IMG/VR virus record: IMGVR_UViG_3300021959_006617
Location: 1 to 51,186 of that record
Length of the DNA: 51,186 nucleotides
Strand: one strand, 5' to 3'
DNA from: a virus
A model generated the notes under the pieces. The model was not told the DNA's origin, did no database searches, and worked only from the letters and a program-made list of their open reading frames with translations. Of this stretch, positions 1 through 51,186 are shown piece by piece (position 1 is the stretch's first letter; each line of letters opens with the position of its first letter). Position numbers and translations under genes: made by a program.

Positions 1-275
1 CGGATCGCGAACTGGCTACCAGTCACGCTTTCTGTGTAATCCACCTCAGCACCTTGGACATATTGACTGCTCATACCATCAACTAAGATATGAACACCGT
101 CTTTCTCTATGTCAAAGTCACCGTCCTGTACTCCCTCGTCATCGAGGGTGAATCCATATTGGAAACCTGAGCATCCGCCACCTTGCACGAACATACGCAC
201 CTTGATGTTAGGATCGTTCTCTTCTTCTATGATTTCTCTGATTTTTTTAACAGCAGAATCAGTTATAGTAATCAT
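1..275 (-). CDS. erpA: ErpA-type A-type Fe-S carrier (3' part cut by window edge)
   Basis: A-type iron-sulfur carrier that receives clusters from a scaffold and passes them to apo-enzymes. Translating the minus strand from the ATG at 275 gives 91 codons with no stop before the edge. The [12 protein letters not shown] segment (first cluster cysteine, C35) and the later VDYTE and GSQF segments match bacterial ErpA closely. The CGCGSSF cysteine pair expected near the C-terminus lies outside the window. The start overlaps the stop of the next gene upstream (ATGA). It is more ErpA-like than the second carrier at 28970-29293, so the phage has two different A-type carriers. Confidence 0.9.
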
Positions 276-472
276 ATTGGTTTCTCTCCTGTAAGATAAG
301 GTTTGGAAAACCATAGCTTGAACCACTCTGGTGTTCCTGGTTTGATTTTATGCTTCTTCTCTAACTGCTGTTTCTCGTTACCAGTTATAGAAACGTTACT
401 GCCTTGCCAAGGTTGATATCCTTTGAATTCGTTGATGCCAGCTAGTTTTTTAATCTCTTCTAGCTCGTCCAT
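272..472 (-). CDS. Small conserved phage protein with N-terminal [11 protein letters not shown] motif
   Basis: 66 aa, function unknown. It opens with [13 protein letters not shown]. As I recall, this short acidic then LAGI motif is common at the start of small marine T4-like phage proteins. The rest is polar with a [12 protein letters not shown] aromatic patch and no membrane segment. The ATG overlaps the stop of the gene before it (TAATG), and its own stop overlaps the erpA start (ATGA), so it looks translationally coupled to erpA. Confidence 0.65.
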
Positions 473-954
473 TACATCCCCGCCTTCGCTAGTTTAGGAT
501 CTAAGTTTGATACACCTTTAGCCATCGCTAATTTTTTCAAGTCATCCATGTCTAACGGTCCAACGCTATTCACATCTTTGCGTGTAGGCATGCCTAAGTC
601 TAGCCATAATTTAAATTCTTCATCTTTCATCTTGCTGTATGGGCTCCAATCTATATCTACTTCTTCGTCGCCCTTTTTAGCGACATGTGATAGTTTCATT
701 ACATCACCATAATCTTCTTCACTGGTAGTATATTCCCAACCCATATATTCTTCTTTGACTTTAGCTGGAAGTCCCTTGTGTTTAGTCTTAGCGTAATCTT
801 TGGCGGCTTTCTTTGGCATTTCTTTAGCCGCTTGTTTTAATTCTTTTGAAGCACCTTTAATCTTCTCACCTTTCTGCATAGCGTGTACCATGCCCATGAA
901 ACGTTGCTGTGCTTTTGATTTCGCTTTTTCTGTTATGACTTCATTTATTTTCAT
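472..954 (-). CDS. DUF3008-like basic protein
   Basis: 160 aa, cytoplasmic. Residues about 12-68 match the DUF3008-type small basic protein: AKSKAQQRFMGMVHAMQKGE, then GASKELKQAAKEM, then KTKHKGLP. The family's function is unknown, but its lysine-rich helices suggest nucleic-acid or virion binding (inference). The C-terminal half is acidic and ends with an MDDLKKLAMAKGV segment that recalls the LAGI motif of the next gene. It sits in a chain of TAATG-overlapping genes from 1879 down to 272. Confidence 0.7.
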   Translation of the reverse strand: MKINEVITEKAKSKAQQRFMGMVHAMQKGEKIKGASKELKQAAKEMPKKAAKDYAKTKHKGLPAKVKEEYMGWEYTTSEEDYGDVMKLSHVAKKGDEEVDIDWSPYSKMKDEEFKLWLDLGMPTRKDVNSVGPLDMDDLKKLAMAKGVSNLDPKLAKAGM

Positions 955-1544
955 TATTTTATTCCCATACCTTGTCTTACAGCGTTGAATAAATCTTGTG
1001 CGTATTGTCCGGCACCTGTAGCTTCTTTGAATTTTTCAAAGTCACTGTTAGCCGCGGCAGAACGTGCCATGGTAGCACTGATCCCTGATACACCTTCAGC
1101 ACCATCTTCGCGTTCACCACTGGATCTAAAATCTAATATATCGAAGTTGTAGTAACCGTGTGATTTACCTTCGACACCATTATATTGTTTTAGCAACTGT
1201 GCCATAGCATCTAATCTATCACTACCTGCTACGAAAGTAGCGTTGCGGTAACCTAAGTCATATAAATGCGAAGCTACCTTCATCACTGTGTTAAGGTTGT
1301 TATCTATTATGATGTTGTTAGCGTGTTCAGGAAACATCATCTTGATGAACTTGATTTTAGTCTGATAATCTAATGGATTCTTCTTAGCGTCTTGTGTTTG
1401 GCTTAAGAATATCTTGTAGTCCCTGCCAGCGTTCTCTGTGGCATTCAATAGGGCTTCGTGTCCCACTGTTGGAGGATTCATCCTACCAAAAGTAAAGGCA
1501 ACGTGTTTGCCTTCTGCCTCAGATAATATCTCGAAAATTCTCAT
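954..1544 (-). CDS. Nucleotidyltransferase (cytidylyltransferase/NMNAT-like fold)
   Basis: 196 aa HIGH-superfamily nucleotidyltransferase. FGRMNPPTVGH (residues 20-29) is the nucleotide-binding (T/H)xGH loop, and GISATMAR (154-161) fits the ISSTxxR signature that binds the triphosphate. Such phage proteins are often labelled cytidylyltransferase or nicotinamide-nucleotide adenylyltransferase-like. The substrate cannot be told from the sequence; a role in NAD salvage or in capsule or lipid nucleotide chemistry is possible. It is TAATG-coupled on both sides to genes of unknown function. Confidence 0.75.
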   Translation of the reverse strand: MRIFEILSEAEGKHVAFTFGRMNPPTVGHEALLNATENAGRDYKIFLSQTQDAKKNPLDYQTKIKFIKMMFPEHANNIIIDNNLNTVMKVASHLYDLGYRNATFVAGSDRLDAMAQLLKQYNGVEGKSHGYYNFDILDFRSSGEREDGAEGVSGISATMARSAAANSDFEKFKEATGAGQYAQDLFNAVRQGMGIK

Positions 1545-1879
1545 TAGTTGTTGTAATCGCCTTTCTGCATATGTCGCTCTTGTTCGCTACATATCTTTTT
1601 CGCTAGTTCTATTAAACTTTCTTTAGGAAACTTTTCCTGTGCGTCTTCTACGCTGTACTTGTCACAGTATGCTTCTAAGCAACGCTCTACAGGTTTCATA
1701 TACAATTTGTACGCTTCTGGATGTCCTTGATAACCACTGTGTTTTTTAACAGCGGGAAATAGATACTGAGAAAGCAAACGCTCATCATTGTCCATGAAAA
1801 ATTTTAAATCACCCATCCAATCTATTTCTTTTTCTGCTTCGTTAGGTGCGCCTATTGGCGAAAACATTTCTCTCAGCAT
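1544..1879 (-). CDS. Conserved hypothetical phage protein
   Basis: I place the start at the ATG at 1879 (MLREMFSPIGAP), because it forms a TAATG overlap with the upstream stop like its neighbours. An in-frame TTG start at 1900 would add seven residues. The protein is 111 aa, soluble and helical, with three cysteines and no motif I recognise. Its place among small conserved proteins suggests a shared structural or late role (inference). Confidence 0.6.
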   Translation of the reverse strand: MLREMFSPIGAPNEAEKEIDWMGDLKFFMDNDERLLSQYLFPAVKKHSGYQGHPEAYKLYMKPVERCLEAYCDKYSVEDAQEKFPKESLIELAKKICSEQERHMQKGDYNN

Positions 1880-2802
1880 TACCATTTTCTGCAACTCCAA
1901 TATCTTGCTTTATGTCTCGGTCCCGGTGAAGCACAGTTGTGTCTAGCACGGAAACTTTTACGTCTAGCAGGATTAGACTTTTTGATACGCATGTTAGGAT
2001 CACCAAAATTAACTTTGACTACATTGCCTTTAGGATTCTTAACATACACTTTGAATTTTTTAACATCACCTTGCATCGGTTTGCCTAGTGGAACTTTGCG
2101 TCCTTGGTATTCTGCTTCTTTTACTTTATCTTCTTTTTCTTTTCTTTCATCAGGAGTAGGAATACGTATCTCACCTTTAGCGAATTTCTTGCGTGTCTCG
2201 ACATCGTCTAACGCTTTCATCAAACGCATTCTCGCTGATGACTCTTTACCTTCCAGAGCCATTTTCATTTCGTCTTTGCTCTTTCCGTATTTTTCTTTGA
2301 ACTCTGCATCGGAAAGTTCTTTTAGATCCATAGCGACATCTTTCATCTTGCCTTCGTCTAGATCCTCTTTCTTGACGCAGTTTGGAACTCTTTTACCAAA
2401 ATGTGTTTTCATGCCTTTCTTTTCATAGCCTTTCCAACAACGTGTGCCTTCTTCAATCTCGCCTTCATGCATTAATACATTATTAGATTGTAACACATCT
2501 ATGGCATATTCGTCAAGTTCTATTACTATACCGTCTTCTAGAATATCAACGATTTCAGACACTAGTTCTAAATCTTCAGTGAAACTGATACCGAATTCGT
2601 CACCGATCTCAAAAACCCCTTTAGCCTTGGCTTCACGTTCTAAGTCTTGTTTGCGTTGTTGTACAGCATCCTTATCTATCTTAGGATTCATTTCTAAATC
2701 GTATAGGGCTTTCTTTTTTGCTTCGTAATCCGCTTTAGGATCTTTAGGATCTAATGCTGATTCATTAACTATAGAATCTAATTTTGATAATAGGTCTCTC
2801 AT
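1879..2802 (-). CDS. Conserved T4-like marine phage protein with C-terminal cysteine-rich domain
   Basis: 307 aa. Residues about 1-110 are acidic and helical. A middle motif GTRCWKGYEKKG followed by GKRVPNCVKKE (about 118-146), and a C-terminal RKSFRARHNCASPGP and ARYWSC segment (about 277-304), are conserved modules that recur in marine myophage proteins. The paired Cys/His residues suggest metal binding or a compact disulfide fold. Exact function unknown; virion or scaffold association is an inference. A late-type GCTAAATA element lies at 2833-2840, before a start preceded only by a weak A-rich SD. Confidence 0.6.
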   Translation of the reverse strand: MRDLLSKLDSIVNESALDPKDPKADYEAKKKALYDLEMNPKIDKDAVQQRKQDLEREAKAKGVFEIGDEFGISFTEDLELVSEIVDILEDGIVIELDEYAIDVLQSNNVLMHEGEIEEGTRCWKGYEKKGMKTHFGKRVPNCVKKEDLDEGKMKDVAMDLKELSDAEFKEKYGKSKDEMKMALEGKESSARMRLMKALDDVETRKKFAKGEIRIPTPDERKEKEDKVKEAEYQGRKVPLGKPMQGDVKKFKVYVKNPKGNVVKVNFGDPNMRIKKSNPARRKSFRARHNCASPGPRHKARYWSCRKW

Positions 2803-2836
2803 AATACAGTTCTTTTTTATTGAATGATACTGTATT
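2803..2836. repeat. Perfect 8-bp inverted repeat at the 2802 gene start
   Basis: AATACAGT (2803-2810) and ACTGTATT (2829-2836) are exact inverted copies separated by 18 nt. The right arm overlaps the late-type promoter element. It could be an operator or a leader hairpin, but AT-rich intergenic DNA produces such repeats by chance. Confidence 0.45.
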
Positions 2837-2840
2837 TAGC
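2833..2840 (-). promoter_or_regulatory. Late-type promoter GCTAAATA
   Basis: Minus-strand GCTAAATAC, 30 nt before the ATG at 2802. It matches the NNTAAATA element seen before structural genes elsewhere in this window and resembles the T4 late promoter TATAAATA. Confidence 0.5.
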
Positions 2841-2852
2841 CTATTTTAGAGC

Positions 2853-3221
2853 TTAGTGGAAAAATCTAATTGAGTTTATAATGCCGTTTTGTAGGTTATA
2901 TGCGGCTCTGATCCATACAAACTTGCCAGTAAATGTACGTGATGTAATATATTGTCCGAGTCCGTCACCGTCAAATATTGTGCTGTCCCCGCCTAATTCT
3001 GTGTTATCTATGTCAAACCAATCTGTATCCCCTGGATAGTCTGCTAGACTGCCTTGAAACTTAATAGTACCGGAAAATGAATTAACATCATAGACAGCGG
3101 TATGAACACCATCACCTTTTTTATGATATCCTGCTCCTTTTGCTTTATCGCTATAGGTGAAAGAAGAATCAGTCGCTTCAGTGGTTATATTAGATATTAA
3201 TACTGTGGTTTCGTTTGCCAT
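2853..3221 (-). CDS. Putative virion structural protein
   Basis: 122 aa, beta-rich, soluble. It starts MANETTVLIS and ends with a WIRAAYNLQNGIINSIRF segment typical of short beta proteins in T4-like marine phage structural regions. Function not established; a decoration or fibre-associated protein is likely. A late-type GATAAATA (3227-3234) ends only 5 nt before the ATG and there is no Shine-Dalgarno sequence, so the transcript may be leaderless. Confidence 0.6.
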   Translation of the reverse strand: MANETTVLISNITTEATDSSFTYSDKAKGAGYHKKGDGVHTAVYDVNSFSGTIKFQGSLADYPGDTDWFDIDNTELGGDSTIFDGDGLGQYITSRTFTGKFVWIRAAYNLQNGIINSIRFFH

Positions 3222-3225
3222 AGTA

Positions 3226-3912
3226 TTATTTATCGCTTAAAACGAATTCATATACCGAGCCAACTACTTCAGGATTGCGCAGACGCAGTAGCATCAACGT
3301 ATTTTTATCTTCTACCAACACGTATCTACGATCCCAGTTCCAGTTTGTCTTCATTATCCAGCGTTCTACGGCATTGGTACAAGTGATGCGAGGACTCTGT
3401 GATCTCAACCAGTCTATGTATTTTGATTTGGCGGTATCGTCTTTGTTGAATTTATGTGGAAGTAGATAGACCCTATAGTGATACTTGTTGTGGGGATATC
3501 TGTCTGAGATGATTATCTTGACATCATCTTTTAATAGTTCTTTAGCTTCATCGTCTGGTTCGTAATGATGCTTTATTATATCTTGGAAATCTGAAACCAA
3601 CAGCTGATAGAAAACTTCATCATTGGTATAGACATCCATCAAGTTGTTTTCTATACGTCTTGTGTAATCTTTTGGTTCGTATCTATCAAATAAATCGCAC
3701 AATGAAGTAATAGTAGCAATCACTTTTTGATTTGTCGGAGGCGAAAGATAAAGGCTGTGGGGTTGAGGAACTCCACCTGAACAGATTTTTTTGATATCAG
3801 CAGTATCGTACATCGTGAAAAGCCTTGATCCCTGTAGATGCAGGGTGACTTTATATAACCATTTATTATAAAACTTCCTATTGGTTATCTTGACTATCGG
3901 TGATAGATTCAT
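3226..3912 (-). CDS. Hypothetical protein downstream of clpA
   Basis: 228 aa, not recognised. It is mixed alpha/beta, soluble and rich in aromatic and basic residues (NRKFYNKWLYKVTLHLQGSR near residues 11-30; KTNWNWDRRYVLV near 190). Its first 35 nt overlap the end of clpA, so it is probably the last gene of the dnaJ-def-clpA operon. There is no ClpS-like, protease or adaptor motif, although an accessory role to ClpA would fit the position (inference). Confidence 0.6.
   Translation of the reverse strand: MNLSPIVKITNRKFYNKWLYKVTLHLQGSRLFTMYDTADIKKICSGGVPQPHSLYLSPPTNQKVIATITSLCDLFDRYEPKDYTRRIENNLMDVYTNDEVFYQLLVSDFQDIIKHHYEPDDEAKELLKDDVKIIISDRYPHNKYHYRVYLLPHKFNKDDTAKSKYIDWLRSQSPRITCTNAVERWIMKTNWNWDRRYVLVEDKNTLMLLRLRNPEVVGSVYEFVLSDK
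3227..3234 (-). promoter_or_regulatory. Late-type promoter GATAAATA, 5 nt from ATG
   Basis: Exact GATAAATA on the minus strand. With T4-like geometry (last base near -6), +1 falls on the A of the ATG at 3221. The same element and 5-nt gap precede the superoxide dismutase gene. Confidence 0.6.
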
Positions 3913-6232
3913 TTTTCTTTTTTTCCTCTAACTTAGAGGCTTTAAGTGCTTTTTTTTCTGCTTTAGTTAAAGGTTTAGGAATTTCTTCAAATTCGAATGT
4001 CGGTTCGTTATCTGTTATACTAACATTAACTTTTCCACCATCTACTAATCCTCCGAATAATACTTCGCGACTTAAAGGAGATTTAATCTTATTATCAATT
4101 AGTCTACCTAATGGTCTAGCACCCATTTTTTTATCGTATCCTTTTTTAGACAACCAATCGATAGCATCATTGTTTAACGAAATTAAAATGTTTTTATCTT
4201 TAAGTTGTTCGTTTAGATCACCGATAAATTTCTTAACAATCTGTTTTACAATATCACTAGATAACCCTGTAAATTTAATTGTAGCATCTAATCTGTTACG
4301 GAATTCTGGAGCAAAGAATTTTTTAACTGCTTTATCATCCTCTCCTTCCTTGTCCAGGTCACCAAAGCCTATGGTATTGTTTTCACTGTCACGAGCACCT
4401 AGATTTGATGTCATAATGAGGATACAGTTCCTACCATCTGCTTGCTTACCATTAGATCCTGTAACAAACCCATTATCCATAAACTGTAGCAAAATGTTAG
4501 TTACATCAGCGTGTGCTTTTTCAATCTCATCTAACAATAAGATACAGTTAGGAGTTTCTTGTAGTTTGGTGATTAATTGCCCAGCATTATCGTCATAGCC
4601 AACATATCCTGGAGGAGCACCTATAAGTCTGGCTACCGAGTGTTTCTCTTGATATTCACTCATATCAAATCTAACTAACGGCATACCCATTTTATCGCTT
4701 AACTGTCTGGCTGTTTCGGTTTTACCGCATCCAGTAGGACCCACGAACAAGAATGAACCGATAGGTTTGTTAGGTTCTTTCATACCTGCCTGTGCCACGA
4801 AAATTTTATCACACAATACATCTACAGCCCCATCTTGTCCGAATACAACACCTTTCAAATTTTTCTCTAGATCAGATAAGTTTTTGCTTTCTTTCTGAGC
4901 TACAGTTTCTAATGGCATCTGTATCATTTTACTAAGCTCATAAGTAATCTGTTCGATATCTACTATTTGTGTTACTCCTTCTGTCTCAGGATCATCTTTA
5001 AGTTTATATCTAGCTGAAGCACAGTCTATGATATCAATAGCCTTATCTGGTAATTTTTTATCACTCATATATTTTACAGAAAGTTTAACCGCCTGATCGA
5101 TAGCCGCATCTGAAATTTTAACATTATGATGATCTTCATAATATTTTCTAAGACCTTTAAGTATCTTAATTGTTAATTCGGGAGTAGGTTCATCGACACT
5201 TATTCTTTGGAATCTGCGCATCAATGCACGATCCTTTTCAAAGTGTTTTCTGTATTCTTCCCAAGTAGTTGATGCTATTAGTTTTATAATACCTTTTGTT
5301 AGTATAGGTTTTAACATATTAGCTAAATCGTTTGATTTATCACCACTAGATGCCCCAGCACCATTCATCATATGTGCTTCATCTATAAACAGGATGATCT
5401 TACCTTTTTTCTCTAAAGCGTTGAGTACCTGTTTAACACGTTCTTCGAAATCACCTCTATACTTACTACCTGCTAACATAGCACTGATATCTAAAGTATA
5501 TACTTGATGATCCGCAACAAACTTAGGAACCTTACCTTCGAATATCTTTCTAGCGATGCCTTCAGCGATAGCAGTTTTACCTACACCTGGTTCGCCTACC
5601 ATTAACACATTTGATTTATTCCTACGTGCTAATACTAATAACATATCTTCTATTTCTTGTTCTCTACCGATAACAGGGTCAATAGTTTTTTGTTTTGCTT
5701 TAAGGCTTAAATTAACACAATATTGATTAAGAATTTTATCAAAGTTAGATCCTCTAGGTCTATGTTCCATAGCCTCTGGTAGGAAATCCTCTTCTTCAAT
5801 TGTTAGATTTTCTTGGAAGAATTTAATAAATTTTTCTTTGGTAACTCCTCCTTTTATAAGGAAGTAATGTCCAAAACTATTTTTTTCAGATAGTATACTA
5901 ACTATAACATCGGCAATTTCCATTGTTTGCCTGCCGCTGAATAATACTTGAGTGAAACATCGATTTAATACACGCTCTACTGAATTTGTTTTTTTAGGTT
6001 TAGTTTCTTTTTCAGACATTATGTCTTTAAGGTTATTTTTAATATAATGAGAAACATTTGATTTAATAAACTCTGAATCAGCTCCATAACTTTTTAATAA
6101 ATTAAATGATTCTTCGTCATTCATAATGCTACAAAGAAGATGTTCTATGGTAATGTATTCGTGTTTATTTTCTTTTGCGATCGTTATTGCATTTTCAAAT
6201 ACATTTTTTAAATTATCACTTGGCTCTATCAT
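3878..6232 (-). CDS. clpA: ClpA-like AAA+ unfoldase
   Basis: 784 aa double AAA+ ATPase, near the usual ClpA length. Order: Clp N-domain (about 1-150); first AAA with Walker A GEPGVGKT (213-220) and Walker B LFIDEAH (281-287); second AAA with Walker A GPTGCGKT (498-505), pore loop GYVG (542-545) and Walker B LLLDEI (565-570). There is no ClpB-type coiled-coil middle domain. IGF at 621-623, just before the APEFRNRLD segment, sits where ClpA carries its ClpP-binding IGL/IGF loop, so it can probably dock on host ClpP. No clpP or clpS is in the window. A lysine-rich tail follows (about 755-784). It overlaps def by 17 nt. Confidence 0.93.
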   Translation of the reverse strand: MIEPSDNLKNVFENAITIAKENKHEYITIEHLLCSIMNDEESFNLLKSYGADSEFIKSNVSHYIKNNLKDIMSEKETKPKKTNSVERVLNRCFTQVLFSGRQTMEIADVIVSILSEKNSFGHYFLIKGGVTKEKFIKFFQENLTIEEEDFLPEAMEHRPRGSNFDKILNQYCVNLSLKAKQKTIDPVIGREQEIEDMLLVLARRNKSNVLMVGEPGVGKTAIAEGIARKIFEGKVPKFVADHQVYTLDISAMLAGSKYRGDFEERVKQVLNALEKKGKIILFIDEAHMMNGAGASSGDKSNDLANMLKPILTKGIIKLIASTTWEEYRKHFEKDRALMRRFQRISVDEPTPELTIKILKGLRKYYEDHHNVKISDAAIDQAVKLSVKYMSDKKLPDKAIDIIDCASARYKLKDDPETEGVTQIVDIEQITYELSKMIQMPLETVAQKESKNLSDLEKNLKGVVFGQDGAVDVLCDKIFVAQAGMKEPNKPIGSFLFVGPTGCGKTETARQLSDKMGMPLVRFDMSEYQEKHSVARLIGAPPGYVGYDDNAGQLITKLQETPNCILLLDEIEKAHADVTNILLQFMDNGFVTGSNGKQADGRNCILIMTSNLGARDSENNTIGFGDLDKEGEDDKAVKKFFAPEFRNRLDATIKFTGLSSDIVKQIVKKFIGDLNEQLKDKNILISLNNDAIDWLSKKGYDKKMGARPLGRLIDNKIKSPLSREVLFGGLVDGGKVNVSITDNEPTFEFEEIPKPLTKAEKKALKASKLEEKKKNESITDSQDNQ

Positions 6233-6722
6233 TTAATTTCCTTAGTTTCTTATATGCTAATTGTAACTTCAATTGACTAACTCTGTCAACAAAACAAATT
6301 CCATTTAAATGATCAAATTCGTGTTGAAAACATTTACTTAGATAGCCTTCCAATTTAGATTCTTGCCAATCACCTTTTGAGTCTTGCCATTGTGCTACGA
6401 TCCATTCTGGTCTTTTTACTTTTAATAACAATCCTGGATAGCTTAAACAGCCTTCGGTGTCTATTATTGTATCCTTGCTGGCATCTAATATAACAGGATT
6501 AAACACAGCAAAAGGTTTTGGAAACCCTGGTGCAGACTCATTACCTATTGTAAACACACGTTTAGTTAAATTTATCTGATTAGCGGCTAATCCTATGCCA
6601 TTGTTATCAATCATAAATTTTATCATATCGCTTTCTAGTTTTTCAGAATCTCCATCTGTAGCGAAATTCCAATCAGTACTGGCTTGTGATAATGAATCGT
6701 GTTGTTTTAAATTAAATTCCAT
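6216..6722 (-). CDS. def: Peptide deformylase
   Basis: 168 aa, normal length. It removes the N-formyl group from nascent proteins. All three motifs are intact: GIGLAANQ (42-49), EGCLS (90-94, metal ligand C92) and HEFDH (134-138, two His ligands and catalytic Glu). It lies between dnaJ and clpA with short overlaps (11 and 17 nt), suggesting one transcript dedicated to protein processing, folding and turnover. Confidence 0.95.
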   Translation of the reverse strand: MEFNLKQHDSLSQASTDWNFATDGDSEKLESDMIKFMIDNNGIGLAANQINLTKRVFTIGNESAPGFPKPFAVFNPVILDASKDTIIDTEGCLSYPGLLLKVKRPEWIVAQWQDSKGDWQESKLEGYLSKCFQHEFDHLNGICFVDRVSQLKLQLAYKKLRKLNDRAK

Positions 6723-7542
6723 TCTGTATTCTATATAATAATTGTTTTTGTTGTTCAGTGAGTTCTCTTGGTATGCTTACTTTAATCCTAACATACAAAT
6801 TTCCTCGTTGTTTAGATCGCATATTAGGTAGTCCTTCGCCTTTACAACTCAACACTGTCTCAGGCTGAGTTCCAGGTGGTACGGTTATATTTAATTTTTT
6901 TCCATCTAACGTAATAATTTCTAAAGATGTACCTAAAATTGCATCCCATACCCGGATAGGATAATCCACAACTAAATTATCACCATCTCTTTTAAATCTT
7001 CTGTGATTTCTAATTAGCACATTAACTAAAAGATCTCCGGGTTTAGCATTAGATATGCTATTATCTCCCATACCACTATATCTAATTTGTTGTCCGTGAT
7101 GTATTCCTGGTGGAATTTCGATGGTGATATAATTCTTTTTACCGCCCGGTATTCCTACTTCTGCATTGATCTCTTTACCAGTTAATATATCTTCAAGTTC
7201 AATATTAACATTAATATTAAAACTTTTGTTTCTTGCTGGTCTTCTTCCTCCGAATCCAAATGATTCAAAGATGTCGTCCATATTGCCTGTATTAAAATGG
7301 AATTCAAAAGGATTACCTTGGTGTCTATAATTACCTTGCTGGCGATTAGGATCTACACCCATGTCAAACATCTGTCTCTTTTCAGGATCGCTTAACGTGC
7401 GATAGGCTTCTTCGACTTCCTTGAATGTCTTCTCATCACCACCGCGATCAGGATGATGCTTCATAGCCATGCTACGATAGGCTTTCTTTATTTCATCATC
7501 TGATGCGCCACGTTTGACGCCTAGTGTTTGATAGTAATCCAT
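6712..7542 (-). CDS. dnaJ: DnaJ-family co-chaperone (type II, CbpA-like)
   Basis: 276 aa. An N-terminal J domain (about 1-65) has the HPD tripeptide (30-32) that stimulates DnaK. A Gly/Phe-rich linker (about 70-105) follows, then the C-terminal substrate-binding domains. The CxxCxGxG zinc fingers of classical DnaJ are absent, so it is closer to CbpA. It presumably works with host DnaK, or with HscA during Fe-S assembly (inference). A perfect sigma70-type promoter ends 9 nt before the ATG; the start has no SD and is fixed by the canonical MDYYQTLGV opening. Confidence 0.92.
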   Translation of the reverse strand: MDYYQTLGVKRGASDDEIKKAYRSMAMKHHPDRGGDEKTFKEVEEAYRTLSDPEKRQMFDMGVDPNRQQGNYRHQGNPFEFHFNTGNMDDIFESFGFGGRRPARNKSFNINVNIELEDILTGKEINAEVGIPGGKKNYITIEIPPGIHHGQQIRYSGMGDNSISNAKPGDLLVNVLIRNHRRFKRDGDNLVVDYPIRVWDAILGTSLEIITLDGKKLNITVPPGTQPETVLSCKGEGLPNMRSKQRGNLYVRIKVSIPRELTEQQKQLLYRIQNGI

Positions 7543-7551
7543 AGTCTTTAT

Positions 7552-7580
7552 ATTATACGAAAAAAATAGGACTGTGTCAA
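7552..7580 (-). promoter_or_regulatory. Consensus sigma70-type promoter for dnaJ-def-clpA
   Basis: Minus strand: TTGACA (7575-7580), 17-nt spacer, TATAAT (7552-7557), a 12/12 match. Predicted +1 near 7545 leaves about 3 nt before the ATG. The -35 lies inside the loop of the upstream operon's terminator hairpin. Confidence 0.85.
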
Positions 7581-7588
7581 GCAGTCCT
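7560..7588 (-). terminator. Rho-independent terminator after the lysis operon
   Basis: Minus strand: 7-bp stem AGGACTG/CAGTCCT (7568-7588) with a 7-nt loop, followed by a run of seven T (7560-7566). It follows the lipoprotein gene ending at 7618. Confidence 0.85.
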
Positions 7589-7617
7589 AAGTATTTAACA
7601 AGATTTACTGAGCAGTA

Positions 7618-7902
7618 CTATTTCTTGATTTTAGTACCTTCGTGCTTTTTATGCTTAGTGATAACGCGGCATTTTTCTTTGCCATTAATTACCACACAGA
7701 CTTTTTCTTTGTAAGGAACAAACTTTTCTTCTTTTGGTTCAGCGGCCGGGTTAGGCTTAGGTTCCTCTTTAGGTTCTTCTTTGATTGTTTTTTCAGCGGC
7801 TACGATGCTCTTGATCGGAGCAGGATCATCAGCTGAACAGGAACTTAAAACAAATATTACACATAGTATTACAAATATTATTCCGAAAGTTTCCTTGGTC
7901 AT
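7618..7902 (-). CDS. Small lipoprotein, Pro/Glu/Lys-rich
   Basis: 94 aa. A hydrophobic signal (about 6-20) runs into lipobox LSSC (C22 lipidated), followed by a KEEPKEEPKPNP-type proline and charge-rich stretch and a basic tail with two cysteines. Probably anchored in the outer membrane. The position at the end of the lysis cassette and the proline-rich sequence suggest a spanin-like or envelope role, but a better o-spanin candidate lies upstream. It overlaps the preceding gene by 4 nt. Confidence 0.65.
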   Translation of the reverse strand: MTKETFGIIFVILCVIFVLSSCSADDPAPIKSIVAAEKTIKEEPKEEPKPNPAAEPKEEKFVPYKEKVCVVINGKEKCRVITKHKKHEGTKIKK

Positions 7903-8147
7903 TTTTGTTGCTCCAATTTATAGTTGATGGGCCTGTTCCATTTAATCACTGTTGTGAGTTTGGTATAGTAATCTTTGAACACTAGACAGTTTTCACTCTT
8001 TTCACTGAACCAACATATTTCAGCTACGTGAGGTTCGCGGTTGATCCAATAGGTTAATTTTACTTTCCTACGGAATAATCTTATAAGCCAATTAAGATGC
8101 TTTGGCGGTTCTAAGATATCATCAGTTTCCATTTTCGTTGCTTTCAT
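7899..8147 (-). CDS. Hypothetical protein in the lysis cassette
   Basis: 82 aa, not recognised. Basic, rich in Trp, Lys and Arg, with no clear membrane segment (NWLIRLFRRKVKLTYW is amphipathic). It overlaps the o-spanin candidate by 26 nt and the lipoprotein by 4 nt, so it belongs to the lysis transcript. Confidence 0.5.
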   Translation of the reverse strand: MKATKMETDDILEPPKHLNWLIRLFRRKVKLTYWINREPHVAEICWFSEKSENCLVFKDYYTKLTTVIKWNRPINYKLEQQK

Positions 8148-8538
8148 AGTATTCTTTATACTTGACTATGATTTGTTTCTGTGTAGCAAGTATAGTCCTT
8201 AAGTCGGCTATAGTAAGGCTTAGATCTCTATAATCGTCGGAAGTCAATCCAAATAAAACAACATATCTACCATCCGCTTCTAACTGTGAAAATACTTCGT
8301 CGGCATTCTCTCTAGTAATTATGATCCACTCTATAGGTTTAGCATCAAGCGGTGCTGGCTCTTCGATATCGAGATGTGTTTTTTCTACTGCTTCTGTCTG
8401 TACCTTGACAGTCTTCTCTTTGTCAAAGAGACCACCAAAGCTCATACATCCTGTGAGGCTAGTTAGCGACAGCAGGATCGTAATTTGGATTAGCCAATGA
8501 CGGGCATTCTCTATTGATAGTGCTTGGAGTTTTAGCAT
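8122..8538 (-). CDS. Putative o-spanin lipoprotein (Rz1-like)
   Basis: 138 aa. A signal sequence (about 15-30) ends in lipobox LTGC (C31), giving an outer-membrane lipoprotein. The mature part has a WIIITRENADEVFSQLEADG segment and a LTIADLRTILATQKQIIVKY helix suited to binding a coiled coil. It overlaps the i-spanin gene by 80 nt in another frame, the arrangement seen for Rz/Rz1. Together they would link inner and outer membranes and disrupt the latter at lysis. It is longer than lambda Rz1. Confidence 0.65.
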   Translation of the reverse strand: MLKLQALSIENARHWLIQITILLSLTSLTGCMSFGGLFDKEKTVKVQTEAVEKTHLDIEEPAPLDAKPIEWIIITRENADEVFSQLEADGRYVVLFGLTSDDYRDLSLTIADLRTILATQKQIIVKYKEYYESNENGN

Positions 8539-8959
8539 TTTTTTCCTCTTCTGTTAATGGTGCACCTGATGCGATTTCTAAACAACGCAGTGCGTTGATA
8601 GTACCTCTATTAATTTTCTTTTGTATCAATGCTGGTTTTTCAAAAGCCAATCTACCGATATCTCTAGCTTGTCCATCAGCACCTTCTGCGAAACGATTTT
8701 TTAGTGCGTCTGTGTCTTTGGTTTGGTTCTTAATAGTTTCGTTTAACTCATTATTGATCTGTTTAATCTGTTGTTGTTCAGCTTGTATTTTAGCTATGAG
8801 GATCTGTTGTTGCTCTAACCCATCTTCTAGTTTCTTAGAATTCTCTCTGCTGACTGCTAGATTAGCCTGTAGGTTTGAAACATAATATAATCCACCTGCT
8901 ACGATACAGACTATCATCAGCATAGCAATCATCTTAATCGCGCCACCTGCACCAAACAT
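8459..8959 (-). CDS. Putative i-spanin (Rz-like)
   Basis: 166 aa. One N-terminal membrane segment (about 8-27) is followed by a long coiled coil (about 30-90) rich in Gln, Glu, Lys and Asn, then a periplasmic tail with two cysteines (RCLEIASG and RECPSL). Membrane anchor plus coiled coil next to an endolysin and an overlapping lipoprotein gene is the standard i-spanin pattern. It starts 1 nt after the endolysin stop. Confidence 0.7.
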   Translation of the reverse strand: MFGAGGAIKMIAMLMIVCIVAGGLYYVSNLQANLAVSRENSKKLEDGLEQQQILIAKIQAEQQQIKQINNELNETIKNQTKDTDALKNRFAEGADGQARDIGRLAFEKPALIQKKINRGTINALRCLEIASGAPLTEEEKNAKTPSTINRECPSLANPNYDPAVAN

Positions 8960-8960
8960 A

Positions 8961-9590
8961 TTATACTCCTAATACTTCTAAAGCGTGAGCGTAGTGTTTC
9001 TTACGATCCTCTAAACCGATAGTACCACCGTTGATACGTTTAGTAAGGGTAAGGATATCACCTTCGTCTGCCCACTTGTTAAGGTCGTTCTGTTCCCAGA
9101 AGAAGCAAGCTGATTGTACAGCACCTTCGAATGTTTCTAGATATTCTGGAACATCTTCTACGTCCATATCCAATGATGCCGCGAACCAAGTATAGTTCTC
9201 TCTGCCTGTCAATTGGATGAGACCTCTACCACAGAATTTCCAACCATCGCCTGAATCAGTGTCACCGTTGCCCATCCTGCTGGCATAAACTACGTTAGCG
9301 ATTTTCTCTGGCTGTCTATGATAATCTTCTGCATCGCGTCCAGCGTTCTTGAAATATTTTGGAAACACTCTATCTAATGCTTCTGCTGAATAGTTTAGAT
9401 TTTCTTTGAGCCATTTAAAGTTACCTGACTCGTGTGCGCATTGTGCGATAAATGCCGCTAATCTTTCTTTGGTATTGATTTCGTACTCTGGACAAATCTT
9501 AGAAATAGCTTCGTGCCATTCTGTGAGCTTGTCGTGATCGCCGATAAGTTCTTTTAAATGCTCTTTTGTGAAATCAAAATCAAATGCCAT
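8961..9590 (-). CDS. GH19-family endolysin
   Basis: 209 aa chitinase-class-I/GH19-type hydrolase used by phages to cut the peptidoglycan glycan chain. AHESGNFKWLKENLNYS (52-68) carries the catalytic Glu (E54). GRGLIQLTGRENY (121-133) and TKRINGG near the C-terminus are the other signatures. There is no signal peptide, so a holin would be needed for export; none is evident in the window. It is the first enzyme of the lysis cassette, followed by the spanins. Confidence 0.9.
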   Translation of the reverse strand: MAFDFDFTKEHLKELIGDHDKLTEWHEAISKICPEYEINTKERLAAFIAQCAHESGNFKWLKENLNYSAEALDRVFPKYFKNAGRDAEDYHRQPEKIANVVYASRMGNGDTDSGDGWKFCGRGLIQLTGRENYTWFAASLDMDVEDVPEYLETFEGAVQSACFFWEQNDLNKWADEGDILTLTKRINGGTIGLEDRKKHYAHALEVLGV

Positions 9591-9593
9591 AAA

Positions 9594-10343
9594 TTAAATC
9601 CTTTGTAATATCATTGAATGTTTACCGTTATTGAAAACAAAACCTTCATTGGTTTTTAAAATATCGTAATCGCCCATCACTTTAGTAAGCCAGAATACTT
9701 CCGCGGCTGTCTCATCATCATACACCACAGTGTTATCTGTACCTTCTAATACTGTTTCTGTGTCGCCCTCTTTAATCAATTTTAATTGTACTTTGACATC
9801 GAATGGTTTATAGAATGTTAATACATCTCCATCTATAGATAAATCATCCATCAATGTTTTATTAAAGAAAGTTTTCAATCCTTCCACACGTACCTGTTGC
9901 ATCATATTTTCATAGAGTCTAGGTGTGCTGGGAATATGTTCTCTTAGGTTTTCTTCTGTGGCTTCATAAGTTTTTTCTTGCTTATGATATTTGAATTTCC
10001 AATCTGAGATGTCTGTGAGTTTTTTGACACCGTATAATATTTCTTTGATATTTTCTGCTAGCTGGGGAGTACGGGATAATTCTACGAATACTGTATATTC
10101 ACCGTATTCATTTTCACCTGCGGATACATCTGAATCTAGTACAAAGTCATATCCTTTTTCTATAAACTCCATCATATCTTTAGCAGGGCTTCTATCTTTT
10201 ACACAGAAGCTTACTACCGCTACATCTGGATCTTCACCCATCTTAGATTTAAAAGTATCTACTTCGAAAGTATCCCAAACCATATCTTTGAGATCTTGAG
10301 GACGTAACCCTTCTTCTAGTACTTTATTCTGCTGATTGGTCAT
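9594..10343 (-). CDS. Conserved T4-like phage hypothetical protein
   Basis: 249 aa, acidic and soluble, no catalytic motif seen. A segment near residues 30-60 (FKSKMGEDPDVAVVSFCV, then DRSPAKDMMEFIEKGY) is of a type I associate with conserved marine myophage proteins of unknown role. It overlaps the preceding gene by 20 nt and shares a transcript with the lysis genes under the late-type promoter at 10871, which hints at a virion or late function (inference). Confidence 0.6.
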   Translation of the reverse strand: MTNQQNKVLEEGLRPQDLKDMVWDTFEVDTFKSKMGEDPDVAVVSFCVKDRSPAKDMMEFIEKGYDFVLDSDVSAGENEYGEYTVFVELSRTPQLAENIKEILYGVKKLTDISDWKFKYHKQEKTYEATEENLREHIPSTPRLYENMMQQVRVEGLKTFFNKTLMDDLSIDGDVLTFYKPFDVKVQLKLIKEGDTETVLEGTDNTVVYDDETAAEVFWLTKVMGDYDILKTNEGFVFNNGKHSMILQRI

Positions 10344-10854
10344 TAGCCATTTCCTGTGCTTGTTGTTCTGCTGGTTCTACTTGAGCATTAACACCACCAT
10401 AGTTAGATAGTATATCTGCTACTTTGTTCTTGTCTAATTCTGTATAGCCACGTGTGATATCGTGCATTAGTTTTTTAGGCATCGCGATTTTTACTAACCA
10501 TACTGGTTGTTGATCGATTTTACCTTTGCGTGTTCCAGGACGTATATCATCTGGTGTTTTGATCTTGCGCACACGATTGAAAACGCTTTCACCGTATTGT
10601 ACTTTACAACCGTATTCTGTTAATCGTTTGCCGCCTGCAGGTTCTGGCATCTTTTCTCTAGGCCACATAAATGTGCATTCTACGAAGTAGCGATTTTCTT
10701 TAGGACCTTCTACTAGCTCTCCATCGATCCAATTAGCATACACATAGGTATCTAATTCATCGAATACTCGTTCGAAGTCTTTTAGTATGTTTAAACTATT
10801 GTTAGAACCATAAATCTGTTCTACGTTTTTAATAATGTCTTTGATGTCTGCCAT
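10324..10854 (-). CDS. Conserved T4-like phage hypothetical protein
   Basis: 176 aa, soluble, not recognised beyond looking like a conserved T4-like phage protein. Middle segment YANWIDGELVEGP and ECTFMWPREKMPEP (about 38-72), C-terminal Gln/Ala-rich tail. It is the first gene of the late lysis operon. The start is supported by GGGAGA about 6 nt upstream and a late-type promoter at 10871-10878. Confidence 0.6.
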   Translation of the reverse strand: MADIKDIIKNVEQIYGSNNSLNILKDFERVFDELDTYVYANWIDGELVEGPKENRYFVECTFMWPREKMPEPAGGKRLTEYGCKVQYGESVFNRVRKIKTPDDIRPGTRKGKIDQQPVWLVKIAMPKKLMHDITRGYTELDKNKVADILSNYGGVNAQVEPAEQQAQEMANDQSAE

Positions 10855-10870
10855 AGAATGTCTCCCAATG

Positions 10871-10878
10871 TATTTATC
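10871..10878 (-). promoter_or_regulatory. Late-type promoter GATAAATA for the lysis operon
   Basis: Minus-strand GATAAATAC, 16 nt before the ATG at 10854. Predicted +1 (about 10865) falls at the GGGAGA ribosome binding site, so the leader would be very short. Confidence 0.6.
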
Positions 10879-10920
10879 TATCGTTTTCTTTATATTAACT
10901 TATTATTTCTGGATTAATAT

Positions 10921-10928
10921 AGTAAATA
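10921..10928 (+). promoter_or_regulatory. Late-type promoter AGTAAATA for phoH
   Basis: AGTAAATAC on the plus strand matches the NNTAAATA set. Predicted +1 (about 10934) is just before the hairpin at 10936-10976. Confidence 0.45.
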
Positions 10929-10935
10929 CTTTTGT

Positions 10936-10976
10936 GTTCGGTCGCGGACACAAAGCATAATCGGTCCGTGCCGAAC
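10936..10976 (+). promoter_or_regulatory. Structured leader hairpin upstream of phoH
   Basis: GTTCGG (10936-10941) pairs with CCGAAC (10971-10976), and CGGAC (10945-10949) with GTCCG (10964-10968), leaving a small internal loop and a 14-nt apical loop. It is the most GC-rich patch of its surroundings. An alternative small hairpin TTTGTGT/ACACAAA (10931-10952) competes with the left arm. The SD AAGGAGGG (10990-10997) lies downstream and unpaired. There is no T-run, so it is not a terminator. Confidence 0.65.
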
Positions 10977-11007
10977 TTCTTAAAATCTTAAGGAGGGCAT
11001 ACCTTTT

Positions 11008-11730
11008 ATGAAGCGAAAAAAAGCAACCTCAACAGCACTTCTAGATCGAACACCGTTCGATTTTGATCAAAGACTCCAAGAAAGACGAACCAACCATAAA
11101 GTTTATCCTAAGAACCTAAGCCAAGAAAACTATCTGTTGAAACTCAACGATGAGTCTAAACAAGTAATTTTTGCTGTCGGTCCTGCAGGAACGGGTAAAA
11201 CTATGTTGGCAGTACAGTGGGCCATTGATCAGATGAAACACGGTGATAAACAAAGGATCATAATAACAAGACCTGCTGTTTCGGTTGATGAGCAACACGG
11301 CTTCCTTCCAGGCGATCTAAACGAGAAAATGGAACCCTGGACGAAACCAATCTTTGATATAGTCAAGGAGAACTTCGACTATAGACGTATACAAACTATG
11401 ATAAAAGAGGGGGTGATAGAAACAAGTCCATTGGCTTACATGAGGGGGCGTACTTTTAAGGACGCAGTTATCATAGCTGACGAGATGCAGAATGCTACTC
11501 CAAGTCAGATGAAGATGTTATTGACGAGATTAGGACAAGGATCTAAAATGGTCGTGACTGGTGATCTACAGCAGGCAGACCGGCCATCCGAAAACGGATT
11601 ATTAGAATTCCTTGGGTTATATAATAACTTTGAGAATCATCGATATGTAGATATGTGCCACTTCACTATAAGTGATGTCGAGAGACATGAGGCAGTTAAA
11701 GAGATACTAGCAATTTACGGAGACTCTTGA
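11008..11730 (+). CDS. phoH: PhoH-family ATPase
   Basis: 240 aa P-loop NTPase of the PhoH/PhoL family, very common in marine phages. Walker A GPAGTGKT (58-65), TRPAVSVDEQHGFLPGD (88-104) and Walker B VIIADE (154-159) are intact. It has the ATPase domain only, with no PIN or KH domain. Its biological role is uncertain; RNA metabolism and phosphate stress have been proposed. It is the only plus-strand gene in the first 28 kb, with a strong SD (AAGGAGGG) and a structured leader. It converges on the DUF2452 gene with a 16-nt overlap. Confidence 0.93.
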   Translation: MKRKKATSTALLDRTPFDFDQRLQERRTNHKVYPKNLSQENYLLKLNDESKQVIFAVGPAGTGKTMLAVQWAIDQMKHGDKQRIIITRPAVSVDEQHGFLPGDLNEKMEPWTKPIFDIVKENFDYRRIQTMIKEGVIETSPLAYMRGRTFKDAVIIADEMQNATPSQMKMLLTRLGQGSKMVVTGDLQQADRPSENGLLEFLGLYNNFENHRYVDMCHFTISDVERHEAVKEILAIYGDS

Positions 11731-12227
11731 GGTGGGGGAGTGTAACTCTCCCCATCTTCTCCTACTTCGATCCAAGTATAATCACCCAACCATTTGACAC
11801 GGGTGATGTACTCATACTCTTCTGGAGGTCGACCGCTCCAGTCGTTAGGTCCCATTATGCTTAAGATATGCTTTTCTTTTCTAGTATGATATACTAACCA
11901 ATATACCTTGCCATGATACGTTTCAAATTCATATTCAGCGGCATGTACGCTGTCAGTTACTTCCAGCCTCCATTGTAAATCACGAGCTTGTTTTTGTAGA
12001 ACATTTACCACTTCCATGATCCTATCATATTCTTGTTTGGCGTGCATGCGTGCGACGTTAACCATCAAGTCTTTACGCTTCTCGATAGGAATCATATCGA
12101 ATTTTGGACCACCTACTTCTGTAGGGTATTTGCTGGAATTACGATTGAAGAATGGTATTAAGCTATCGCCGACATTGGCATCATAGCTATCTCTACCTTT
12201 AGCTATGTTTGATTTCTTTTTTGCCAA
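11715..12227 (-). CDS. DUF2452 family protein
   Basis: 170 aa. ARMHAKQEYDRIMEVV (about 59-74) and the YHGKVYWLVYH, GPNDW and VKWLGDYTW segments identify the DUF2452 family found in T4-like marine phages; function unknown. The start is a TTG codon (12227-12225): the family normally begins MAKKKSN, exactly what follows. It is 4 nt downstream of the clamp-loader gene, suggesting a replication-linked transcript. Confidence 0.82.
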   Translation of the reverse strand: MAKKKSNIAKGRDSYDANVGDSLIPFFNRNSSKYPTEVGGPKFDMIPIEKRKDLMVNVARMHAKQEYDRIMEVVNVLQKQARDLQWRLEVTDSVHAAEYEFETYHGKVYWLVYHTRKEKHILSIMGPNDWSGRPPEEYEYITRVKWLGDYTWIEVGEDGESYTPPPQESP

Positions 12228-12231
12228 AACG

Positions 12232-13146
12232 TTATAGCCTTGCTAGTTTAACTAGTACCGCGGCTAAGTTGACTTCTGGATCTACTACCAAAGTATGATC
12301 CACCATGCCCTGTTTGATTATGATGATAGCGGAATCTTGCTGTGCTTCGTCACCAAAGATATCCAAGTTGTCATACAACCAACGATACACTTCTTCCATC
12401 TCTTCAGCACGTAGTTTGCCACACAGTAGTTTTCTCGCATCACGGATCTTACCTGCTTTAAATAAATCAACCATTTCAAACTTCCAGTCCTGTGATCCTT
12501 CATCACCTTTGTTCGGAGAGTGTAAAGCACCTTCCGACACGTTCTGCTGTACCATATTGATACATTTACGCAAATCTGGATAAGCCACTTTGACATAGTT
12601 GTCTAACACGTCAAGCTCAAACTGTATGCCTTCTTCTACCAAGATAGTCGCTACCCTTGCTGTGAATTCAGTTTGATCGATACGTTCTACGTGGAAGCCT
12701 TGGCAACGTGAATGCAGTGCTGGAATAATCCTGTTTGGATAGTTACAGGTTAGTATGAATCTCGCTGTCGAATGATATTCTTCCATGACCCCACGCAACG
12801 CCGCTTGTGCGTTCGGTGACAAGTAATCAGCCTCATCTAACAGCACTACTTTAAATGGACCGAACGGAATAGTCTGCACGAAGTTAACTACTTTGTCACG
12901 GACATCTTCTACGGAGTTCGTTCTCGAAGCGTTGATCTCTAACACATCATAATCTTCAACACCGAGTTCATTGACTAGCATCTTAGCCATAGTAGTCTTG
13001 CCGATACCAGCAGAACCACTGAACAACAAATGAGGAATGCTAGCGTCCTTGATCCAAGTCTGTACCTGTTTCTTCTGTGCCTCGTCACGGAACACATATC
13101 CATCTATCTTTTTAGGACGATACTTTTCTACCCATAGCTCTTTCAT
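12232..13146 (-). CDS. 44: Sliding clamp loader large subunit (T4 gp44-like)
   Basis: 304 aa AAA+ ATPase of the RFC/gp44 family. It opens the sliding clamp and loads it onto DNA for the replicase. Walker A GSAGIGKT (44-51), Walker B LLDEAD (102-107) and the SRC arginine-finger motif (146-148) are present. The opening WVEKYRPK is the classic clamp-loader start. The small subunit (gp62) and clamp (gp45) are not in the window. It overlaps the MazG-like gene by 4 nt. Confidence 0.92.
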   Translation of the reverse strand: MKELWVEKYRPKKIDGYVFRDEAQKKQVQTWIKDASIPHLLFSGSAGIGKTTMAKMLVNELGVEDYDVLEINASRTNSVEDVRDKVVNFVQTIPFGPFKVVLLDEADYLSPNAQAALRGVMEEYHSTARFILTCNYPNRIIPALHSRCQGFHVERIDQTEFTARVATILVEEGIQFELDVLDNYVKVAYPDLRKCINMVQQNVSEGALHSPNKGDEGSQDWKFEMVDLFKAGKIRDARKLLCGKLRAEEMEEVYRWLYDNLDIFGDEAQQDSAIIIIKQGMVDHTLVVDPEVNLAAVLVKLARL

Positions 13147-13391
13147 TCGACTAAGTTACTCCACGTTTTTAGTTTGTCTTTTTTATATTGTACACGATTT
13201 TCTAGCTCTTGCCAACTGACATAATCCCATTTTTGTAAAAGTTCTAACATACAAAGGACATCGCCCGCTTCATCCTGTAAGTCCTTTAATGATTTCTCAT
13301 CAGCACCTCTGCGTAGCACCTTTGAACAGGCTTGTATGAGCTCACCGCATTCTTCCATAGTGATTACAAATAGCTGTGTGCGTTCATCCAT
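13143..13391 (-). CDS. MazG-like nucleotide pyrophosphohydrolase
   Basis: 82 aa, all-alpha. MEECGELIQACSKVLRRG then LQDEAGDVLCML reproduces the EExxE...ExxxD metal-binding pattern of the MazG superfamily. Single-domain phage MazG proteins hydrolyse nucleoside triphosphates and have been proposed to adjust dNTP or alarmone pools. It overlaps the clamp loader (4 nt) and the gene upstream (8 nt). Confidence 0.8.
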   Translation of the reverse strand: MDERTQLFVITMEECGELIQACSKVLRRGADEKSLKDLQDEAGDVLCMLELLQKWDYVSWQELENRVQYKKDKLKTWSNLVE

Positions 13392-13542
13392 TCTGTTTCT
13401 CCTGTTTATATTTTGCTTTCAAAAACCATTTCCATTTACGGAAATAATCTTCTGGACTGCCGGTAACCTGTCGATGTTCCCACGCTTCGACTTCATCTCG
13501 ATATTCAAACCATTTATCATATACCCATAGTCTAAAATCCAT
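13384..13542 (-). CDS. Small hypothetical protein
   Basis: 52 aa starting MDFRLWVYDKWFEYR, very rich in Trp and charged residues. I use the ATG at 13542 because it sits directly after the upstream stop (TAATATG) and because the 17 extra residues of the longer reading frame overlap the previous gene. No known motif; probably a short amphipathic helical protein. Confidence 0.55.
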   Translation of the reverse strand: MDFRLWVYDKWFEYRDEVEAWEHRQVTGSPEDYFRKWKWFLKAKYKQEKQNG

Positions 13543-13543
13543 A

Positions 13544-13750
13544 TTACACGTTCCACTCTTTCTTTTCATCAAGGGCATATTTTGCCATTTCAATATACTC
13601 TTTGTCCTCTCCGTCTAATGCTGACCAAAACTTAACAACGCTTTCGATCACATCAAAAACATATTCTGGACGATGCAGATGTGTGTTGCTTTCCATCAAC
13701 TGCTGTAGATGGTCCATACGATCGTCGATTCGTTGTCTTAGATCGCTCAT
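13544..13750 (-). CDS. Small hypothetical helical protein
   Basis: 68 aa, predicted all-helical and acidic, start MSDLRQRIDDRMDHL. Not recognised. It overlaps the small membrane protein upstream by 4 nt (ATGA) and is one of a chain of short genes between the MazG-like and cytidylyltransferase genes. Confidence 0.6.
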   Translation of the reverse strand: MSDLRQRIDDRMDHLQQLMESNTHLHRPEYVFDVIESVVKFWSALDGEDKEYIEMAKYALDEKKEWNV

Positions 13751-13914
13751 ACTAGTTCTTCTGCTATTCCTACTATTTCAGCTACTAATAAACAAGCGCC
13801 AGCTACTGTTAGCCATACGTTACCGAGGAGCATCAATGCTACAGCCCCTACGATTCTAATCGCGCTCTTGACTATTGATAGTTGTAGATGTTTCTTGGGA
13901 TCTGGTTGTTTCAT
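13747..13914 (-). CDS. Small membrane protein
   Basis: 55 aa: MKQPDPKKHLQLSIVKSAIR followed by about 25 hydrophobic residues and an acidic end (IAEEL). One long or two short membrane segments (about 18-50) with an amphipathic basic N-terminus, so an inner-membrane location is likely. Function unknown; a holin or antiholin is possible from size and topology, but it lies away from the lysis cassette. The stop overlaps the next ATG (ATGA). Confidence 0.65.
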   Translation of the reverse strand: MKQPDPKKHLQLSIVKSAIRIVGAVALMLLGNVWLTVAGACLLVAEIVGIAEELV

Positions 13915-14002
13915 AATTACCTCTCTTTAATTCAGTTGTTAATTGACAAGGAATCCAGCTACAGTTTGGTTTCCATTCTTTCTTACAGATTTCGCAAATC
14001 AT
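13856..14002 (-). CDS. Possible small four-cysteine protein
   Basis: 48 aa from the ATG at 14002. C3, C6, C14 and C19 (MICEICKKEW, then NCSWIPC) could form a zinc-ribbon-like knot; the rest is polar and unstructured. It overlaps the membrane-protein gene by 59 nt in another frame and the upstream gene by 20 nt. The clustered cysteines support a real gene, but the overlap and low complexity of the tail leave doubt. Confidence 0.4.
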   Translation of the reverse strand: MICEICKKEWKPNCSWIPCQLTTELKRGNYETTRSQETSTTINSQERD

Positions 14003-14213
14003 TTCGCCTCCTAAAATAAATCCTCCATAGAGCGGATCTAGTCATACTCACTAACATAAAAATCAGTGCTATTCCAAAACTATCTAATATAGTAGGGTGT
14101 AGTCCAAACCAAGGAAACACCAGCATCTGTATAGCAACGGCTAAAATAAAACCACTGCCTACATCAATGATACTTTCTAATACATCACGATTCATTTTTT
14201 TTGCTTTCTGCAT
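13983..14213 (-). CDS. DUF7220-like two-helix membrane protein
   Basis: 76 aa with two membrane helices (about 18-36 and 43-60) and a basic C-terminus (RRRNDLRN). The MQKAKKMNRDVLESI opening and the FPWFGL turn between helices resemble small phage proteins of the DUF7220 type. Function unknown. I kept the ATG at 14213 rather than 14195 because the longer N-terminus fits the family. Confidence 0.6.
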   Translation of the reverse strand: MQKAKKMNRDVLESIIDVGSGFILAVAIQMLVFPWFGLHPTILDSFGIALIFMLVSMTRSALWRIYFRRRNDLRNL

Positions 14214-14601
14214 CTAATACTCTTTTCCTTAGTTCTGTGCTTGAGAAACTGTGTCTCCTGCTATTGAAATAGCATTCTATGTCAAGCTCTCTACCTGTGA
14301 AATGTTTGTCTTTGTATTCTTCGCCTAGTATCCTAACATCTATTTTATATGACTGCAGGATATCTAAAAGCTCTTTTTCTGTGGCATAGACCACGATTTC
14401 ATCTACGTACCTGCAGGCTTGTAACTGTGTGTATCTCTCAAACACTGTTTGTATGGGGTTGTTCTTTTCTGGTCTATCAATAGTAGGATCAGTCTGTAAT
14501 CCAACGATTAGATATTCGCACTGTGTTCGTGCTTCTTTGAGCATCATGATATGCCCAGCGTGGAATAGATCGAATGTGGAGCAGGTAAATCCTGTTTTCA
14601 T
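14185..14601 (-). CDS. Glycerol-3-phosphate cytidylyltransferase-like enzyme (TagD family)
   Basis: 138 aa, standard length. Transfers CMP from CTP to glycerol-3-phosphate or a similar sugar-alcohol phosphate. HAGH (14-17) and RRHSFSSTELRKR (115-127, containing the SSTELRKR-type signature) are intact, so it is probably active. With KdsA and a glycosyltransferase elsewhere, it suggests the phage alters envelope polysaccharide or lipid precursors (inference). It follows a perfect sigma70-type promoter lying inside the upstream gene. Confidence 0.83.
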   Translation of the reverse strand: MKTGFTCSTFDLFHAGHIMMLKEARTQCEYLIVGLQTDPTIDRPEKNNPIQTVFERYTQLQACRYVDEIVVYATEKELLDILQSYKIDVRILGEEYKDKHFTGRELDIECYFNSRRHSFSSTELRKRVLDAESKKNES

Positions 14602-14607
14602 ATAATA

Positions 14608-14841
14608 TCAGTCATTGTTTTTTAATAACTTTATTATACGCTTTTTCTCCATTGTTGTCAACCATTCATTTTCTTCATTGAAGGTTGGGCACTCTTTGAG
14701 TGCGTCATCTATTAAAAATTTGAGTGTGTAGAGGTCTTGTTTGTAACCCCAGGCGACAAATCCATCGTTGTGTGGATTTTTGCATTGGAAGGACAGCGCC
14801 CATATTTCATGGGCTATTGTTTCAATGTCTGGTTTATCCAC
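14608..14841 (-). CDS. Small hypothetical protein, GTG start
   Basis: 77 aa, soluble helical protein, not recognised (MDKPDIETIAHEIWALSF opening). It begins with GTG at 14841, overlapping the stop of the GroES-like gene (TAGTG). The promoter for the next gene is embedded in its last codons. Confidence 0.55.
   Translation of the reverse strand: MDKPDIETIAHEIWALSFQCKNPHNDGFVAWGYKQDLYTLKFLIDDALKECPTFNEENEWLTTMEKKRIIKLLKNND
14633..14661 (-). promoter_or_regulatory. Consensus sigma70-type promoter for the cytidylyltransferase gene
   Basis: Minus strand TTGACA (14656-14661), 17-nt spacer, TATAAT (14633-14638), a perfect match inside the 3' end of the 14608 gene. Predicted +1 about 14626, a 25-nt leader without a clear SD. 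Confidence 0.8.
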
Positions 14842-15203
14842 TATATCTCTTGACCGATAAATGCTTTATCTGTTTCGGAAGGTTCAGTATCACTGATTGC
14901 TAGTATCGATTCGTTTTCAACACGGCTAATCAATCTTTCGCCTTCACCGTCATCTATCAACGATGCTCTAGTCCAACGACCATGCTCTACTAAGATCCAC
15001 TGTCCTTCTTTGATAGTTTCTTGTCTAGGACCTACTTTATAGACACGTCCCCATCTAGGATGTACACCGTGTGCTTTAGCATTATCACTACGTAATATGA
15101 TACCTGAATTAAGTTTTACCTCTCCGAAATTCATATCAGTAACTATAACATCATCTCGGATCGCTTTAATTTTTACTTTTTTTGCTTCATACACACTAGA
15201 CAT
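14841..15203 (-). CDS. GroES-like co-chaperonin (functional analogue of T4 gp31)
   Basis: 120 aa. The N-terminal KIKAIRDDVIV strand, the SGIILRSDNA stretch in the mobile-loop position (about 33-42), the GRVYKVGP strand and the EGQWILVEHGRWT turn follow the GroES beta-barrel order; ILAISD near the C-terminus matches the end of GroES. It probably caps host GroEL to fold phage proteins. Its roof loop is divergent and it carries about 15 extra C-terminal residues. It sits in the replication-side operon with the DnaE-like fragment. Confidence 0.75.
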   Translation of the reverse strand: MSSVYEAKKVKIKAIRDDVIVTDMNFGEVKLNSGIILRSDNAKAHGVHPRWGRVYKVGPRQETIKEGQWILVEHGRWTRASLIDDGEGERLISRVENESILAISDTEPSETDKAFIGQEI

Positions 15204-15206
15204 TTG

Positions 15207-15434
15207 TTATCCTTTCTTTCTTGATGGTACATCTTCTTTAATAGCACGTGGATTATCTTTGTAATATTCTTTCATTAATTCTTCACGTGTTTTAACAACC
15301 TTGCCACCGGGACCTAATAGATCTCCCCTAGCATTTAATTTTGCATTACCCACTGCAGGTGTTGTTTCGTGTTTGAGACTAAGTTTTTCCATATCAATCT
15401 CTTTACCACGAACGCTTGTATATACTTTACCCAT
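15207..15434 (-). CDS. Conserved small T4-like phage protein
   Basis: 75 aa. MGKVYTSVRGKEIDMEKL and GNAKLNARGDLLGPGG resemble a short basic protein I associate with many T4-like cyanophages and relatives; function unknown. Soluble, lysine-rich, no cysteine. TAATG-coupled to the DnaE-like gene upstream and 3 nt before the GroES-like gene. Confidence 0.65.
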   Translation of the reverse strand: MGKVYTSVRGKEIDMEKLSLKHETTPAVGNAKLNARGDLLGPGGKVVKTREELMKEYYKDNPRAIKEDVPSRKKG

Positions 15435-15901
15435 TATTTTTCTCCTTTGAAGAATTCTCCAATTGGTATATCATATTTAATACTGTCTATCTTATGTACC
15501 CCTAATAAGTGGAGAACATAACTCGCTACGCTACTTCCTCTACCTACACCCCATACGATATTGTTAGCTCTCAATGTATCTACTATGTATTTCATACATT
15601 TCAACACCATTGTCATATTATACTTATTATATAGCTCTAGCTCTCTTTGTACTCTGGCACGCTGTTCATCTGTTTCACAGATATCCAAAACGTATTTTTC
15701 TATGTCCATTTCTTTGTACTGATGCGGAATGCGCCAGTTTTTTATATCTATCTCTCGCGGTGGTACGGGATAGTCTAAACGTTCTTGATCTATTCTTTGG
15801 ATGTATTTTTGGATATCTGCGTCTGTTTGGCAACGATCCAATATGTCTGGACCGTGTAGCATCACGCCTTGTACTAGCTGTTCTATTGTGTTAGTCGACA
15901 T
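15434..15901 (-). CDS. Truncated DnaE-like (C-family polymerase) domain protein
   Basis: 155 aa. The last 70 residues copy the region around the DnaE nucleotide-binding motif: a helix ELELYNKYNMTMVLKCMKYI, then GVGRGSSVAS (118-127), then YVLHLLGVHKIDSIKYD. In a full polymerase this is followed by the PDFDxD catalytic aspartates, but this protein ends at residue 155 before them. It therefore cannot polymerise DNA alone. It may bind host polymerase III, nucleotides or DNA. A TTGACA-N17-TACAAT promoter lies upstream in the preceding gene. Confidence 0.75.
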   Translation of the reverse strand: MSTNTIEQLVQGVMLHGPDILDRCQTDADIQKYIQRIDQERLDYPVPPREIDIKNWRIPHQYKEMDIEKYVLDICETDEQRARVQRELELYNKYNMTMVLKCMKYIVDTLRANNIVWGVGRGSSVASYVLHLLGVHKIDSIKYDIPIGEFFKGEK

Positions 15902-16121
15902 TAATTAGTTGATCCAAATCGTTATTACCATCATTTGTACGTTGTCTATATCTACGAGATAACTCATCTCTATATATTGTAACAAATGTTGCGATTTGTG
16001 TCAACAGTTCTTGGTTCCCTAATCGTGCGGCCTGTGAATATTTTTTGTTCAATTCGGATAGTTTCGCTTCAACTTCAGCGTCTTTAAGTTCTTCTAGATT
16101 TCCTTCTAGTGGATGAAACAT
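15891..16121 (-). CDS. Small conserved helical protein
   Basis: 76 aa starting MFHPLEGNLEELKDAEVE. I place the start at 16121 because it makes a TAATG overlap with the upstream stop; the longer frame adds 18 unlikely residues. Predicted helical hairpin, soluble, charged. Function unknown. It holds an internal promoter for the following gene. Confidence 0.6.
   Translation of the reverse strand: MFHPLEGNLEELKDAEVEAKLSELNKKYSQAARLGNQELLTQIATFVTIYRDELSRRYRQRTNDGNNDLDQLINVD
15956..15970 (-). promoter_or_regulatory. Small hairpin at predicted +1 of the DnaE-like transcript
   Basis: GAGAT-GAGTT-ATCTC on the minus strand, a perfect 5-bp stem starting at the predicted +1 (15969-15970). Confidence 0.4.
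15976..16004 (-). promoter_or_regulatory. Sigma70-type promoter for the DnaE-like/GroES-like operon
   Basis: Minus strand TTGACA (15999-16004), 17-nt spacer, TACAAT (15976-15981), 11 of 12 positions. It marks the switch from tail genes to replication and chaperone genes. Confidence 0.6.
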
Positions 16122-16741
16122 TAAGCAAACTGTCCTACATAGTGCATAAAGATAACACCTGATCGATGTCTCCAAACTTCTACAATAACAGGATCGGTCG
16201 CTGATGACAGTCTTAATGTAGGAAATGTTACAGGAGATGTTGGAAATCCAAGTGTTTTATAGACAGCACCACCCGAAGTCGTAAAAGTGATATCAACATT
16301 AGATCCATCACTGTAAAGTTCCAATGTCATTTTACCCATACCGATTGGAGTAGCTTCTGCAGGAGTGATACTAGGGTCACCAGGTAAGTTATCAAAATAA
16401 ACATTACTATTACTTGATCCACCTGTTTCGAATTTCCACATTTGGTAAGCACCATTTTCGTAATCGATACCACCACCTTCGTATATGGCAGAATCACCTG
16501 CTGTAGGAAATTTTTGTGTGCGATTGTTTACTAGTACGGCTCTTGTAAGATTATTCAACTGAAAATCATTGGTTTCAGTCAATTTTGCGGTACCGTCTTG
16601 TAACGCTGTGATTTCTTCTTTAGCATTACGGAAACTAGTTTTAATCGTGTCAAAATTGTCACGAAAAACTTGTGTGTCATTATCCTGCCCTGCTACAGGG
16701 AAGTTCTCATTAATACTTAAATAATTTATATTACTTGCCAT
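16121..16741 (-). CDS. Virion structural protein (tail associated)
   Basis: 206 aa. The N-terminus FPVAGQDNDTQVFRDNFDTI (about 14-33) is the kind of opening seen in T4-like marine phage tail proteins and resembles the attachment segments of the four genes upstream. The rest is beta-rich, ending in a VIVEVWRHRSGVIFMHYVG strand pair. It has its own late promoter (16774-16781) and SD (GGAGA), and overlaps the 823-aa gene by 11 nt. Confidence 0.7.
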   Translation of the reverse strand: MASNINYLSINENFPVAGQDNDTQVFRDNFDTIKTSFRNAKEEITALQDGTAKLTETNDFQLNNLTRAVLVNNRTQKFPTAGDSAIYEGGGIDYENGAYQMWKFETGGSSNSNVYFDNLPGDPSITPAEATPIGMGKMTLELYSDGSNVDITFTTSGGAVYKTLGFPTSPVTFPTLRLSSATDPVIVEVWRHRSGVIFMHYVGQFA

Positions 16742-19202
16742 CTATCTTTTCTCCACGTTGCGGGAATGCAAGGTATTTATCCTCTAATAGCCCGTCGATG
16801 GAATCAAATAGATATCGATCTATTGTGAAATCCATCTGTTTAAAATCAAACCCACTTGCCCTAATTTTTGCTAATATTCTTTCTGAACTACCAGGTTTAC
16901 AATAGCATAACGTTAATGCTTTAACAAATCCAGGTTCATAAGCATCTCCGCTTTGAATGCTTCTCATCCATAACGGTAAAAAATCTCTGTATCTTTCACC
17001 TACAGATTTAACACGATTACGCATATTTTTTATACTGTTTGGAAAAATCCTTTGATGATCGCTGTCGCTTACAAAAGGAATGTCTGTATCTACGCTTATC
17101 TTATCATAACTCACTAAAACCTTGCTATTAATATCGTCTGGAAGATTTATAGTATTGCTGATACTTTTACCATTCTTTTCATATTCATCGACTACATTAA
17201 CATAAATGGCCTCATACAATGTTTCCTGTGTAATCGGATCTTTTCCTTCTGCCACTGATAGGTCACCAAATAATAACCTTTTACGATAATGGTTACGGCT
17301 CATAGCCTGTACAAATTTTACAGCATCAAGACTTTCTATACCTGCATACAATAGCATTTTAAGTTCAGCCTGTACGGCATAGTTCGGGTCACCATATCTA
17401 TATAAATCAGCTGGAGTAAAGATAGTAGCGTCGGTGATGAAGTTAAACCATTGTAATCTTTTCTCTTTGCTTTGTAATGCTTTAACATAAACATTAGCAA
17501 AAGTTTTTGAATTATCTTCAATGACTTGTACTGTAAAAGTTCTTAGGCTTTCAGCATAGTTTAAATTATCTCTAGCTCTAATAGTGAAAGTAAATTTTCT
17601 ATCAAAACTAGTAGTACCAGCATCAAAAGTAGAATTGAAACTTCTCGAAGCTGTTGAATCAACTAAACTTGAATCTCTATCATAGAATCTAATAAGACCG
17701 GCTGTAGTATCATCTGAAAATTGATTAACTTTACCTTGTATGTCTCCGCTAGATAAAAATGTTAAACCTGGAGGTAATGTTCCGCTTACAAGATCGTATG
17801 CTACCCTTCCACCATAGGCTAAACTTTCAGCTCTCACATAGAGCAAGCTAGGCTGATTAGGTTTGATAGTTCCACGATCGCTAGGAGTGATCCAATTGAT
17901 AGCACTTTCAATTTCACCTATGATATCTACAGTGAATGTTTTTTCAGTGGTAGCAACGCTTGATTCCCAAAACGTTGGTTCATCAGAGGGAGTCTTTGCT
18001 CTATTATCTTGTAGAGCGATATAGATAAATCCTTCAAATCTTACAGCATCGTTTTTAGAATAGTTAGTAGAAGAATTCCAGTTTTCTCGGAAGGTATAAG
18101 TTTGATCAAATATTGTTGTATTGAAATCAATAGCCGCGATGGTAAACTTATATTGTCTTGTTACCGCCGCTTGATAAGGTACTTCTCCTGCGATTTCTCC
18201 GGTGGTCGAATCTAAGGTCATACCTGGAGGAAGCGTACTAACAGAACCGTCAGGATTGGTATTCTTTTTTAGATAGGTTATTACTCCAGGCAGTGTAGGA
18301 GGATCATATACTTCTAAGAAAATAGTAACATAGTTGTTTGCTCTAATCCTTCCTAGATAACTTTCAGTAATCCACAACGGTGATCTATCACTAGTAGCAT
18401 CTGCTTGGAATAGATTAGTATCTGATTGTATTAATGTAGTGTCTGCTTGTAGGAATTCTTCAGTAACCACATACATCTTGAATAATCTATTAACGGTATT
18501 CCTACCATCTGTGACTGCGACTACGAAATTATAGATGCGGCTTAATCTTCGAGGCTGTCTGCTAGGTTCATTGTAATCGTAATCTTGATTATCATATAAA
18601 AAACTATCAAATCCGTTGCTGGTTAAATCTAAGAAATCTAAAGGTGTTTGATCTAAAGGACCGGTATCATACCCACCGAATGGATCTTTGGTATATTCTA
18701 ATGCGAAGATCGGATCAGTGAAACCAGAGATTACACCAGTTTTAGATAATGACAATCCCGGAGGTAATGTTCCCCCTTGTGGTACTAGATAATATTCTAG
18801 AGTGTCCCCTGCTATTAAATCTGGATCGGTTGCTGATAAGCTAAAATTTACATAAGAATTATCTAATACAAAGTAAGAGTTATTATCACCTACCTGTAGA
18901 AATCCTTCTCTAGTGATCCATTCGGGAATATCACTGCCATCTACAGAAAGTTTAAAAGTTCTATCTTCTATGTCTTGACCGTCAGATGCACGTATAACAA
19001 ATCTACTTTCTGTAAAGGTTCGAACTTCAGTAGGACTTCCAGAAATCGAATTTCCTGATAATCTTAATCCGCGAGGTAAGTTTCCCGCGATTAACGAAAA
19101 TGTAACATCGCCGATGTTTGAGGTAGCGTCTAGAGGTATATCGAGTGTTACTCGTTCTGTGATTACCCCTAAACTGCCTGCAGGTGTGTTCCAAGTAATC
19201 AT
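16731..19202 (-). CDS. Large tail/baseplate protein with Ig-like repeats
   Basis: 823 aa, beta-rich. It contains several putative Ig domains of the He_PIG type, recognisable by repeated (L/T)PxGLxL...G.I.G turns (about residues 43-57, 138-160, 322-337, 472-487). A C-terminal alpha/beta part (about 580-823) contains FGDLSVAEGKDPITQ, YRDFLPLWMRS and CYCKPGSS segments. Probably a baseplate wedge extension or fibre connector. No enzymatic motif seen. Confidence 0.72.
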   Translation of the reverse strand: MITWNTPAGSLGVITERVTLDIPLDATSNIGDVTFSLIAGNLPRGLRLSGNSISGSPTEVRTFTESRFVIRASDGQDIEDRTFKLSVDGSDIPEWITREGFLQVGDNNSYFVLDNSYVNFSLSATDPDLIAGDTLEYYLVPQGGTLPPGLSLSKTGVISGFTDPIFALEYTKDPFGGYDTGPLDQTPLDFLDLTSNGFDSFLYDNQDYDYNEPSRQPRRLSRIYNFVVAVTDGRNTVNRLFKMYVVTEEFLQADTTLIQSDTNLFQADATSDRSPLWITESYLGRIRANNYVTIFLEVYDPPTLPGVITYLKKNTNPDGSVSTLPPGMTLDSTTGEIAGEVPYQAAVTRQYKFTIAAIDFNTTIFDQTYTFRENWNSSTNYSKNDAVRFEGFIYIALQDNRAKTPSDEPTFWESSVATTEKTFTVDIIGEIESAINWITPSDRGTIKPNQPSLLYVRAESLAYGGRVAYDLVSGTLPPGLTFLSSGDIQGKVNQFSDDTTAGLIRFYDRDSSLVDSTASRSFNSTFDAGTTSFDRKFTFTIRARDNLNYAESLRTFTVQVIEDNSKTFANVYVKALQSKEKRLQWFNFITDATIFTPADLYRYGDPNYAVQAELKMLLYAGIESLDAVKFVQAMSRNHYRKRLLFGDLSVAEGKDPITQETLYEAIYVNVVDEYEKNGKSISNTINLPDDINSKVLVSYDKISVDTDIPFVSDSDHQRIFPNSIKNMRNRVKSVGERYRDFLPLWMRSIQSGDAYEPGFVKALTLCYCKPGSSERILAKIRASGFDFKQMDFTIDRYLFDSIDGLLEDKYLAFPQRGEKIDGK
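16774..16781 (-). promoter_or_regulatory. Late-type promoter GATAAATA
   Basis: GATAAATAC on the minus strand inside the 3' end of the 823-aa gene, 32 nt before the ATG at 16741. An SD (GGAGA) lies in the leader. Confidence 0.6.
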
Positions 19203-19209
19203 AAGTTCC

Positions 19210-19758
19210 TTAAACTATTCGACCTGAATCTAAATTTAATCGTCCTGGTAAAGTGATAGTACCAAAATCAATATTTGAATTTGCCGTATTAAATTGTACG
19301 CTATTGTCAAATGTAGATCCGATTGGACCGAAATCCTGATAAGTTAAAATATCAGTAACACCTAACACGGTATCAACAGTAATTACAGAACCTAAAGCAG
19401 TAACATCAATGTTTTCTGTTCCTTGAACTGTAATCTGAGAATTAGTTGTTGCTAATACACTACCTGCATTAGTATCGATTCTAGTAAATGCATCCGGTTG
19501 TGTGCTATTGATTTTTAATGATGTGTCGAATTCTTCAATTAATATTTTTGTACCAGATATTAATTTTCTAAATTGTAGTTGTGAATCTACTTTTTGTGCG
19601 AACACGCTAGACCCAGTAACTCCGAGATTAGTTCCAGTTACGGTTAATGAACTTTCTAGTTCTGTGAAATTAGCATTAACTTTTTCAAACGCGGTCCTTA
19701 GATCATCACCAAGTCCGTCATTTACTACATTTCCGATGTTAATTGTTTGTATGGCCAT
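19210..19758 (-). CDS. Tail fibre/structural protein with shared N-terminal attachment motif
   Basis: 182 aa, beta-rich. The N-terminus IGNVVNDGLGDDLRTAFEKV (about 7-26), followed by NANFTELE, is the NDGxGDxxRxAFxKVNxNFxEL module shared with the genes at 19761, 20114 and 21853. The rest is Thr/Asp-rich beta repeats. Likely a short fibre or fibre-tip adaptor that docks on the same baseplate site as its paralogues (inference). Confidence 0.7.
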   Translation of the reverse strand: MAIQTINIGNVVNDGLGDDLRTAFEKVNANFTELESSLTVTGTNLGVTGSSVFAQKVDSQLQFRKLISGTKILIEEFDTSLKINSTQPDAFTRIDTNAGSVLATTNSQITVQGTENIDVTALGSVITVDTVLGVTDILTYQDFGPIGSTFDNSVQFNTANSNIDFGTITLPGRLNLDSGRIV

Positions 19759-19760
19759 AA

Positions 19761-20102
19761 TTATATTCCCGCTATCCTATTTTTAAAATCATCAAAATCT
19801 GTAGAGGAAGCTACTATATTTTTTAATTCTGATGTGCTGATATAACCAACTATACCACTATCTACGGTCAACTCGCTTGTTATAGTAACGGCCTGGTCGA
19901 TAGTGATAGCACTAGAGTCTGTGGTATCCATCACGCTACCAGTAAACTGGAAAGCACCTAGGTTAAGAGTAGTGTCACTGTTTAATCCCAGTGCTGTGTA
20001 TAGTTCTGTAAAGTTAGTATTGATCTTCTGGAAGGCACCTCTTAGGCTATCTCCTTGATTATCGTTTGCTGTTGCCCCTACATTAATCGTTAGTTTTGCC
20101 AT
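19761..20102 (-). CDS. Short tail fibre/adaptor with shared N-terminal attachment motif
   Basis: 113 aa. NVGATANDNQGDSLRGAFQK, then INTNFTELYTALGL (about 6-39), is almost the same module as at the start of the 2253-aa protein. Only about 70 residues follow, so it is little more than the attachment domain, perhaps a trimeric cap or linker. It ends 2 nt before the next gene. Confidence 0.7.
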   Translation of the reverse strand: MAKLTINVGATANDNQGDSLRGAFQKINTNFTELYTALGLNSDTTLNLGAFQFTGSVMDTTDSSAITIDQAVTITSELTVDSGIVGYISTSELKNIVASSTDFDDFKNRIAGI

Positions 20103-20113
20103 CTATCGCTCCC

Positions 20114-21853
20114 TTACCATGCACCCGTTGTGCCCCAGTCCTGCTTGACCCATATATCAGCAGTACCTGGTGCCGCCCAATCAGCTATACAAAAATATAC
20201 ACTGGTAGCATCAAATGCTATCATACCCTGTTTGTCTCCTGATGCCCCTGTCGAATCGCTAGGAACATTAGATACGTTAAATGCCGCGGTACCCGCTACA
20301 TCTATGTCACCGACTATCTTACCTTCTACAGCATCTACTAATTTGTTTGAATCATCACCAAACACTGAACCTGTTAAATCACCACCGTATGCAATCGCGG
20401 TCACTGAACCGTCAATAGTTAGATTGCCATCCTTGCCGAACGTGAAATCATATTGTCCTAATCCGCTGGCATTGGTTCTAATGATGATATCACCATCGGT
20501 GCTTGAACCACGAATATAAAAGTCTCCACCTTCATCTGAAAATAACGAATAATCTGTGTTTTTAATAAACACACCGTTTTCTGTTGTGACAGTATTTGTA
20601 TCTACCTCACCGACGATCAATCCTTCTACAGCGTCTACTAACTTAGTAGAGTTATCAGCAAACACGCTACCAGTAACATCACCTGTATGATATCCAGTGG
20701 TATTACCAGTTACATTTCCTACTAGATTACCATTCACTGTTCCTATAGTCGCTGTAACAAAATTATTGATAATACCAGTCCCAGCACCGCTTAAAATACT
20801 TGATGCTGTAACATTTAGTGTATCAACGGTTCCTTTGATTTTAGCATCGACTCCATCTACTAATAATGTCGAATCGTCTGCAAACACACTACCTATGATA
20901 TCAATATTTTGATCTACTGCTACTGTTAAAGTATCTGTGGCATCGTTGGTGTTTAAGTTTATACCATACCCAGCATTAAACGTAAATGTATCTGCTAGAT
21001 CATCAGCAACGATACTTGCCTGTCCTATAGTTCCTGTAACAGCGAATGTCCTAAATGTTACCTGTGCTGGACTTGAGTTAGTGATAGTAACGTCACCTGT
21101 AGCAGGATCATTTGATACTGTGATACCAGAACCTTGTGTGATTGAAACGACGCCAGTGTTAGTAAATGTTACTCCACCTGAAGTTGCACTAGCGGTGATA
21201 CCTGTTCCTGCCGCTCTGCCTGTAGCCGAAGCTGGTAAACTTGTTGTATTACCTACGCTGGTTACACCTGTGTTAGTTACAGTAATATTTCCTGTAGCAC
21301 TGCTTACCGAAATAGCAGTTCCTGCTATTAACTGTGTTACACCTGAGTTTTCAACGGTAATAGTTTCCGAAGCTGAATCAACGGCTAAACTAATACCAGT
21401 GCCTGATTCAAAATTTACATCGCTACCAAACTCAGTTGCGACAACAGAATTTCCACTATCTACTGTGATAGTTTTGAAAAATGTTTTATCAGGGTCAATT
21501 AATAAATTTCCATCTACTGTAGAATTCGCTGGTAAATTGATCGTAGTACCTATACCTTGTAGATGTGCAGATCCTAACCAAACACCATTGAATTCATTTC
21601 CTGGAATTGTGGAGTATTCTTCTACATAAATGTTTTTCCATTTGTAGGTAGAATCACCTATTCCGTAGGTATTAGTTGAAGTAGGTTTTAGATTAGTATC
21701 TAAAGTTTCAAAATCGATAGGAGTAAGTCCTGAACCCCCTCCTACAGTTGCAAGTAGTATATCAAAATTTTCATTTACCTTAACAAATGCGTCATGGACA
21801 TCACTCCATAATAAAGGTGGTATTCCTGGAACTATGTTTGGATTAAATGCCAT
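20114..21853 (-). CDS. Tail fibre protein with triplicated GSVFxDxSxxLVD repeats
   Basis: 579 aa. N-terminal attachment-like helix WSDVHDAFVKVNENFDILL (about 16-34), then a long Thr/Val/Gly-rich beta region with ITVTN/VTFTN repeats, then three copies of GSVFxDxSxxLVDxVxxxIxGxVDT. The C-terminal 60 residues (DKQGMIAFDATSVYFCIADW) are a small tip domain. Probably a trimeric fibre that binds the host surface. TAATG-coupled to the giant gene upstream. Confidence 0.75.
   Translation of the reverse strand: MAFNPNIVPGIPPLLWSDVHDAFVKVNENFDILLATVGGGSGLTPIDFETLDTNLKPTSTNTYGIGDSTYKWKNIYVEEYSTIPGNEFNGVWLGSAHLQGIGTTINLPANSTVDGNLLIDPDKTFFKTITVDSGNSVVATEFGSDVNFESGTGISLAVDSASETITVENSGVTQLIAGTAISVSSATGNITVTNTGVTSVGNTTSLPASATGRAAGTGITASATSGGVTFTNTGVVSITQGSGITVSNDPATGDVTITNSSPAQVTFRTFAVTGTIGQASIVADDLADTFTFNAGYGINLNTNDATDTLTVAVDQNIDIIGSVFADDSTLLVDGVDAKIKGTVDTLNVTASSILSGAGTGIINNFVTATIGTVNGNLVGNVTGNTTGYHTGDVTGSVFADNSTKLVDAVEGLIVGEVDTNTVTTENGVFIKNTDYSLFSDEGGDFYIRGSSTDGDIIIRTNASGLGQYDFTFGKDGNLTIDGSVTAIAYGGDLTGSVFGDDSNKLVDAVEGKIVGDIDVAGTAAFNVSNVPSDSTGASGDKQGMIAFDATSVYFCIADWAAPGTADIWVKQDWGTTGAW
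20304..20896 (-). repeat. Three copies of a GSVFxDxSxxLVD module in the 579-aa fibre protein
   Basis: Copies lie near 20834-20896, 20598-20672 and 20304-20370. Protein consensus GSVF(A/G)D(D/N)S then LVD(A/G)V(D/E). The DNA of the copies has diverged, so they are old internal duplications typical of beta-helical fibre shafts. Confidence 0.6.
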
Positions 21854-24800
21854 TATGATCTCCCTACCGCTACTTCAATTTTACCAATATGATCTGAATC
21901 GTAATTCTCTAACGCTTTACCAATCACTGTACCTGTCTGTGCTGTTCCTCGAGCACTTACCGCTACTCCCGGTATGCTTGATGTTACTATTAAATCACCT
22001 TTCTGTATTTTGCCAACTACTCTAACTGGAACACGTCCTTGTAGCGCCACTAGATTTTTCAATCCTGGACAACCTTCGTACATAGCGAACGCCGCCGTGT
22101 TCGAAACAACACCAGCTACTCTAGTATCTGCTTGTTTGTTAGTAGTCGTTACTTCTTTCTCCCCTCCGAACACTAGTACAGTTCCAACTTCATATTCTTT
22201 GTCACCTTCGTAGTATTCTGCCAAGTCAGCTGAGTATGTCGCTTGTAATCTCGATTCGCTTGGTGATGTACCAGTTAATGTCCAACGTCCTGTGATAGTT
22301 CCTGATGTAGTATTTCCACCTGTAGTTAATGCTAGAGTTTGTACAGCTGATGCTGTAATAGGAGCATCTGTAGATCCGTCTTGTGTTTTAAATTGATGTG
22401 CGTCATTCCAGTACTGTGTAACCTTATCAGAACCTAAACTACCGCTACCTACAACAACACCACCAGCAGTTTGCCAGCCATAATATCTTACATAACCACC
22501 TGATGCTGTCGCGGCAGTATCTATAGATAGATAACTATCAACTTTAAGTTGGTTAGCTGAAATAACATTACCACCAAAGTCACCGCTTGAATCACGGATA
22601 ACTAGTTTGCTATTATCACCAGCGCCACCATAAGCACCTACTGCTTGTACCACAGCATAATCACCATCGCTAGAGAAACTAGAACCGTTGGTTCTTCTTA
22701 AGAAACCAACTGTAGAATATTGTGATTTTTTAATAGCACCACCGTCATTAACTACAGTACTAAATGGCACAGCAGTAACATTACCAGTCGCTAAAGTTGA
22801 ATTACCAAGTACAGTTTTAGTGGTTACCTGTGCAAGTTTAGTTAATACCAAACCATTATCTTTAACAGTTAACCAACCATCTGTGGCTATGAACTGTGCT
22901 GAATCGAAACTTGCTAAACCTCTATCTGCTTGAGCGATGCCTGATGCACTAGCTCTAGTAGTCGCGGCATTCATTGATAATTTAGATTGTACAATACCTG
23001 CTGAAGCATTAACATCAGCATTTAAGATAACGCCTGGATTGATCTGTGCGTCTAAAGTGTTTGCTGTTGAATCTATGTTAAGACTAATGTCACCAACGAT
23101 TTCAACATTGATTGCTTCATTGCCAGCCCCTGTAAATGCTATGATATCTGCGGCTCTTAGATTATCTATTGTAAATTCTTGGAAGTTGGCAAACGTCATA
23201 CTTCTTAGATTCACACCGTCTAATGGATTGACAGGATTTGCTAAATTAGTAATCTTGTTATTATTCAGATTCATGTTGGCTTTCATACCTAGCTGTCCAT
23301 CTAAGGACATAAAGCCACCTGAAATCTGAGGTATTAATAAACTATCAGTTACTACTGAACCACCATGAGTAATACCTAGTCTACGTTCTATGTAGCCTCT
23401 AGCGGCATTTTCTGTTGGTACAGTATCTGTAGCGTTGTCAGAGAAACTTGAATCAGTTGAAAATTCACTAACCGGAACACCACGTTTAAAACCAATACCA
23501 TCTAAGTTTGAAAGAGCGATACTTGATGCGAATGTAACAGCACCAGTACCTTGGTCAACTCGGAAATATGGTCCTACACTGAAATTACCGAATTGGTCAG
23601 TAGTTACATAGAACACACGTCCTACATCTCGTTCTTCAGTTTCTGTATCTGGATTAGGTGAGTTTACTGGAGCACCATAAATTTCATTAGGGTAATTAGT
23701 ATCGGCATACGATCCCGTACCAATTTCTAATAAGTCATGCCCGGTAACACGTGTTAGTGAAATACGAATTGTTAATGTACCTTCAGCACCGTTAGTAGAA
23801 GACTGGACACCTGATTTTAATGTTACAGCTGATCCGTATTTTTGTACACTATGTACCAACGGTCTATCTAAAGTAATTCTAGCATAAGGTTCTAACGTTA
23901 CTGCTTCTGATTCATAGGCAGTGATAACATATTCTTCACCTTTGAAACAGAACATAGTTTCAACGATACGTTGTGCATCTGATGGACCTACAGCTACCAC
24001 AGCAAATGTATCATCTCCTACTCTTCCTTTTGGAATACCAAAGTATGCTGTACCTGTTAGCGAACCAGATGTATCAACAGCCACAGAGCTAGCTAACGCT
24101 TCTGGATCTAATGCTACCCGGAATTGAGTAGCGGTAAGACCAGTTGATAGTACATGGAAGTGTGATGTTGTACTTAAACCGGCCGGTAACGATCCTCCGA
24201 GAGAAGTTTTAAATAAAACAACATCTCCAGCACTTAGCCCGTGTCCTGCCGAAACTGTAATAACTGCTGGACTAGCAATACTAATGCTATCAATAGCGGT
24301 CATACCGGCAAGCGCAGTTACTTCATCTACATAACCAACCTGTTCTCCAGGTTGTTTGATAGTAATATCTACATAGTTGTAGTTTTCTCTAATGTTAGTT
24401 GTTGTTAATCCGTCGATATTATAGCTATGGGTTCCAGTACCCGCTCCGGTGATTTCTAAAGGATCACCTGCTCTGGTAGTTGAAACTTGAAAATCTACAT
24501 CAGTTAATCCGTCACCAACTACATGGAAAATATCATCGGCATTTAAAGGCGGCGGTAAAGTAACTGTACTTTCAAACTGTATGGTTGTGTTCTCTAAAAG
24601 TTTATGTGTTTTTTTACCTTTAATAGTAAGACCACTACCGTTGGATAGAGTATGTGTCGCTCCGCCCTCACTTGTCGAGACTGTAAATTGATTATAGTTA
24701 GGAACACTGATAACATAATAGGTCGTTCCTGATGTAAATCCGTTAGCAGTTGATGTTGGAATAAACTTGTCACCTATAACTAATCTATGATTCTGAGAAG

Positions 24801-27800
24801 TAGTACATACGTTGGTAGCAATATCTGTAACTGTTGCTAAAACATTAAACACACCTGGATTCGCTACAGTTACGTTTATTTCGTAAGGTCCGTTTGGATC
24901 TGTGGATGCTGTGAACAGCAGTACTCGATAAACGTCTGTAAGTTCATTAAGAACTAAACCAGTTGATGGTCTAACAGCAACATCTTCTAATCCTCCTTTT
25001 AATCCAATTTGTGATCCGCATCGTATTGACATTACAGTGTTGTCAGTGACTTGATCAAATAATCCTTGGAAGTTACCTGTTGGATCAGATGTTAAATTGA
25101 GTCTTGCTACTCCGGCCAATCCTTCTACTGCCTCGACAGAAGTAATAGGATATCTATAAATTAAATTACCATGATCGATCTCAAGTTCGGAAGTATTAAA
25201 TGGTAGATAGTTATACCCATCCACATAAATGAATAATCCACCTGAACTATTTGCATAAGCTGGACTTGGAGCATAACAAACTACTTTTTGTGATAATGGA
25301 AAGTATAATCCAGTCGGTGTTGGAATTTCTAAAGGATCTGATCCTTCTGCTACAAGAGCATATATACCGTGTGCTGAAGAACCTGAAACAGATCTTATCT
25401 GACCGCCGTTCAATGAATAGTATGAAGCATAACAGTAATAAGTGAACACCGATACTAATTCGCTTAATCCACCGTTCGTTGCAATAATACCGTAACCCAT
25501 ATCGTTAACCTGTGTATAGTCATTGCTTAACATAGATCTGTTACCTGGCATTAATACTTCATAGATACGTTGGAATTTATGTGTTCCAGAACCTGCACCT
25601 GTAGTTTGTACGAGAACGCTACTACCAAATGTTGCTGTAACAGTGAAGGTATCATTAGTGATTGCACCTGCTACATAATATTCTTTTCCTGCAATAAGTC
25701 CTGTAGGTAAGGTTCCTGTGGTTGTAAATTTAACTGTAGCACCTTGTTGTAATCTATGATTTTCAAATGTAATTACAGCAGGGTTTGCTACTGAGATACT
25801 AGTGATAGTTTGAGAACCGGCTGTTCTCGTAAATGGAGTAGTTTCGTCTAAAACAAATGTTGCTGTACTTCCACTTGGACTATAATTAAAATCACGGACA
25901 TAATTAATTCTATACACAGTATCATCAACTAAGAATGATGCTGGTAATTTTGGAAGTCTTTCTAAATTACCTACAGTGAGTCTTGTTGAGGTTACAGTAG
26001 ATTCGTGAGTAAATTGTAGATTGCCTGCAAATCCGTCAATAAACATACCACCTGCAAAAGTTTGTGCATCTACTGATTTACTAAAAGAAGCACACTCTTG
26101 TGCGTAAGGTGACTTGGCAAGAATCTGTCCGGTTGGGTCGAGAATCATAGCAAACCCACCTTGGCCTTGTACGGAAATAGCTTGCCAACGAACAGCATCG
26201 TTCGCTAAGAACACATCTAATTCATCATTGGCCTTAGGCTGGTTCACGCTTCCGTATCCAGGTCCTGACTCATCCATAATATCTTTTAGTGCTGTAATAA
26301 GATCTGATATCACGCCAGCCGCACCTGATTCTGCTGTATATGCTCTATCTATTACCTGTGGAATAACAGTTTGGCTTAATGGAGTGATAGCTGTATTAGT
26401 TAATATGCTTCCGATATATTCTTCGATCTTATCAACAGAAGCTAAGGTTTGTGATAGCTGAGCACCAATTGCTATACGGGCACTTGCGCTTTCGTAATAT
26501 TTTAATGCCGCAGAAATAGTTCGATCGTAACCTCCGTATTTTAAATCAAATACAAGAGCATCAACGATTAATCCAGCATCTCTTTTGCATAACGCATTGT
26601 CATACTCGAAACTAGATGTAAAAGGCGCGATTCCTCCAGCAATTTGTGCATTGATCCAAGCTATAAGCTCATTCTGTATAAATTGTCTGTTTAATGATAT
26701 AAGTGTTGCGGCCGCATCTCTGTTTCCAGCGTTATCAATTTTTGGATAAACAGGTTCTGTAGGATCTGTTAGATAATGATATCCATATAATTGAGAAGCA
26801 GTTGTTAATCCATCAATTGTTAAATCACGTCTAAATTTTTGAAAAGCCCAAGGTGAACTTGAATTACCTGTTTTAGGACGTACAATACATCGTCTAAATT
26901 CGTCACCAACTATTGAAGTGTTTTGTGGGACCTTGATAGGTAAGTTTTCTTCATAAATTCCAGATTCAACTAGAATGCTAATCTGTACTCGTTTGCTTAC
27001 ATCGCCGTATGCAATAACCTCACCAGTTTGGAAAGTACCATACTGTATGTCTACGTCAAATAATTCATTACCTTCAGAATCTAAAGTACCATCATGAGCT
27101 AATATCTGTGCCAACGCACCTGATGTTTCACCTCTTAGATAAAGTCCTTCTCGTATGTCTCTTCCACGTATCGCTTCTGGAGTATCAGTTAGAACATCGC
27201 CTGTAAAGTCTGTTCTAAACCCTGCAGTGGCTATAAAAAATCTAGGTAAATCTACAGTGATGCTAGGTACAGATGTAAATCCACCACCTTGATCAGTTAT
27301 AGTGATACCAGTAATAACCCCACCTGTTACATTAGCAGTACCAAATGCATCATCGCCTCCGCTACTAGCGATCCTTACAGATACTAAACTATATCCGCTA
27401 CCTCCCGAACTAATAGAAACACTAGAGACTTTATAAGTTAAATTAAATTTTGCATTCGCACCAATAGCACCAATGCTAGGTTGTCCAGCAGTAGTAATAG
27501 TTACACCGATGTTTGATGTTCCTGGTAGTGCAGAATATACACCAACACTAACTATTCTGAATGTTGAAATAGCACCTGGTGTAGATAATGTTGTTAAAAC
27601 TTCGATTTTAGCAGGTTCGCCACCGGCGGCAACCGTACCACCGTTAATAGTTAAGATGTCACCTGGAAAATAATTAGAACCTATAGCACTTAGGGTTAGA
27701 GTATCTAAACTCATAAAAACAGAACCAGCGAATCCTGATCCTGATGATGGTGAAGTTCCTATAGATGATAAGGTACATTGAGTTGCACCATTGTTATAGG

Positions 27801-28614
27801 TTAGTATTTTTTTGTAAGGACCTAATTCGTTTCTTGCTTCTAATAAAATTTCTTCAGCACGACGACAAGCGGCTTCTATTGATCTATAAGCATAAGCCAA
27901 TGCACGACCTTGTAATTCGGAACTAATTTCCGGTCTTTCGTCTGCACCTGAAGTAGCTACGTATAAGTTGACACTACTTCCAAATGCTGAATTATCTACA
28001 TATCTTTTTGTAGCGGCTACTAACCCATCATATAATTCATCATCATCAGGTTCTGGATCTCTGGCAAGAACTAGCGGACCAGTCATTCTTCCGAAAGCAG
28101 AATTTACTATACCCGAAGCCGGATCAACTGCTTCAACACCTGCTATAGAAACTTTACTATCTGCGTAGGCTTTTCTTACAGCCTCGCCAGGTGTTATTGG
28201 ATCAGCTAAATCGTTAATACGATATTGATTACCACCTGACCGAGCAGAAAGATTACCACCTAGCTGTGGAGTTGGATCTGCCGAAATCTCACTAAAATCT
28301 GAGTTAATAGCGATTTCATCATCATTAGATGTAAAGTCTAGTGAAATACCATTTCCAGGAACTAGTCTTTTAAATTGTACTCCTGACTCAGTGTTGTTTA
28401 TTGTAACAATAGGAGTATTACCAGTTACAGCATCATTTTGACCTGTGTACGATCCTGGAGTATCATCGAGTCCGACGAAAGTGAGTCTTTCACCTAACCC
28501 TAATGAACTATATAATTCTCTGAAGTTATCGTTGACTTTACGAAACGAGTCTCGTATACTATCACCGGTTCCGTCATTACCAATGGTTCCGATATCAATG
28601 ATTTTGCGTGCCAT
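21853..28614 (-). CDS. Giant tail fibre/host-recognition protein (2253 aa)
   Basis: 2253 aa. N-terminal attachment module IGTIGNDGTGDSIRDSFRKV (about 8-27). A beta region then carries a YVATSGADE and RALAYAYRSIEAACRRAEEI segment (about 218-256). A PQNTSIVGDEFRRCIVRP segment (about 560) suggests a right-handed beta-helix. At least four repeats of the NHRLxxGxxVxF...LPxGLxxxxxYYV type follow (24050-25812). The last about 120 residues (DLAEYYEGDKEYEVGTVLVF, RVAGVVS, VRVVGKIQKGDLIV) form a conserved C-terminal module of marine phage fibres that may act as folding chaperone or tip. At 13% of the window it is the main host-range candidate. It has its own late-type promoter. Confidence 0.8.
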   Translation of the reverse strand: MARKIIDIGTIGNDGTGDSIRDSFRKVNDNFRELYSSLGLGERLTFVGLDDTPGSYTGQNDAVTGNTPIVTINNTESGVQFKRLVPGNGISLDFTSNDDEIAINSDFSEISADPTPQLGGNLSARSGGNQYRINDLADPITPGEAVRKAYADSKVSIAGVEAVDPASGIVNSAFGRMTGPLVLARDPEPDDDELYDGLVAATKRYVDNSAFGSSVNLYVATSGADERPEISSELQGRALAYAYRSIEAACRRAEEILLEARNELGPYKKILTYNNGATQCTLSSIGTSPSSGSGFAGSVFMSLDTLTLSAIGSNYFPGDILTINGGTVAAGGEPAKIEVLTTLSTPGAISTFRIVSVGVYSALPGTSNIGVTITTAGQPSIGAIGANAKFNLTYKVSSVSISSGGSGYSLVSVRIASSGGDDAFGTANVTGGVITGITITDQGGGFTSVPSITVDLPRFFIATAGFRTDFTGDVLTDTPEAIRGRDIREGLYLRGETSGALAQILAHDGTLDSEGNELFDVDIQYGTFQTGEVIAYGDVSKRVQISILVESGIYEENLPIKVPQNTSIVGDEFRRCIVRPKTGNSSSPWAFQKFRRDLTIDGLTTASQLYGYHYLTDPTEPVYPKIDNAGNRDAAATLISLNRQFIQNELIAWINAQIAGGIAPFTSSFEYDNALCKRDAGLIVDALVFDLKYGGYDRTISAALKYYESASARIAIGAQLSQTLASVDKIEEYIGSILTNTAITPLSQTVIPQVIDRAYTAESGAAGVISDLITALKDIMDESGPGYGSVNQPKANDELDVFLANDAVRWQAISVQGQGGFAMILDPTGQILAKSPYAQECASFSKSVDAQTFAGGMFIDGFAGNLQFTHESTVTSTRLTVGNLERLPKLPASFLVDDTVYRINYVRDFNYSPSGSTATFVLDETTPFTRTAGSQTITSISVANPAVITFENHRLQQGATVKFTTTGTLPTGLIAGKEYYVAGAITNDTFTVTATFGSSVLVQTTGAGSGTHKFQRIYEVLMPGNRSMLSNDYTQVNDMGYGIIATNGGLSELVSVFTYYCYASYYSLNGGQIRSVSGSSAHGIYALVAEGSDPLEIPTPTGLYFPLSQKVVCYAPSPAYANSSGGLFIYVDGYNYLPFNTSELEIDHGNLIYRYPITSVEAVEGLAGVARLNLTSDPTGNFQGLFDQVTDNTVMSIRCGSQIGLKGGLEDVAVRPSTGLVLNELTDVYRVLLFTASTDPNGPYEINVTVANPGVFNVLATVTDIATNVCTTSQNHRLVIGDKFIPTSTANGFTSGTTYYVISVPNYNQFTVSTSEGGATHTLSNGSGLTIKGKKTHKLLENTTIQFESTVTLPPPLNADDIFHVVGDGLTDVDFQVSTTRAGDPLEITGAGTGTHSYNIDGLTTTNIRENYNYVDITIKQPGEQVGYVDEVTALAGMTAIDSISIASPAVITVSAGHGLSAGDVVLFKTSLGGSLPAGLSTTSHFHVLSTGLTATQFRVALDPEALASSVAVDTSGSLTGTAYFGIPKGRVGDDTFAVVAVGPSDAQRIVETMFCFKGEEYVITAYESEAVTLEPYARITLDRPLVHSVQKYGSAVTLKSGVQSSTNGAEGTLTIRISLTRVTGHDLLEIGTGSYADTNYPNEIYGAPVNSPNPDTETEERDVGRVFYVTTDQFGNFSVGPYFRVDQGTGAVTFASSIALSNLDGIGFKRGVPVSEFSTDSSFSDNATDTVPTENAARGYIERRLGITHGGSVVTDSLLIPQISGGFMSLDGQLGMKANMNLNNNKITNLANPVNPLDGVNLRSMTFANFQEFTIDNLRAADIIAFTGAGNEAINVEIVGDISLNIDSTANTLDAQINPGVILNADVNASAGIVQSKLSMNAATTRASASGIAQADRGLASFDSAQFIATDGWLTVKDNGLVLTKLAQVTTKTVLGNSTLATGNVTAVPFSTVVNDGGAIKKSQYSTVGFLRRTNGSSFSSDGDYAVVQAVGAYGGAGDNSKLVIRDSSGDFGGNVISANQLKVDSYLSIDTAATASGGYVRYYGWQTAGGVVVGSGSLGSDKVTQYWNDAHQFKTQDGSTDAPITASAVQTLALTTGGNTTSGTITGRWTLTGTSPSESRLQATYSADLAEYYEGDKEYEVGTVLVFGGEKEVTTTNKQADTRVAGVVSNTAAFAMYEGCPGLKNLVALQGRVPVRVVGKIQKGDLIVTSSIPGVAVSARGTAQTGTVIGKALENYDSDHIGKIEVAVGRS
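24050..25812 (-). repeat. Four tandem-like beta repeats within the giant fibre protein
   Basis: Copies near 25572-25812, 24650-24835, 24425-24610 and 24050-24300. Each encodes a hydrophobic strand, a H(R/G)L turn, LPxGL-type or related turn, a YYV or FHV strand and a TGxGTHxF-like end. They are irregularly spaced. Confidence 0.55.
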
Positions 28615-28645
28615 ATTTTATCCTAAAACGAATAGTTTCTCTATA

Positions 28646-28653
28646 TATTTACC
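28646..28653 (-). promoter_or_regulatory. Late-type promoter GGTAAATA for the giant fibre gene
   Basis: Minus-strand GGTAAATA, 31 nt before the ATG at 28614; a weak AGGAT SD lies just before the ATG. A divergent TGTAAATA for the plus-strand gene is 20 nt away. Confidence 0.5.
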
Positions 28654-28673
28654 ATAATATTTTATAAGCCGAA

Positions 28674-28681
28674 TGTAAATA
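28674..28681 (+). promoter_or_regulatory. Late-type promoter TGTAAATA, 4 nt from ATG
   Basis: TGTAAATAC on the plus strand ends 4 nt before the ATG at 28686. No SD is present, so translation would start on a leaderless or almost leaderless mRNA. Confidence 0.45.
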
Positions 28682-28685
28682 CTTT

Positions 28686-28973
28686 ATGTTCATAAAGAAA
28701 TTTAAACAGCGTACAACCTATACTAGACGAAGTAAAACAGGGGTTTTACACGAATATCATAGAGATAAAACCATTGCTACAATTAGATGTGACAGTTGTG
28801 ATAAAGAATTTAATAGAGATCTAAAACAAATGGACAGCAAACGCTTAAATGATCATTATTTCCATGTCTGTAGTAACTGTGATGCTAAAAGATTCGCACA
28901 ACGAAAGGGCGTAGAACGTAAGAAAATATGGGATATGTCGGCTAGCAGTACGCTACCTGTTAATAAATTCTAG
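28686..28973 (+). CDS. Putative zinc-finger protein (two CxxC pairs)
   Basis: 95 aa, strongly basic. RCDSCDKEF (about 36-44) and HVCSNCDAKRFAQRKGV (about 60-76) provide two CxxC knuckles about 25 residues apart, a zinc-ribbon or HNH-like metal site. The HNH catalytic residues cannot be assigned with confidence. A nucleic-acid binding role is likely. It is isolated on the plus strand; its stop overlaps the stop of iscA head-on in a shared CTAG. Confidence 0.65.
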   Translation: MFIKKFKQRTTYTRRSKTGVLHEYHRDKTIATIRCDSCDKEFNRDLKQMDSKRLNDHYFHVCSNCDAKRFAQRKGVERKKIWDMSASSTLPVNKF

Positions 28974-29293
28974 ACTGTAAATGATTCTCCACAGCCACAA
29001 CGATCTTTTTCTGCAGAGTTAATAAACTCAAAACCTTCATTAAGTCCTCGTTTTTGATAATCTATGGTTAATTCTTCAAAATATACTATACTTTTGTTGT
29101 CAATGATTACTTTAGCTCCTTTATCTTCGAACACGACATCATGCTCTTCTAACTTATCAACAAATTCCATAACATAAGCAAGCCCTGAGCAACCTGTGGT
29201 TTTTACTCCTACACGAATCCCTAACCCCTGACCCCTACGCTCTAGCTGGGATTTGATTTTTTCAGAGGCGATGTCAGTCAAAGTTAATTTCAT
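28970..29293 (-). CDS. iscA: IscA-type Fe-S carrier
   Basis: 107 aa, full length. All three cluster cysteines are present: C35 in GCSGLAY, and C99 and C101 in CGCGESF. It transfers 2Fe-2S or 4Fe-4S clusters from IscU to target enzymes. It overlaps the DUF1289 gene by 20 nt and is the last gene of the iscU-led operon. It is divergent from the ErpA-type carrier at the left edge, so the phage carries two carriers of different subfamilies. Confidence 0.93.
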   Translation of the reverse strand: MKLTLTDIASEKIKSQLERRGQGLGIRVGVKTTGCSGLAYVMEFVDKLEEHDVVFEDKGAKVIIDNKSIVYFEELTIDYQKRGLNEGFEFINSAEKDRCGCGESFTV

Positions 29294-29429
29294 TGTCTAA
29301 CCGTTCCATAATCTTTTTACGTTCTTCTTCTGAATATTCGAACCAATTTTGTATTTCTTCTAAGGTACGATGGCATCCGATACACTTACCATCCACATAG
29401 GTACAAATTGACATGCAAGGATTTATCAT
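29274..29429 (-). CDS. DUF1289 small cysteine-rich protein
   Basis: 51 aa read directly from the minus strand. NPCMSICTY (3-11) and GKCIGCHRTLEEIQNW (14-29), followed by a YSEEERKKIMERL helix, match the DUF1289 family: C5, C9, C16 and C19 and the ERxxI helix. Family function unknown; a metal or Fe-S site is plausible. Its ATG overlaps the stop of the oxygenase upstream and its end overlaps iscA, tying it to cluster biogenesis by position. Confidence 0.85.
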   Translation of the reverse strand: MINPCMSICTYVDGKCIGCHRTLEEIQNWFEYSEEERKKIMERLDNEINFD

Positions 29430-30013
29430 TTTCTTCCTAAATTAAAACTAATTGTTATTCTTTCTTGTTCTGCGGTTTGTTGATTTACTTTATGGTTTAA
29501 ATAACCTGGAAAAATATAAGCCACTCCTGAACTAACAGGCATCGTAGCATTGTATTTAAGTGATTCGTTATTTAAAGTTACCCCCCATGGCCAATTAGAT
29601 TCTAAATTTGTATTAACAAATGTTAATCCAGAATCGTTTTCGTTGGCTTGAACATAGTAAACTCCACTCCATACTGCCGGAAGATGATTATGAGATTCAT
29701 GATAACTGTGTTTTCTGTTAATAGAAAACCAACTATCTTGTAAAATAAACTCACCAACAACTCCAATTTCATTGCTGAAGAAATTTACAGTTTCAATTAT
29801 CCAATTTTTTAAAGATGCAGATTCTTTTAGATCTAGTATTTTTATTCCTTTTCCAAAATTAGTATATCCATTGTTACTATATTGAGTTGGTGATTGATCT
29901 TCTTTTTCTAAATCTAATAAAACAGGAATTAACGATTTCGCAAGAGATTCTTGCGGATCGTAATAGTTTCTACAAATACTAGATGGAAATAAATTGTGTG
30001 TTTGAATATTCAT
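29426..30013 (-). CDS. Putative Fe(II)/2-oxoglutarate oxygenase
   Basis: 195 aa. The pattern HESHNHLPAVWSGVYYV (105-121), then FPGYLNHKV (168-176) and R185, fits the double-stranded beta-helix oxygenases of the TIGR02466-like phage family, with His ligands around 108-110 and 174 and Arg for 2-oxoglutarate. The Asp/Glu ligand is not obvious. Substrate unknown. It sits between a second oxygenase and DUF1289 in the iscU operon. Confidence 0.75.
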   Translation of the reverse strand: MNIQTHNLFPSSICRNYYDPQESLAKSLIPVLLDLEKEDQSPTQYSNNGYTNFGKGIKILDLKESASLKNWIIETVNFFSNEIGVVGEFILQDSWFSINRKHSYHESHNHLPAVWSGVYYVQANENDSGLTFVNTNLESNWPWGVTLNNESLKYNATMPVSSGVAYIFPGYLNHKVNQQTAEQERITISFNLGRK

Positions 30014-30014
30014 A

Positions 30015-30614
30015 TTAAATCTTATATGCTATATCATTTATGTTTCCTGCAATTACAAACCTTTTAGATTTGACAGGATTAACTTTGTGTAAAACATAAG
30101 ATGGAAAGAACACTATCATGTCTTGTTTAATGTTTATTGAAGTTTCGTCTCCAGTAATTATATTTCCATCTACTAATTTAGTTTCTATCAATATTAACGG
30201 ATCGTCTATAACTTCATTTAGATAATAAGAAAAACTATATCTACTAAACTCGCTATGATTGTGGATAGGACTAGAATCTCCTTGATCATATCCTTGGAAC
30301 CATACATTGGCATCAAGATCAATGTTAGCATTTTCTTTAATTCTTTCAGGTAGTAAATTATTTCTAGGAGTTCCTATGTTATCGATAAAAAACCTAATAA
30401 TTTGATTCATAAAAGAATCTAGTATTTCTGGATGGTCTTCATGAATAAACCAATCTGATTTCCAACCATTAGATTTTTGTTCTATCATTTTTTTCTTAAT
30501 TCTAAGATCTTTAAAAAAATCTATAATAGTTTGATTTTCCTGAGTAGATCTATCTAAGAATCCGTATTTGATAGAAGTAGGATTAGATATAAAAATTTCT
30601 TTAACATGAGCCAT
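30015..30614 (-). CDS. Putative Fe(II)/2-oxoglutarate oxygenase (second copy)
   Basis: 199 aa. PIHNHSEFSRYSFSYYL (116-132), then FFPSYVLHKVNPV (169-181) and R185, follow the same order as the neighbour, so the two are related members of one oxygenase superfamily. The first His cluster is HNH (118-120), the distal His is H176. Sequence identity between the pair is low, so any duplication is old. Substrate unknown. It starts 26 nt after iscU ends. Confidence 0.7.
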   Translation of the reverse strand: MAHVKEIFISNPTSIKYGFLDRSTQENQTIIDFFKDLRIKKKMIEQKSNGWKSDWFIHEDHPEILDSFMNQIIRFFIDNIGTPRNNLLPERIKENANIDLDANVWFQGYDQGDSSPIHNHSEFSRYSFSYYLNEVIDDPLILIETKLVDGNIITGDETSINIKQDMIVFFPSYVLHKVNPVKSKRFVIAGNINDIAYKI

Positions 30615-30639
30615 ATGACTCTGTAATTATCTAGAAATA

Positions 30640-31023
30640 CTAAAGTTGATGCTTTTTCTGATAATCAGCTATCGCTGATTTGATCGCATCTTCAGCAAGC
30701 ACTGAGCAATGAATCTTGACGGGCGGAAGTGCGAGTTCCTCCGCGATATCGCTGTTTCTAATTGCGGTGGCTTCATCCAGGGTCTTCCCCTTGAGAAGTT
30801 CTGTGACGAGGCTACTACTTGCGATAGCACTACCACAACCATAAGTCTTAAACTTAGCGTCTTCAATGCGTCCTTCATCATTCACCTTGATCTGTAATTT
30901 CATTACATCTCCACACGCAGGTGCACCAACCATACCTGTGCCCACTGATGGATCGTTCTTGTCTAACGAACCAACGTTGCGTGGATTCTCATAATGATCT
31001 AATACCTTGACTGAATATGCCAT
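30640..31023 (-). CDS. iscU: IscU Fe-S cluster scaffold
   Basis: 127 aa, normal length. It assembles 2Fe-2S clusters. C37 (with D39), C63 and C106 are the conserved ligands, and LPPVK (99-103) is the motif recognised by the HscA chaperone, so it can probably plug into host IscS and HscA/HscB. I chose the ATG at 31023 (MAYSVKVLDHYENPRNVG is the canonical start) over the longer frame. First gene of the operon iscU-oxygenase-oxygenase-DUF1289-iscA, behind a sigma70-type promoter and a GGGG-type SD. No iscS is in the window. Confidence 0.95.
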   Translation of the reverse strand: MAYSVKVLDHYENPRNVGSLDKNDPSVGTGMVGAPACGDVMKLQIKVNDEGRIEDAKFKTYGCGSAIASSSLVTELLKGKTLDEATAIRNSDIAEELALPPVKIHCSVLAEDAIKSAIADYQKKHQL

Positions 31024-31046
31024 ATAATATGTTTCCCCATTAATAT

Positions 31047-31060
31047 AATACTTGAGTATT
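31047..31060 (-). repeat. AATACT-TG-AGTATT palindrome at the iscU +1
   Basis: A perfect 6-2-6 inverted repeat covering the predicted transcription start (about 31054). It could be an operator for early shut-off or a short hairpin. It does not match the known IscR type 1 or type 2 motifs. Confidence 0.45.
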
Positions 31061-31089
31061 ATTATACAGTATTTATTAACTAATATCAA
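31061..31089 (-). promoter_or_regulatory. Sigma70-type promoter of the iscU operon
   Basis: Minus strand TTGATA (31084-31089), 17-nt spacer, TATAAT (31061-31066), 11 of 12. It follows directly on the terminator at 31096-31122. The leader is about 31 nt. Confidence 0.75.
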
Positions 31090-31095
31090 GTCAAG

Positions 31096-31122
31096 AAAAA
31101 AGGTACGTTTCTCTGTACCTTT
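31096..31122 (-). terminator. Rho-independent terminator upstream of the iscU promoter
   Basis: Perfect 8-bp stem AAAGGTAC/GTACCTTT (31099-31122) with an 8-nt loop, followed on the minus strand by further T (total run of six). It ends the superoxide dismutase transcript. Confidence 0.85.
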
Positions 31123-31144
31123 CTCCGACTTAACCTTTCTCAGA

Positions 31145-31282
31145 TTATTTTTTCTTAACTAATGCTTTCGCTTTTTTAACTACGTCGTTAGCTTTAGCTT
31201 TGACAGTCTTTGCCCATGTAGGCTCTGGGAAATGCCAGCCGATGAAAGCACCAACTAACGCCCAAAATAACGCACATAACAT
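31145..31282 (-). CDS. Small one-helix membrane protein after SOD
   Basis: 45 aa: MLCALFWALVGAFIGWHFPE, then a basic tail ending KALVKKK. One membrane segment (about 2-17) and an amphipathic lysine-rich helix, resembling a short phage protein type. A strong AGGAGG SD lies 8 nt upstream, made from the last codons and stop of the SOD gene. Function unknown. Confidence 0.75.
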   Translation of the reverse strand: MLCALFWALVGAFIGWHFPEPTWAKTVKAKANDVVKKAKALVKKK

Positions 31283-31286
31283 TATT

Positions 31287-31856
31287 TTATCCTCCTTGTT
31301 GTAAACGGTCATTAACCACTGACCAGTCGATAATCCTCCAAATATTTTTTAGGTATTTGGATTTATCATGTTGGTAATCAAGTGCCCAGGCGTGTTCCCA
31401 CCAGTCCACTATCAACATAATCTTTAAATTCTTTTTGTACTCGTGATTCTTGATAACTTTGATATCACCTTTTGGATCCATAAAGACCCAACCACTACCC
31501 TGTATGCTCATAGCCACACGCACGAATTCTTCTTTGAAGTTTTCGAAACTCTTCCAGCGTGTGTTGATTACTTCCGCGGCTTTGCCTTGGGGTCTATTAC
31601 TGCTTGTAGGCACCCTTAGTTGCGGAAAAAATAGGTTATGTAGGGTAGCACCACCATAGTTGAAATCGTCGTCGCCTTCTTTAGCGTTCCAACGCTTGAC
31701 ATATCCGCTGGCCAGTTTGCCATAATGGTAGTCTAGAGTCGCTTCACTCATGACAGGATCCAAGTCTTTCATAGCATAATCAACTTTTTCTTGTACGAGT
31801 TTTTCTCTACGGGTGTCTGCTTCTGTGATTAAATCACGATATGTTTTAATTTCCAT
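31287..31856 (-). CDS. sod: Fe/Mn superoxide dismutase
   Basis: 189 aa. Converts superoxide to oxygen and peroxide. All four metal ligands are visible by alignment to E. coli SodB: H44 (DYHYGK), H73 (ATLHN), and D151 and H155 (VDWWEHAW); Tyr34 is kept as Y52. SodB His30 is L48 and Gln69 is G69, with H138 near the position of MnSOD Gln146, so Fe or Mn preference is unclear. Late-type GATAAATA ends 5 nt before the ATG, with no SD. Probably protects Fe-S and Fe(II) enzymes late in infection (inference). Confidence 0.88.
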   Translation of the reverse strand: MEIKTYRDLITEADTRREKLVQEKVDYAMKDLDPVMSEATLDYHYGKLASGYVKRWNAKEGDDDFNYGGATLHNLFFPQLRVPTSSNRPQGKAAEVINTRWKSFENFKEEFVRVAMSIQGSGWVFMDPKGDIKVIKNHEYKKNLKIMLIVDWWEHAWALDYQHDKSKYLKNIWRIIDWSVVNDRLQQGG

Positions 31857-31860
31857 ACTA

Positions 31861-32025
31861 CTATTTATCGGACTCTCTAATCAATTTGCGATACTCTGTT
31901 TCTATTTCGTTTTGTTCTTTTATTTTTAGATTAGTAAATTCTATAGCACAGCCCGTCAATCCGAAAACGATTACGCCTACACAGAAACAGGTTAATAAGA
32001 ACATTACGAAGTTATAGAATTTCAT
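31861..32025 (-). CDS. Small lipoprotein or membrane protein
   Basis: 54 aa: MKFYNFVMFLLTCFCVGVIV, then FGLTGCAIEF and a charged C-terminus. The LTGC lipobox (C26) after a hydrophobic stretch suggests a lipoprotein; a single-pass membrane protein is the alternative. The ATG overlaps the uvdE stop (ATGA). The SOD late promoter is embedded in its last three codons. Confidence 0.65.
   Translation of the reverse strand: MKFYNFVMFLLTCFCVGVIVFGLTGCAIEFTNLKIKEQNEIETEYRKLIRESDK
31862..31869 (-). promoter_or_regulatory. Late-type promoter GATAAATA for SOD, 5 nt from ATG
   Basis: GATAAATAGTAGT then ATG on the minus strand. Predicted +1 coincides with the A of the start codon. Same geometry as 3227-3234. 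Confidence 0.6.
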
Positions 32026-33050
32026 TCTGCCCACTCCTTGGCTTGTTCTAAAAGTTTCATGCTGGCTAGATTCTTAGCCTTGCTCTCACACATGATGTCA
32101 GCATAGTTAAGGAAACTTAATGCCCATCTATTAATCTTGTTGTTCCAATAGAAGTCACTGTGCGCTCTAAGTTTAGATTTCTTGTAACCTTGATCCAAGA
32201 GTTGGAAAAAGTTAGGTGCTGTGTCTGGATCGTGATCCACTAGATAGTCTTCTCTAGAAACAGAATAGTGTATCACAGGACGTCTAGCACCTCGCCAAGA
32301 TTCTATGACTCCTTTGAATCTATCATCGCTAGGCATAATGTATTCGCCTGTGTGTACCCAATGGTGATGGATATCTAATACCAATGCGCAATCGTCTTTA
32401 AGCTCGAGGCTGTCTTCTATGCCCCAAGTCATCTCATCGTTCTCTATGGTTATGATATTGCGTGCTTCTGGTGACATACGTTTGAGAGCATCCTTGATGC
32501 CTTGAGGACCTCTGCGTCCTGCGATATGTACATTACATTTAAAGTCTTGGAAGGTTTTACCATAGCCCATCCAACGAGCCATGTCAGTGTGATACTCGAA
32601 TTCTTCTATGCTACGTTCGACTATGTCATCGTTATCGCTAGCAAGCACAGTGAACTGACCAGGATGAAAGCTGAGACGAACATCCAGCGACCTAGCAAGA
32701 TCACCCACCTTGGCAAACTCTCTTTCGCAAAAATCTCTAACTGCGGACTGCCGCCAAAACCACTTCCAATCAGACTGAGTGTATACAGGCAGTATGTCAC
32801 TGCTAAGTCTAACCATTCTAAGATTTTTTTCAAGATTCCCTACCCTCTCAACGAGCTTGTAACAGGCCCGTATGTTATTTTCCATTAGTGACCACAGTTT
32901 ATGCTCAGCATCATTCTTATGTTCATTGAGCCACCTAACTGTGGTGCTACCTGTATTTAACTCCTTGCAGGCATCCTTGGGTTTTATTGATTTTATTTGA
33001 TCTGGTCCGTCGATCCATTTGCAGGCGAAACCTATGCGTTTTGTAGTCAT
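32022..33050 (-). CDS. uvsE: UV damage endonuclease UvdE
   Basis: 342 aa TIM-barrel metal-dependent endonuclease that nicks 5' of UV photoproducts. RLSSD (81-85), LSFHPGQFTVL (126-136), ITIENDE and LDIHHHWVH segments carry the metal-binding His and Glu residues of the family. Light-exposed waters would make repair valuable. A perfect TTGACA-N17-TATAAT ends 6 nt before the ATG, so the mRNA should begin at or near the ATG; no SD is present. Confidence 0.93.
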   Translation of the reverse strand: MTTKRIGFACKWIDGPDQIKSIKPKDACKELNTGSTTVRWLNEHKNDAEHKLWSLMENNIRACYKLVERVGNLEKNLRMVRLSSDILPVYTQSDWKWFWRQSAVRDFCEREFAKVGDLARSLDVRLSFHPGQFTVLASDNDDIVERSIEEFEYHTDMARWMGYGKTFQDFKCNVHIAGRRGPQGIKDALKRMSPEARNIITIENDEMTWGIEDSLELKDDCALVLDIHHHWVHTGEYIMPSDDRFKGVIESWRGARRPVIHYSVSREDYLVDHDPDTAPNFFQLLDQGYKKSKLRAHSDFYWNNKINRWALSFLNYADIMCESKAKNLASMKLLEQAKEWAE

Positions 33051-33056
33051 ATTACG

Positions 33057-33085
33057 ATTATACTATCTCTATCGCCAATTGTCAA
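33057..33085 (-). promoter_or_regulatory. Consensus sigma70-type promoter for uvdE
   Basis: Minus strand TTGACA (33080-33085), 17-nt spacer, TATAAT (33057-33062). Predicted +1 is the A of the ATG at 33050. The -35 lies in the last codons of the glycosyltransferase gene. Confidence 0.8.
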
Positions 33086-33872
33086 CTACAAATTTATCTT
33101 GTACTTCTGCTGGATTAGGATTACCGTGGAATACCGCAACACAGCATTCTAATGGAGGGACCACATCGTTTCTAACTTCTCTAAATTGTCGGACACCATT
33201 TTTCATGTGTAATTCTTCTCTAGATCGTATTTCCCATTTATAACTCTGTATCCATTCTATAGGCCAAAATTTTATAATATGATTCGATGTTTTCCATATC
33301 CAGTCCTGATCTCCTTGTAATCGCATAGCACCTCCTGGATCTTGAATAAATTGATCCCAAATATGTGTTTGTGTTCCGGCGTTCCAAGATAATACTGAAC
33401 TGTTTAGATATTTCCATGACTGATGAAATTTACGATTAAAATCTAATATTCCTACAAATTGATTAGTTTGATATGATAATAGTTTATCTATATTATCGTG
33501 AATAACAACATCCAAATCCATATATAATATTCTACCCTGTAAAGGCAAGGTAGGATCGAACATATGAACTTTATGCCACCATCCTTTTGCGTAACTATGA
33601 TTAGGTCTTACAATACTGCGAACGCCTTCAATAGGATGTTGATCATCGGTTAAACACACAAATTCATAAGGTAATGTTGTATGTTTCGCAACCATATTTC
33701 TTAATTTTTCTACATATTCTTTTCCGTACTTATTACCAAATCTAACACATAAGATATTGGTTTTTTCTCCATTATTATTTTTTAAGAATTTAGATTGTTC
33801 TTTTCTTGCTTTATTTTTTGCCTTAAGTGCTTTTCGTTCGGCTTTAGTTAGATTTTCTTTTGACTGTTCCAT
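33069..33872 (-). CDS. Putative glycosyltransferase (GT-A fold, DLD motif)
   Basis: 267 aa. After a very basic N-terminal segment ([20 protein letters not shown], 8-27) comes a GT-A-like domain: LCVRFGN strand, YEFVCLTDD (69-77), then the DxD-type metal site YMDLDVVI (117-124) and a QGDQDWIW segment. Donor and acceptor sugars cannot be predicted. It overlaps kdsA by 29 nt, suggesting work on a KDO-containing glycan or LPS (inference). The N-terminal LTKAExKALKA motif recurs at the ClpA C-terminus. Confidence 0.78.
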
Positions 33873-34650
33873 ATATCTCTTTTAAGTCTTCTAATATATC
33901 TTTCAATGTATCTAATCTAACCATGTTAGGACCATCGCTGGGTGCGTTGTCTGGATCTTGGTGTACTTCTAAAAATACACCAGACACACTGCCTGTGGCT
34001 ACAGCGGCACGTGCTAGATATGGAACCATGGTCCTATCTCCACCTGTGCTGTTTCCTAAACCTCCTGGTTGCTGTACAGAATGTGTAGCATCAAATACCA
34101 CAGGGTATCCAGTCTCAGCCATAGTAGGAAGGCTACGCATATCTACCACTAGATTGTTATATCCAAAAGTAGTGCCACGCTCTGTTAATAATATCTTATC
34201 GTTGCCAGTGGATGCTATCTTTTCTGCTACCTTGGCCATATCCCAAGGTGCTAGGAACTGTCCTTTTTTGACATTAACCGTGCATCCTGATTCGCCCGCG
34301 GCTATTAATAAATCAGTCTGGCGACAAAGAAACGCTGGAATCTGCAAAACATCTATGCCAGCATCTTTGCAAGGCATGATATGTTCTTTCTCGTGGATAT
34401 CAGTTAATACTGGAACACCAAAAGTATTCTTGATATGGTTTAATATTTCAAGACCTCGATCGATACCAACACCACGCTTGCCTGTTAGGCTAGTACGATT
34501 GGCTTTGTCATAGGAACTTTTGTAGATGAATTGTATTCCTAGTTTGTTGGTAATCTCTTTTATAGCGCCTGCGAGATATTCAGCGTGTTCTTGGCTTTCT
34601 ATCTGGCAAGGTCCTGCTATGATAAAGAAATCGTTGGTATTAATCATCAT
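33844..34650 (-). CDS. kdsA: 3-deoxy-8-phosphooctulonate (KDO-8-P) synthase
   Basis: 268 aa, full length. Condenses phosphoenolpyruvate with arabinose-5-phosphate to KDO-8-P, the precursor of the LPS inner-core sugar. IAGPCQIES (11-19), [55 protein letters not shown] and [11 protein letters not shown] are all family signatures. C15 in GPCQIES matches the Cys of the metal-dependent KDO8PS class (as in Aquifex) rather than the Asn of the E. coli enzyme. It probably raises KDO supply or changes surface glycan in infected cells. Confidence 0.95.
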
Positions 34651-34819
34651 CCTTTTCTTTTGGAAATAAATGGCTGGTCATTTCTACATCATCAACATCA
34701 GCTAGTTCACGGATCTTATCTAGATCTAACTGATCCTCGTTTTTCATGAATGACACTATGATAGAAAACACCACTATCATCAATAGTATTAATATTCCAA
34801 ATATTTCAGCTAGTCCCAT
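34640..34819 (-). CDS. Small single-pass membrane protein
   Basis: 59 aa: [20 protein letters not shown] and a few further hydrophobic residues form one membrane helix (about 4-25), followed by an acidic tail with [15 protein letters not shown] and a KEKDDD end. No recognised family. It overlaps kdsA by 11 nt and follows the QueD-like gene by 3 nt, so it is on the same transcript. Confidence 0.65.
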
Positions 34820-34822
34820 TTG

Positions 34823-35272
34823 TTATCCCTCGTATATCGCTGAGTTAGCACCATGCTCTGCACATTCTACTGAATGCACCCAACAGCGATTGTTTGATTG
34901 TTCTCTGATTAGTTTGTCTGCAAATTTAAATGCGTGTTCAGCAAACTTTTCTGCACCAACGCCATCCATGACTACGATCTCTGCTAGATCCATTTCTTGG
35001 AGTTCCATGAACTTATCTAAGTAGGGATCATTTTTGTCAATGGCAGTTTTGTGATCAAAATGATCTTCTAACCATTTTCTAATCTGTTTGAGTCCACCAA
35101 AGTCCACAGCCCAGTTCTTGTTGTCCAAATGATCACAAGCGAATGTAAATTTAAACTGTAAGCTGTAGCCATGCAATAAATGGCAATGTGAATGATCAGC
35201 ATTAGGTTGTCTAAAGCATGCCGACAGCCCGATGTTATGTCCATAAGTTTTTGTAGAATAATATTTTGCCAT
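34823..35272 (-). CDS. 6-pyruvoyl-tetrahydropterin synthase/QueD-family protein
   Basis: 149 aa. CHLLHGYSLQFKF (30-42), AVDFGGLK and the C-terminal VECAEHGANSA carry the PTPS/QueD frame: catalytic Cys30, His34 and Glu. Relative to E. coli QueD the first zinc His is Cys19 and the HGH second His is Tyr36, a variant I also associate with a proteobacterial subfamily. It may make 6-carboxy-tetrahydropterin for deazaguanine synthesis, or another pterin. I chose the ATG at 35272 (SD AGGAGA) over the longer frame. Confidence 0.8.
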   Translation of the reverse strand: MAKYYSTKTYGHNIGLSACFRQPNADHSHCHLLHGYSLQFKFTFACDHLDNKNWAVDFGGLKQIRKWLEDHFDHKTAIDKNDPYLDKFMELQEMDLAEIVVMDGVGAEKFAEHAFKFADKLIREQSNNRCWVHSVECAEHGANSAIYEG

Positions 35273-35313
35273 CTCTAGTCTCCTGTTTAGTAGCAAGTTT
35301 GATGACACGCAGA

Positions 35314-35321
35314 GTATTTAG
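35314..35321 (-). promoter_or_regulatory. Late-type promoter element CTAAATAC before the QueD-like gene
   Basis: CTCTAAATAC on the minus strand, about 41 nt before the ATG at 35272. It lies downstream of a sigma70-type promoter, giving tandem early and late starts. Confidence 0.5.
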
Positions 35322-35347
35322 AGTGGGATGAATGTCTTAAGTCCACT
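35322..35347 (-). promoter_or_regulatory. Hairpin at the predicted +1 of the QueD-kdsA transcript
   Basis: AGTGG (35347-35343) pairs with CCACT (35326-35322) on the minus strand. The 5' arm starts exactly at the predicted +1 of the promoter at 35354-35382. Confidence 0.4.
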
Positions 35348-35353
35348 TTAGTT

Positions 35354-35382
35354 ATTATATAACCAAGCGTATTTAACGTCAA
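35354..35382 (-). promoter_or_regulatory. Sigma70-type promoter for the QueD-kdsA-glycosyltransferase operon
   Basis: Minus strand TTGACG (35377-35382), 17-nt spacer, TATAAT (35354-35359), 11 of 12. The -35 includes the TGA stop of the upstream gene. Confidence 0.75.
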
Positions 35383-35996
35383 TCCTTGTAGGTAGAAATA
35401 TTTTCAAAATGGACATTATTTTTTGATTTCCATATGCTTGGCATCGTCCAGTCTAAATCATTTAAAATTGTAAAATTAGATTCAGGAAAATAACGAAAAA
35501 CTTTTTCTATTTGATATACCCAGAAACTATAATCCACACCATTAGAATCTTCTTTGGAATAATTATCAGTTCCTTTATAAATGTTATTGACTTTGTTTTT
35601 TAAGGTCGGATATAGATCAAATCCTAATAGTTTAATATCTTTAAATCCTAATGTAGCCGCTACTAATACTGCATAACATCCACTGCCCCAATGTAATGGT
35701 TGATCTTGTTTTCTTTCTCCAGTGTAGGGAAGATTCGGTAATGTTTTAGTATTTTTGTGTTTTCTTATTTTAAAATAATATCTCCACCAATCGTCTCGAA
35801 CATAGATAACGGTATCTTTATTATCTGGATTTTCAGTAGCTTCTTCAGCCATTCTTCGATCACAACATATTAAATGATCCGCTATGAAATTACGATGAAG
35901 AGCATTACATCCTATAATGGTATAATCTGGTTGAAAGTTTTTTAGGTTAATGCCCTGACGACTCTCACCGTTTCCGATGACTAGTGCCTGATACAC
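35379..35996 (-). CDS. Conserved phage protein with Rossmann-like IGNGESR motif
   Basis: 205 aa. ALVIGNGESRQG (4-15), TIIGCNALHR and DHLICCDRRM suggest a nucleotide-sugar or Rossmann-like fold; HWGSGCYAVLVAATLGF and KDIKLLGFDLYP complete a domain like that of DUF115 or sialyltransferase-type proteins. A glycosyltransferase role is a guess supported by the nearby kdsA and glycosyltransferase. The start is GTG (35996), directly after the stop of the fibre gene. Confidence 0.55.
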   Translation of the reverse strand: MYQALVIGNGESRQGINLKNFQPDYTIIGCNALHRNFIADHLICCDRRMAEEATENPDNKDTVIYVRDDWWRYYFKIRKHKNTKTLPNLPYTGERKQDQPLHWGSGCYAVLVAATLGFKDIKLLGFDLYPTLKNKVNNIYKGTDNYSKEDSNGVDYSFWVYQIEKVFRYFPESNFTILNDLDWTMPSIWKSKNNVHFENISTYKD

Positions 35997-37076
35997 TTAT
36001 GATATGATACCGAACGGTCTCCAAATCCCAGGAGCACCATCTCTGGTACATACCCAACCTATGGGATTTCCTTCACTTGGTTTAGAGTTCCACACGATAT
36101 CTCCTTTGTTAAATGCTCCGCCTTGTGGTGGTTCATCTCCACTTAGATGCAATTTATCGTTAAATCTAATAGCACCATTAACGTGTAAATCAACTCTATT
36201 ATCTGGATTAGAAACGTTTATTCCTACGTTACCGTGAATTGTTGTTTTAGATTGAACAGAACCTATTTCAATATTTCCGTTTCCTGAAATACTAATCCTA
36301 GTAGTGTCACCAGTGACGATATCAAATGCAACATTCTGATGAGTACCAACAAATCCTTTTGATTCATCTTTGGTACCTAAAGACACTTCGATCATATCTT
36401 CAGCAACTGTTAATGCCGCTTTAGGTTCTTCTGTACCTAGACCGATCCTATCTGAGTCTGCATTATAAAATAAGTAACTATTAATATTAACATGTCCATC
36501 AACAGCTAACCCTTTTAATCTGCCTAATTCTCTAATGTTACTTTTTGTTACACTAGGACCTAATTCAGTTTCATCTAAAACTTTATTTCCATTAATGGCA
36601 TAGTATTTTTTATCGTGAACATCTATAGATTCACTTGAGAAAAGTGTTCCTCGATCAGTAAGAATAAATTGTTTGGTATTACCTTGACCTTTCCAGATAA
36701 GTCCTTTTGAATGTCCATCAAATTCTATCGATGTCTTTTTATCAAATTGTATATTTGCATTGAGATGCTTGACTTCTAAGGTGTCTGCTTTGATAGTTCC
36801 TTCAACGTTTAAATCGTTCGAAACTATTCCAACTTTTAGTCTATCAACTTCAACTCCAGATTCGCTGAGAGTTAATTGAGTCTTTTTAGCATTGTCTTGT
36901 ATACCAGCACTAGAAAAATTAAGTATTTTTCCACCATTAATTTTATCTCCGCTGATAGCTCTATCAGGAAGATTAGTGATTAACTCTAAAGGATTGGTTT
37001 CAGTATTGCCAGAGTTCTGGCTTTCTAATGCATCTGCAAGTTGCGCTAAGGCTTGATCGAGGTGTTTTCTATTCAT
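35997..37076 (-). CDS. Tail fibre-like structural protein
   Basis: 359 aa. A helical N-terminus (HLDQALAQLADALESQ) is followed by beta repeats, and residues about 205-330 have the IGLGTEEPKAALTV and VGINVSNPDNRVDLHV pattern typical of phage fibre shafts and tips. The C-terminus ends GWVCTRDGAPGIWRPFG, common at fibre tips. Probably a second receptor-binding or accessory fibre outside the main tail block. The start lies in a perfect inverted repeat with a late promoter. Confidence 0.72.
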   Translation of the reverse strand: MNRKHLDQALAQLADALESQNSGNTETNPLELITNLPDRAISGDKINGGKILNFSSAGIQDNAKKTQLTLSESGVEVDRLKVGIVSNDLNVEGTIKADTLEVKHLNANIQFDKKTSIEFDGHSKGLIWKGQGNTKQFILTDRGTLFSSESIDVHDKKYYAINGNKVLDETELGPSVTKSNIRELGRLKGLAVDGHVNINSYLFYNADSDRIGLGTEEPKAALTVAEDMIEVSLGTKDESKGFVGTHQNVAFDIVTGDTTRISISGNGNIEIGSVQSKTTIHGNVGINVSNPDNRVDLHVNGAIRFNDKLHLSGDEPPQGGAFNKGDIVWNSKPSEGNPIGWVCTRDGAPGIWRPFGIIS

Positions 37077-37094
37077 GATACTTTATTTATCATG
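37074..37094. repeat. Perfect inverted repeat covering the fibre-gene start and late promoter
   Basis: CATGATA-CTTTATT-TATCATG (7-bp arms, 7-nt loop) contains both the start codon and most of GATAAATA. Could be an operator for the late gene. Confidence 0.55.
37084..37091 (-). promoter_or_regulatory. Late-type promoter GATAAATA, 7 nt from ATG
   Basis: GATAAATAAAGTATC then ATG on the minus strand; no SD. Confidence 0.6.
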
Positions 37095-37099
37095 AACGG

Positions 37100-38266
37100 T
37101 TATTGTACTTTAAGTAGTACTGTCTCCTCGTTGATGCGTCCGTTGAGCTTGATTTCAGTGGTTTTGATGTCATCTAAGAACTTACGTAACTGTACTTTGC
37201 CAGCTTTTTTAAACTCTGCTAACTGTTCTACAGGCTTGCGTAAAGTTTTTTGTACGCTTAGATTTTCATCGAAGAACTGTATGCTGGTGCCTTTTATGGA
37301 TAATTCACCGTGTTCTATAGCAACATATTTGCCTAGTTTGCGTGTTTTAGAATTATAGACCCAAAGCTCTTCTGCTCCTATGATATCTACAGGATTGATT
37401 GACACTGTTTTCGTGACCTCATCAGCGGCTTTGAACTTGAGTTTCTTAGCTAGTTTCTCTGGTTCCGCTTTTCTGATTCTAGGTTTGCGTGCTACTTTGC
37501 TTTCCTGCTGTATCATATCACAGGCACCTATGATGTCGTGCAAGAACGTATTAAGTTTCTTTAGATTAGATTTGCTTAAATGACTGTAACCTTCTATGAT
37601 TTGTTCATCACTGCCTTCTAATGCTTCTAGAGTTTCTTCATAATCTTTGATATAAAAATCTCTAATGATTCTAGCGTGTGCGGCCTTGACTTCTTTAGCA
37701 CGGAATAGATTTAACACCTTGATGCTTTTAGGGTCGAACTTGTCAGGATCAGTATTGAAATCAAATAGTGCATCTTCGATCTCAGTGGTCATCCCCAATG
37801 CTACTTCACGTAATCTTTCCTGTATGCTAGGTTGTGGAGCGGCATCCTTTTTCTTTTCTATCTCATCGCCTTCTTCTGCATCGTCTTTAGACTCTTCGAT
37901 GACTTGTTTGAGTGCATTAATGACATAGTCGGCGGCATTTCTACCTTGATTGAAATCTTCACGTACAGCTGGCATGCCTCTGGTTAGGTTAGCGATAACA
38001 GCGGCTATAGAAATGTTGGTTCTCCAATCTTTGCCTCGCTTATAGAGAGCTATTTCTTCTTTGGAGAAACCGTTTTCCTGCATCCATTTGATGATTTTAG
38101 GTTTTAGTTCTTTGACAGAGCTTTCCAAACGGAAGTGATCCATGCTACGCCACCAGTTCCGCCTGTACTGTTCTGCTGTCCAGGTTTCATGTCCGTCCCA
38201 TTTCACAGAACTTACAGTACCTGTACTGACATTTATTAATCGTTTCGCTTTTTTCTTAGACGCCAT
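37100..38266 (-). CDS. Conserved hypothetical phage protein
   Basis: 388 aa, start MASKKKAKRLINV with GGAG SD; the six-residue extension to 38284 is unlikely. The N-terminal part (about 25-85: HETWTAEQYRRNWWRSMDHF, then IIKWMQENGFSKEEI and DWRTN) is well ordered. The middle (about 120-290) is a long charged helical region, with a beta C-terminal part. There is no catalytic motif. DNA or virion association is only a guess. Confidence 0.6.
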   Translation of the reverse strand: MASKKKAKRLINVSTGTVSSVKWDGHETWTAEQYRRNWWRSMDHFRLESSVKELKPKIIKWMQENGFSKEEIALYKRGKDWRTNISIAAVIANLTRGMPAVREDFNQGRNAADYVINALKQVIEESKDDAEEGDEIEKKKDAAPQPSIQERLREVALGMTTEIEDALFDFNTDPDKFDPKSIKVLNLFRAKEVKAAHARIIRDFYIKDYEETLEALEGSDEQIIEGYSHLSKSNLKKLNTFLHDIIGACDMIQQESKVARKPRIRKAEPEKLAKKLKFKAADEVTKTVSINPVDIIGAEELWVYNSKTRKLGKYVAIEHGELSIKGTSIQFFDENLSVQKTLRKPVEQLAEFKKAGKVQLRKFLDDIKTTEIKLNGRINEETVLLKVQ

Positions 38267-38295
38267 CGTCACTCCAAAGTTCATTAATGTCTGTT

Positions 38296-38324
38296 ATTAT
38301 ATCTCCGCTCTAAGAAAAGAGCAA
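38296..38324 (-). promoter_or_regulatory. Possible sigma70-type promoter
   Basis: TATAAT (38296-38301) with TTGCTC 17 nt upstream (38319-38324), 9 of 12, before the 37100-38266 gene. Confidence 0.4.
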
Positions 38325-38347
38325 GCAAAATTGGTAAAATTGACTAA

Positions 38348-38500
38348 TTATTCTCCGTCAATGTAAAAAATCAGTGCTACTATACCAGCAACTAATCCTG
38401 TAGAAAGTAATGCGTGTAATGTTCCTGCAGTTAAACCAAACACCTGGCTACCAATCGACAACAACAGAACGCTTAACCATGCTAAAATTTTACTTTTCAT
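38348..38500 (-). CDS. Small membrane protein
   Basis: 50 aa: MKSKILAWLSVLLLSIGSQV, then a polar loop and a second hydrophobic stretch (LVAGIVALIFYI). Two membrane helices, or a signal peptide plus one helix. A good SD (AGGAGA) lies 6 nt upstream, supporting a real gene. Function unknown. Confidence 0.7.
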   Translation of the reverse strand: MKSKILAWLSVLLLSIGSQVFGLTAGTLHALLSTGLVAGIVALIFYIDGE

Positions 38501-38509
38501 TTAGTCTCC

Positions 38510-39157
38510 TTATGTTAAATTAATTGATGCGTAGTAGCCTTTACCTGTGGTATCATAACCATCAAAGCCTTCTAGTTCTTCACCGTCATAATCAACACCA
38601 GTGATTAATTCCCAACCTTCAAAATCTGTAGTATATATCTTTAACTTGCTGGGATCGAATGGTTGTTTAAGATGTATATCCGCCGCAAAGAACTGTCCTT
38701 TTTCTGAGGATTGCACACAGAAATAACCATCTACATCATCCCAGTCACTGGCATAGGTTTCACCCTGCTCGAGTTGGACACTGTGTTTTTCTTCTAGTTC
38801 CCAAGATAATCCTTCATCAAACACTGTCTCACCTTTTTCATCTTCGACTTGGATATGATTAAGATCGCTAAACTCACAGCCTGACAGATTATCTAAATGA
38901 CCTTCAGTCTCGTACCAAGCACCATCATTACAGAATCTCGCTTCTTCAGGTACTGAATTTTCTTCTTCCTCATCTAACCAGCTCGTACAATGCTCGATGA
39001 TATCTGCTTCGTCTTTGTCCTTCCAGTATTCGTACTGTGCTTCATTGAGTCGTCCAATAGCGATCTCACCACCATAACCCCAAATAGTTAATTTGTAAGT
39101 TGCTGGAGTAAATTTAAGGGTTTCTACTAATTCTTGTTTTTCTTGATTTGTTGCCAT
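38510..39157 (-). CDS. Conserved acidic hypothetical protein
   Basis: 215 aa, very acidic (Asp/Glu-rich loops) and beta-rich with many aromatic residues: KLTIWGYGGEIAIGRL (22-37) and YYASINL at the end. The high negative charge could mimic DNA (inference). It lies behind a perfect sigma70-type promoter, so it is likely made early. SD AAGGTGAT. Confidence 0.6.
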   Translation of the reverse strand: MATNQEKQELVETLKFTPATYKLTIWGYGGEIAIGRLNEAQYEYWKDKDEADIIEHCTSWLDEEEENSVPEEARFCNDGAWYETEGHLDNLSGCEFSDLNHIQVEDEKGETVFDEGLSWELEEKHSVQLEQGETYASDWDDVDGYFCVQSSEKGQFFAADIHLKQPFDPSKLKIYTTDFEGWELITGVDYDGEELEGFDGYDTTGKGYYASINLT

Positions 39158-39178
39158 AATATCACCTTTCTAATTATG
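39155..39178 (-). promoter_or_regulatory. Leader hairpin pairing with the start codon of the 39157 gene
   Basis: CATAAT (39178-39173) is exactly complementary to ATTATG (39160-39155), which contains the ATG. The SD lies in the 12-nt loop. The predicted +1 (about 39180) is just before the stem. Confidence 0.4.
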
Positions 39179-39186
39179 ATACAAGC

Positions 39187-39215
39187 ATTATACTACCAAT
39201 ATATGTATTTGTCAA
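39187..39215 (-). promoter_or_regulatory. Consensus sigma70-type promoter
   Basis: Minus strand TTGACA (39210-39215), 17-nt spacer, TATAAT (39187-39192), directly after the stop of the upstream gene. Leader about 23 nt. Confidence 0.85.
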
Positions 39216-39566
39216 TCAGAAAATGTGTTGAGAAATGACCATACAGCTTATCCATACCCACAATGTGTTGAATGCTACTAACGTAGGTAACAACTTTTTA
39301 TTGCTGGCCCATATCAATAGTATACTGGTAATAAGAGTAAAAAAATATAACCACCAGATATGAACACCAAAAATTAAACCAGGAACTATTATTATGGCTT
39401 TTGTTACCCAACTAAGAAATTCTACTTTATTATATGAAGTCCAATAATTAGATTCTTGCCACATGCTATAGCAATCTAGAATTTTTTTAAATCCTATATG
39501 ATTATAACTTATTAATATAATTATTAACGAAACTAATGTTGCTGATAAAACTTGTATAAATGACAT
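39216..39566 (-). CDS. Membrane protein of unknown function
   Basis: 116 aa with three to four predicted membrane segments (about 5-20, 55-70, 72-88 and 94-113) and many Trp residues. Not recognised. It lies 1 nt after thyX, presumably on the same transcript. Confidence 0.6.
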   Translation of the reverse strand: MSFIQVLSATLVSLIIILISYNHIGFKKILDCYSMWQESNYWTSYNKVEFLSWVTKAIIIVPGLIFGVHIWWLYFFTLITSILLIWASNKKLLPTLVAFNTLWVWISCMVISQHIF

Positions 39567-39567
39567 A

Positions 39568-40236
39568 TTAAACTATATCTAATGTCATAGGAAATATTTC
39601 AGAAATAACTTTAGCACAGGAGTTAGCTATATCCATGTGTTCTTTTTGGGTTCCGTTAGCAGAACGTAGATCGATATAGTGTATCCATGAGCGCAGAGTA
39701 CCGTTCATATACAATCTAGTTTTGGTATTGCCTTCTGGTAAGACAGCACGGGCTTGTTCTTTGGCGATGCCATTAGCGATAGCCCATTCATAAGTTCCTT
39801 TGGCTAAATCGATAACATACTGCTGACGTTTTTCCCATTCTTTTTTAAGTTCATCATTATCAACATCGATTGAGTTCTGTCTGTTTGTGGTGTCCTGTAG
39901 TCGTGCCTCACGTAGGACAAACTGATCACCAAACTCTGCTGGATCCGCATAGCGTTGGCTGAACTCTTGGAATGAGAATGAACGATGTCTTACTATCTGG
40001 TGTGCTATGTCACGGGTAGTGTTGATCTCTAAACAGGCTGATACCATTTCTAATGGTGACCAATGTTTATGCTTGATTAGATATTTGATTAATTTTTCAG
40101 ATGTTTCTTTGTTCATCTGGTTTGATGGATTTGAAACCCTAGCACAGAATGCTATAAGTTCCTGGCAATTTTCTCCAAATCCTAGTTCGGCCGGAGCCTG
40201 ACTGTAAGAAATTAATTTAATAATCGATTGATCCAT
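39568..40236 (-). CDS. thyX: Flavin-dependent thymidylate synthase ThyX
   Basis: 222 aa. Makes dTMP from dUMP using FAD and methylene-tetrahydrofolate. The ThyX signature RHRSFSFQEFSQRY (83-96) and the preceding HWSPLEM (58-64) are intact. The C-terminal LRSWIHYIDLR segment is also typical. It supplies thymidine for phage replication. It overlaps the gene upstream by 20 nt. Confidence 0.95.
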   Translation of the reverse strand: MDQSIIKLISYSQAPAELGFGENCQELIAFCARVSNPSNQMNKETSEKLIKYLIKHKHWSPLEMVSACLEINTTRDIAHQIVRHRSFSFQEFSQRYADPAEFGDQFVLREARLQDTTNRQNSIDVDNDELKKEWEKRQQYVIDLAKGTYEWAIANGIAKEQARAVLPEGNTKTRLYMNGTLRSWIHYIDLRSANGTQKEHMDIANSCAKVISEIFPMTLDIV

Positions 40237-40582
40237 CGTGGTCGTCTTCCTCTTCTAATTCACAAAGGCTTTCTAATGTTTTGTAATGTTCATAGGCTTT
40301 ACGCAGTGCCGCGAATTTCTCTAATTTCTTAGAGTCTGGAGTCAAGATAGCCAACCTGGATTCCACCTTGTCCATAAACTCTTTGAGACTGCGATCACCT
40401 ATTTTAACATCACCACTCTCTGGAACTTCTATATTATCTTGTTGAGGATAAGCCCAACTATAGGTTGGAGTATAATCTATTCCCGTATCGATAGTTCCGT
40501 TATCACCATATTGGAATATACTTCCATCCTCGGCAATATCATCTAACAGTGCTTGGAGTTCTTTGTCGTTCCCGTCACCCAT
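40217..40582 (-). CDS. Conserved acidic phage protein
   Basis: 121 aa, acidic. An N-terminal helix and a YGDNGTIDTGIDYTPTYSWA stretch are followed by a coiled-coil-like helix (about 75-110, LEKFAALRKAYEHYKTLESL) and an acidic tail. I associate the C-terminal helix with T4-like phage proteins of unknown role. TAATG-type junction with the small basic gene upstream. Confidence 0.55.
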   Translation of the reverse strand: MGDGNDKELQALLDDIAEDGSIFQYGDNGTIDTGIDYTPTYSWAYPQQDNIEVPESGDVKIGDRSLKEFMDKVESRLAILTPDSKKLEKFAALRKAYEHYKTLESLCELEEEDDHDGSIDY

Positions 40583-40773
40583 TAGGCTTTTGCTTCTTTC
40601 CTTGCGTTTTTCTCATCTGTGATTTCTTTACGACGAGCTTTAACTAACTTAGCTACTTCTTGTAGAGCTTTTCTAGCACGAGTACCAGCGGCACCATTAC
40701 CACCTGTGAATTTAGCATCTTCTGCTAGGAATGTTTCAAAGTTAGCTTTTAATTGTTCTGTTGTATTTGACAT
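40582..40773 (-). CDS. Small basic histone-H1-like protein
   Basis: 63 aa, helical and lysine/arginine-rich in its second half. GAAGTRARKALQEVAKLVKA (27-46) resembles the HctA/Hc1-type bacterial histone-like helix. Likely to bind nucleic acid. It is the first gene of the thyX transcript, behind a promoter at 40826-40854 and a leader hairpin. Confidence 0.6.
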   Translation of the reverse strand: MSNTTEQLKANFETFLAEDAKFTGGNGAAGTRARKALQEVAKLVKARRKEITDEKNARKEAKA

Positions 40774-40798
40774 TTTTTATTTCTCCGTGTAAAATGTA

Positions 40799-40819
40799 AA
40801 GCATAAATTAGCTATGCTT
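40799..40819 (-). promoter_or_regulatory. Hairpin at the predicted +1 of the thyX operon
   Basis: AAGCATA-N7-TATGCTT, perfect 7-bp stem. The predicted +1 (40819) is the first paired base. Confidence 0.5.
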
Positions 40820-40825
40820 ACAGTG

Positions 40826-40854
40826 ATTATATAACCTCACAAAGAAAAAAACAA
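40826..40854 (-). promoter_or_regulatory. Possible sigma70-type promoter of the thyX operon
   Basis: TATAAT (40826-40831) and TTGTTT (40849-40854) with 17-nt spacing, 9 of 12. Confidence 0.45.
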
Positions 40855-40869
40855 CCTAAAATAGGCGCA

Positions 40870-40877
40870 GATAAGTA
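40870..40877 (+). promoter_or_regulatory. Possible late-type element GATAAGTA before the radical-SAM plus arm
   Basis: GATAAGTA ends 6 nt before the ATG at 40884. One base differs from GATAAATA. No SD is present. Confidence 0.35.
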
Positions 40878-40883
40878 AAATAT

Positions 40884-41858
40884 ATGGAAAATTCATTCAA
40901 ATCTATTCCTTTTGGACAGATTGTTAGGTTTGGACAGCGGACGATGTTAGATCGACCTCTGTTCTCAGTGAGCTGGATATTGGGTAGATTCTGTAACTAC
41001 AGTTGCTCATACTGCTGGCCCTATGCTAATTCGCAGACACCCGACTACCAAACTATAGATGTATATAAAAACACGGTGGATGAGATCAAATCTCAGGCAC
41101 GCAAAAACGGATTCACTGAATTCCACTGGAGCTTTTCAGGTGGAGAACCTACCGCCTACAAACACATGGAAGAACTTATACATCATCTAGACGATGGAGC
41201 CGCGCAGAGCATACACATGACTACCAATCTATCACCTGGTAGCAGATGGTGGAAGGCTTGGTTAACGGCAACAGCATATTTCCAACGCCGTAGCATCACA
41301 GCATCCTTCCACGCAGAGTTCGCCAAGGAACAGGAATTCGGTGACAAGTGCCTACAGCTGATGAGAAATGGAGTTTTCATAACAATAAACCAAGTCATGG
41401 TACCGGAACAGTTCGATGAGCTCTATGATAGGTGCCAGCGTTTCCACGATAGAGGAATAAACGTTACCTTGAAACCACAGAGCGATCCTACAGCCAGCCG
41501 GGTAATAGATGGATATACCGATGAGCAGATAGAAAAGATGCAGACAGGATTCCCACAGCAGGCCCTAGGAGAAGATTTATACCAGATAGCACTCTATGAT
41601 GCGGAAGATAAAGAATATCTGTTCGATCAAGCGGAAAGATTCAACGCTTTTGGATTTAATCGATTCCGAGATTGGACTTGCAATTCAGGATATCAGAGTG
41701 TTATAATAAGAGAGGATGAAGTCAAACGTAGTTACAGTTGCCACGACGAACCGTTAGGCACCTTAACCAACGGCTTCACATTGTTTAACGAACCAGAAAG
41801 GTGTGTGACAGAGAGTTGCGTAAGCTCGGCAGACTCCAAGATACCCAAATGCAGGTAA
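40884..41858 (+). CDS. Radical SAM enzyme 1
   Basis: 324 aa. CNYSCSYC (C37, C41, C44) binds the 4Fe-4S cluster that cleaves S-adenosylmethionine; SGGEPT (85-90) is the SAM-binding motif. Additional C-terminal cysteines (C266, C286, C307, C312, C323) could hold auxiliary clusters in a SPASM or twitch-like arrangement. Substrate unknown. It opens the five-gene plus-strand arm. Its C-terminal WTCNSGYQSVII and SCH order is shared with enzymes 5 and 6, making the three a subfamily. The end overlaps the methyltransferase start by 10 nt. Confidence 0.9.
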   Translation: MENSFKSIPFGQIVRFGQRTMLDRPLFSVSWILGRFCNYSCSYCWPYANSQTPDYQTIDVYKNTVDEIKSQARKNGFTEFHWSFSGGEPTAYKHMEELIHHLDDGAAQSIHMTTNLSPGSRWWKAWLTATAYFQRRSITASFHAEFAKEQEFGDKCLQLMRNGVFITINQVMVPEQFDELYDRCQRFHDRGINVTLKPQSDPTASRVIDGYTDEQIEKMQTGFPQQALGEDLYQIALYDAEDKEYLFDQAERFNAFGFNRFRDWTCNSGYQSVIIREDEVKRSYSCHDEPLGTLTNGFTLFNEPERCVTESCVSSADSKIPKCR

Positions 41859-42451
41859 GCATAGACACAGTGCTGTGTTGGATGGAAGCCATCCGCAACA
41901 GCAAAGATACCCATCGTACCTTAGAAGCATTCTGGCGAGGACAGATGCGTTCCAAGATATGGCTTTGCGAAATATTGTATCAACACGGACCGGCATTTCC
42001 TAGAACCGTTGATATATTCGGTGGATGGATAGGAACTCTAGCCAGCTTGTTGGTAGAAACTTCAGGTATATTGCCAGGACACATACGTAGCATAGATATA
42101 GATCCAGAATGTGAAGACATCGCTAGGACCATTAATATGGAAATGCTTAAAGTCGATAGATTTGAAGCTATCACAGCAGATATGTGTGACTTCAAGAGCG
42201 ATGCAGAGTTAGTAATCAACACCAGTTGCGAACATATCACACAGGAACAATACGATAGATGGTTGGCAAATATGTCAAACGATTCGTTCATAGTGTTACA
42301 GAGCAATAACTATGTGATAGATGAACACGTTAGGATAGCCAATAGTTTGGAACATTTCAAAGAACAGAGCAATATAGAAACGGTATTCGAAGGAACCTTA
42401 GAACTTCCACTCTATGACAGATATATGTTGATGGGAAGGAAGCGTGTTTAA
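41849..42451 (+). CDS. Class I SAM-dependent methyltransferase-like protein
   Basis: 200 aa from the ATG at 41849; the longer frame from 41801 runs through the end of the previous gene. VDIFGGWIGTLA (54-65) is the glycine-rich SAM site, IDIDPECE (82-89) the acidic ribose-binding strand, and INTSCEH (123-129) the motif IV position. The substrate is not predictable. Being flanked on both sides by radical-SAM genes with overlaps, it very likely acts in the same pathway. Confidence 0.78.
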   Translation: MQVSIDTVLCWMEAIRNSKDTHRTLEAFWRGQMRSKIWLCEILYQHGPAFPRTVDIFGGWIGTLASLLVETSGILPGHIRSIDIDPECEDIARTINMEMLKVDRFEAITADMCDFKSDAELVINTSCEHITQEQYDRWLANMSNDSFIVLQSNNYVIDEHVRIANSLEHFKEQSNIETVFEGTLELPLYDRYMLMGRKRV

Positions 42452-43532
42452 TTACGATGAACTTAAAGGAGTACAGATTGAGATAACTAATCGTTGCCAG
42501 GCTAGTTGTCCGATGTGTCCTAGGAACATACATGGTGGAATAACTAATCCTTTGCTAGAAATCAACGATTGGAGTTTGGAAGATTTTAAAACCATACTAC
42601 CAACATCACTGCTACAGCAGTTAGAGTTTGTCACGTTTTGTGGAGACTTCGGAGAACCTATAATCAATGACGACTTACCTGAGATGTGTCGATATCTTAG
42701 AGAAACTAATCCAGATATAACAGTTAATATCCACACCAATGGATCCGCTAGGAACGAAGAATGGTGGCGAAATTTAAGGAGATGCTTACCTGACAGGCAC
42801 GAGATATTTTTCGCACTAGATGGATTAGTGGATACACATCATTTATACAGGCAAGGAACACAGTTCTCGAAGATATTAGAGAATGCTAAATCCTTTATAG
42901 ATGCCGGCGGCAGGGCTACCTGGGTTTTCATAAAATTTAAACACAATCAACATCAGCTGGCACGGGCTAGAGAGATGTCTCGTGAATACGGCTTCATTAA
43001 TATAGAATTCAAAGACAGCAAACGTTTTAAAAAATCTTTTCCTGTTTTAGATAAAGCGGGTAATATCACACACTACCTGGATCAACCAGAACATTCTGTG
43101 ATAGAATTCGTAGGAAGGCAACAGCTAGAAGATTATCAAAGATGGACTAAAAAATCAGAAATCGATTGCATGGTTAAGAGAGATAAAGAAATCTATATAG
43201 ATGCTAACTATGTGGTATCTCCTTGTTGCATGGTAGGAAGTTTTTTAAATACCTATTACGATAATGAGCTGTATCAACGATATGGATTGCTAGATGGTGA
43301 TTCCATAGAACCTGTAGGCAAACAAATACAGGTCCAGGTGTTTGACATAGTAGAACTGCTAGGTGGATTAGAAGCTCTCAATGCCTTAACATCTCCAATC
43401 AAAGACATAATAGAAAATCCCTATTGGCACAAATGGGCTACCTCTGACAGCGATGCCTGCATAGTTATGTGCAGTGAGGATACACCTTACATAAGTATAG
43501 AACAACAAAAAGCCACGGAGAAAAATGTATAG
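42444..43532 (+). CDS. Radical SAM enzyme 2 (SPASM-like, tandem copy A)
   Basis: 362 aa, GTG start. CQASCPMC (C18, C22, C25) binds the radical-SAM cluster at the very N-terminus. The usual GGEP is replaced by CGDFGEP (66-72). C-terminal cysteines (DCMVKRDKEIYIDA, SPCCMVG, CIVMC) form a SPASM-like auxiliary-cluster region. It is the same length as the next gene and about half identical to it, with shared HTNGSAR, FALDGL.DTHHLYR and FIKFKHN blocks, so the two arose by tandem duplication. It overlaps its neighbours by 8 nt on both sides. Confidence 0.88.
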   Translation: MFNYDELKGVQIEITNRCQASCPMCPRNIHGGITNPLLEINDWSLEDFKTILPTSLLQQLEFVTFCGDFGEPIINDDLPEMCRYLRETNPDITVNIHTNGSARNEEWWRNLRRCLPDRHEIFFALDGLVDTHHLYRQGTQFSKILENAKSFIDAGGRATWVFIKFKHNQHQLARAREMSREYGFINIEFKDSKRFKKSFPVLDKAGNITHYLDQPEHSVIEFVGRQQLEDYQRWTKKSEIDCMVKRDKEIYIDANYVVSPCCMVGSFLNTYYDNELYQRYGLLDGDSIEPVGKQIQVQVFDIVELLGGLEALNALTSPIKDIIENPYWHKWATSDSDACIVMCSEDTPYISIEQQKATEKNV

Positions 43533-44613
43533 TTACGATGAGATAAAGCATCTCCATTTAGAGATAACTTCAAACTGCCAGGCCAAGTGTCCGCAGTGTG
43601 CTAGGAATTATCACGGAGGCGTAGAGAATCCATTGTTGGAAGTTGTCGATATAGATGTAGCACGATTTAAAAAGATAGTTCCTGTTGATTTCATCAAACA
43701 ATTAGAAGTTGTATCTATGTGTGGCAACTATGGTGATCCTATAATCAACAAAGATTTGATACCGATAGTGGAATACATCAGACAAACAGACGATACCACC
43801 AAAGTAGATATACATACCAACGGCAGTGCCCGTACAGAAGAATGGTGGAAAGAACTAGCCATAACACTGCCCGAAAATCATCAAGTGAATTTCGCATTAG
43901 ACGGACTAGCAGACACCCATCACTTGTATCGCATTGGCACGGACTTCGATAAAATAATCAAGAATGCCAAAGCGTTCATTGATGCTGGTGGCAAAGCCCG
44001 CTGGATATTCATCAAGTTCAAACATAACGAACATCAAGTAGAATCTGCTAAACAGTTAGCAGAACAGCTAGGGTTTGATAGTTTTTTTGAGAAAGAAACT
44101 TCTAGGTTTATAGGCGATCCTTGGTTTGATGTTTTTGACAAAAATGGTAATGTTGAATATAGATTAGAAGGACCTACAGAAAGCAAGTTAGTTTTCGTAG
44201 ATAGGAAAACCGTAGAGAACTATAAAGAAATATTCAAAGGTGCTGAAGTCACATGTGCTGTAGAACGTGAGAAAAGCATATACATAGATGCGTGGGGAAG
44301 ATTATGGCCCTGCTGTTTCACAGGTGCTGTGCCTTACATCTATGTTCCGCAAGGACAGTTAGGATACCAATATCGCGAAGATGCTAGAGATAGTTTAATG
44401 ACGTTGGTAGATAAGATGGGTGGTATGGATTTTCTGAAGATTGAGAACTCCAGCATCAGAGAAATAGTAGATAGCCCAGGATGGCAGACAGAATGGGATC
44501 GAGGATTTGAAAACAAACAGCCAGTATGCGTTAGGGTATGTGGAGAATTTGAAGAACCAGTACTAAGCCAAAGCAAGGATCAGTTCATAGAACTAGAAAA
44601 ATTCAATGAGTGA
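43525..44613 (+). CDS. Radical SAM enzyme 3 (SPASM-like, tandem copy B)
   Basis: 362 aa, ATG start. CQAKCPQC (C18, C22, C25); SAM motif variant CGNYGDP; C-terminal CAVEREKSIYIDA, WPCCFTG and CVRVC give the same SPASM-like cysteine set as copy A. The two differ mostly in residues about 190-300, where substrate specificity probably lies (inference). Both copies kept all cluster cysteines, so both are probably active. The end overlaps the next gene by 8 nt. Confidence 0.88.
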   Translation: MYSYDEIKHLHLEITSNCQAKCPQCARNYHGGVENPLLEVVDIDVARFKKIVPVDFIKQLEVVSMCGNYGDPIINKDLIPIVEYIRQTDDTTKVDIHTNGSARTEEWWKELAITLPENHQVNFALDGLADTHHLYRIGTDFDKIIKNAKAFIDAGGKARWIFIKFKHNEHQVESAKQLAEQLGFDSFFEKETSRFIGDPWFDVFDKNGNVEYRLEGPTESKLVFVDRKTVENYKEIFKGAEVTCAVEREKSIYIDAWGRLWPCCFTGAVPYIYVPQGQLGYQYREDARDSLMTLVDKMGGMDFLKIENSSIREIVDSPGWQTEWDRGFENKQPVCVRVCGEFEEPVLSQSKDQFIELEKFNE

Positions 44614-45988
44614 AATTAAAAAATGGCAGGATAAGATAGAAACGCTGTCAGGAAGTAAAACTTTCTGCGTGTTGCCTTGGATACATTTCGCTACACGTCC
44701 TAATGGTGATATGAGATTATGCTGTAATGCTAATTCAAGTGGTGCAGGTGGGGATCACGAGATCGGATTAGTCAAGAACGAAACAGGACGTCCTGCTAAC
44801 TTCGGTAAAGAAACTCCTATGAGCGCTTGGAACAATGAATATATGCGTTCAGTGCGTGACACTATGTTACAAGGTGGAATACCAAAGAGCTGTAGCAAGT
44901 GTTTCGTTGAAGAATCTAAAGGAGTAGTCAGCAAGAGATTATGGGAAACAGGCACCTGGATAGAAGAAGGTATAGATGTTCCTGAACTGATAGCTGAAAC
45001 ACAAGAAGATGGAACCGTTCCTGAGAATCTAGTCTATCTGGATCTTAGATTAGGACATACCTGTAATTTAAAATGTATAATGTGTAGCCCACACGACAGC
45101 AGTCAGTGGGTTCCTGAACACAAGAAAGTATTCCCACTGTTCAAAGATCCTGAAATAAAAAGACAGATGGATTGGAAAGCCGATGAGTTCAATAACAAAT
45201 GGCACGAGAATCCTGAATTCTGGGAAGAGATGTATCGCCAGATACCAAATCTCAAACAGGTTTATTTCGCAGGTGGCGAACCGTTGGCTATCAAAGAACA
45301 CAAACAGTTCCTAGAAGAGATTATAAGACAAGGATATGCTGATAAGATACTGGTACGTTATAACACCAACGGTTTGTTGATTAACGATGATACCATAGAG
45401 CTGTGGAAACGGTTTAAAAAAGTTAAAGTAGGATTCAGCCTCGACGGCACGGGAGAACGCAATAGGTACATCCGTTATGATTCGGACTGGGCTACCATAG
45501 AAAAGAACCTACATCTATTAGACAATGCTCCGGACAACATACAAGTCAGTATAGCCACTGCTATACAGATAATGAATATCAAACATCTACCAGATTTAGC
45601 ACGTTGGAAGATTGAACAGAAGTTTAAAAAAGTCAATTTTGAAAATGTCACGGGAGGTATAGAAGCAGGCGGCGGAATAATCAATATGCATCTATTATAT
45701 ATTCCTACGTTTTTAAGCATTAGATGTCTGCCTGAAGGAGACAAACAAGAAGTGCGTGAGAGATTCCGAGAGCTAGGTGATTGGTTGTTTGAACATTATC
45801 GTAAAGATGATTACTACTGGGCTATAAATCCATATGGTTGGCAACGATGGCAAGCGGTGTTAGATTTTATGGACGGTGATGATCATAGTTATCTATTACC
45901 AGCATTCAAAGAATATGTTAATACCATGGATCAAGAACGTGGAACCGATTTTGCAGAAACTTTTCCTGAGTTAAAACATCTAGTATGA
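44606..45988 (+). CDS. Radical SAM enzyme 4 (N-terminal twitch type)
   Basis: 460 aa. An N-terminal twitch half-domain has C21 (KTFCVLPW), C39-C40 (MRLCC) and C96/C99 (KSCSKC), enough for an auxiliary cluster. The radical-SAM core follows: CNLKCIMC (C153, C157, C160) and AGGEP near 215. This architecture (twitch domain first) is known mainly from uncharacterised marine and phage proteins. It is a paralogue of enzyme 7 on the opposite strand. ATGA overlap with the next gene. Confidence 0.88.
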   Translation: MSEIKKWQDKIETLSGSKTFCVLPWIHFATRPNGDMRLCCNANSSGAGGDHEIGLVKNETGRPANFGKETPMSAWNNEYMRSVRDTMLQGGIPKSCSKCFVEESKGVVSKRLWETGTWIEEGIDVPELIAETQEDGTVPENLVYLDLRLGHTCNLKCIMCSPHDSSQWVPEHKKVFPLFKDPEIKRQMDWKADEFNNKWHENPEFWEEMYRQIPNLKQVYFAGGEPLAIKEHKQFLEEIIRQGYADKILVRYNTNGLLINDDTIELWKRFKKVKVGFSLDGTGERNRYIRYDSDWATIEKNLHLLDNAPDNIQVSIATAIQIMNIKHLPDLARWKIEQKFKKVNFENVTGGIEAGGGIINMHLLYIPTFLSIRCLPEGDKQEVRERFRELGDWLFEHYRKDDYYWAINPYGWQRWQAVLDFMDGDDHSYLLPAFKEYVNTMDQERGTDFAETFPELKHLV

Positions 45989-46974
45989 CAGAAATAGTAC
46001 AGGTATTGACAGATAAGAAACAGGATCACCTACGCATAGAATATATGGTAGGTAATTACTGTAACTATAAGTGTTGGTATTGTGGTCCTCACGCCAATGG
46101 TGGTACTCATCGATGGCACAAAGATGTAGATTTCCTGTTAGATAACTTCCGTCACTTGTTTGATTACTACATTAAGCACGGTAAAACTAATTTTGAATTA
46201 AACTATGTAGGTGGAGAACCTACATTATGGCCTGAGATAGGTAAATTCACTAGAGAAATCAAACGAGATTACAATGTATTCGTTACTATGACCACTAATG
46301 GTTCTAGGACTATCAGATGGTGGGAACAGAACGCAGATCATTTTGACAAGATCAGATTCAGTTGCCATCCTGAATTCGTAGATATAGATCATTATATCAA
46401 GGTATTAGATTTAGTCTATTCTAAAAACATAGGAATGAATGCCTTAATCCTAATGGATCCGACTAACTGGGATAAGTCTATAGAGATCATCGAACGATGT
46501 AAAACCAGCAAATATCCTTGGTTTATCAATGCTATGGAAGTGTTTTCAAAATATCAATATACAGAAGAACAACGCAAATATATCTCAAAAAATATCAAAC
46601 GCAGTTCTCCTATATGGTGGATAATGAAACACGAAACACTGTTTGAAAAGAAACCAAAGATAAAATACGATAACGGTAAAATTAAAAAAATAAATCGAAA
46701 CTATCTCAGCCTTAACGATAAGAACTATTTCAAAGGTTGGGTTTGTAATCTCGGATTAGAAAGCATCAACATACAGAAAGATGGTAGGATATCTGGTGCT
46801 TGCCATAATAAACTGTTCGGTATGCGTGATTATTATAATATCTATGACGAAGATTTCAAAGAAAAATTCAATCCTAAGTTAATGCCAACTATATGCGAAG
46901 TAGAAAGATGTTGGTGCCAGCCAGAACAGTTATTAACTAAATCTAAACTTCCGAGCCAACACCCCATTTGGTGA
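45985..46974 (+). CDS. Radical SAM enzyme 5
   Basis: 329 aa. CNYKCWYC (C26, C30, C33), GGEP (76-79), and a C-terminal GWVCNLGLESINIQ, GACHNK and CEVERCWC region that supplies further cluster ligands. Same subfamily as enzymes 1 and 6. It is the last gene of the plus arm; its end overlaps the end of enzyme 6 by 32 nt, head-on. Confidence 0.9.
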   Translation: MTEIVQVLTDKKQDHLRIEYMVGNYCNYKCWYCGPHANGGTHRWHKDVDFLLDNFRHLFDYYIKHGKTNFELNYVGGEPTLWPEIGKFTREIKRDYNVFVTMTTNGSRTIRWWEQNADHFDKIRFSCHPEFVDIDHYIKVLDLVYSKNIGMNALILMDPTNWDKSIEIIERCKTSKYPWFINAMEVFSKYQYTEEQRKYISKNIKRSSPIWWIMKHETLFEKKPKIKYDNGKIKKINRNYLSLNDKNYFKGWVCNLGLESINIQKDGRISGACHNKLFGMRDYYNIYDEDFKEKFNPKLMPTICEVERCWCQPEQLLTKSKLPSQHPIW

Positions 46975-47848
46975 TAGGAATGTCAGAGGCGCAGGTGCAG
47001 TAGTCTCTGGTACACGTGATGGGCTCATTGGGCAACTTGAATGTATCCTTGTAGATGTTCCCTAGACTGCCACCTACCCTACAGGTAGCACGATGTACTT
47101 CACCATCCCAATTAATCATTAGGCTTTCTATACCTGCGTTACACTGCCAACCTTTGTATTGATTTAGATGTTCCTTGATGACATCATTGGCGTGCATTAT
47201 GCGTTCATCATCTACACGACAGTTAGGTTTCGCTGTGGCTTCCTGTGCTAATAACCACTCTAGATCCTTCCCATCATATCTCATATCGTCGAATATGTTA
47301 TGATCCCCTTCTGTCCATCGTATCCTACGGACAGCATATCGTATTCCTTTTTCTTGGAACTCTTTTACTACTTTTTTAACTTCACTGATATAATCATGAT
47401 GCGCCATTATATTCACGAAGAAATCTATCTCAGTATTGTCATAGAATTCGTTAATGACCCTAACTATCCTACGCCAGTCGTGTTCGAAATGTAGGCTGAA
47501 CACTAGATGATTGTAATAGATTTCGTTTTCCAAATACCAACGGCTACCTCTAGTACCATTGGTTGTTAGATTGACCCAGAATATATCCTTGCGTTTGAAA
47601 TAATCTAATAGCTCTTCTATGTCAGGATGTACCGCGGGTTCGCCTCCCGTGAGACTGACACGCAACGGCTTTCCTATCTCAACTAGTTTATCTACGGTCC
47701 GTTCTAAAAGATTGATATCTGTATGAGGACTGTGATTATCGTGTATAGTATCAGGACAATATGTACAGTCATAGTTACAGCGTTTGCCGAGATTCCATTC
47801 TACCTTGAGCTGATCCTGATGTGGCCATACTGATGTTATTTTATACAT
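46943..47848 (-). CDS. Radical SAM enzyme 6
   Basis: 301 aa. CNYDCTYC (C24, C28, C31), GGEP (67-70), C-terminal GWQCNAGIESLMINW, ATCRVGG and CTRDYCTC auxiliary cysteines. Closely patterned on enzyme 5, with which it converges. It is the last gene of the minus arm (PP-loop, enzyme 7, unknown, enzyme 6) and overlaps the unknown gene upstream by 13 nt. Confidence 0.9.
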   Translation of the reverse strand: MYKITSVWPHQDQLKVEWNLGKRCNYDCTYCPDTIHDNHSPHTDINLLERTVDKLVEIGKPLRVSLTGGEPAVHPDIEELLDYFKRKDIFWVNLTTNGTRGSRWYLENEIYYNHLVFSLHFEHDWRRIVRVINEFYDNTEIDFFVNIMAHHDYISEVKKVVKEFQEKGIRYAVRRIRWTEGDHNIFDDMRYDGKDLEWLLAQEATAKPNCRVDDERIMHANDVIKEHLNQYKGWQCNAGIESLMINWDGEVHRATCRVGGSLGNIYKDTFKLPNEPITCTRDYCTCASDIPITKWGVGSEV

Positions 47849-48687
47849 ACACTTTTAACTTTATTATATTTTTCTATTGTTTCGATTATCTCTTCTTCTG
47901 TGTAGTTATCAAATCCGCTTTCTAAGATATTAAACATTGCCACTGGTATTAATCCTAAAGACAGGTTTTCAAATTTTAATCCTGTAGATTTATACCAACT
48001 GTTGAAATCTTCTAATTTTTTATAGAAAGTTTCAACGGTAGTCGATGGACCGAATTTAATCATAAAATCTGCACTATAATATTCTAAAGGACGGATGTTA
48101 TCAATATCTACAATGCTATCACGATCTTTATATACATCAAGCAAAGGCTTTCCTACCTCACAATAGTTTATATATATTTCACCAAATTTCCATTTAAAAG
48201 TAAATTCTTGATAGTCTTGTTCTTCCAATGGATATCTAGGTCTATCTTCAAAAGTTACTACAATACTAGGATACCCGCTATCTCTAAGAAAATGTTCATA
48301 TTCATGTATTAAAACATTAAATCTATCGATAGCCTGCTTTACATGAATAGGTGATGTATTATAAAAATCTGTACCTGTTTCTATGTGTCCTCTTAAATTT
48401 TCAAAGAATTTGTGTAGGTAATTTAAATCTTCCTGATTTTTTATATCGATATTGTTAATAGTTTTAGGAGAATGTTTATTAACTGTGTCTATCTGTATTT
48501 TTAAATTTTCTTTATAGTATTCTTGATTTTTATTAGGCCACCCTTTAAACCTATCCGACTCGTATATATTATAGTTTTGATTTATTTCTTTAGCCCATGA
48601 TTGAGATATGTCATTCTGATAAACATCAAATGTTAAAGTTATTAAATCCTTATTATTAGATAATGTCAAATCTAAATTTTTATACAT
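47836..48687 (-). CDS. Unknown protein between two radical SAM genes
   Basis: 283 aa, soluble, acidic and AT-rich. Not recognised. A helical core LNYLHKFFENLRG (about 108-120) and VKQAIDRFNVLIHEYEHFLR (about 135-154) contains HEYEH, formally an HExxH zinc motif, but the repeated H...E helices could also be a binding bundle. No cysteine-rich region and no signal peptide. It could be a substrate, a scaffold or a partner of the radical-SAM enzymes. It overlaps both neighbours (8 and 13 nt). Confidence 0.6.
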   Translation of the reverse strand: MYKNLDLTLSNNKDLITLTFDVYQNDISQSWAKEINQNYNIYESDRFKGWPNKNQEYYKENLKIQIDTVNKHSPKTINNIDIKNQEDLNYLHKFFENLRGHIETGTDFYNTSPIHVKQAIDRFNVLIHEYEHFLRDSGYPSIVVTFEDRPRYPLEEQDYQEFTFKWKFGEIYINYCEVGKPLLDVYKDRDSIVDIDNIRPLEYYSADFMIKFGPSTTVETFYKKLEDFNSWYKSTGLKFENLSLGLIPVAMFNILESGFDNYTEEEIIETIEKYNKVKSVCIK

Positions 48688-49948
48688 AAGGTTTAAATTC
48701 AGGTACTATGTTTTCTATAGGGCCTTGCCGTCTGGTGGCATCTAATTTTCTGTTAAACTTTAGGAAATCATTCCACTTATCGTTTTGATCTCTAGCTTTG
48801 AGATAGTTAATGTTATCCTGTATCTGTCTTAAAGTTATACCTAACAGTATCGGATTACGTTTAACAAAATCAAAATCTTTAACCTTGTTACCTACAGCAG
48901 TTAGTCTTTCTATAGCTAGTTCTTTTAATGGTTGTGGCAATACCTGTGCTGATAATAGATTAGGATAGCTGACACGATGACTATAGAAAACGATTTCTAA
49001 TTCATCTAAGAAATGTTCTACACATTCTCCAGCCTGTAATATATTACCCGCTTGTGCAGTGAAAGCTCCTACCACCCTAGATACATTTGGTATCTTCTTT
49101 ATCTCTTGGATATTATCAACCACCGTTTGGAACTTACTGTTTCCCCGTATGTATTCATATACATCAAAGATACCATCGATGGATACATTAACAGCAACAG
49201 ATTTAAAACTAGGCCAATAGTCATGAACGGTCCTTCCTCCTTTTATACCCAATGTAGTGCCATTGGTAGCATATTTTATTTCGATGTTCTCACCGTAAGG
49301 TTTCAGCATATCTAATATCTTGTAGTGATGAGGATCCATCAAGGGTTCGCCACCCGCGAATTCTACCCTGCGGAAGTGTGGTAATAGTTTCTCGAATGAG
49401 TCCCACCAATTATCACTGTCATCGAAAGGACCTATATACTTGCCTCGATTCAATTCTAATCTATCTATAGTCTGTGGTAAGAAGTTTCCTTCTTTCTCAT
49501 AGAAAGGTTTAATCTCATCCCAATCAGTCCATGATGTAGAATCTAATGGATGGCACATACGGCACCTAAGATTGCAGAGATTGTTTAATTTTATCTCCAT
49601 GGTAGGCAAATCAAATGGCATGGTATAATCATCACGCAGTTTATCAAGTGCGTTAGGATATAAATTGATGCGTGCTTCGGGTATCTCACCTTTGATATGT
49701 CTCTGACGCAGGCTTTCAACACCTTGGTCCTCTAGATCGAAACAAGGTTTGCAGGCTTCAGGACGCTCTCCATCCAATATCTGTTTCCTCACTTCTCTCA
49801 TAGCAGGACCATTCCAAGTGTATTCCAATGTTTCATCTTGAATCCAACCTATAGGAGCACTGCGACAGCAGATTTTTATAGCGCCATCCTCACGGGTCGC
49901 AAGCCCCGTAAAAGGATGCATACAGAATGTTTTACTTTGTTTGTTCAA
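48680..49948 (-). CDS. Radical SAM enzyme 7 (N-terminal twitch type)
   Basis: 422 aa. Twitch half-domain with C9 (KTFCMHPF), C27-C28 (IKICC) and C66/C69 (EACKPC), then CNLRCRMC (C125, C129, C132) and AGGEP near 195. Paralogue of enzyme 4. The start is a TTG (49948), because the twitch Cys9 lies before the first internal Met. It overlaps the PP-loop gene by 17 nt. Confidence 0.87.
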   Translation of the reverse strand: MNKQSKTFCMHPFTGLATREDGAIKICCRSAPIGWIQDETLEYTWNGPAMREVRKQILDGERPEACKPCFDLEDQGVESLRQRHIKGEIPEARINLYPNALDKLRDDYTMPFDLPTMEIKLNNLCNLRCRMCHPLDSTSWTDWDEIKPFYEKEGNFLPQTIDRLELNRGKYIGPFDDSDNWWDSFEKLLPHFRRVEFAGGEPLMDPHHYKILDMLKPYGENIEIKYATNGTTLGIKGGRTVHDYWPSFKSVAVNVSIDGIFDVYEYIRGNSKFQTVVDNIQEIKKIPNVSRVVGAFTAQAGNILQAGECVEHFLDELEIVFYSHRVSYPNLLSAQVLPQPLKELAIERLTAVGNKVKDFDFVKRNPILLGITLRQIQDNINYLKARDQNDKWNDFLKFNRKLDATRRQGPIENIVPEFKPYV

Positions 49949-50711
49949 TAGCCCAATCTCTTTCTTTACACCAAAAGCATTTACCGCAGGTAGGTACTAA
50001 TACTCCGATATGATAATTAGTGTAATCTATGTTTTTAAATGTACCTTCACAACTCCTAGTTTTGTCAAACAAATCCAATAGTTCTTTGTTCCTATATTGC
50101 TTAACCACCCAATCTTTTTGTACAAAACGGAATGGATGACACGCTAGTCTGCCCATATGTTCCATTATCGTTAGGTGCTTATTATCTTCTGAAGGTTCTA
50201 CATCTCTAGGAGATAGTCCTTTAAAACTTGCGTCTTTTGGATTTTTAGTTACAGCGTTGAAATATACAGGAATGTCTAACTTATGGCATAGATATTCAGA
50301 GTATGCTCTAGACTGTATGTTATCACCACTAACTGTTTTTCCATACTCGTCCATAATGTTAGGTCCTTGCTCTCCCCATTCTAGATCAGGAGCGGTAAAA
50401 TTCTGATGGCGGCGGATATCTATATGCTTGAATTTGTCAGCAAGATATGAATAGACACGAAAACTATCCCATTGTTGCCAAGGTTTAGTCTTCCAACATC
50501 TTATATGTGATATAACATGTATAGGAATGTCGTGTCCTGATTCTGTGACGAATTCGCACAATAAATGCGCCAATAGAGCACTGTCAGCACCACCACTTAA
50601 ACTAATGGCTATGCTGGACCAATTCTTATCAAAAGGTATTTCAACCCCATCTACGATTTTAAAATCCATAAGGTATTTAATCTTACTAGGCATGGTGGTA
50701 AATATTTCCAT
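49932..50711 (-). CDS. PP-loop ATP pyrophosphatase (QueC-like)
   Basis: 259 aa. SLSGGADSALLAH (37-49) is the PP-loop that adenylates a substrate carboxyl or carbonyl. C221, C242, C245 and C248 (CGKCFWC) form a zinc site like that at the QueC C-terminus, though the first spacing is longer. It may be a 7-cyano-7-deazaguanine synthase or an amide- or thio-forming relative. First gene of the minus radical-SAM arm; its promoter lies inside the divergent neighbour. Confidence 0.8.
   Translation of the reverse strand: MEIFTTMPSKIKYLMDFKIVDGVEIPFDKNWSSIAISLSGGADSALLAHLLCEFVTESGHDIPIHVISHIRCWKTKPWQQWDSFRVYSYLADKFKHIDIRRHQNFTAPDLEWGEQGPNIMDEYGKTVSGDNIQSRAYSEYLCHKLDIPVYFNAVTKNPKDASFKGLSPRDVEPSEDNKHLTIMEHMGRLACHPFRFVQKDWVVKQYRNKELLDLFDKTRSCEGTFKNIDYTNYHIGVLVPTCGKCFWCKERDWAIEQTK
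50698..50704 (+). promoter_or_regulatory. Late-type element GTAAATA, 5 nt from ATG
   Basis: GGTAAATA on the plus strand (core 50698-50704) ends 5 nt before the ATG at 50710. Same spacing as before the genes at 3221 and 31856. Confidence 0.4.
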
Positions 50712-51186
50712 GCTTGATAAAACTAATTATACAGTCTCTGAACATCTATTTCAAGAAGCACAGAAGAATATACCAGACTTTGGAGACAGCCTAACACTTA
50801 ATCAAACCGCTGGTAGATTTTTCAAAGATCCATGGATAATCAAAGATGAGTTCATCTCTACAGTCTGGGAGGAGATTTTGGATACAATTCCGGAAGATAA
50901 AGGCGAAGCGAGGTTAATACGACTAACACCTGGCGAAGCATATCCTAGCCACGCTGATATCGATGACAGATGGCATCTAAATATCACAGGAGATAACAGT
51001 TATCTCATTGATTTACAAGAACAGCAACTACACCGAGTAGAACAGGATCAAACATGGTGGAGCATGGATGCTGGCAGAAAGCATGCCGCGGCTAATCTAG
51101 GTAGCGAAGATAGGATACAGCTGGTAGTAAGACAATTATTACCCGACACAGATATCAAAGATCCAAAAAAGATTAAAATCACTCTC
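50710..51186 (+). CDS. Asp/Asn-hydroxylase-like Fe(II)/2OG oxygenase (3' end cut by window edge)
   Basis: At least 159 aa, no stop before the edge. YPSHADIDDRWHLNI (79-93), SMDAGRKHAAANLG (118-131) and DRIQLVV give a HxD...H...R set (H81, D83, H125, R135) as in aspartyl/asparaginyl beta-hydroxylase-type oxygenases. Substrate unknown. Its ATG shares a CATG with the ATG of the divergent PP-loop gene, so the two genes overlap at their start codons. Confidence 0.75.
   Translation, partial: MLDKTNYTVSEHLFQEAQKNIPDFGDSLTLNQTAGRFFKDPWIIKDEFISTVWEEILDTIPEDKGEARLIRLTPGEAYPSHADIDDRWHLNITGDNSYLIDLQEQQLHRVEQDQTWWSMDAGRKHAAANLGSEDRIQLVVRQLLPDTDIKDPKKIKITL
50726..50754 (-). promoter_or_regulatory. Sigma70-type promoter for the minus radical-SAM arm
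   Basis: Minus strand TTGAAA (50749-50754), 17-nt spacer, TATAAT (50726-50731), 11 of 12, located inside the first codons of the divergent oxygenase gene. Predicted leader about 8 nt, no SD. Confidence 0.65.

Follow-up and report, generated by a model that had tools for sequence, protein, structure and literature searches.

The locus at the right end of the IMG/VR virus record studied here raises the question of why a phage should keep seven radical-SAM (rSAM) genes side by side, and whether these genes and their neighbours serve one pathway. The window, i.e., the whole 51,186-base stretch of DNA that was analysed, carries phage genes chiefly on the minus strand, among which PhoH-like, clamp-loader-like, ClpA-like and large tail-fibre-like proteins were recognized by reading. 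A sequence-only reading had proposed that the locus packs seven open frames with CxxxCxxC motifs around a methyltransferase, a PP-loop ATPase and an oxygenase. We observed all seven frames at the starts and on the strands given, together with the methyltransferase, the PP-loop ATPase (SGGADS) and the oxygenase. The features considered are as follows.

28973-29293, minus strand: A-type Fe-S carrier, phage-encoded (PF01521)
30643-31089, minus strand: IscU, phage-encoded (PF01592)
40774..40883: gap of 110 bp upstream of the plus-strand operon, with a sigma-70-like site at 40767-40795 (sites of this type are no more numerous than expected by chance)
40884..41858, plus strand: R1, radical-SAM protein, 324 aa, viperin/MoaA-like core (PF04055, E 1.7e-12)
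41849..42451, plus strand: MT, class-I SAM methyltransferase fold, about 200 aa (ORF start 41801)
42444..43532, plus strand: R2, radical-SAM protein, 362 aa, SPASM-like C-terminal cysteines, tandem paralogue of R3 (PF04055)
43525..44613, plus strand: R3, radical-SAM protein, 362 aa, SPASM-like C-terminal cysteines (PF04055)
44606..45988, plus strand: R4tw, N-twitch radical-SAM protein, 460 aa (NF033640, 401 bits, cut-off 170)
45985..46974, plus strand: R5, radical-SAM protein, 329 aa, paralogue of R1 and R6, five C-terminal cysteines (PF04055)
46943..47848, minus strand: R6, radical-SAM protein, 301 aa, five C-terminal cysteines, convergent with R5 (PF04055, E 7e-16)
47836..48687, minus strand: U283, 283-aa accessory protein, no family match
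48680..49948, minus strand: R7tw, N-twitch radical-SAM protein, 422 aa (NF033640, 310 bits, cut-off 170)
49932..50669, minus strand: PP, divergent QueC-superfamily PP-loop ATPase, 245 aa, with a metal-site-like motif CE(x)19CGxCxxC
50710..51186, plus strand: OG3, Asp/Asn beta-hydroxylase-like Fe/2OG oxygenase, clipped by the contig end (PF05118; PDB 7v4f)

The genes form two convergent operons, R1-MT-R2-R3-R4tw-R5 on the plus strand and PP-R7tw-U283-R6 on the minus strand, with the 3' ends of R5 and R6 overlapping by 32 bp. The overlap packing noticed earlier was borne out, as neighbouring genes overlap by 4-32 bp throughout both operons and where the two meet; because of this there is no room in them for a RiPP precursor gene, in agreement with the earlier failure to find one. 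OG3 is divergent from PP, starting at 50710, and its 3' part is lost at the contig end. Judged from conservation, MT probably starts at its conserved methionine at 41849 rather than at 41801, and PP probably at 50669 rather than at 50711. A second assembly (L218) is 100% identical to the window over 39839-48936, indicating that the phage genes and the locus are truly joined and do not form a chimera. In open frames of at least 250 aa, the CxxxCxxC motif occurred seven times in the locus, never in the remaining window and never in 100 shuffles. A foreign origin by composition was rejected, the GC content of the module (0.35-0.42) being similar to that of the remaining window. The search for RNA control (riboswitch or other) gave no Rfam match, and no fusion proteins hinting at partners were found.

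All seven rSAM proteins scored above the Pfam Radical_SAM cut-off in the profile search that the sequence-only reading had called for (PF04055; E = 4e-11 to 7e-16). By profile comparison they fall into three paralogue groups (3+2+2), namely R1/R5/R6, R2/R3 and R4tw/R7tw, with hhalign E values of 1e-136 for R2-R3 and 1e-40 for R5-R6. Family alignments of 61-99 sequences per rSAM family (8 for R2) revealed that the rSAM-motif cysteines are 100% conserved and that the auxiliary ones are nearly all invariant, so that the extra cysteine clusters seen in the window hold across relatives. These comprise four C-terminal cysteines in R1 (C266, C286, C307 and C312, each 100% across 61 aligned sequences), five in R5, five in R6, and CC plus CxxxC in R2/R3, while both N-twitch proteins display an N-terminal C-x17-CC-x(37-55)-CxxC set. 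R4tw and R7tw are clear members of the N_Twi_rSAM subfamily (NF033640), which here appears as a co-diverging pair within a fixed module; the other five rSAMs did not exceed its cut-off. The SPASM profile (PF13186) was exceeded by the R7tw N-terminus (29.3 vs a cut-off of 21.5), R3 and R4tw fell below it, and R1, R2, R5 and R6 were unmatched. The non-twitch rSAMs resemble viperin, MoaA, QueE, Tes, STM4011 or peptide maturases, all far below the cut-offs, and R6 matched Tes, viperin, MoaA and QueE with none clearly ahead. R1, R5 and R6 are like prokaryotic viperins, MoaA and QueE in the rSAM core, but differ from them by 4-5 extra C-terminal cysteines and by scores far below the curated cut-offs. 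Two specific assignments were rejected: a viperin-type nucleotide-analogue enzyme (NF038283, cut-off 180 bits; best score 49.6 bits, for R5) and QueE (TIGR03365/TIGR03963; R6 43.6 bits vs a cut-off of 206).

PP belongs to the broad QueC superfamily, having both the PP-loop fold and the C-terminal cysteine site. Its AlphaFold model (pLDDT 91.4) was compared by Foldseek, and the best matches were phage QueC in BFVD and general PP-loop enzymes in the PDB. PF06508 was seen in 33 of 35 PP-family members with E values no higher than 1 (best 2.5e-5), though not in the window member taken by itself, and hhalign against E. coli QueC gave a probability of just 6.5%. The motifs SGGxDS, CE...CxxCxxC and PF(x)4K are kept in 85/85 PP proteins. 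Among the motifs of canonical QueC (SGGxDS, C(x)8CxxCxxC, YxQxHxxE, VPxRN and YPDC; PMC13329287), the last four were each found in 0/85 PP proteins, and a canonical QueC/queuosine role was therefore rejected. For Cap9, the same source lists PF(x)4K and the form CE(x)nCxxCxxC; this enzyme couples the carboxylate of a 7-deazaguanine to the N terminus of a protein (PMC13279940). PP has the same CE and PF(x)4K motifs as Cap9, its long C(x)20 spacing is near the C(x)19 of QatC, and the PP-loop SGGxDS and C-terminal cysteine site are common to it and to QueC, Cap9 and QatC. Unlike these three, PP has rSAM genes as neighbours instead of lying within a queuosine, CBASS or Qat locus; it also differs in being virus-restricted at the present search sensitivity and in lacking the canonical substrate motifs. 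With the protein-conjugating Cap9/QatC type, which couples a deazaguanine to the N-terminal Gly of a partner protein, PP has only motifs in common, and PADLOC gave no match for PP. Given the QueC-superfamily fold, the Cap9 motifs and the activity of Cap9, the most likely chemistry for PP would be adenylation of a carboxylate followed by ammonia or amine attack, on a substrate differing from that of QueC.

In OG3 the residues H81, D83, H125 and R141 of the HxD...H...R site are invariant, and PF05118 was matched by 18 of 25 members, the contig-clipped window copy scoring 21.4 bits, just below the cut-off of 22.6. Its closest solved relative is Cpz10 (PDB 7v4f, E 5.5e-19), the beta-hydroxylase of caprazamycin (nucleoside antibiotic) biosynthesis (PMC9814697); the two are alike in the Asp/Asn-hydroxylase-like profile and the HxD...H...R residues, but the alignment spans just about 100 residues. 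The MT model (pLDDT 91.4) resembled small-molecule and general class-I methyltransferases and nicotianamine synthase in Foldseek, without clear specificity, and the sequence search of the PDB gave no matches. U283 matched no protein-family profile, and its slot between R7tw and R6 is filled by a relative in 3 of 41 loci and in further loci, a minority of relatives.

Whether the genes belong together was examined across viral contigs. The IMG/VR scan with PP disclosed 80 viral loci, most 50-60% identical and nearly all with the module alongside, and the scan with R7tw disclosed at least 520 viral contigs with a relative, the best 80 of which (67-78% identity) again displayed the module. In 41 non-redundant viral loci, each extending 8 kb or more to either side of R7tw, both N-twitch rSAMs (R4tw and R7tw), R6 and OG3 occur together in 41/41, an R2/R3-type rSAM in 38/41 and PP in 37/41. 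R5, MT and R1 were noticed in at least 27, 26 and 22 of the 41, respectively, these counts being lower bounds, for the fetched flank frequently stopped close to these genes or short of them. Between 4 and 19 radical-SAM genes were counted in every one of the 47 module-bearing virus records examined, and all seven module contigs longer than 180 kb encode the T4 capsid protein gp23. In phages sharing the wider gene order (ThyX, QueD, KdsA, UvdE) the module sits at the same site; one relative that shares part of the wider gene order of the window (L278) lacks it, so some phages may have this site unoccupied. As judged from these sequences, hundreds of uncultured T4-like phages share one tightly packed set of about ten genes, mainly for radical enzymes. 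The sequence-only reading had argued that its single-pathway view would fail if the genes were not co-conserved or if several matched unrelated known pathways; neither was the case, as the core genes are neighbours in the 41 full-flank loci, the same core set recurs beside both PP and R7tw, and no gene exceeded the cut-off of a named pathway enzyme.

Outside these viruses, no PP relatives were detected in 84,980 GTDB species genomes or in 50,697 INPHARED phage records. R7tw had one good cellular-labelled match, 36% identical, from a 'Gammaproteobacteria' MAG, which is probably a mis-binned phage because its assembly carries gp23 on three contigs. Isolated phages harbor relatives of R1, R4tw, R7tw and MT that are just 20-28% identical, and no R6 relatives were found in them. 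The module thus appears virus-restricted at the present search sensitivity, the searches being pattern-seeded or BLAST-limited, such that distant relatives could be missed.

We also correlated pairwise protein distances across loci gene by gene, with outliers removed and the best-scoring copy taken per family, which calls for caution since phages often carry further paralogues; a two-clade gene-tree comparison was dominated by outliers and uninformative, and the distance correlations were used instead. The non-neighbours R4tw and R7tw correlated strongly (r = 0.74-0.82), and a second group comprised R1, MT and R6 (r = 0.76, 0.59 and 0.53), with 0.76 for the neighbours R1-MT and 0.59 for the non-neighbours R1-R6. 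Comparatively, the neighbours R7tw-PP reached r = 0.20 and the neighbours R6-R7tw 0.27-0.37, and the remaining pairs were mostly weak (0.0-0.4). On this sequence evidence, the low correlations indicate that the genes recombine, and that the module is a mosaic rather than the product of descent as a single block; R4tw-R7tw and R1-MT-R6 are probably physically or functionally coupled units.

Taken together, we consider it about evenly balanced that T4-like phages have in this locus a biosynthetic gene cluster, restricted to viruses and working as a single pathway. The earlier observation holds more strongly than it was first put; the single multi-step pathway then proposed is supported in so far as its core is co-conserved, and the targets named for it (LPS, tRNA or a peptide) are conjectural. 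In the pathway that we propose, R1/R5/R6, R2/R3 and R4tw/R7tw would perform one C-H activation after another on a single small substrate, probably nucleoside- or amino-acid-like, with R4tw-R7tw and R1-MT-R6 probably acting as coupled units. MT would alkylate the substrate, the Asp-hydroxylase-like OG3 would hydroxylate it, and PP would adenylate a carboxylate and couple it to ammonia or to the amine of a target, as QueC, Cap9 and QatC do. Phage IscU and A-type carriers, where present, may help to supply the many [4Fe-4S] clusters; both were found in 8 of 15 module contigs, and IscU in 8/15 compares with 12/50,697 phage records, a comparison uncorrected for phage lineage. The presence of a QueC-superfamily ligase, a Cpz10-like hydroxylase and viperin/MoaA/QueE-like rSAMs tips the balance slightly towards a substrate resembling a nucleoside or amino acid; the nucleoside hints are weak homologies, since the Cpz10 match covers about 100 residues and R6 has no clear best family. 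An extended form of the proposal, which we regard as unlikely, is that a virus-only pathway not known from cells builds a new, radically remodelled small molecule that the QueC-like ligase attaches to protein or nucleic acid; equally unlikely is its corollary, that the module is a phage counterpart of nucleobase-protein conjugation in bacterial defence.

Most characterised SPASM/twitch rSAMs act on peptides. On this general ground the enzymes might instead modify residues of a phage structural protein or of a host peptide whose gene lies outside the module (RiPP-like with no local precursor), with PP attaching a group to a protein N terminus in the manner of Cap9; the weak similarity of R2/R3 to peptide maturases, the possibility of proteins as substrates of Asp-hydroxylase-like enzymes, and the CE and PF(x)4K motifs common to PP and Cap9 are consistent with it. 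However, the module has neither a precursor ORF nor space for one, neighbourhood clustering disclosed no small non-enzymatic protein or conserved small ORF shared by the loci, and the peptide-maturase matches are all far below cut-off, making this explanation unlikely. A classical RiPP cluster was rejected on the overlapping operon junctions and the lack of a conserved small ORF across loci. The window further harbors KdsA (DAHP-synthase family), a cytidylyltransferase and weak GT8-like and sialyltransferase-like matches, and GT-, SDR- and epimerase-like genes were noticed by reading near the module in relatives. These genes would suit surface-glycan remodelling, in which an unusual sugar or amino-sugar for LPS would keep other phages out or imitate the surface of the host, but the core module contains no glycosyltransferase, epimerase or nucleotide-sugar enzyme, the flanking genes vary while the core is constant, and Pfam did not confirm most of the accessory flanking genes; we rate this as quite unlikely.

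The view that Fe-S enzymes of several host pathways have loosely accumulated here as unrelated auxiliary genes would accord with the recombination between most gene pairs and with the interpretation of phage rSAM genes in PMC5332604, but it is largely contradicted by the occurrence of the core set together in all or nearly all of the 41 loci, by the overlapping junctions and by the detection of no true cellular copies, and is very unlikely. Modification of phage DNA or tRNA through a 7-deazaguanine pathway, which takes FolE, QueD, QueE and QueC together, would involve QueD (at 34823 in the window), the weakly QueE-like R6 and PP with its QueC fold, and could draw on the presence of QueD in 10 of 15 module contigs. 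Against it, the canonical QueC substrate motifs are found in none of the 85 PP proteins, R6 falls far short of the QueE cut-off and carries five extra cysteines, and six rSAMs would be left unexplained. QueD is also missing from 2 of 7 contigs longer than 180 kb, and a 7-deazaguanine substrate is therefore not required. We hold this pathway to be extremely unlikely.

Returning to the single biosynthetic pathway, many environmental T4-like phages retain a conserved cluster of about ten enzymes, rich in costly oxygen-sensitive Fe-S radical enzymes, that turned up in neither cultured phages nor sequenced hosts. The module offers new radical chemistry and points to an overlooked phage-host process. 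With 9-10 genes, it is compact enough for direct expression and testing. We consider it new as a system, since no known system of this composition was found and its genes did not clearly score as members of the known pathways considered, though its enzymes all come from known superfamilies. In the literature covered, with most subscription journals outside its scope, the module is not described and phage rSAM genes are mentioned as counts or cassettes. The T4-like marine phage TARA_ERS488813_N000010 was reported to harbor 12 radical-SAM genes and an A-type Fe-S carrier, read as Fe-S metabolism (PMC5332604, Nishimura et al. 2017). In the part of that report consulted, it is like the module phages in its many radical-SAM genes and its carrier, but a gene count is given and no conserved set, QueC-like ligase or pathway is described; this phage may carry a relative of the module. 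Radical-SAM cassettes are also on record for a pelagimyophage (PMC7029224). Some 'orphan' phage radical-SAM genes of virome surveys may belong to this one pathway, possibly including those annotated 'ahbD', of which 261 viral genes of unclear meaning were counted (PMC9301287) and some may be genes of this type.

The surroundings of the radical-SAM module in related loci hold the following accessory genes:

L028:17425-18096 and L019:6355-7050, putative kinase-like proteins, by reading (clusters C9, C11)
L082:3415-4296, putative PLP-dependent enzyme, by reading (cluster C15)
L070:6196-7008, L030:1951-2703 and L061:5703-6227, further 2OG-oxygenase-like families

The kinase-like proteins, in one or more copies, adjoin the module in approximately half of the loci, and the PLP-dependent-like protein does so in 29 loci; no Pfam match was obtained for either. 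Several additional 2OG-oxygenase-like families were also observed around the module, among which the L030 protein matches PF05118. Within the module of the window lies U283:

47836-48687, minus strand, 283-aa protein

No family match was found for U283, and the H92/E96 and H128/E131 pairs, as well as Y-C176, are kept across its family; judged from these residues, they could form a metal site.

A distant form of the module is present on L088, a contig labelled Gammaproteobacteria MED685. The T4 capsid protein gp23 was detected on three contigs of this MAG, which is probably contaminated with phage contigs. L278, a relative that has the ThyX-side gene order and lacks the module within 10 kb, is a candidate empty site. 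The following genes also lie in the window:

32022-33050, putative UV-damage endonuclease (UvdE), by reading
33069-35996, KdsA-like, GT8-like, QueD and sialyltransferase-like genes

In the lineage to which the window belongs, the latter four make up a block that is conserved to the left of ThyX. The UvdE-like gene is retained in syntenic relatives.

The window also carries:

9-272, second A-type Fe-S carrier
28973-29293, A-type Fe-S carrier
30643-31089, IscU
31290-31856, Fe/Mn superoxide dismutase (PF02777, 5e-24)

IscU is rare among phages (only 12 of 50,697 INPHARED records), and here a single phage record encodes it together with two A-type carriers. The phage superoxide dismutase gene adjoins these Fe-S genes.
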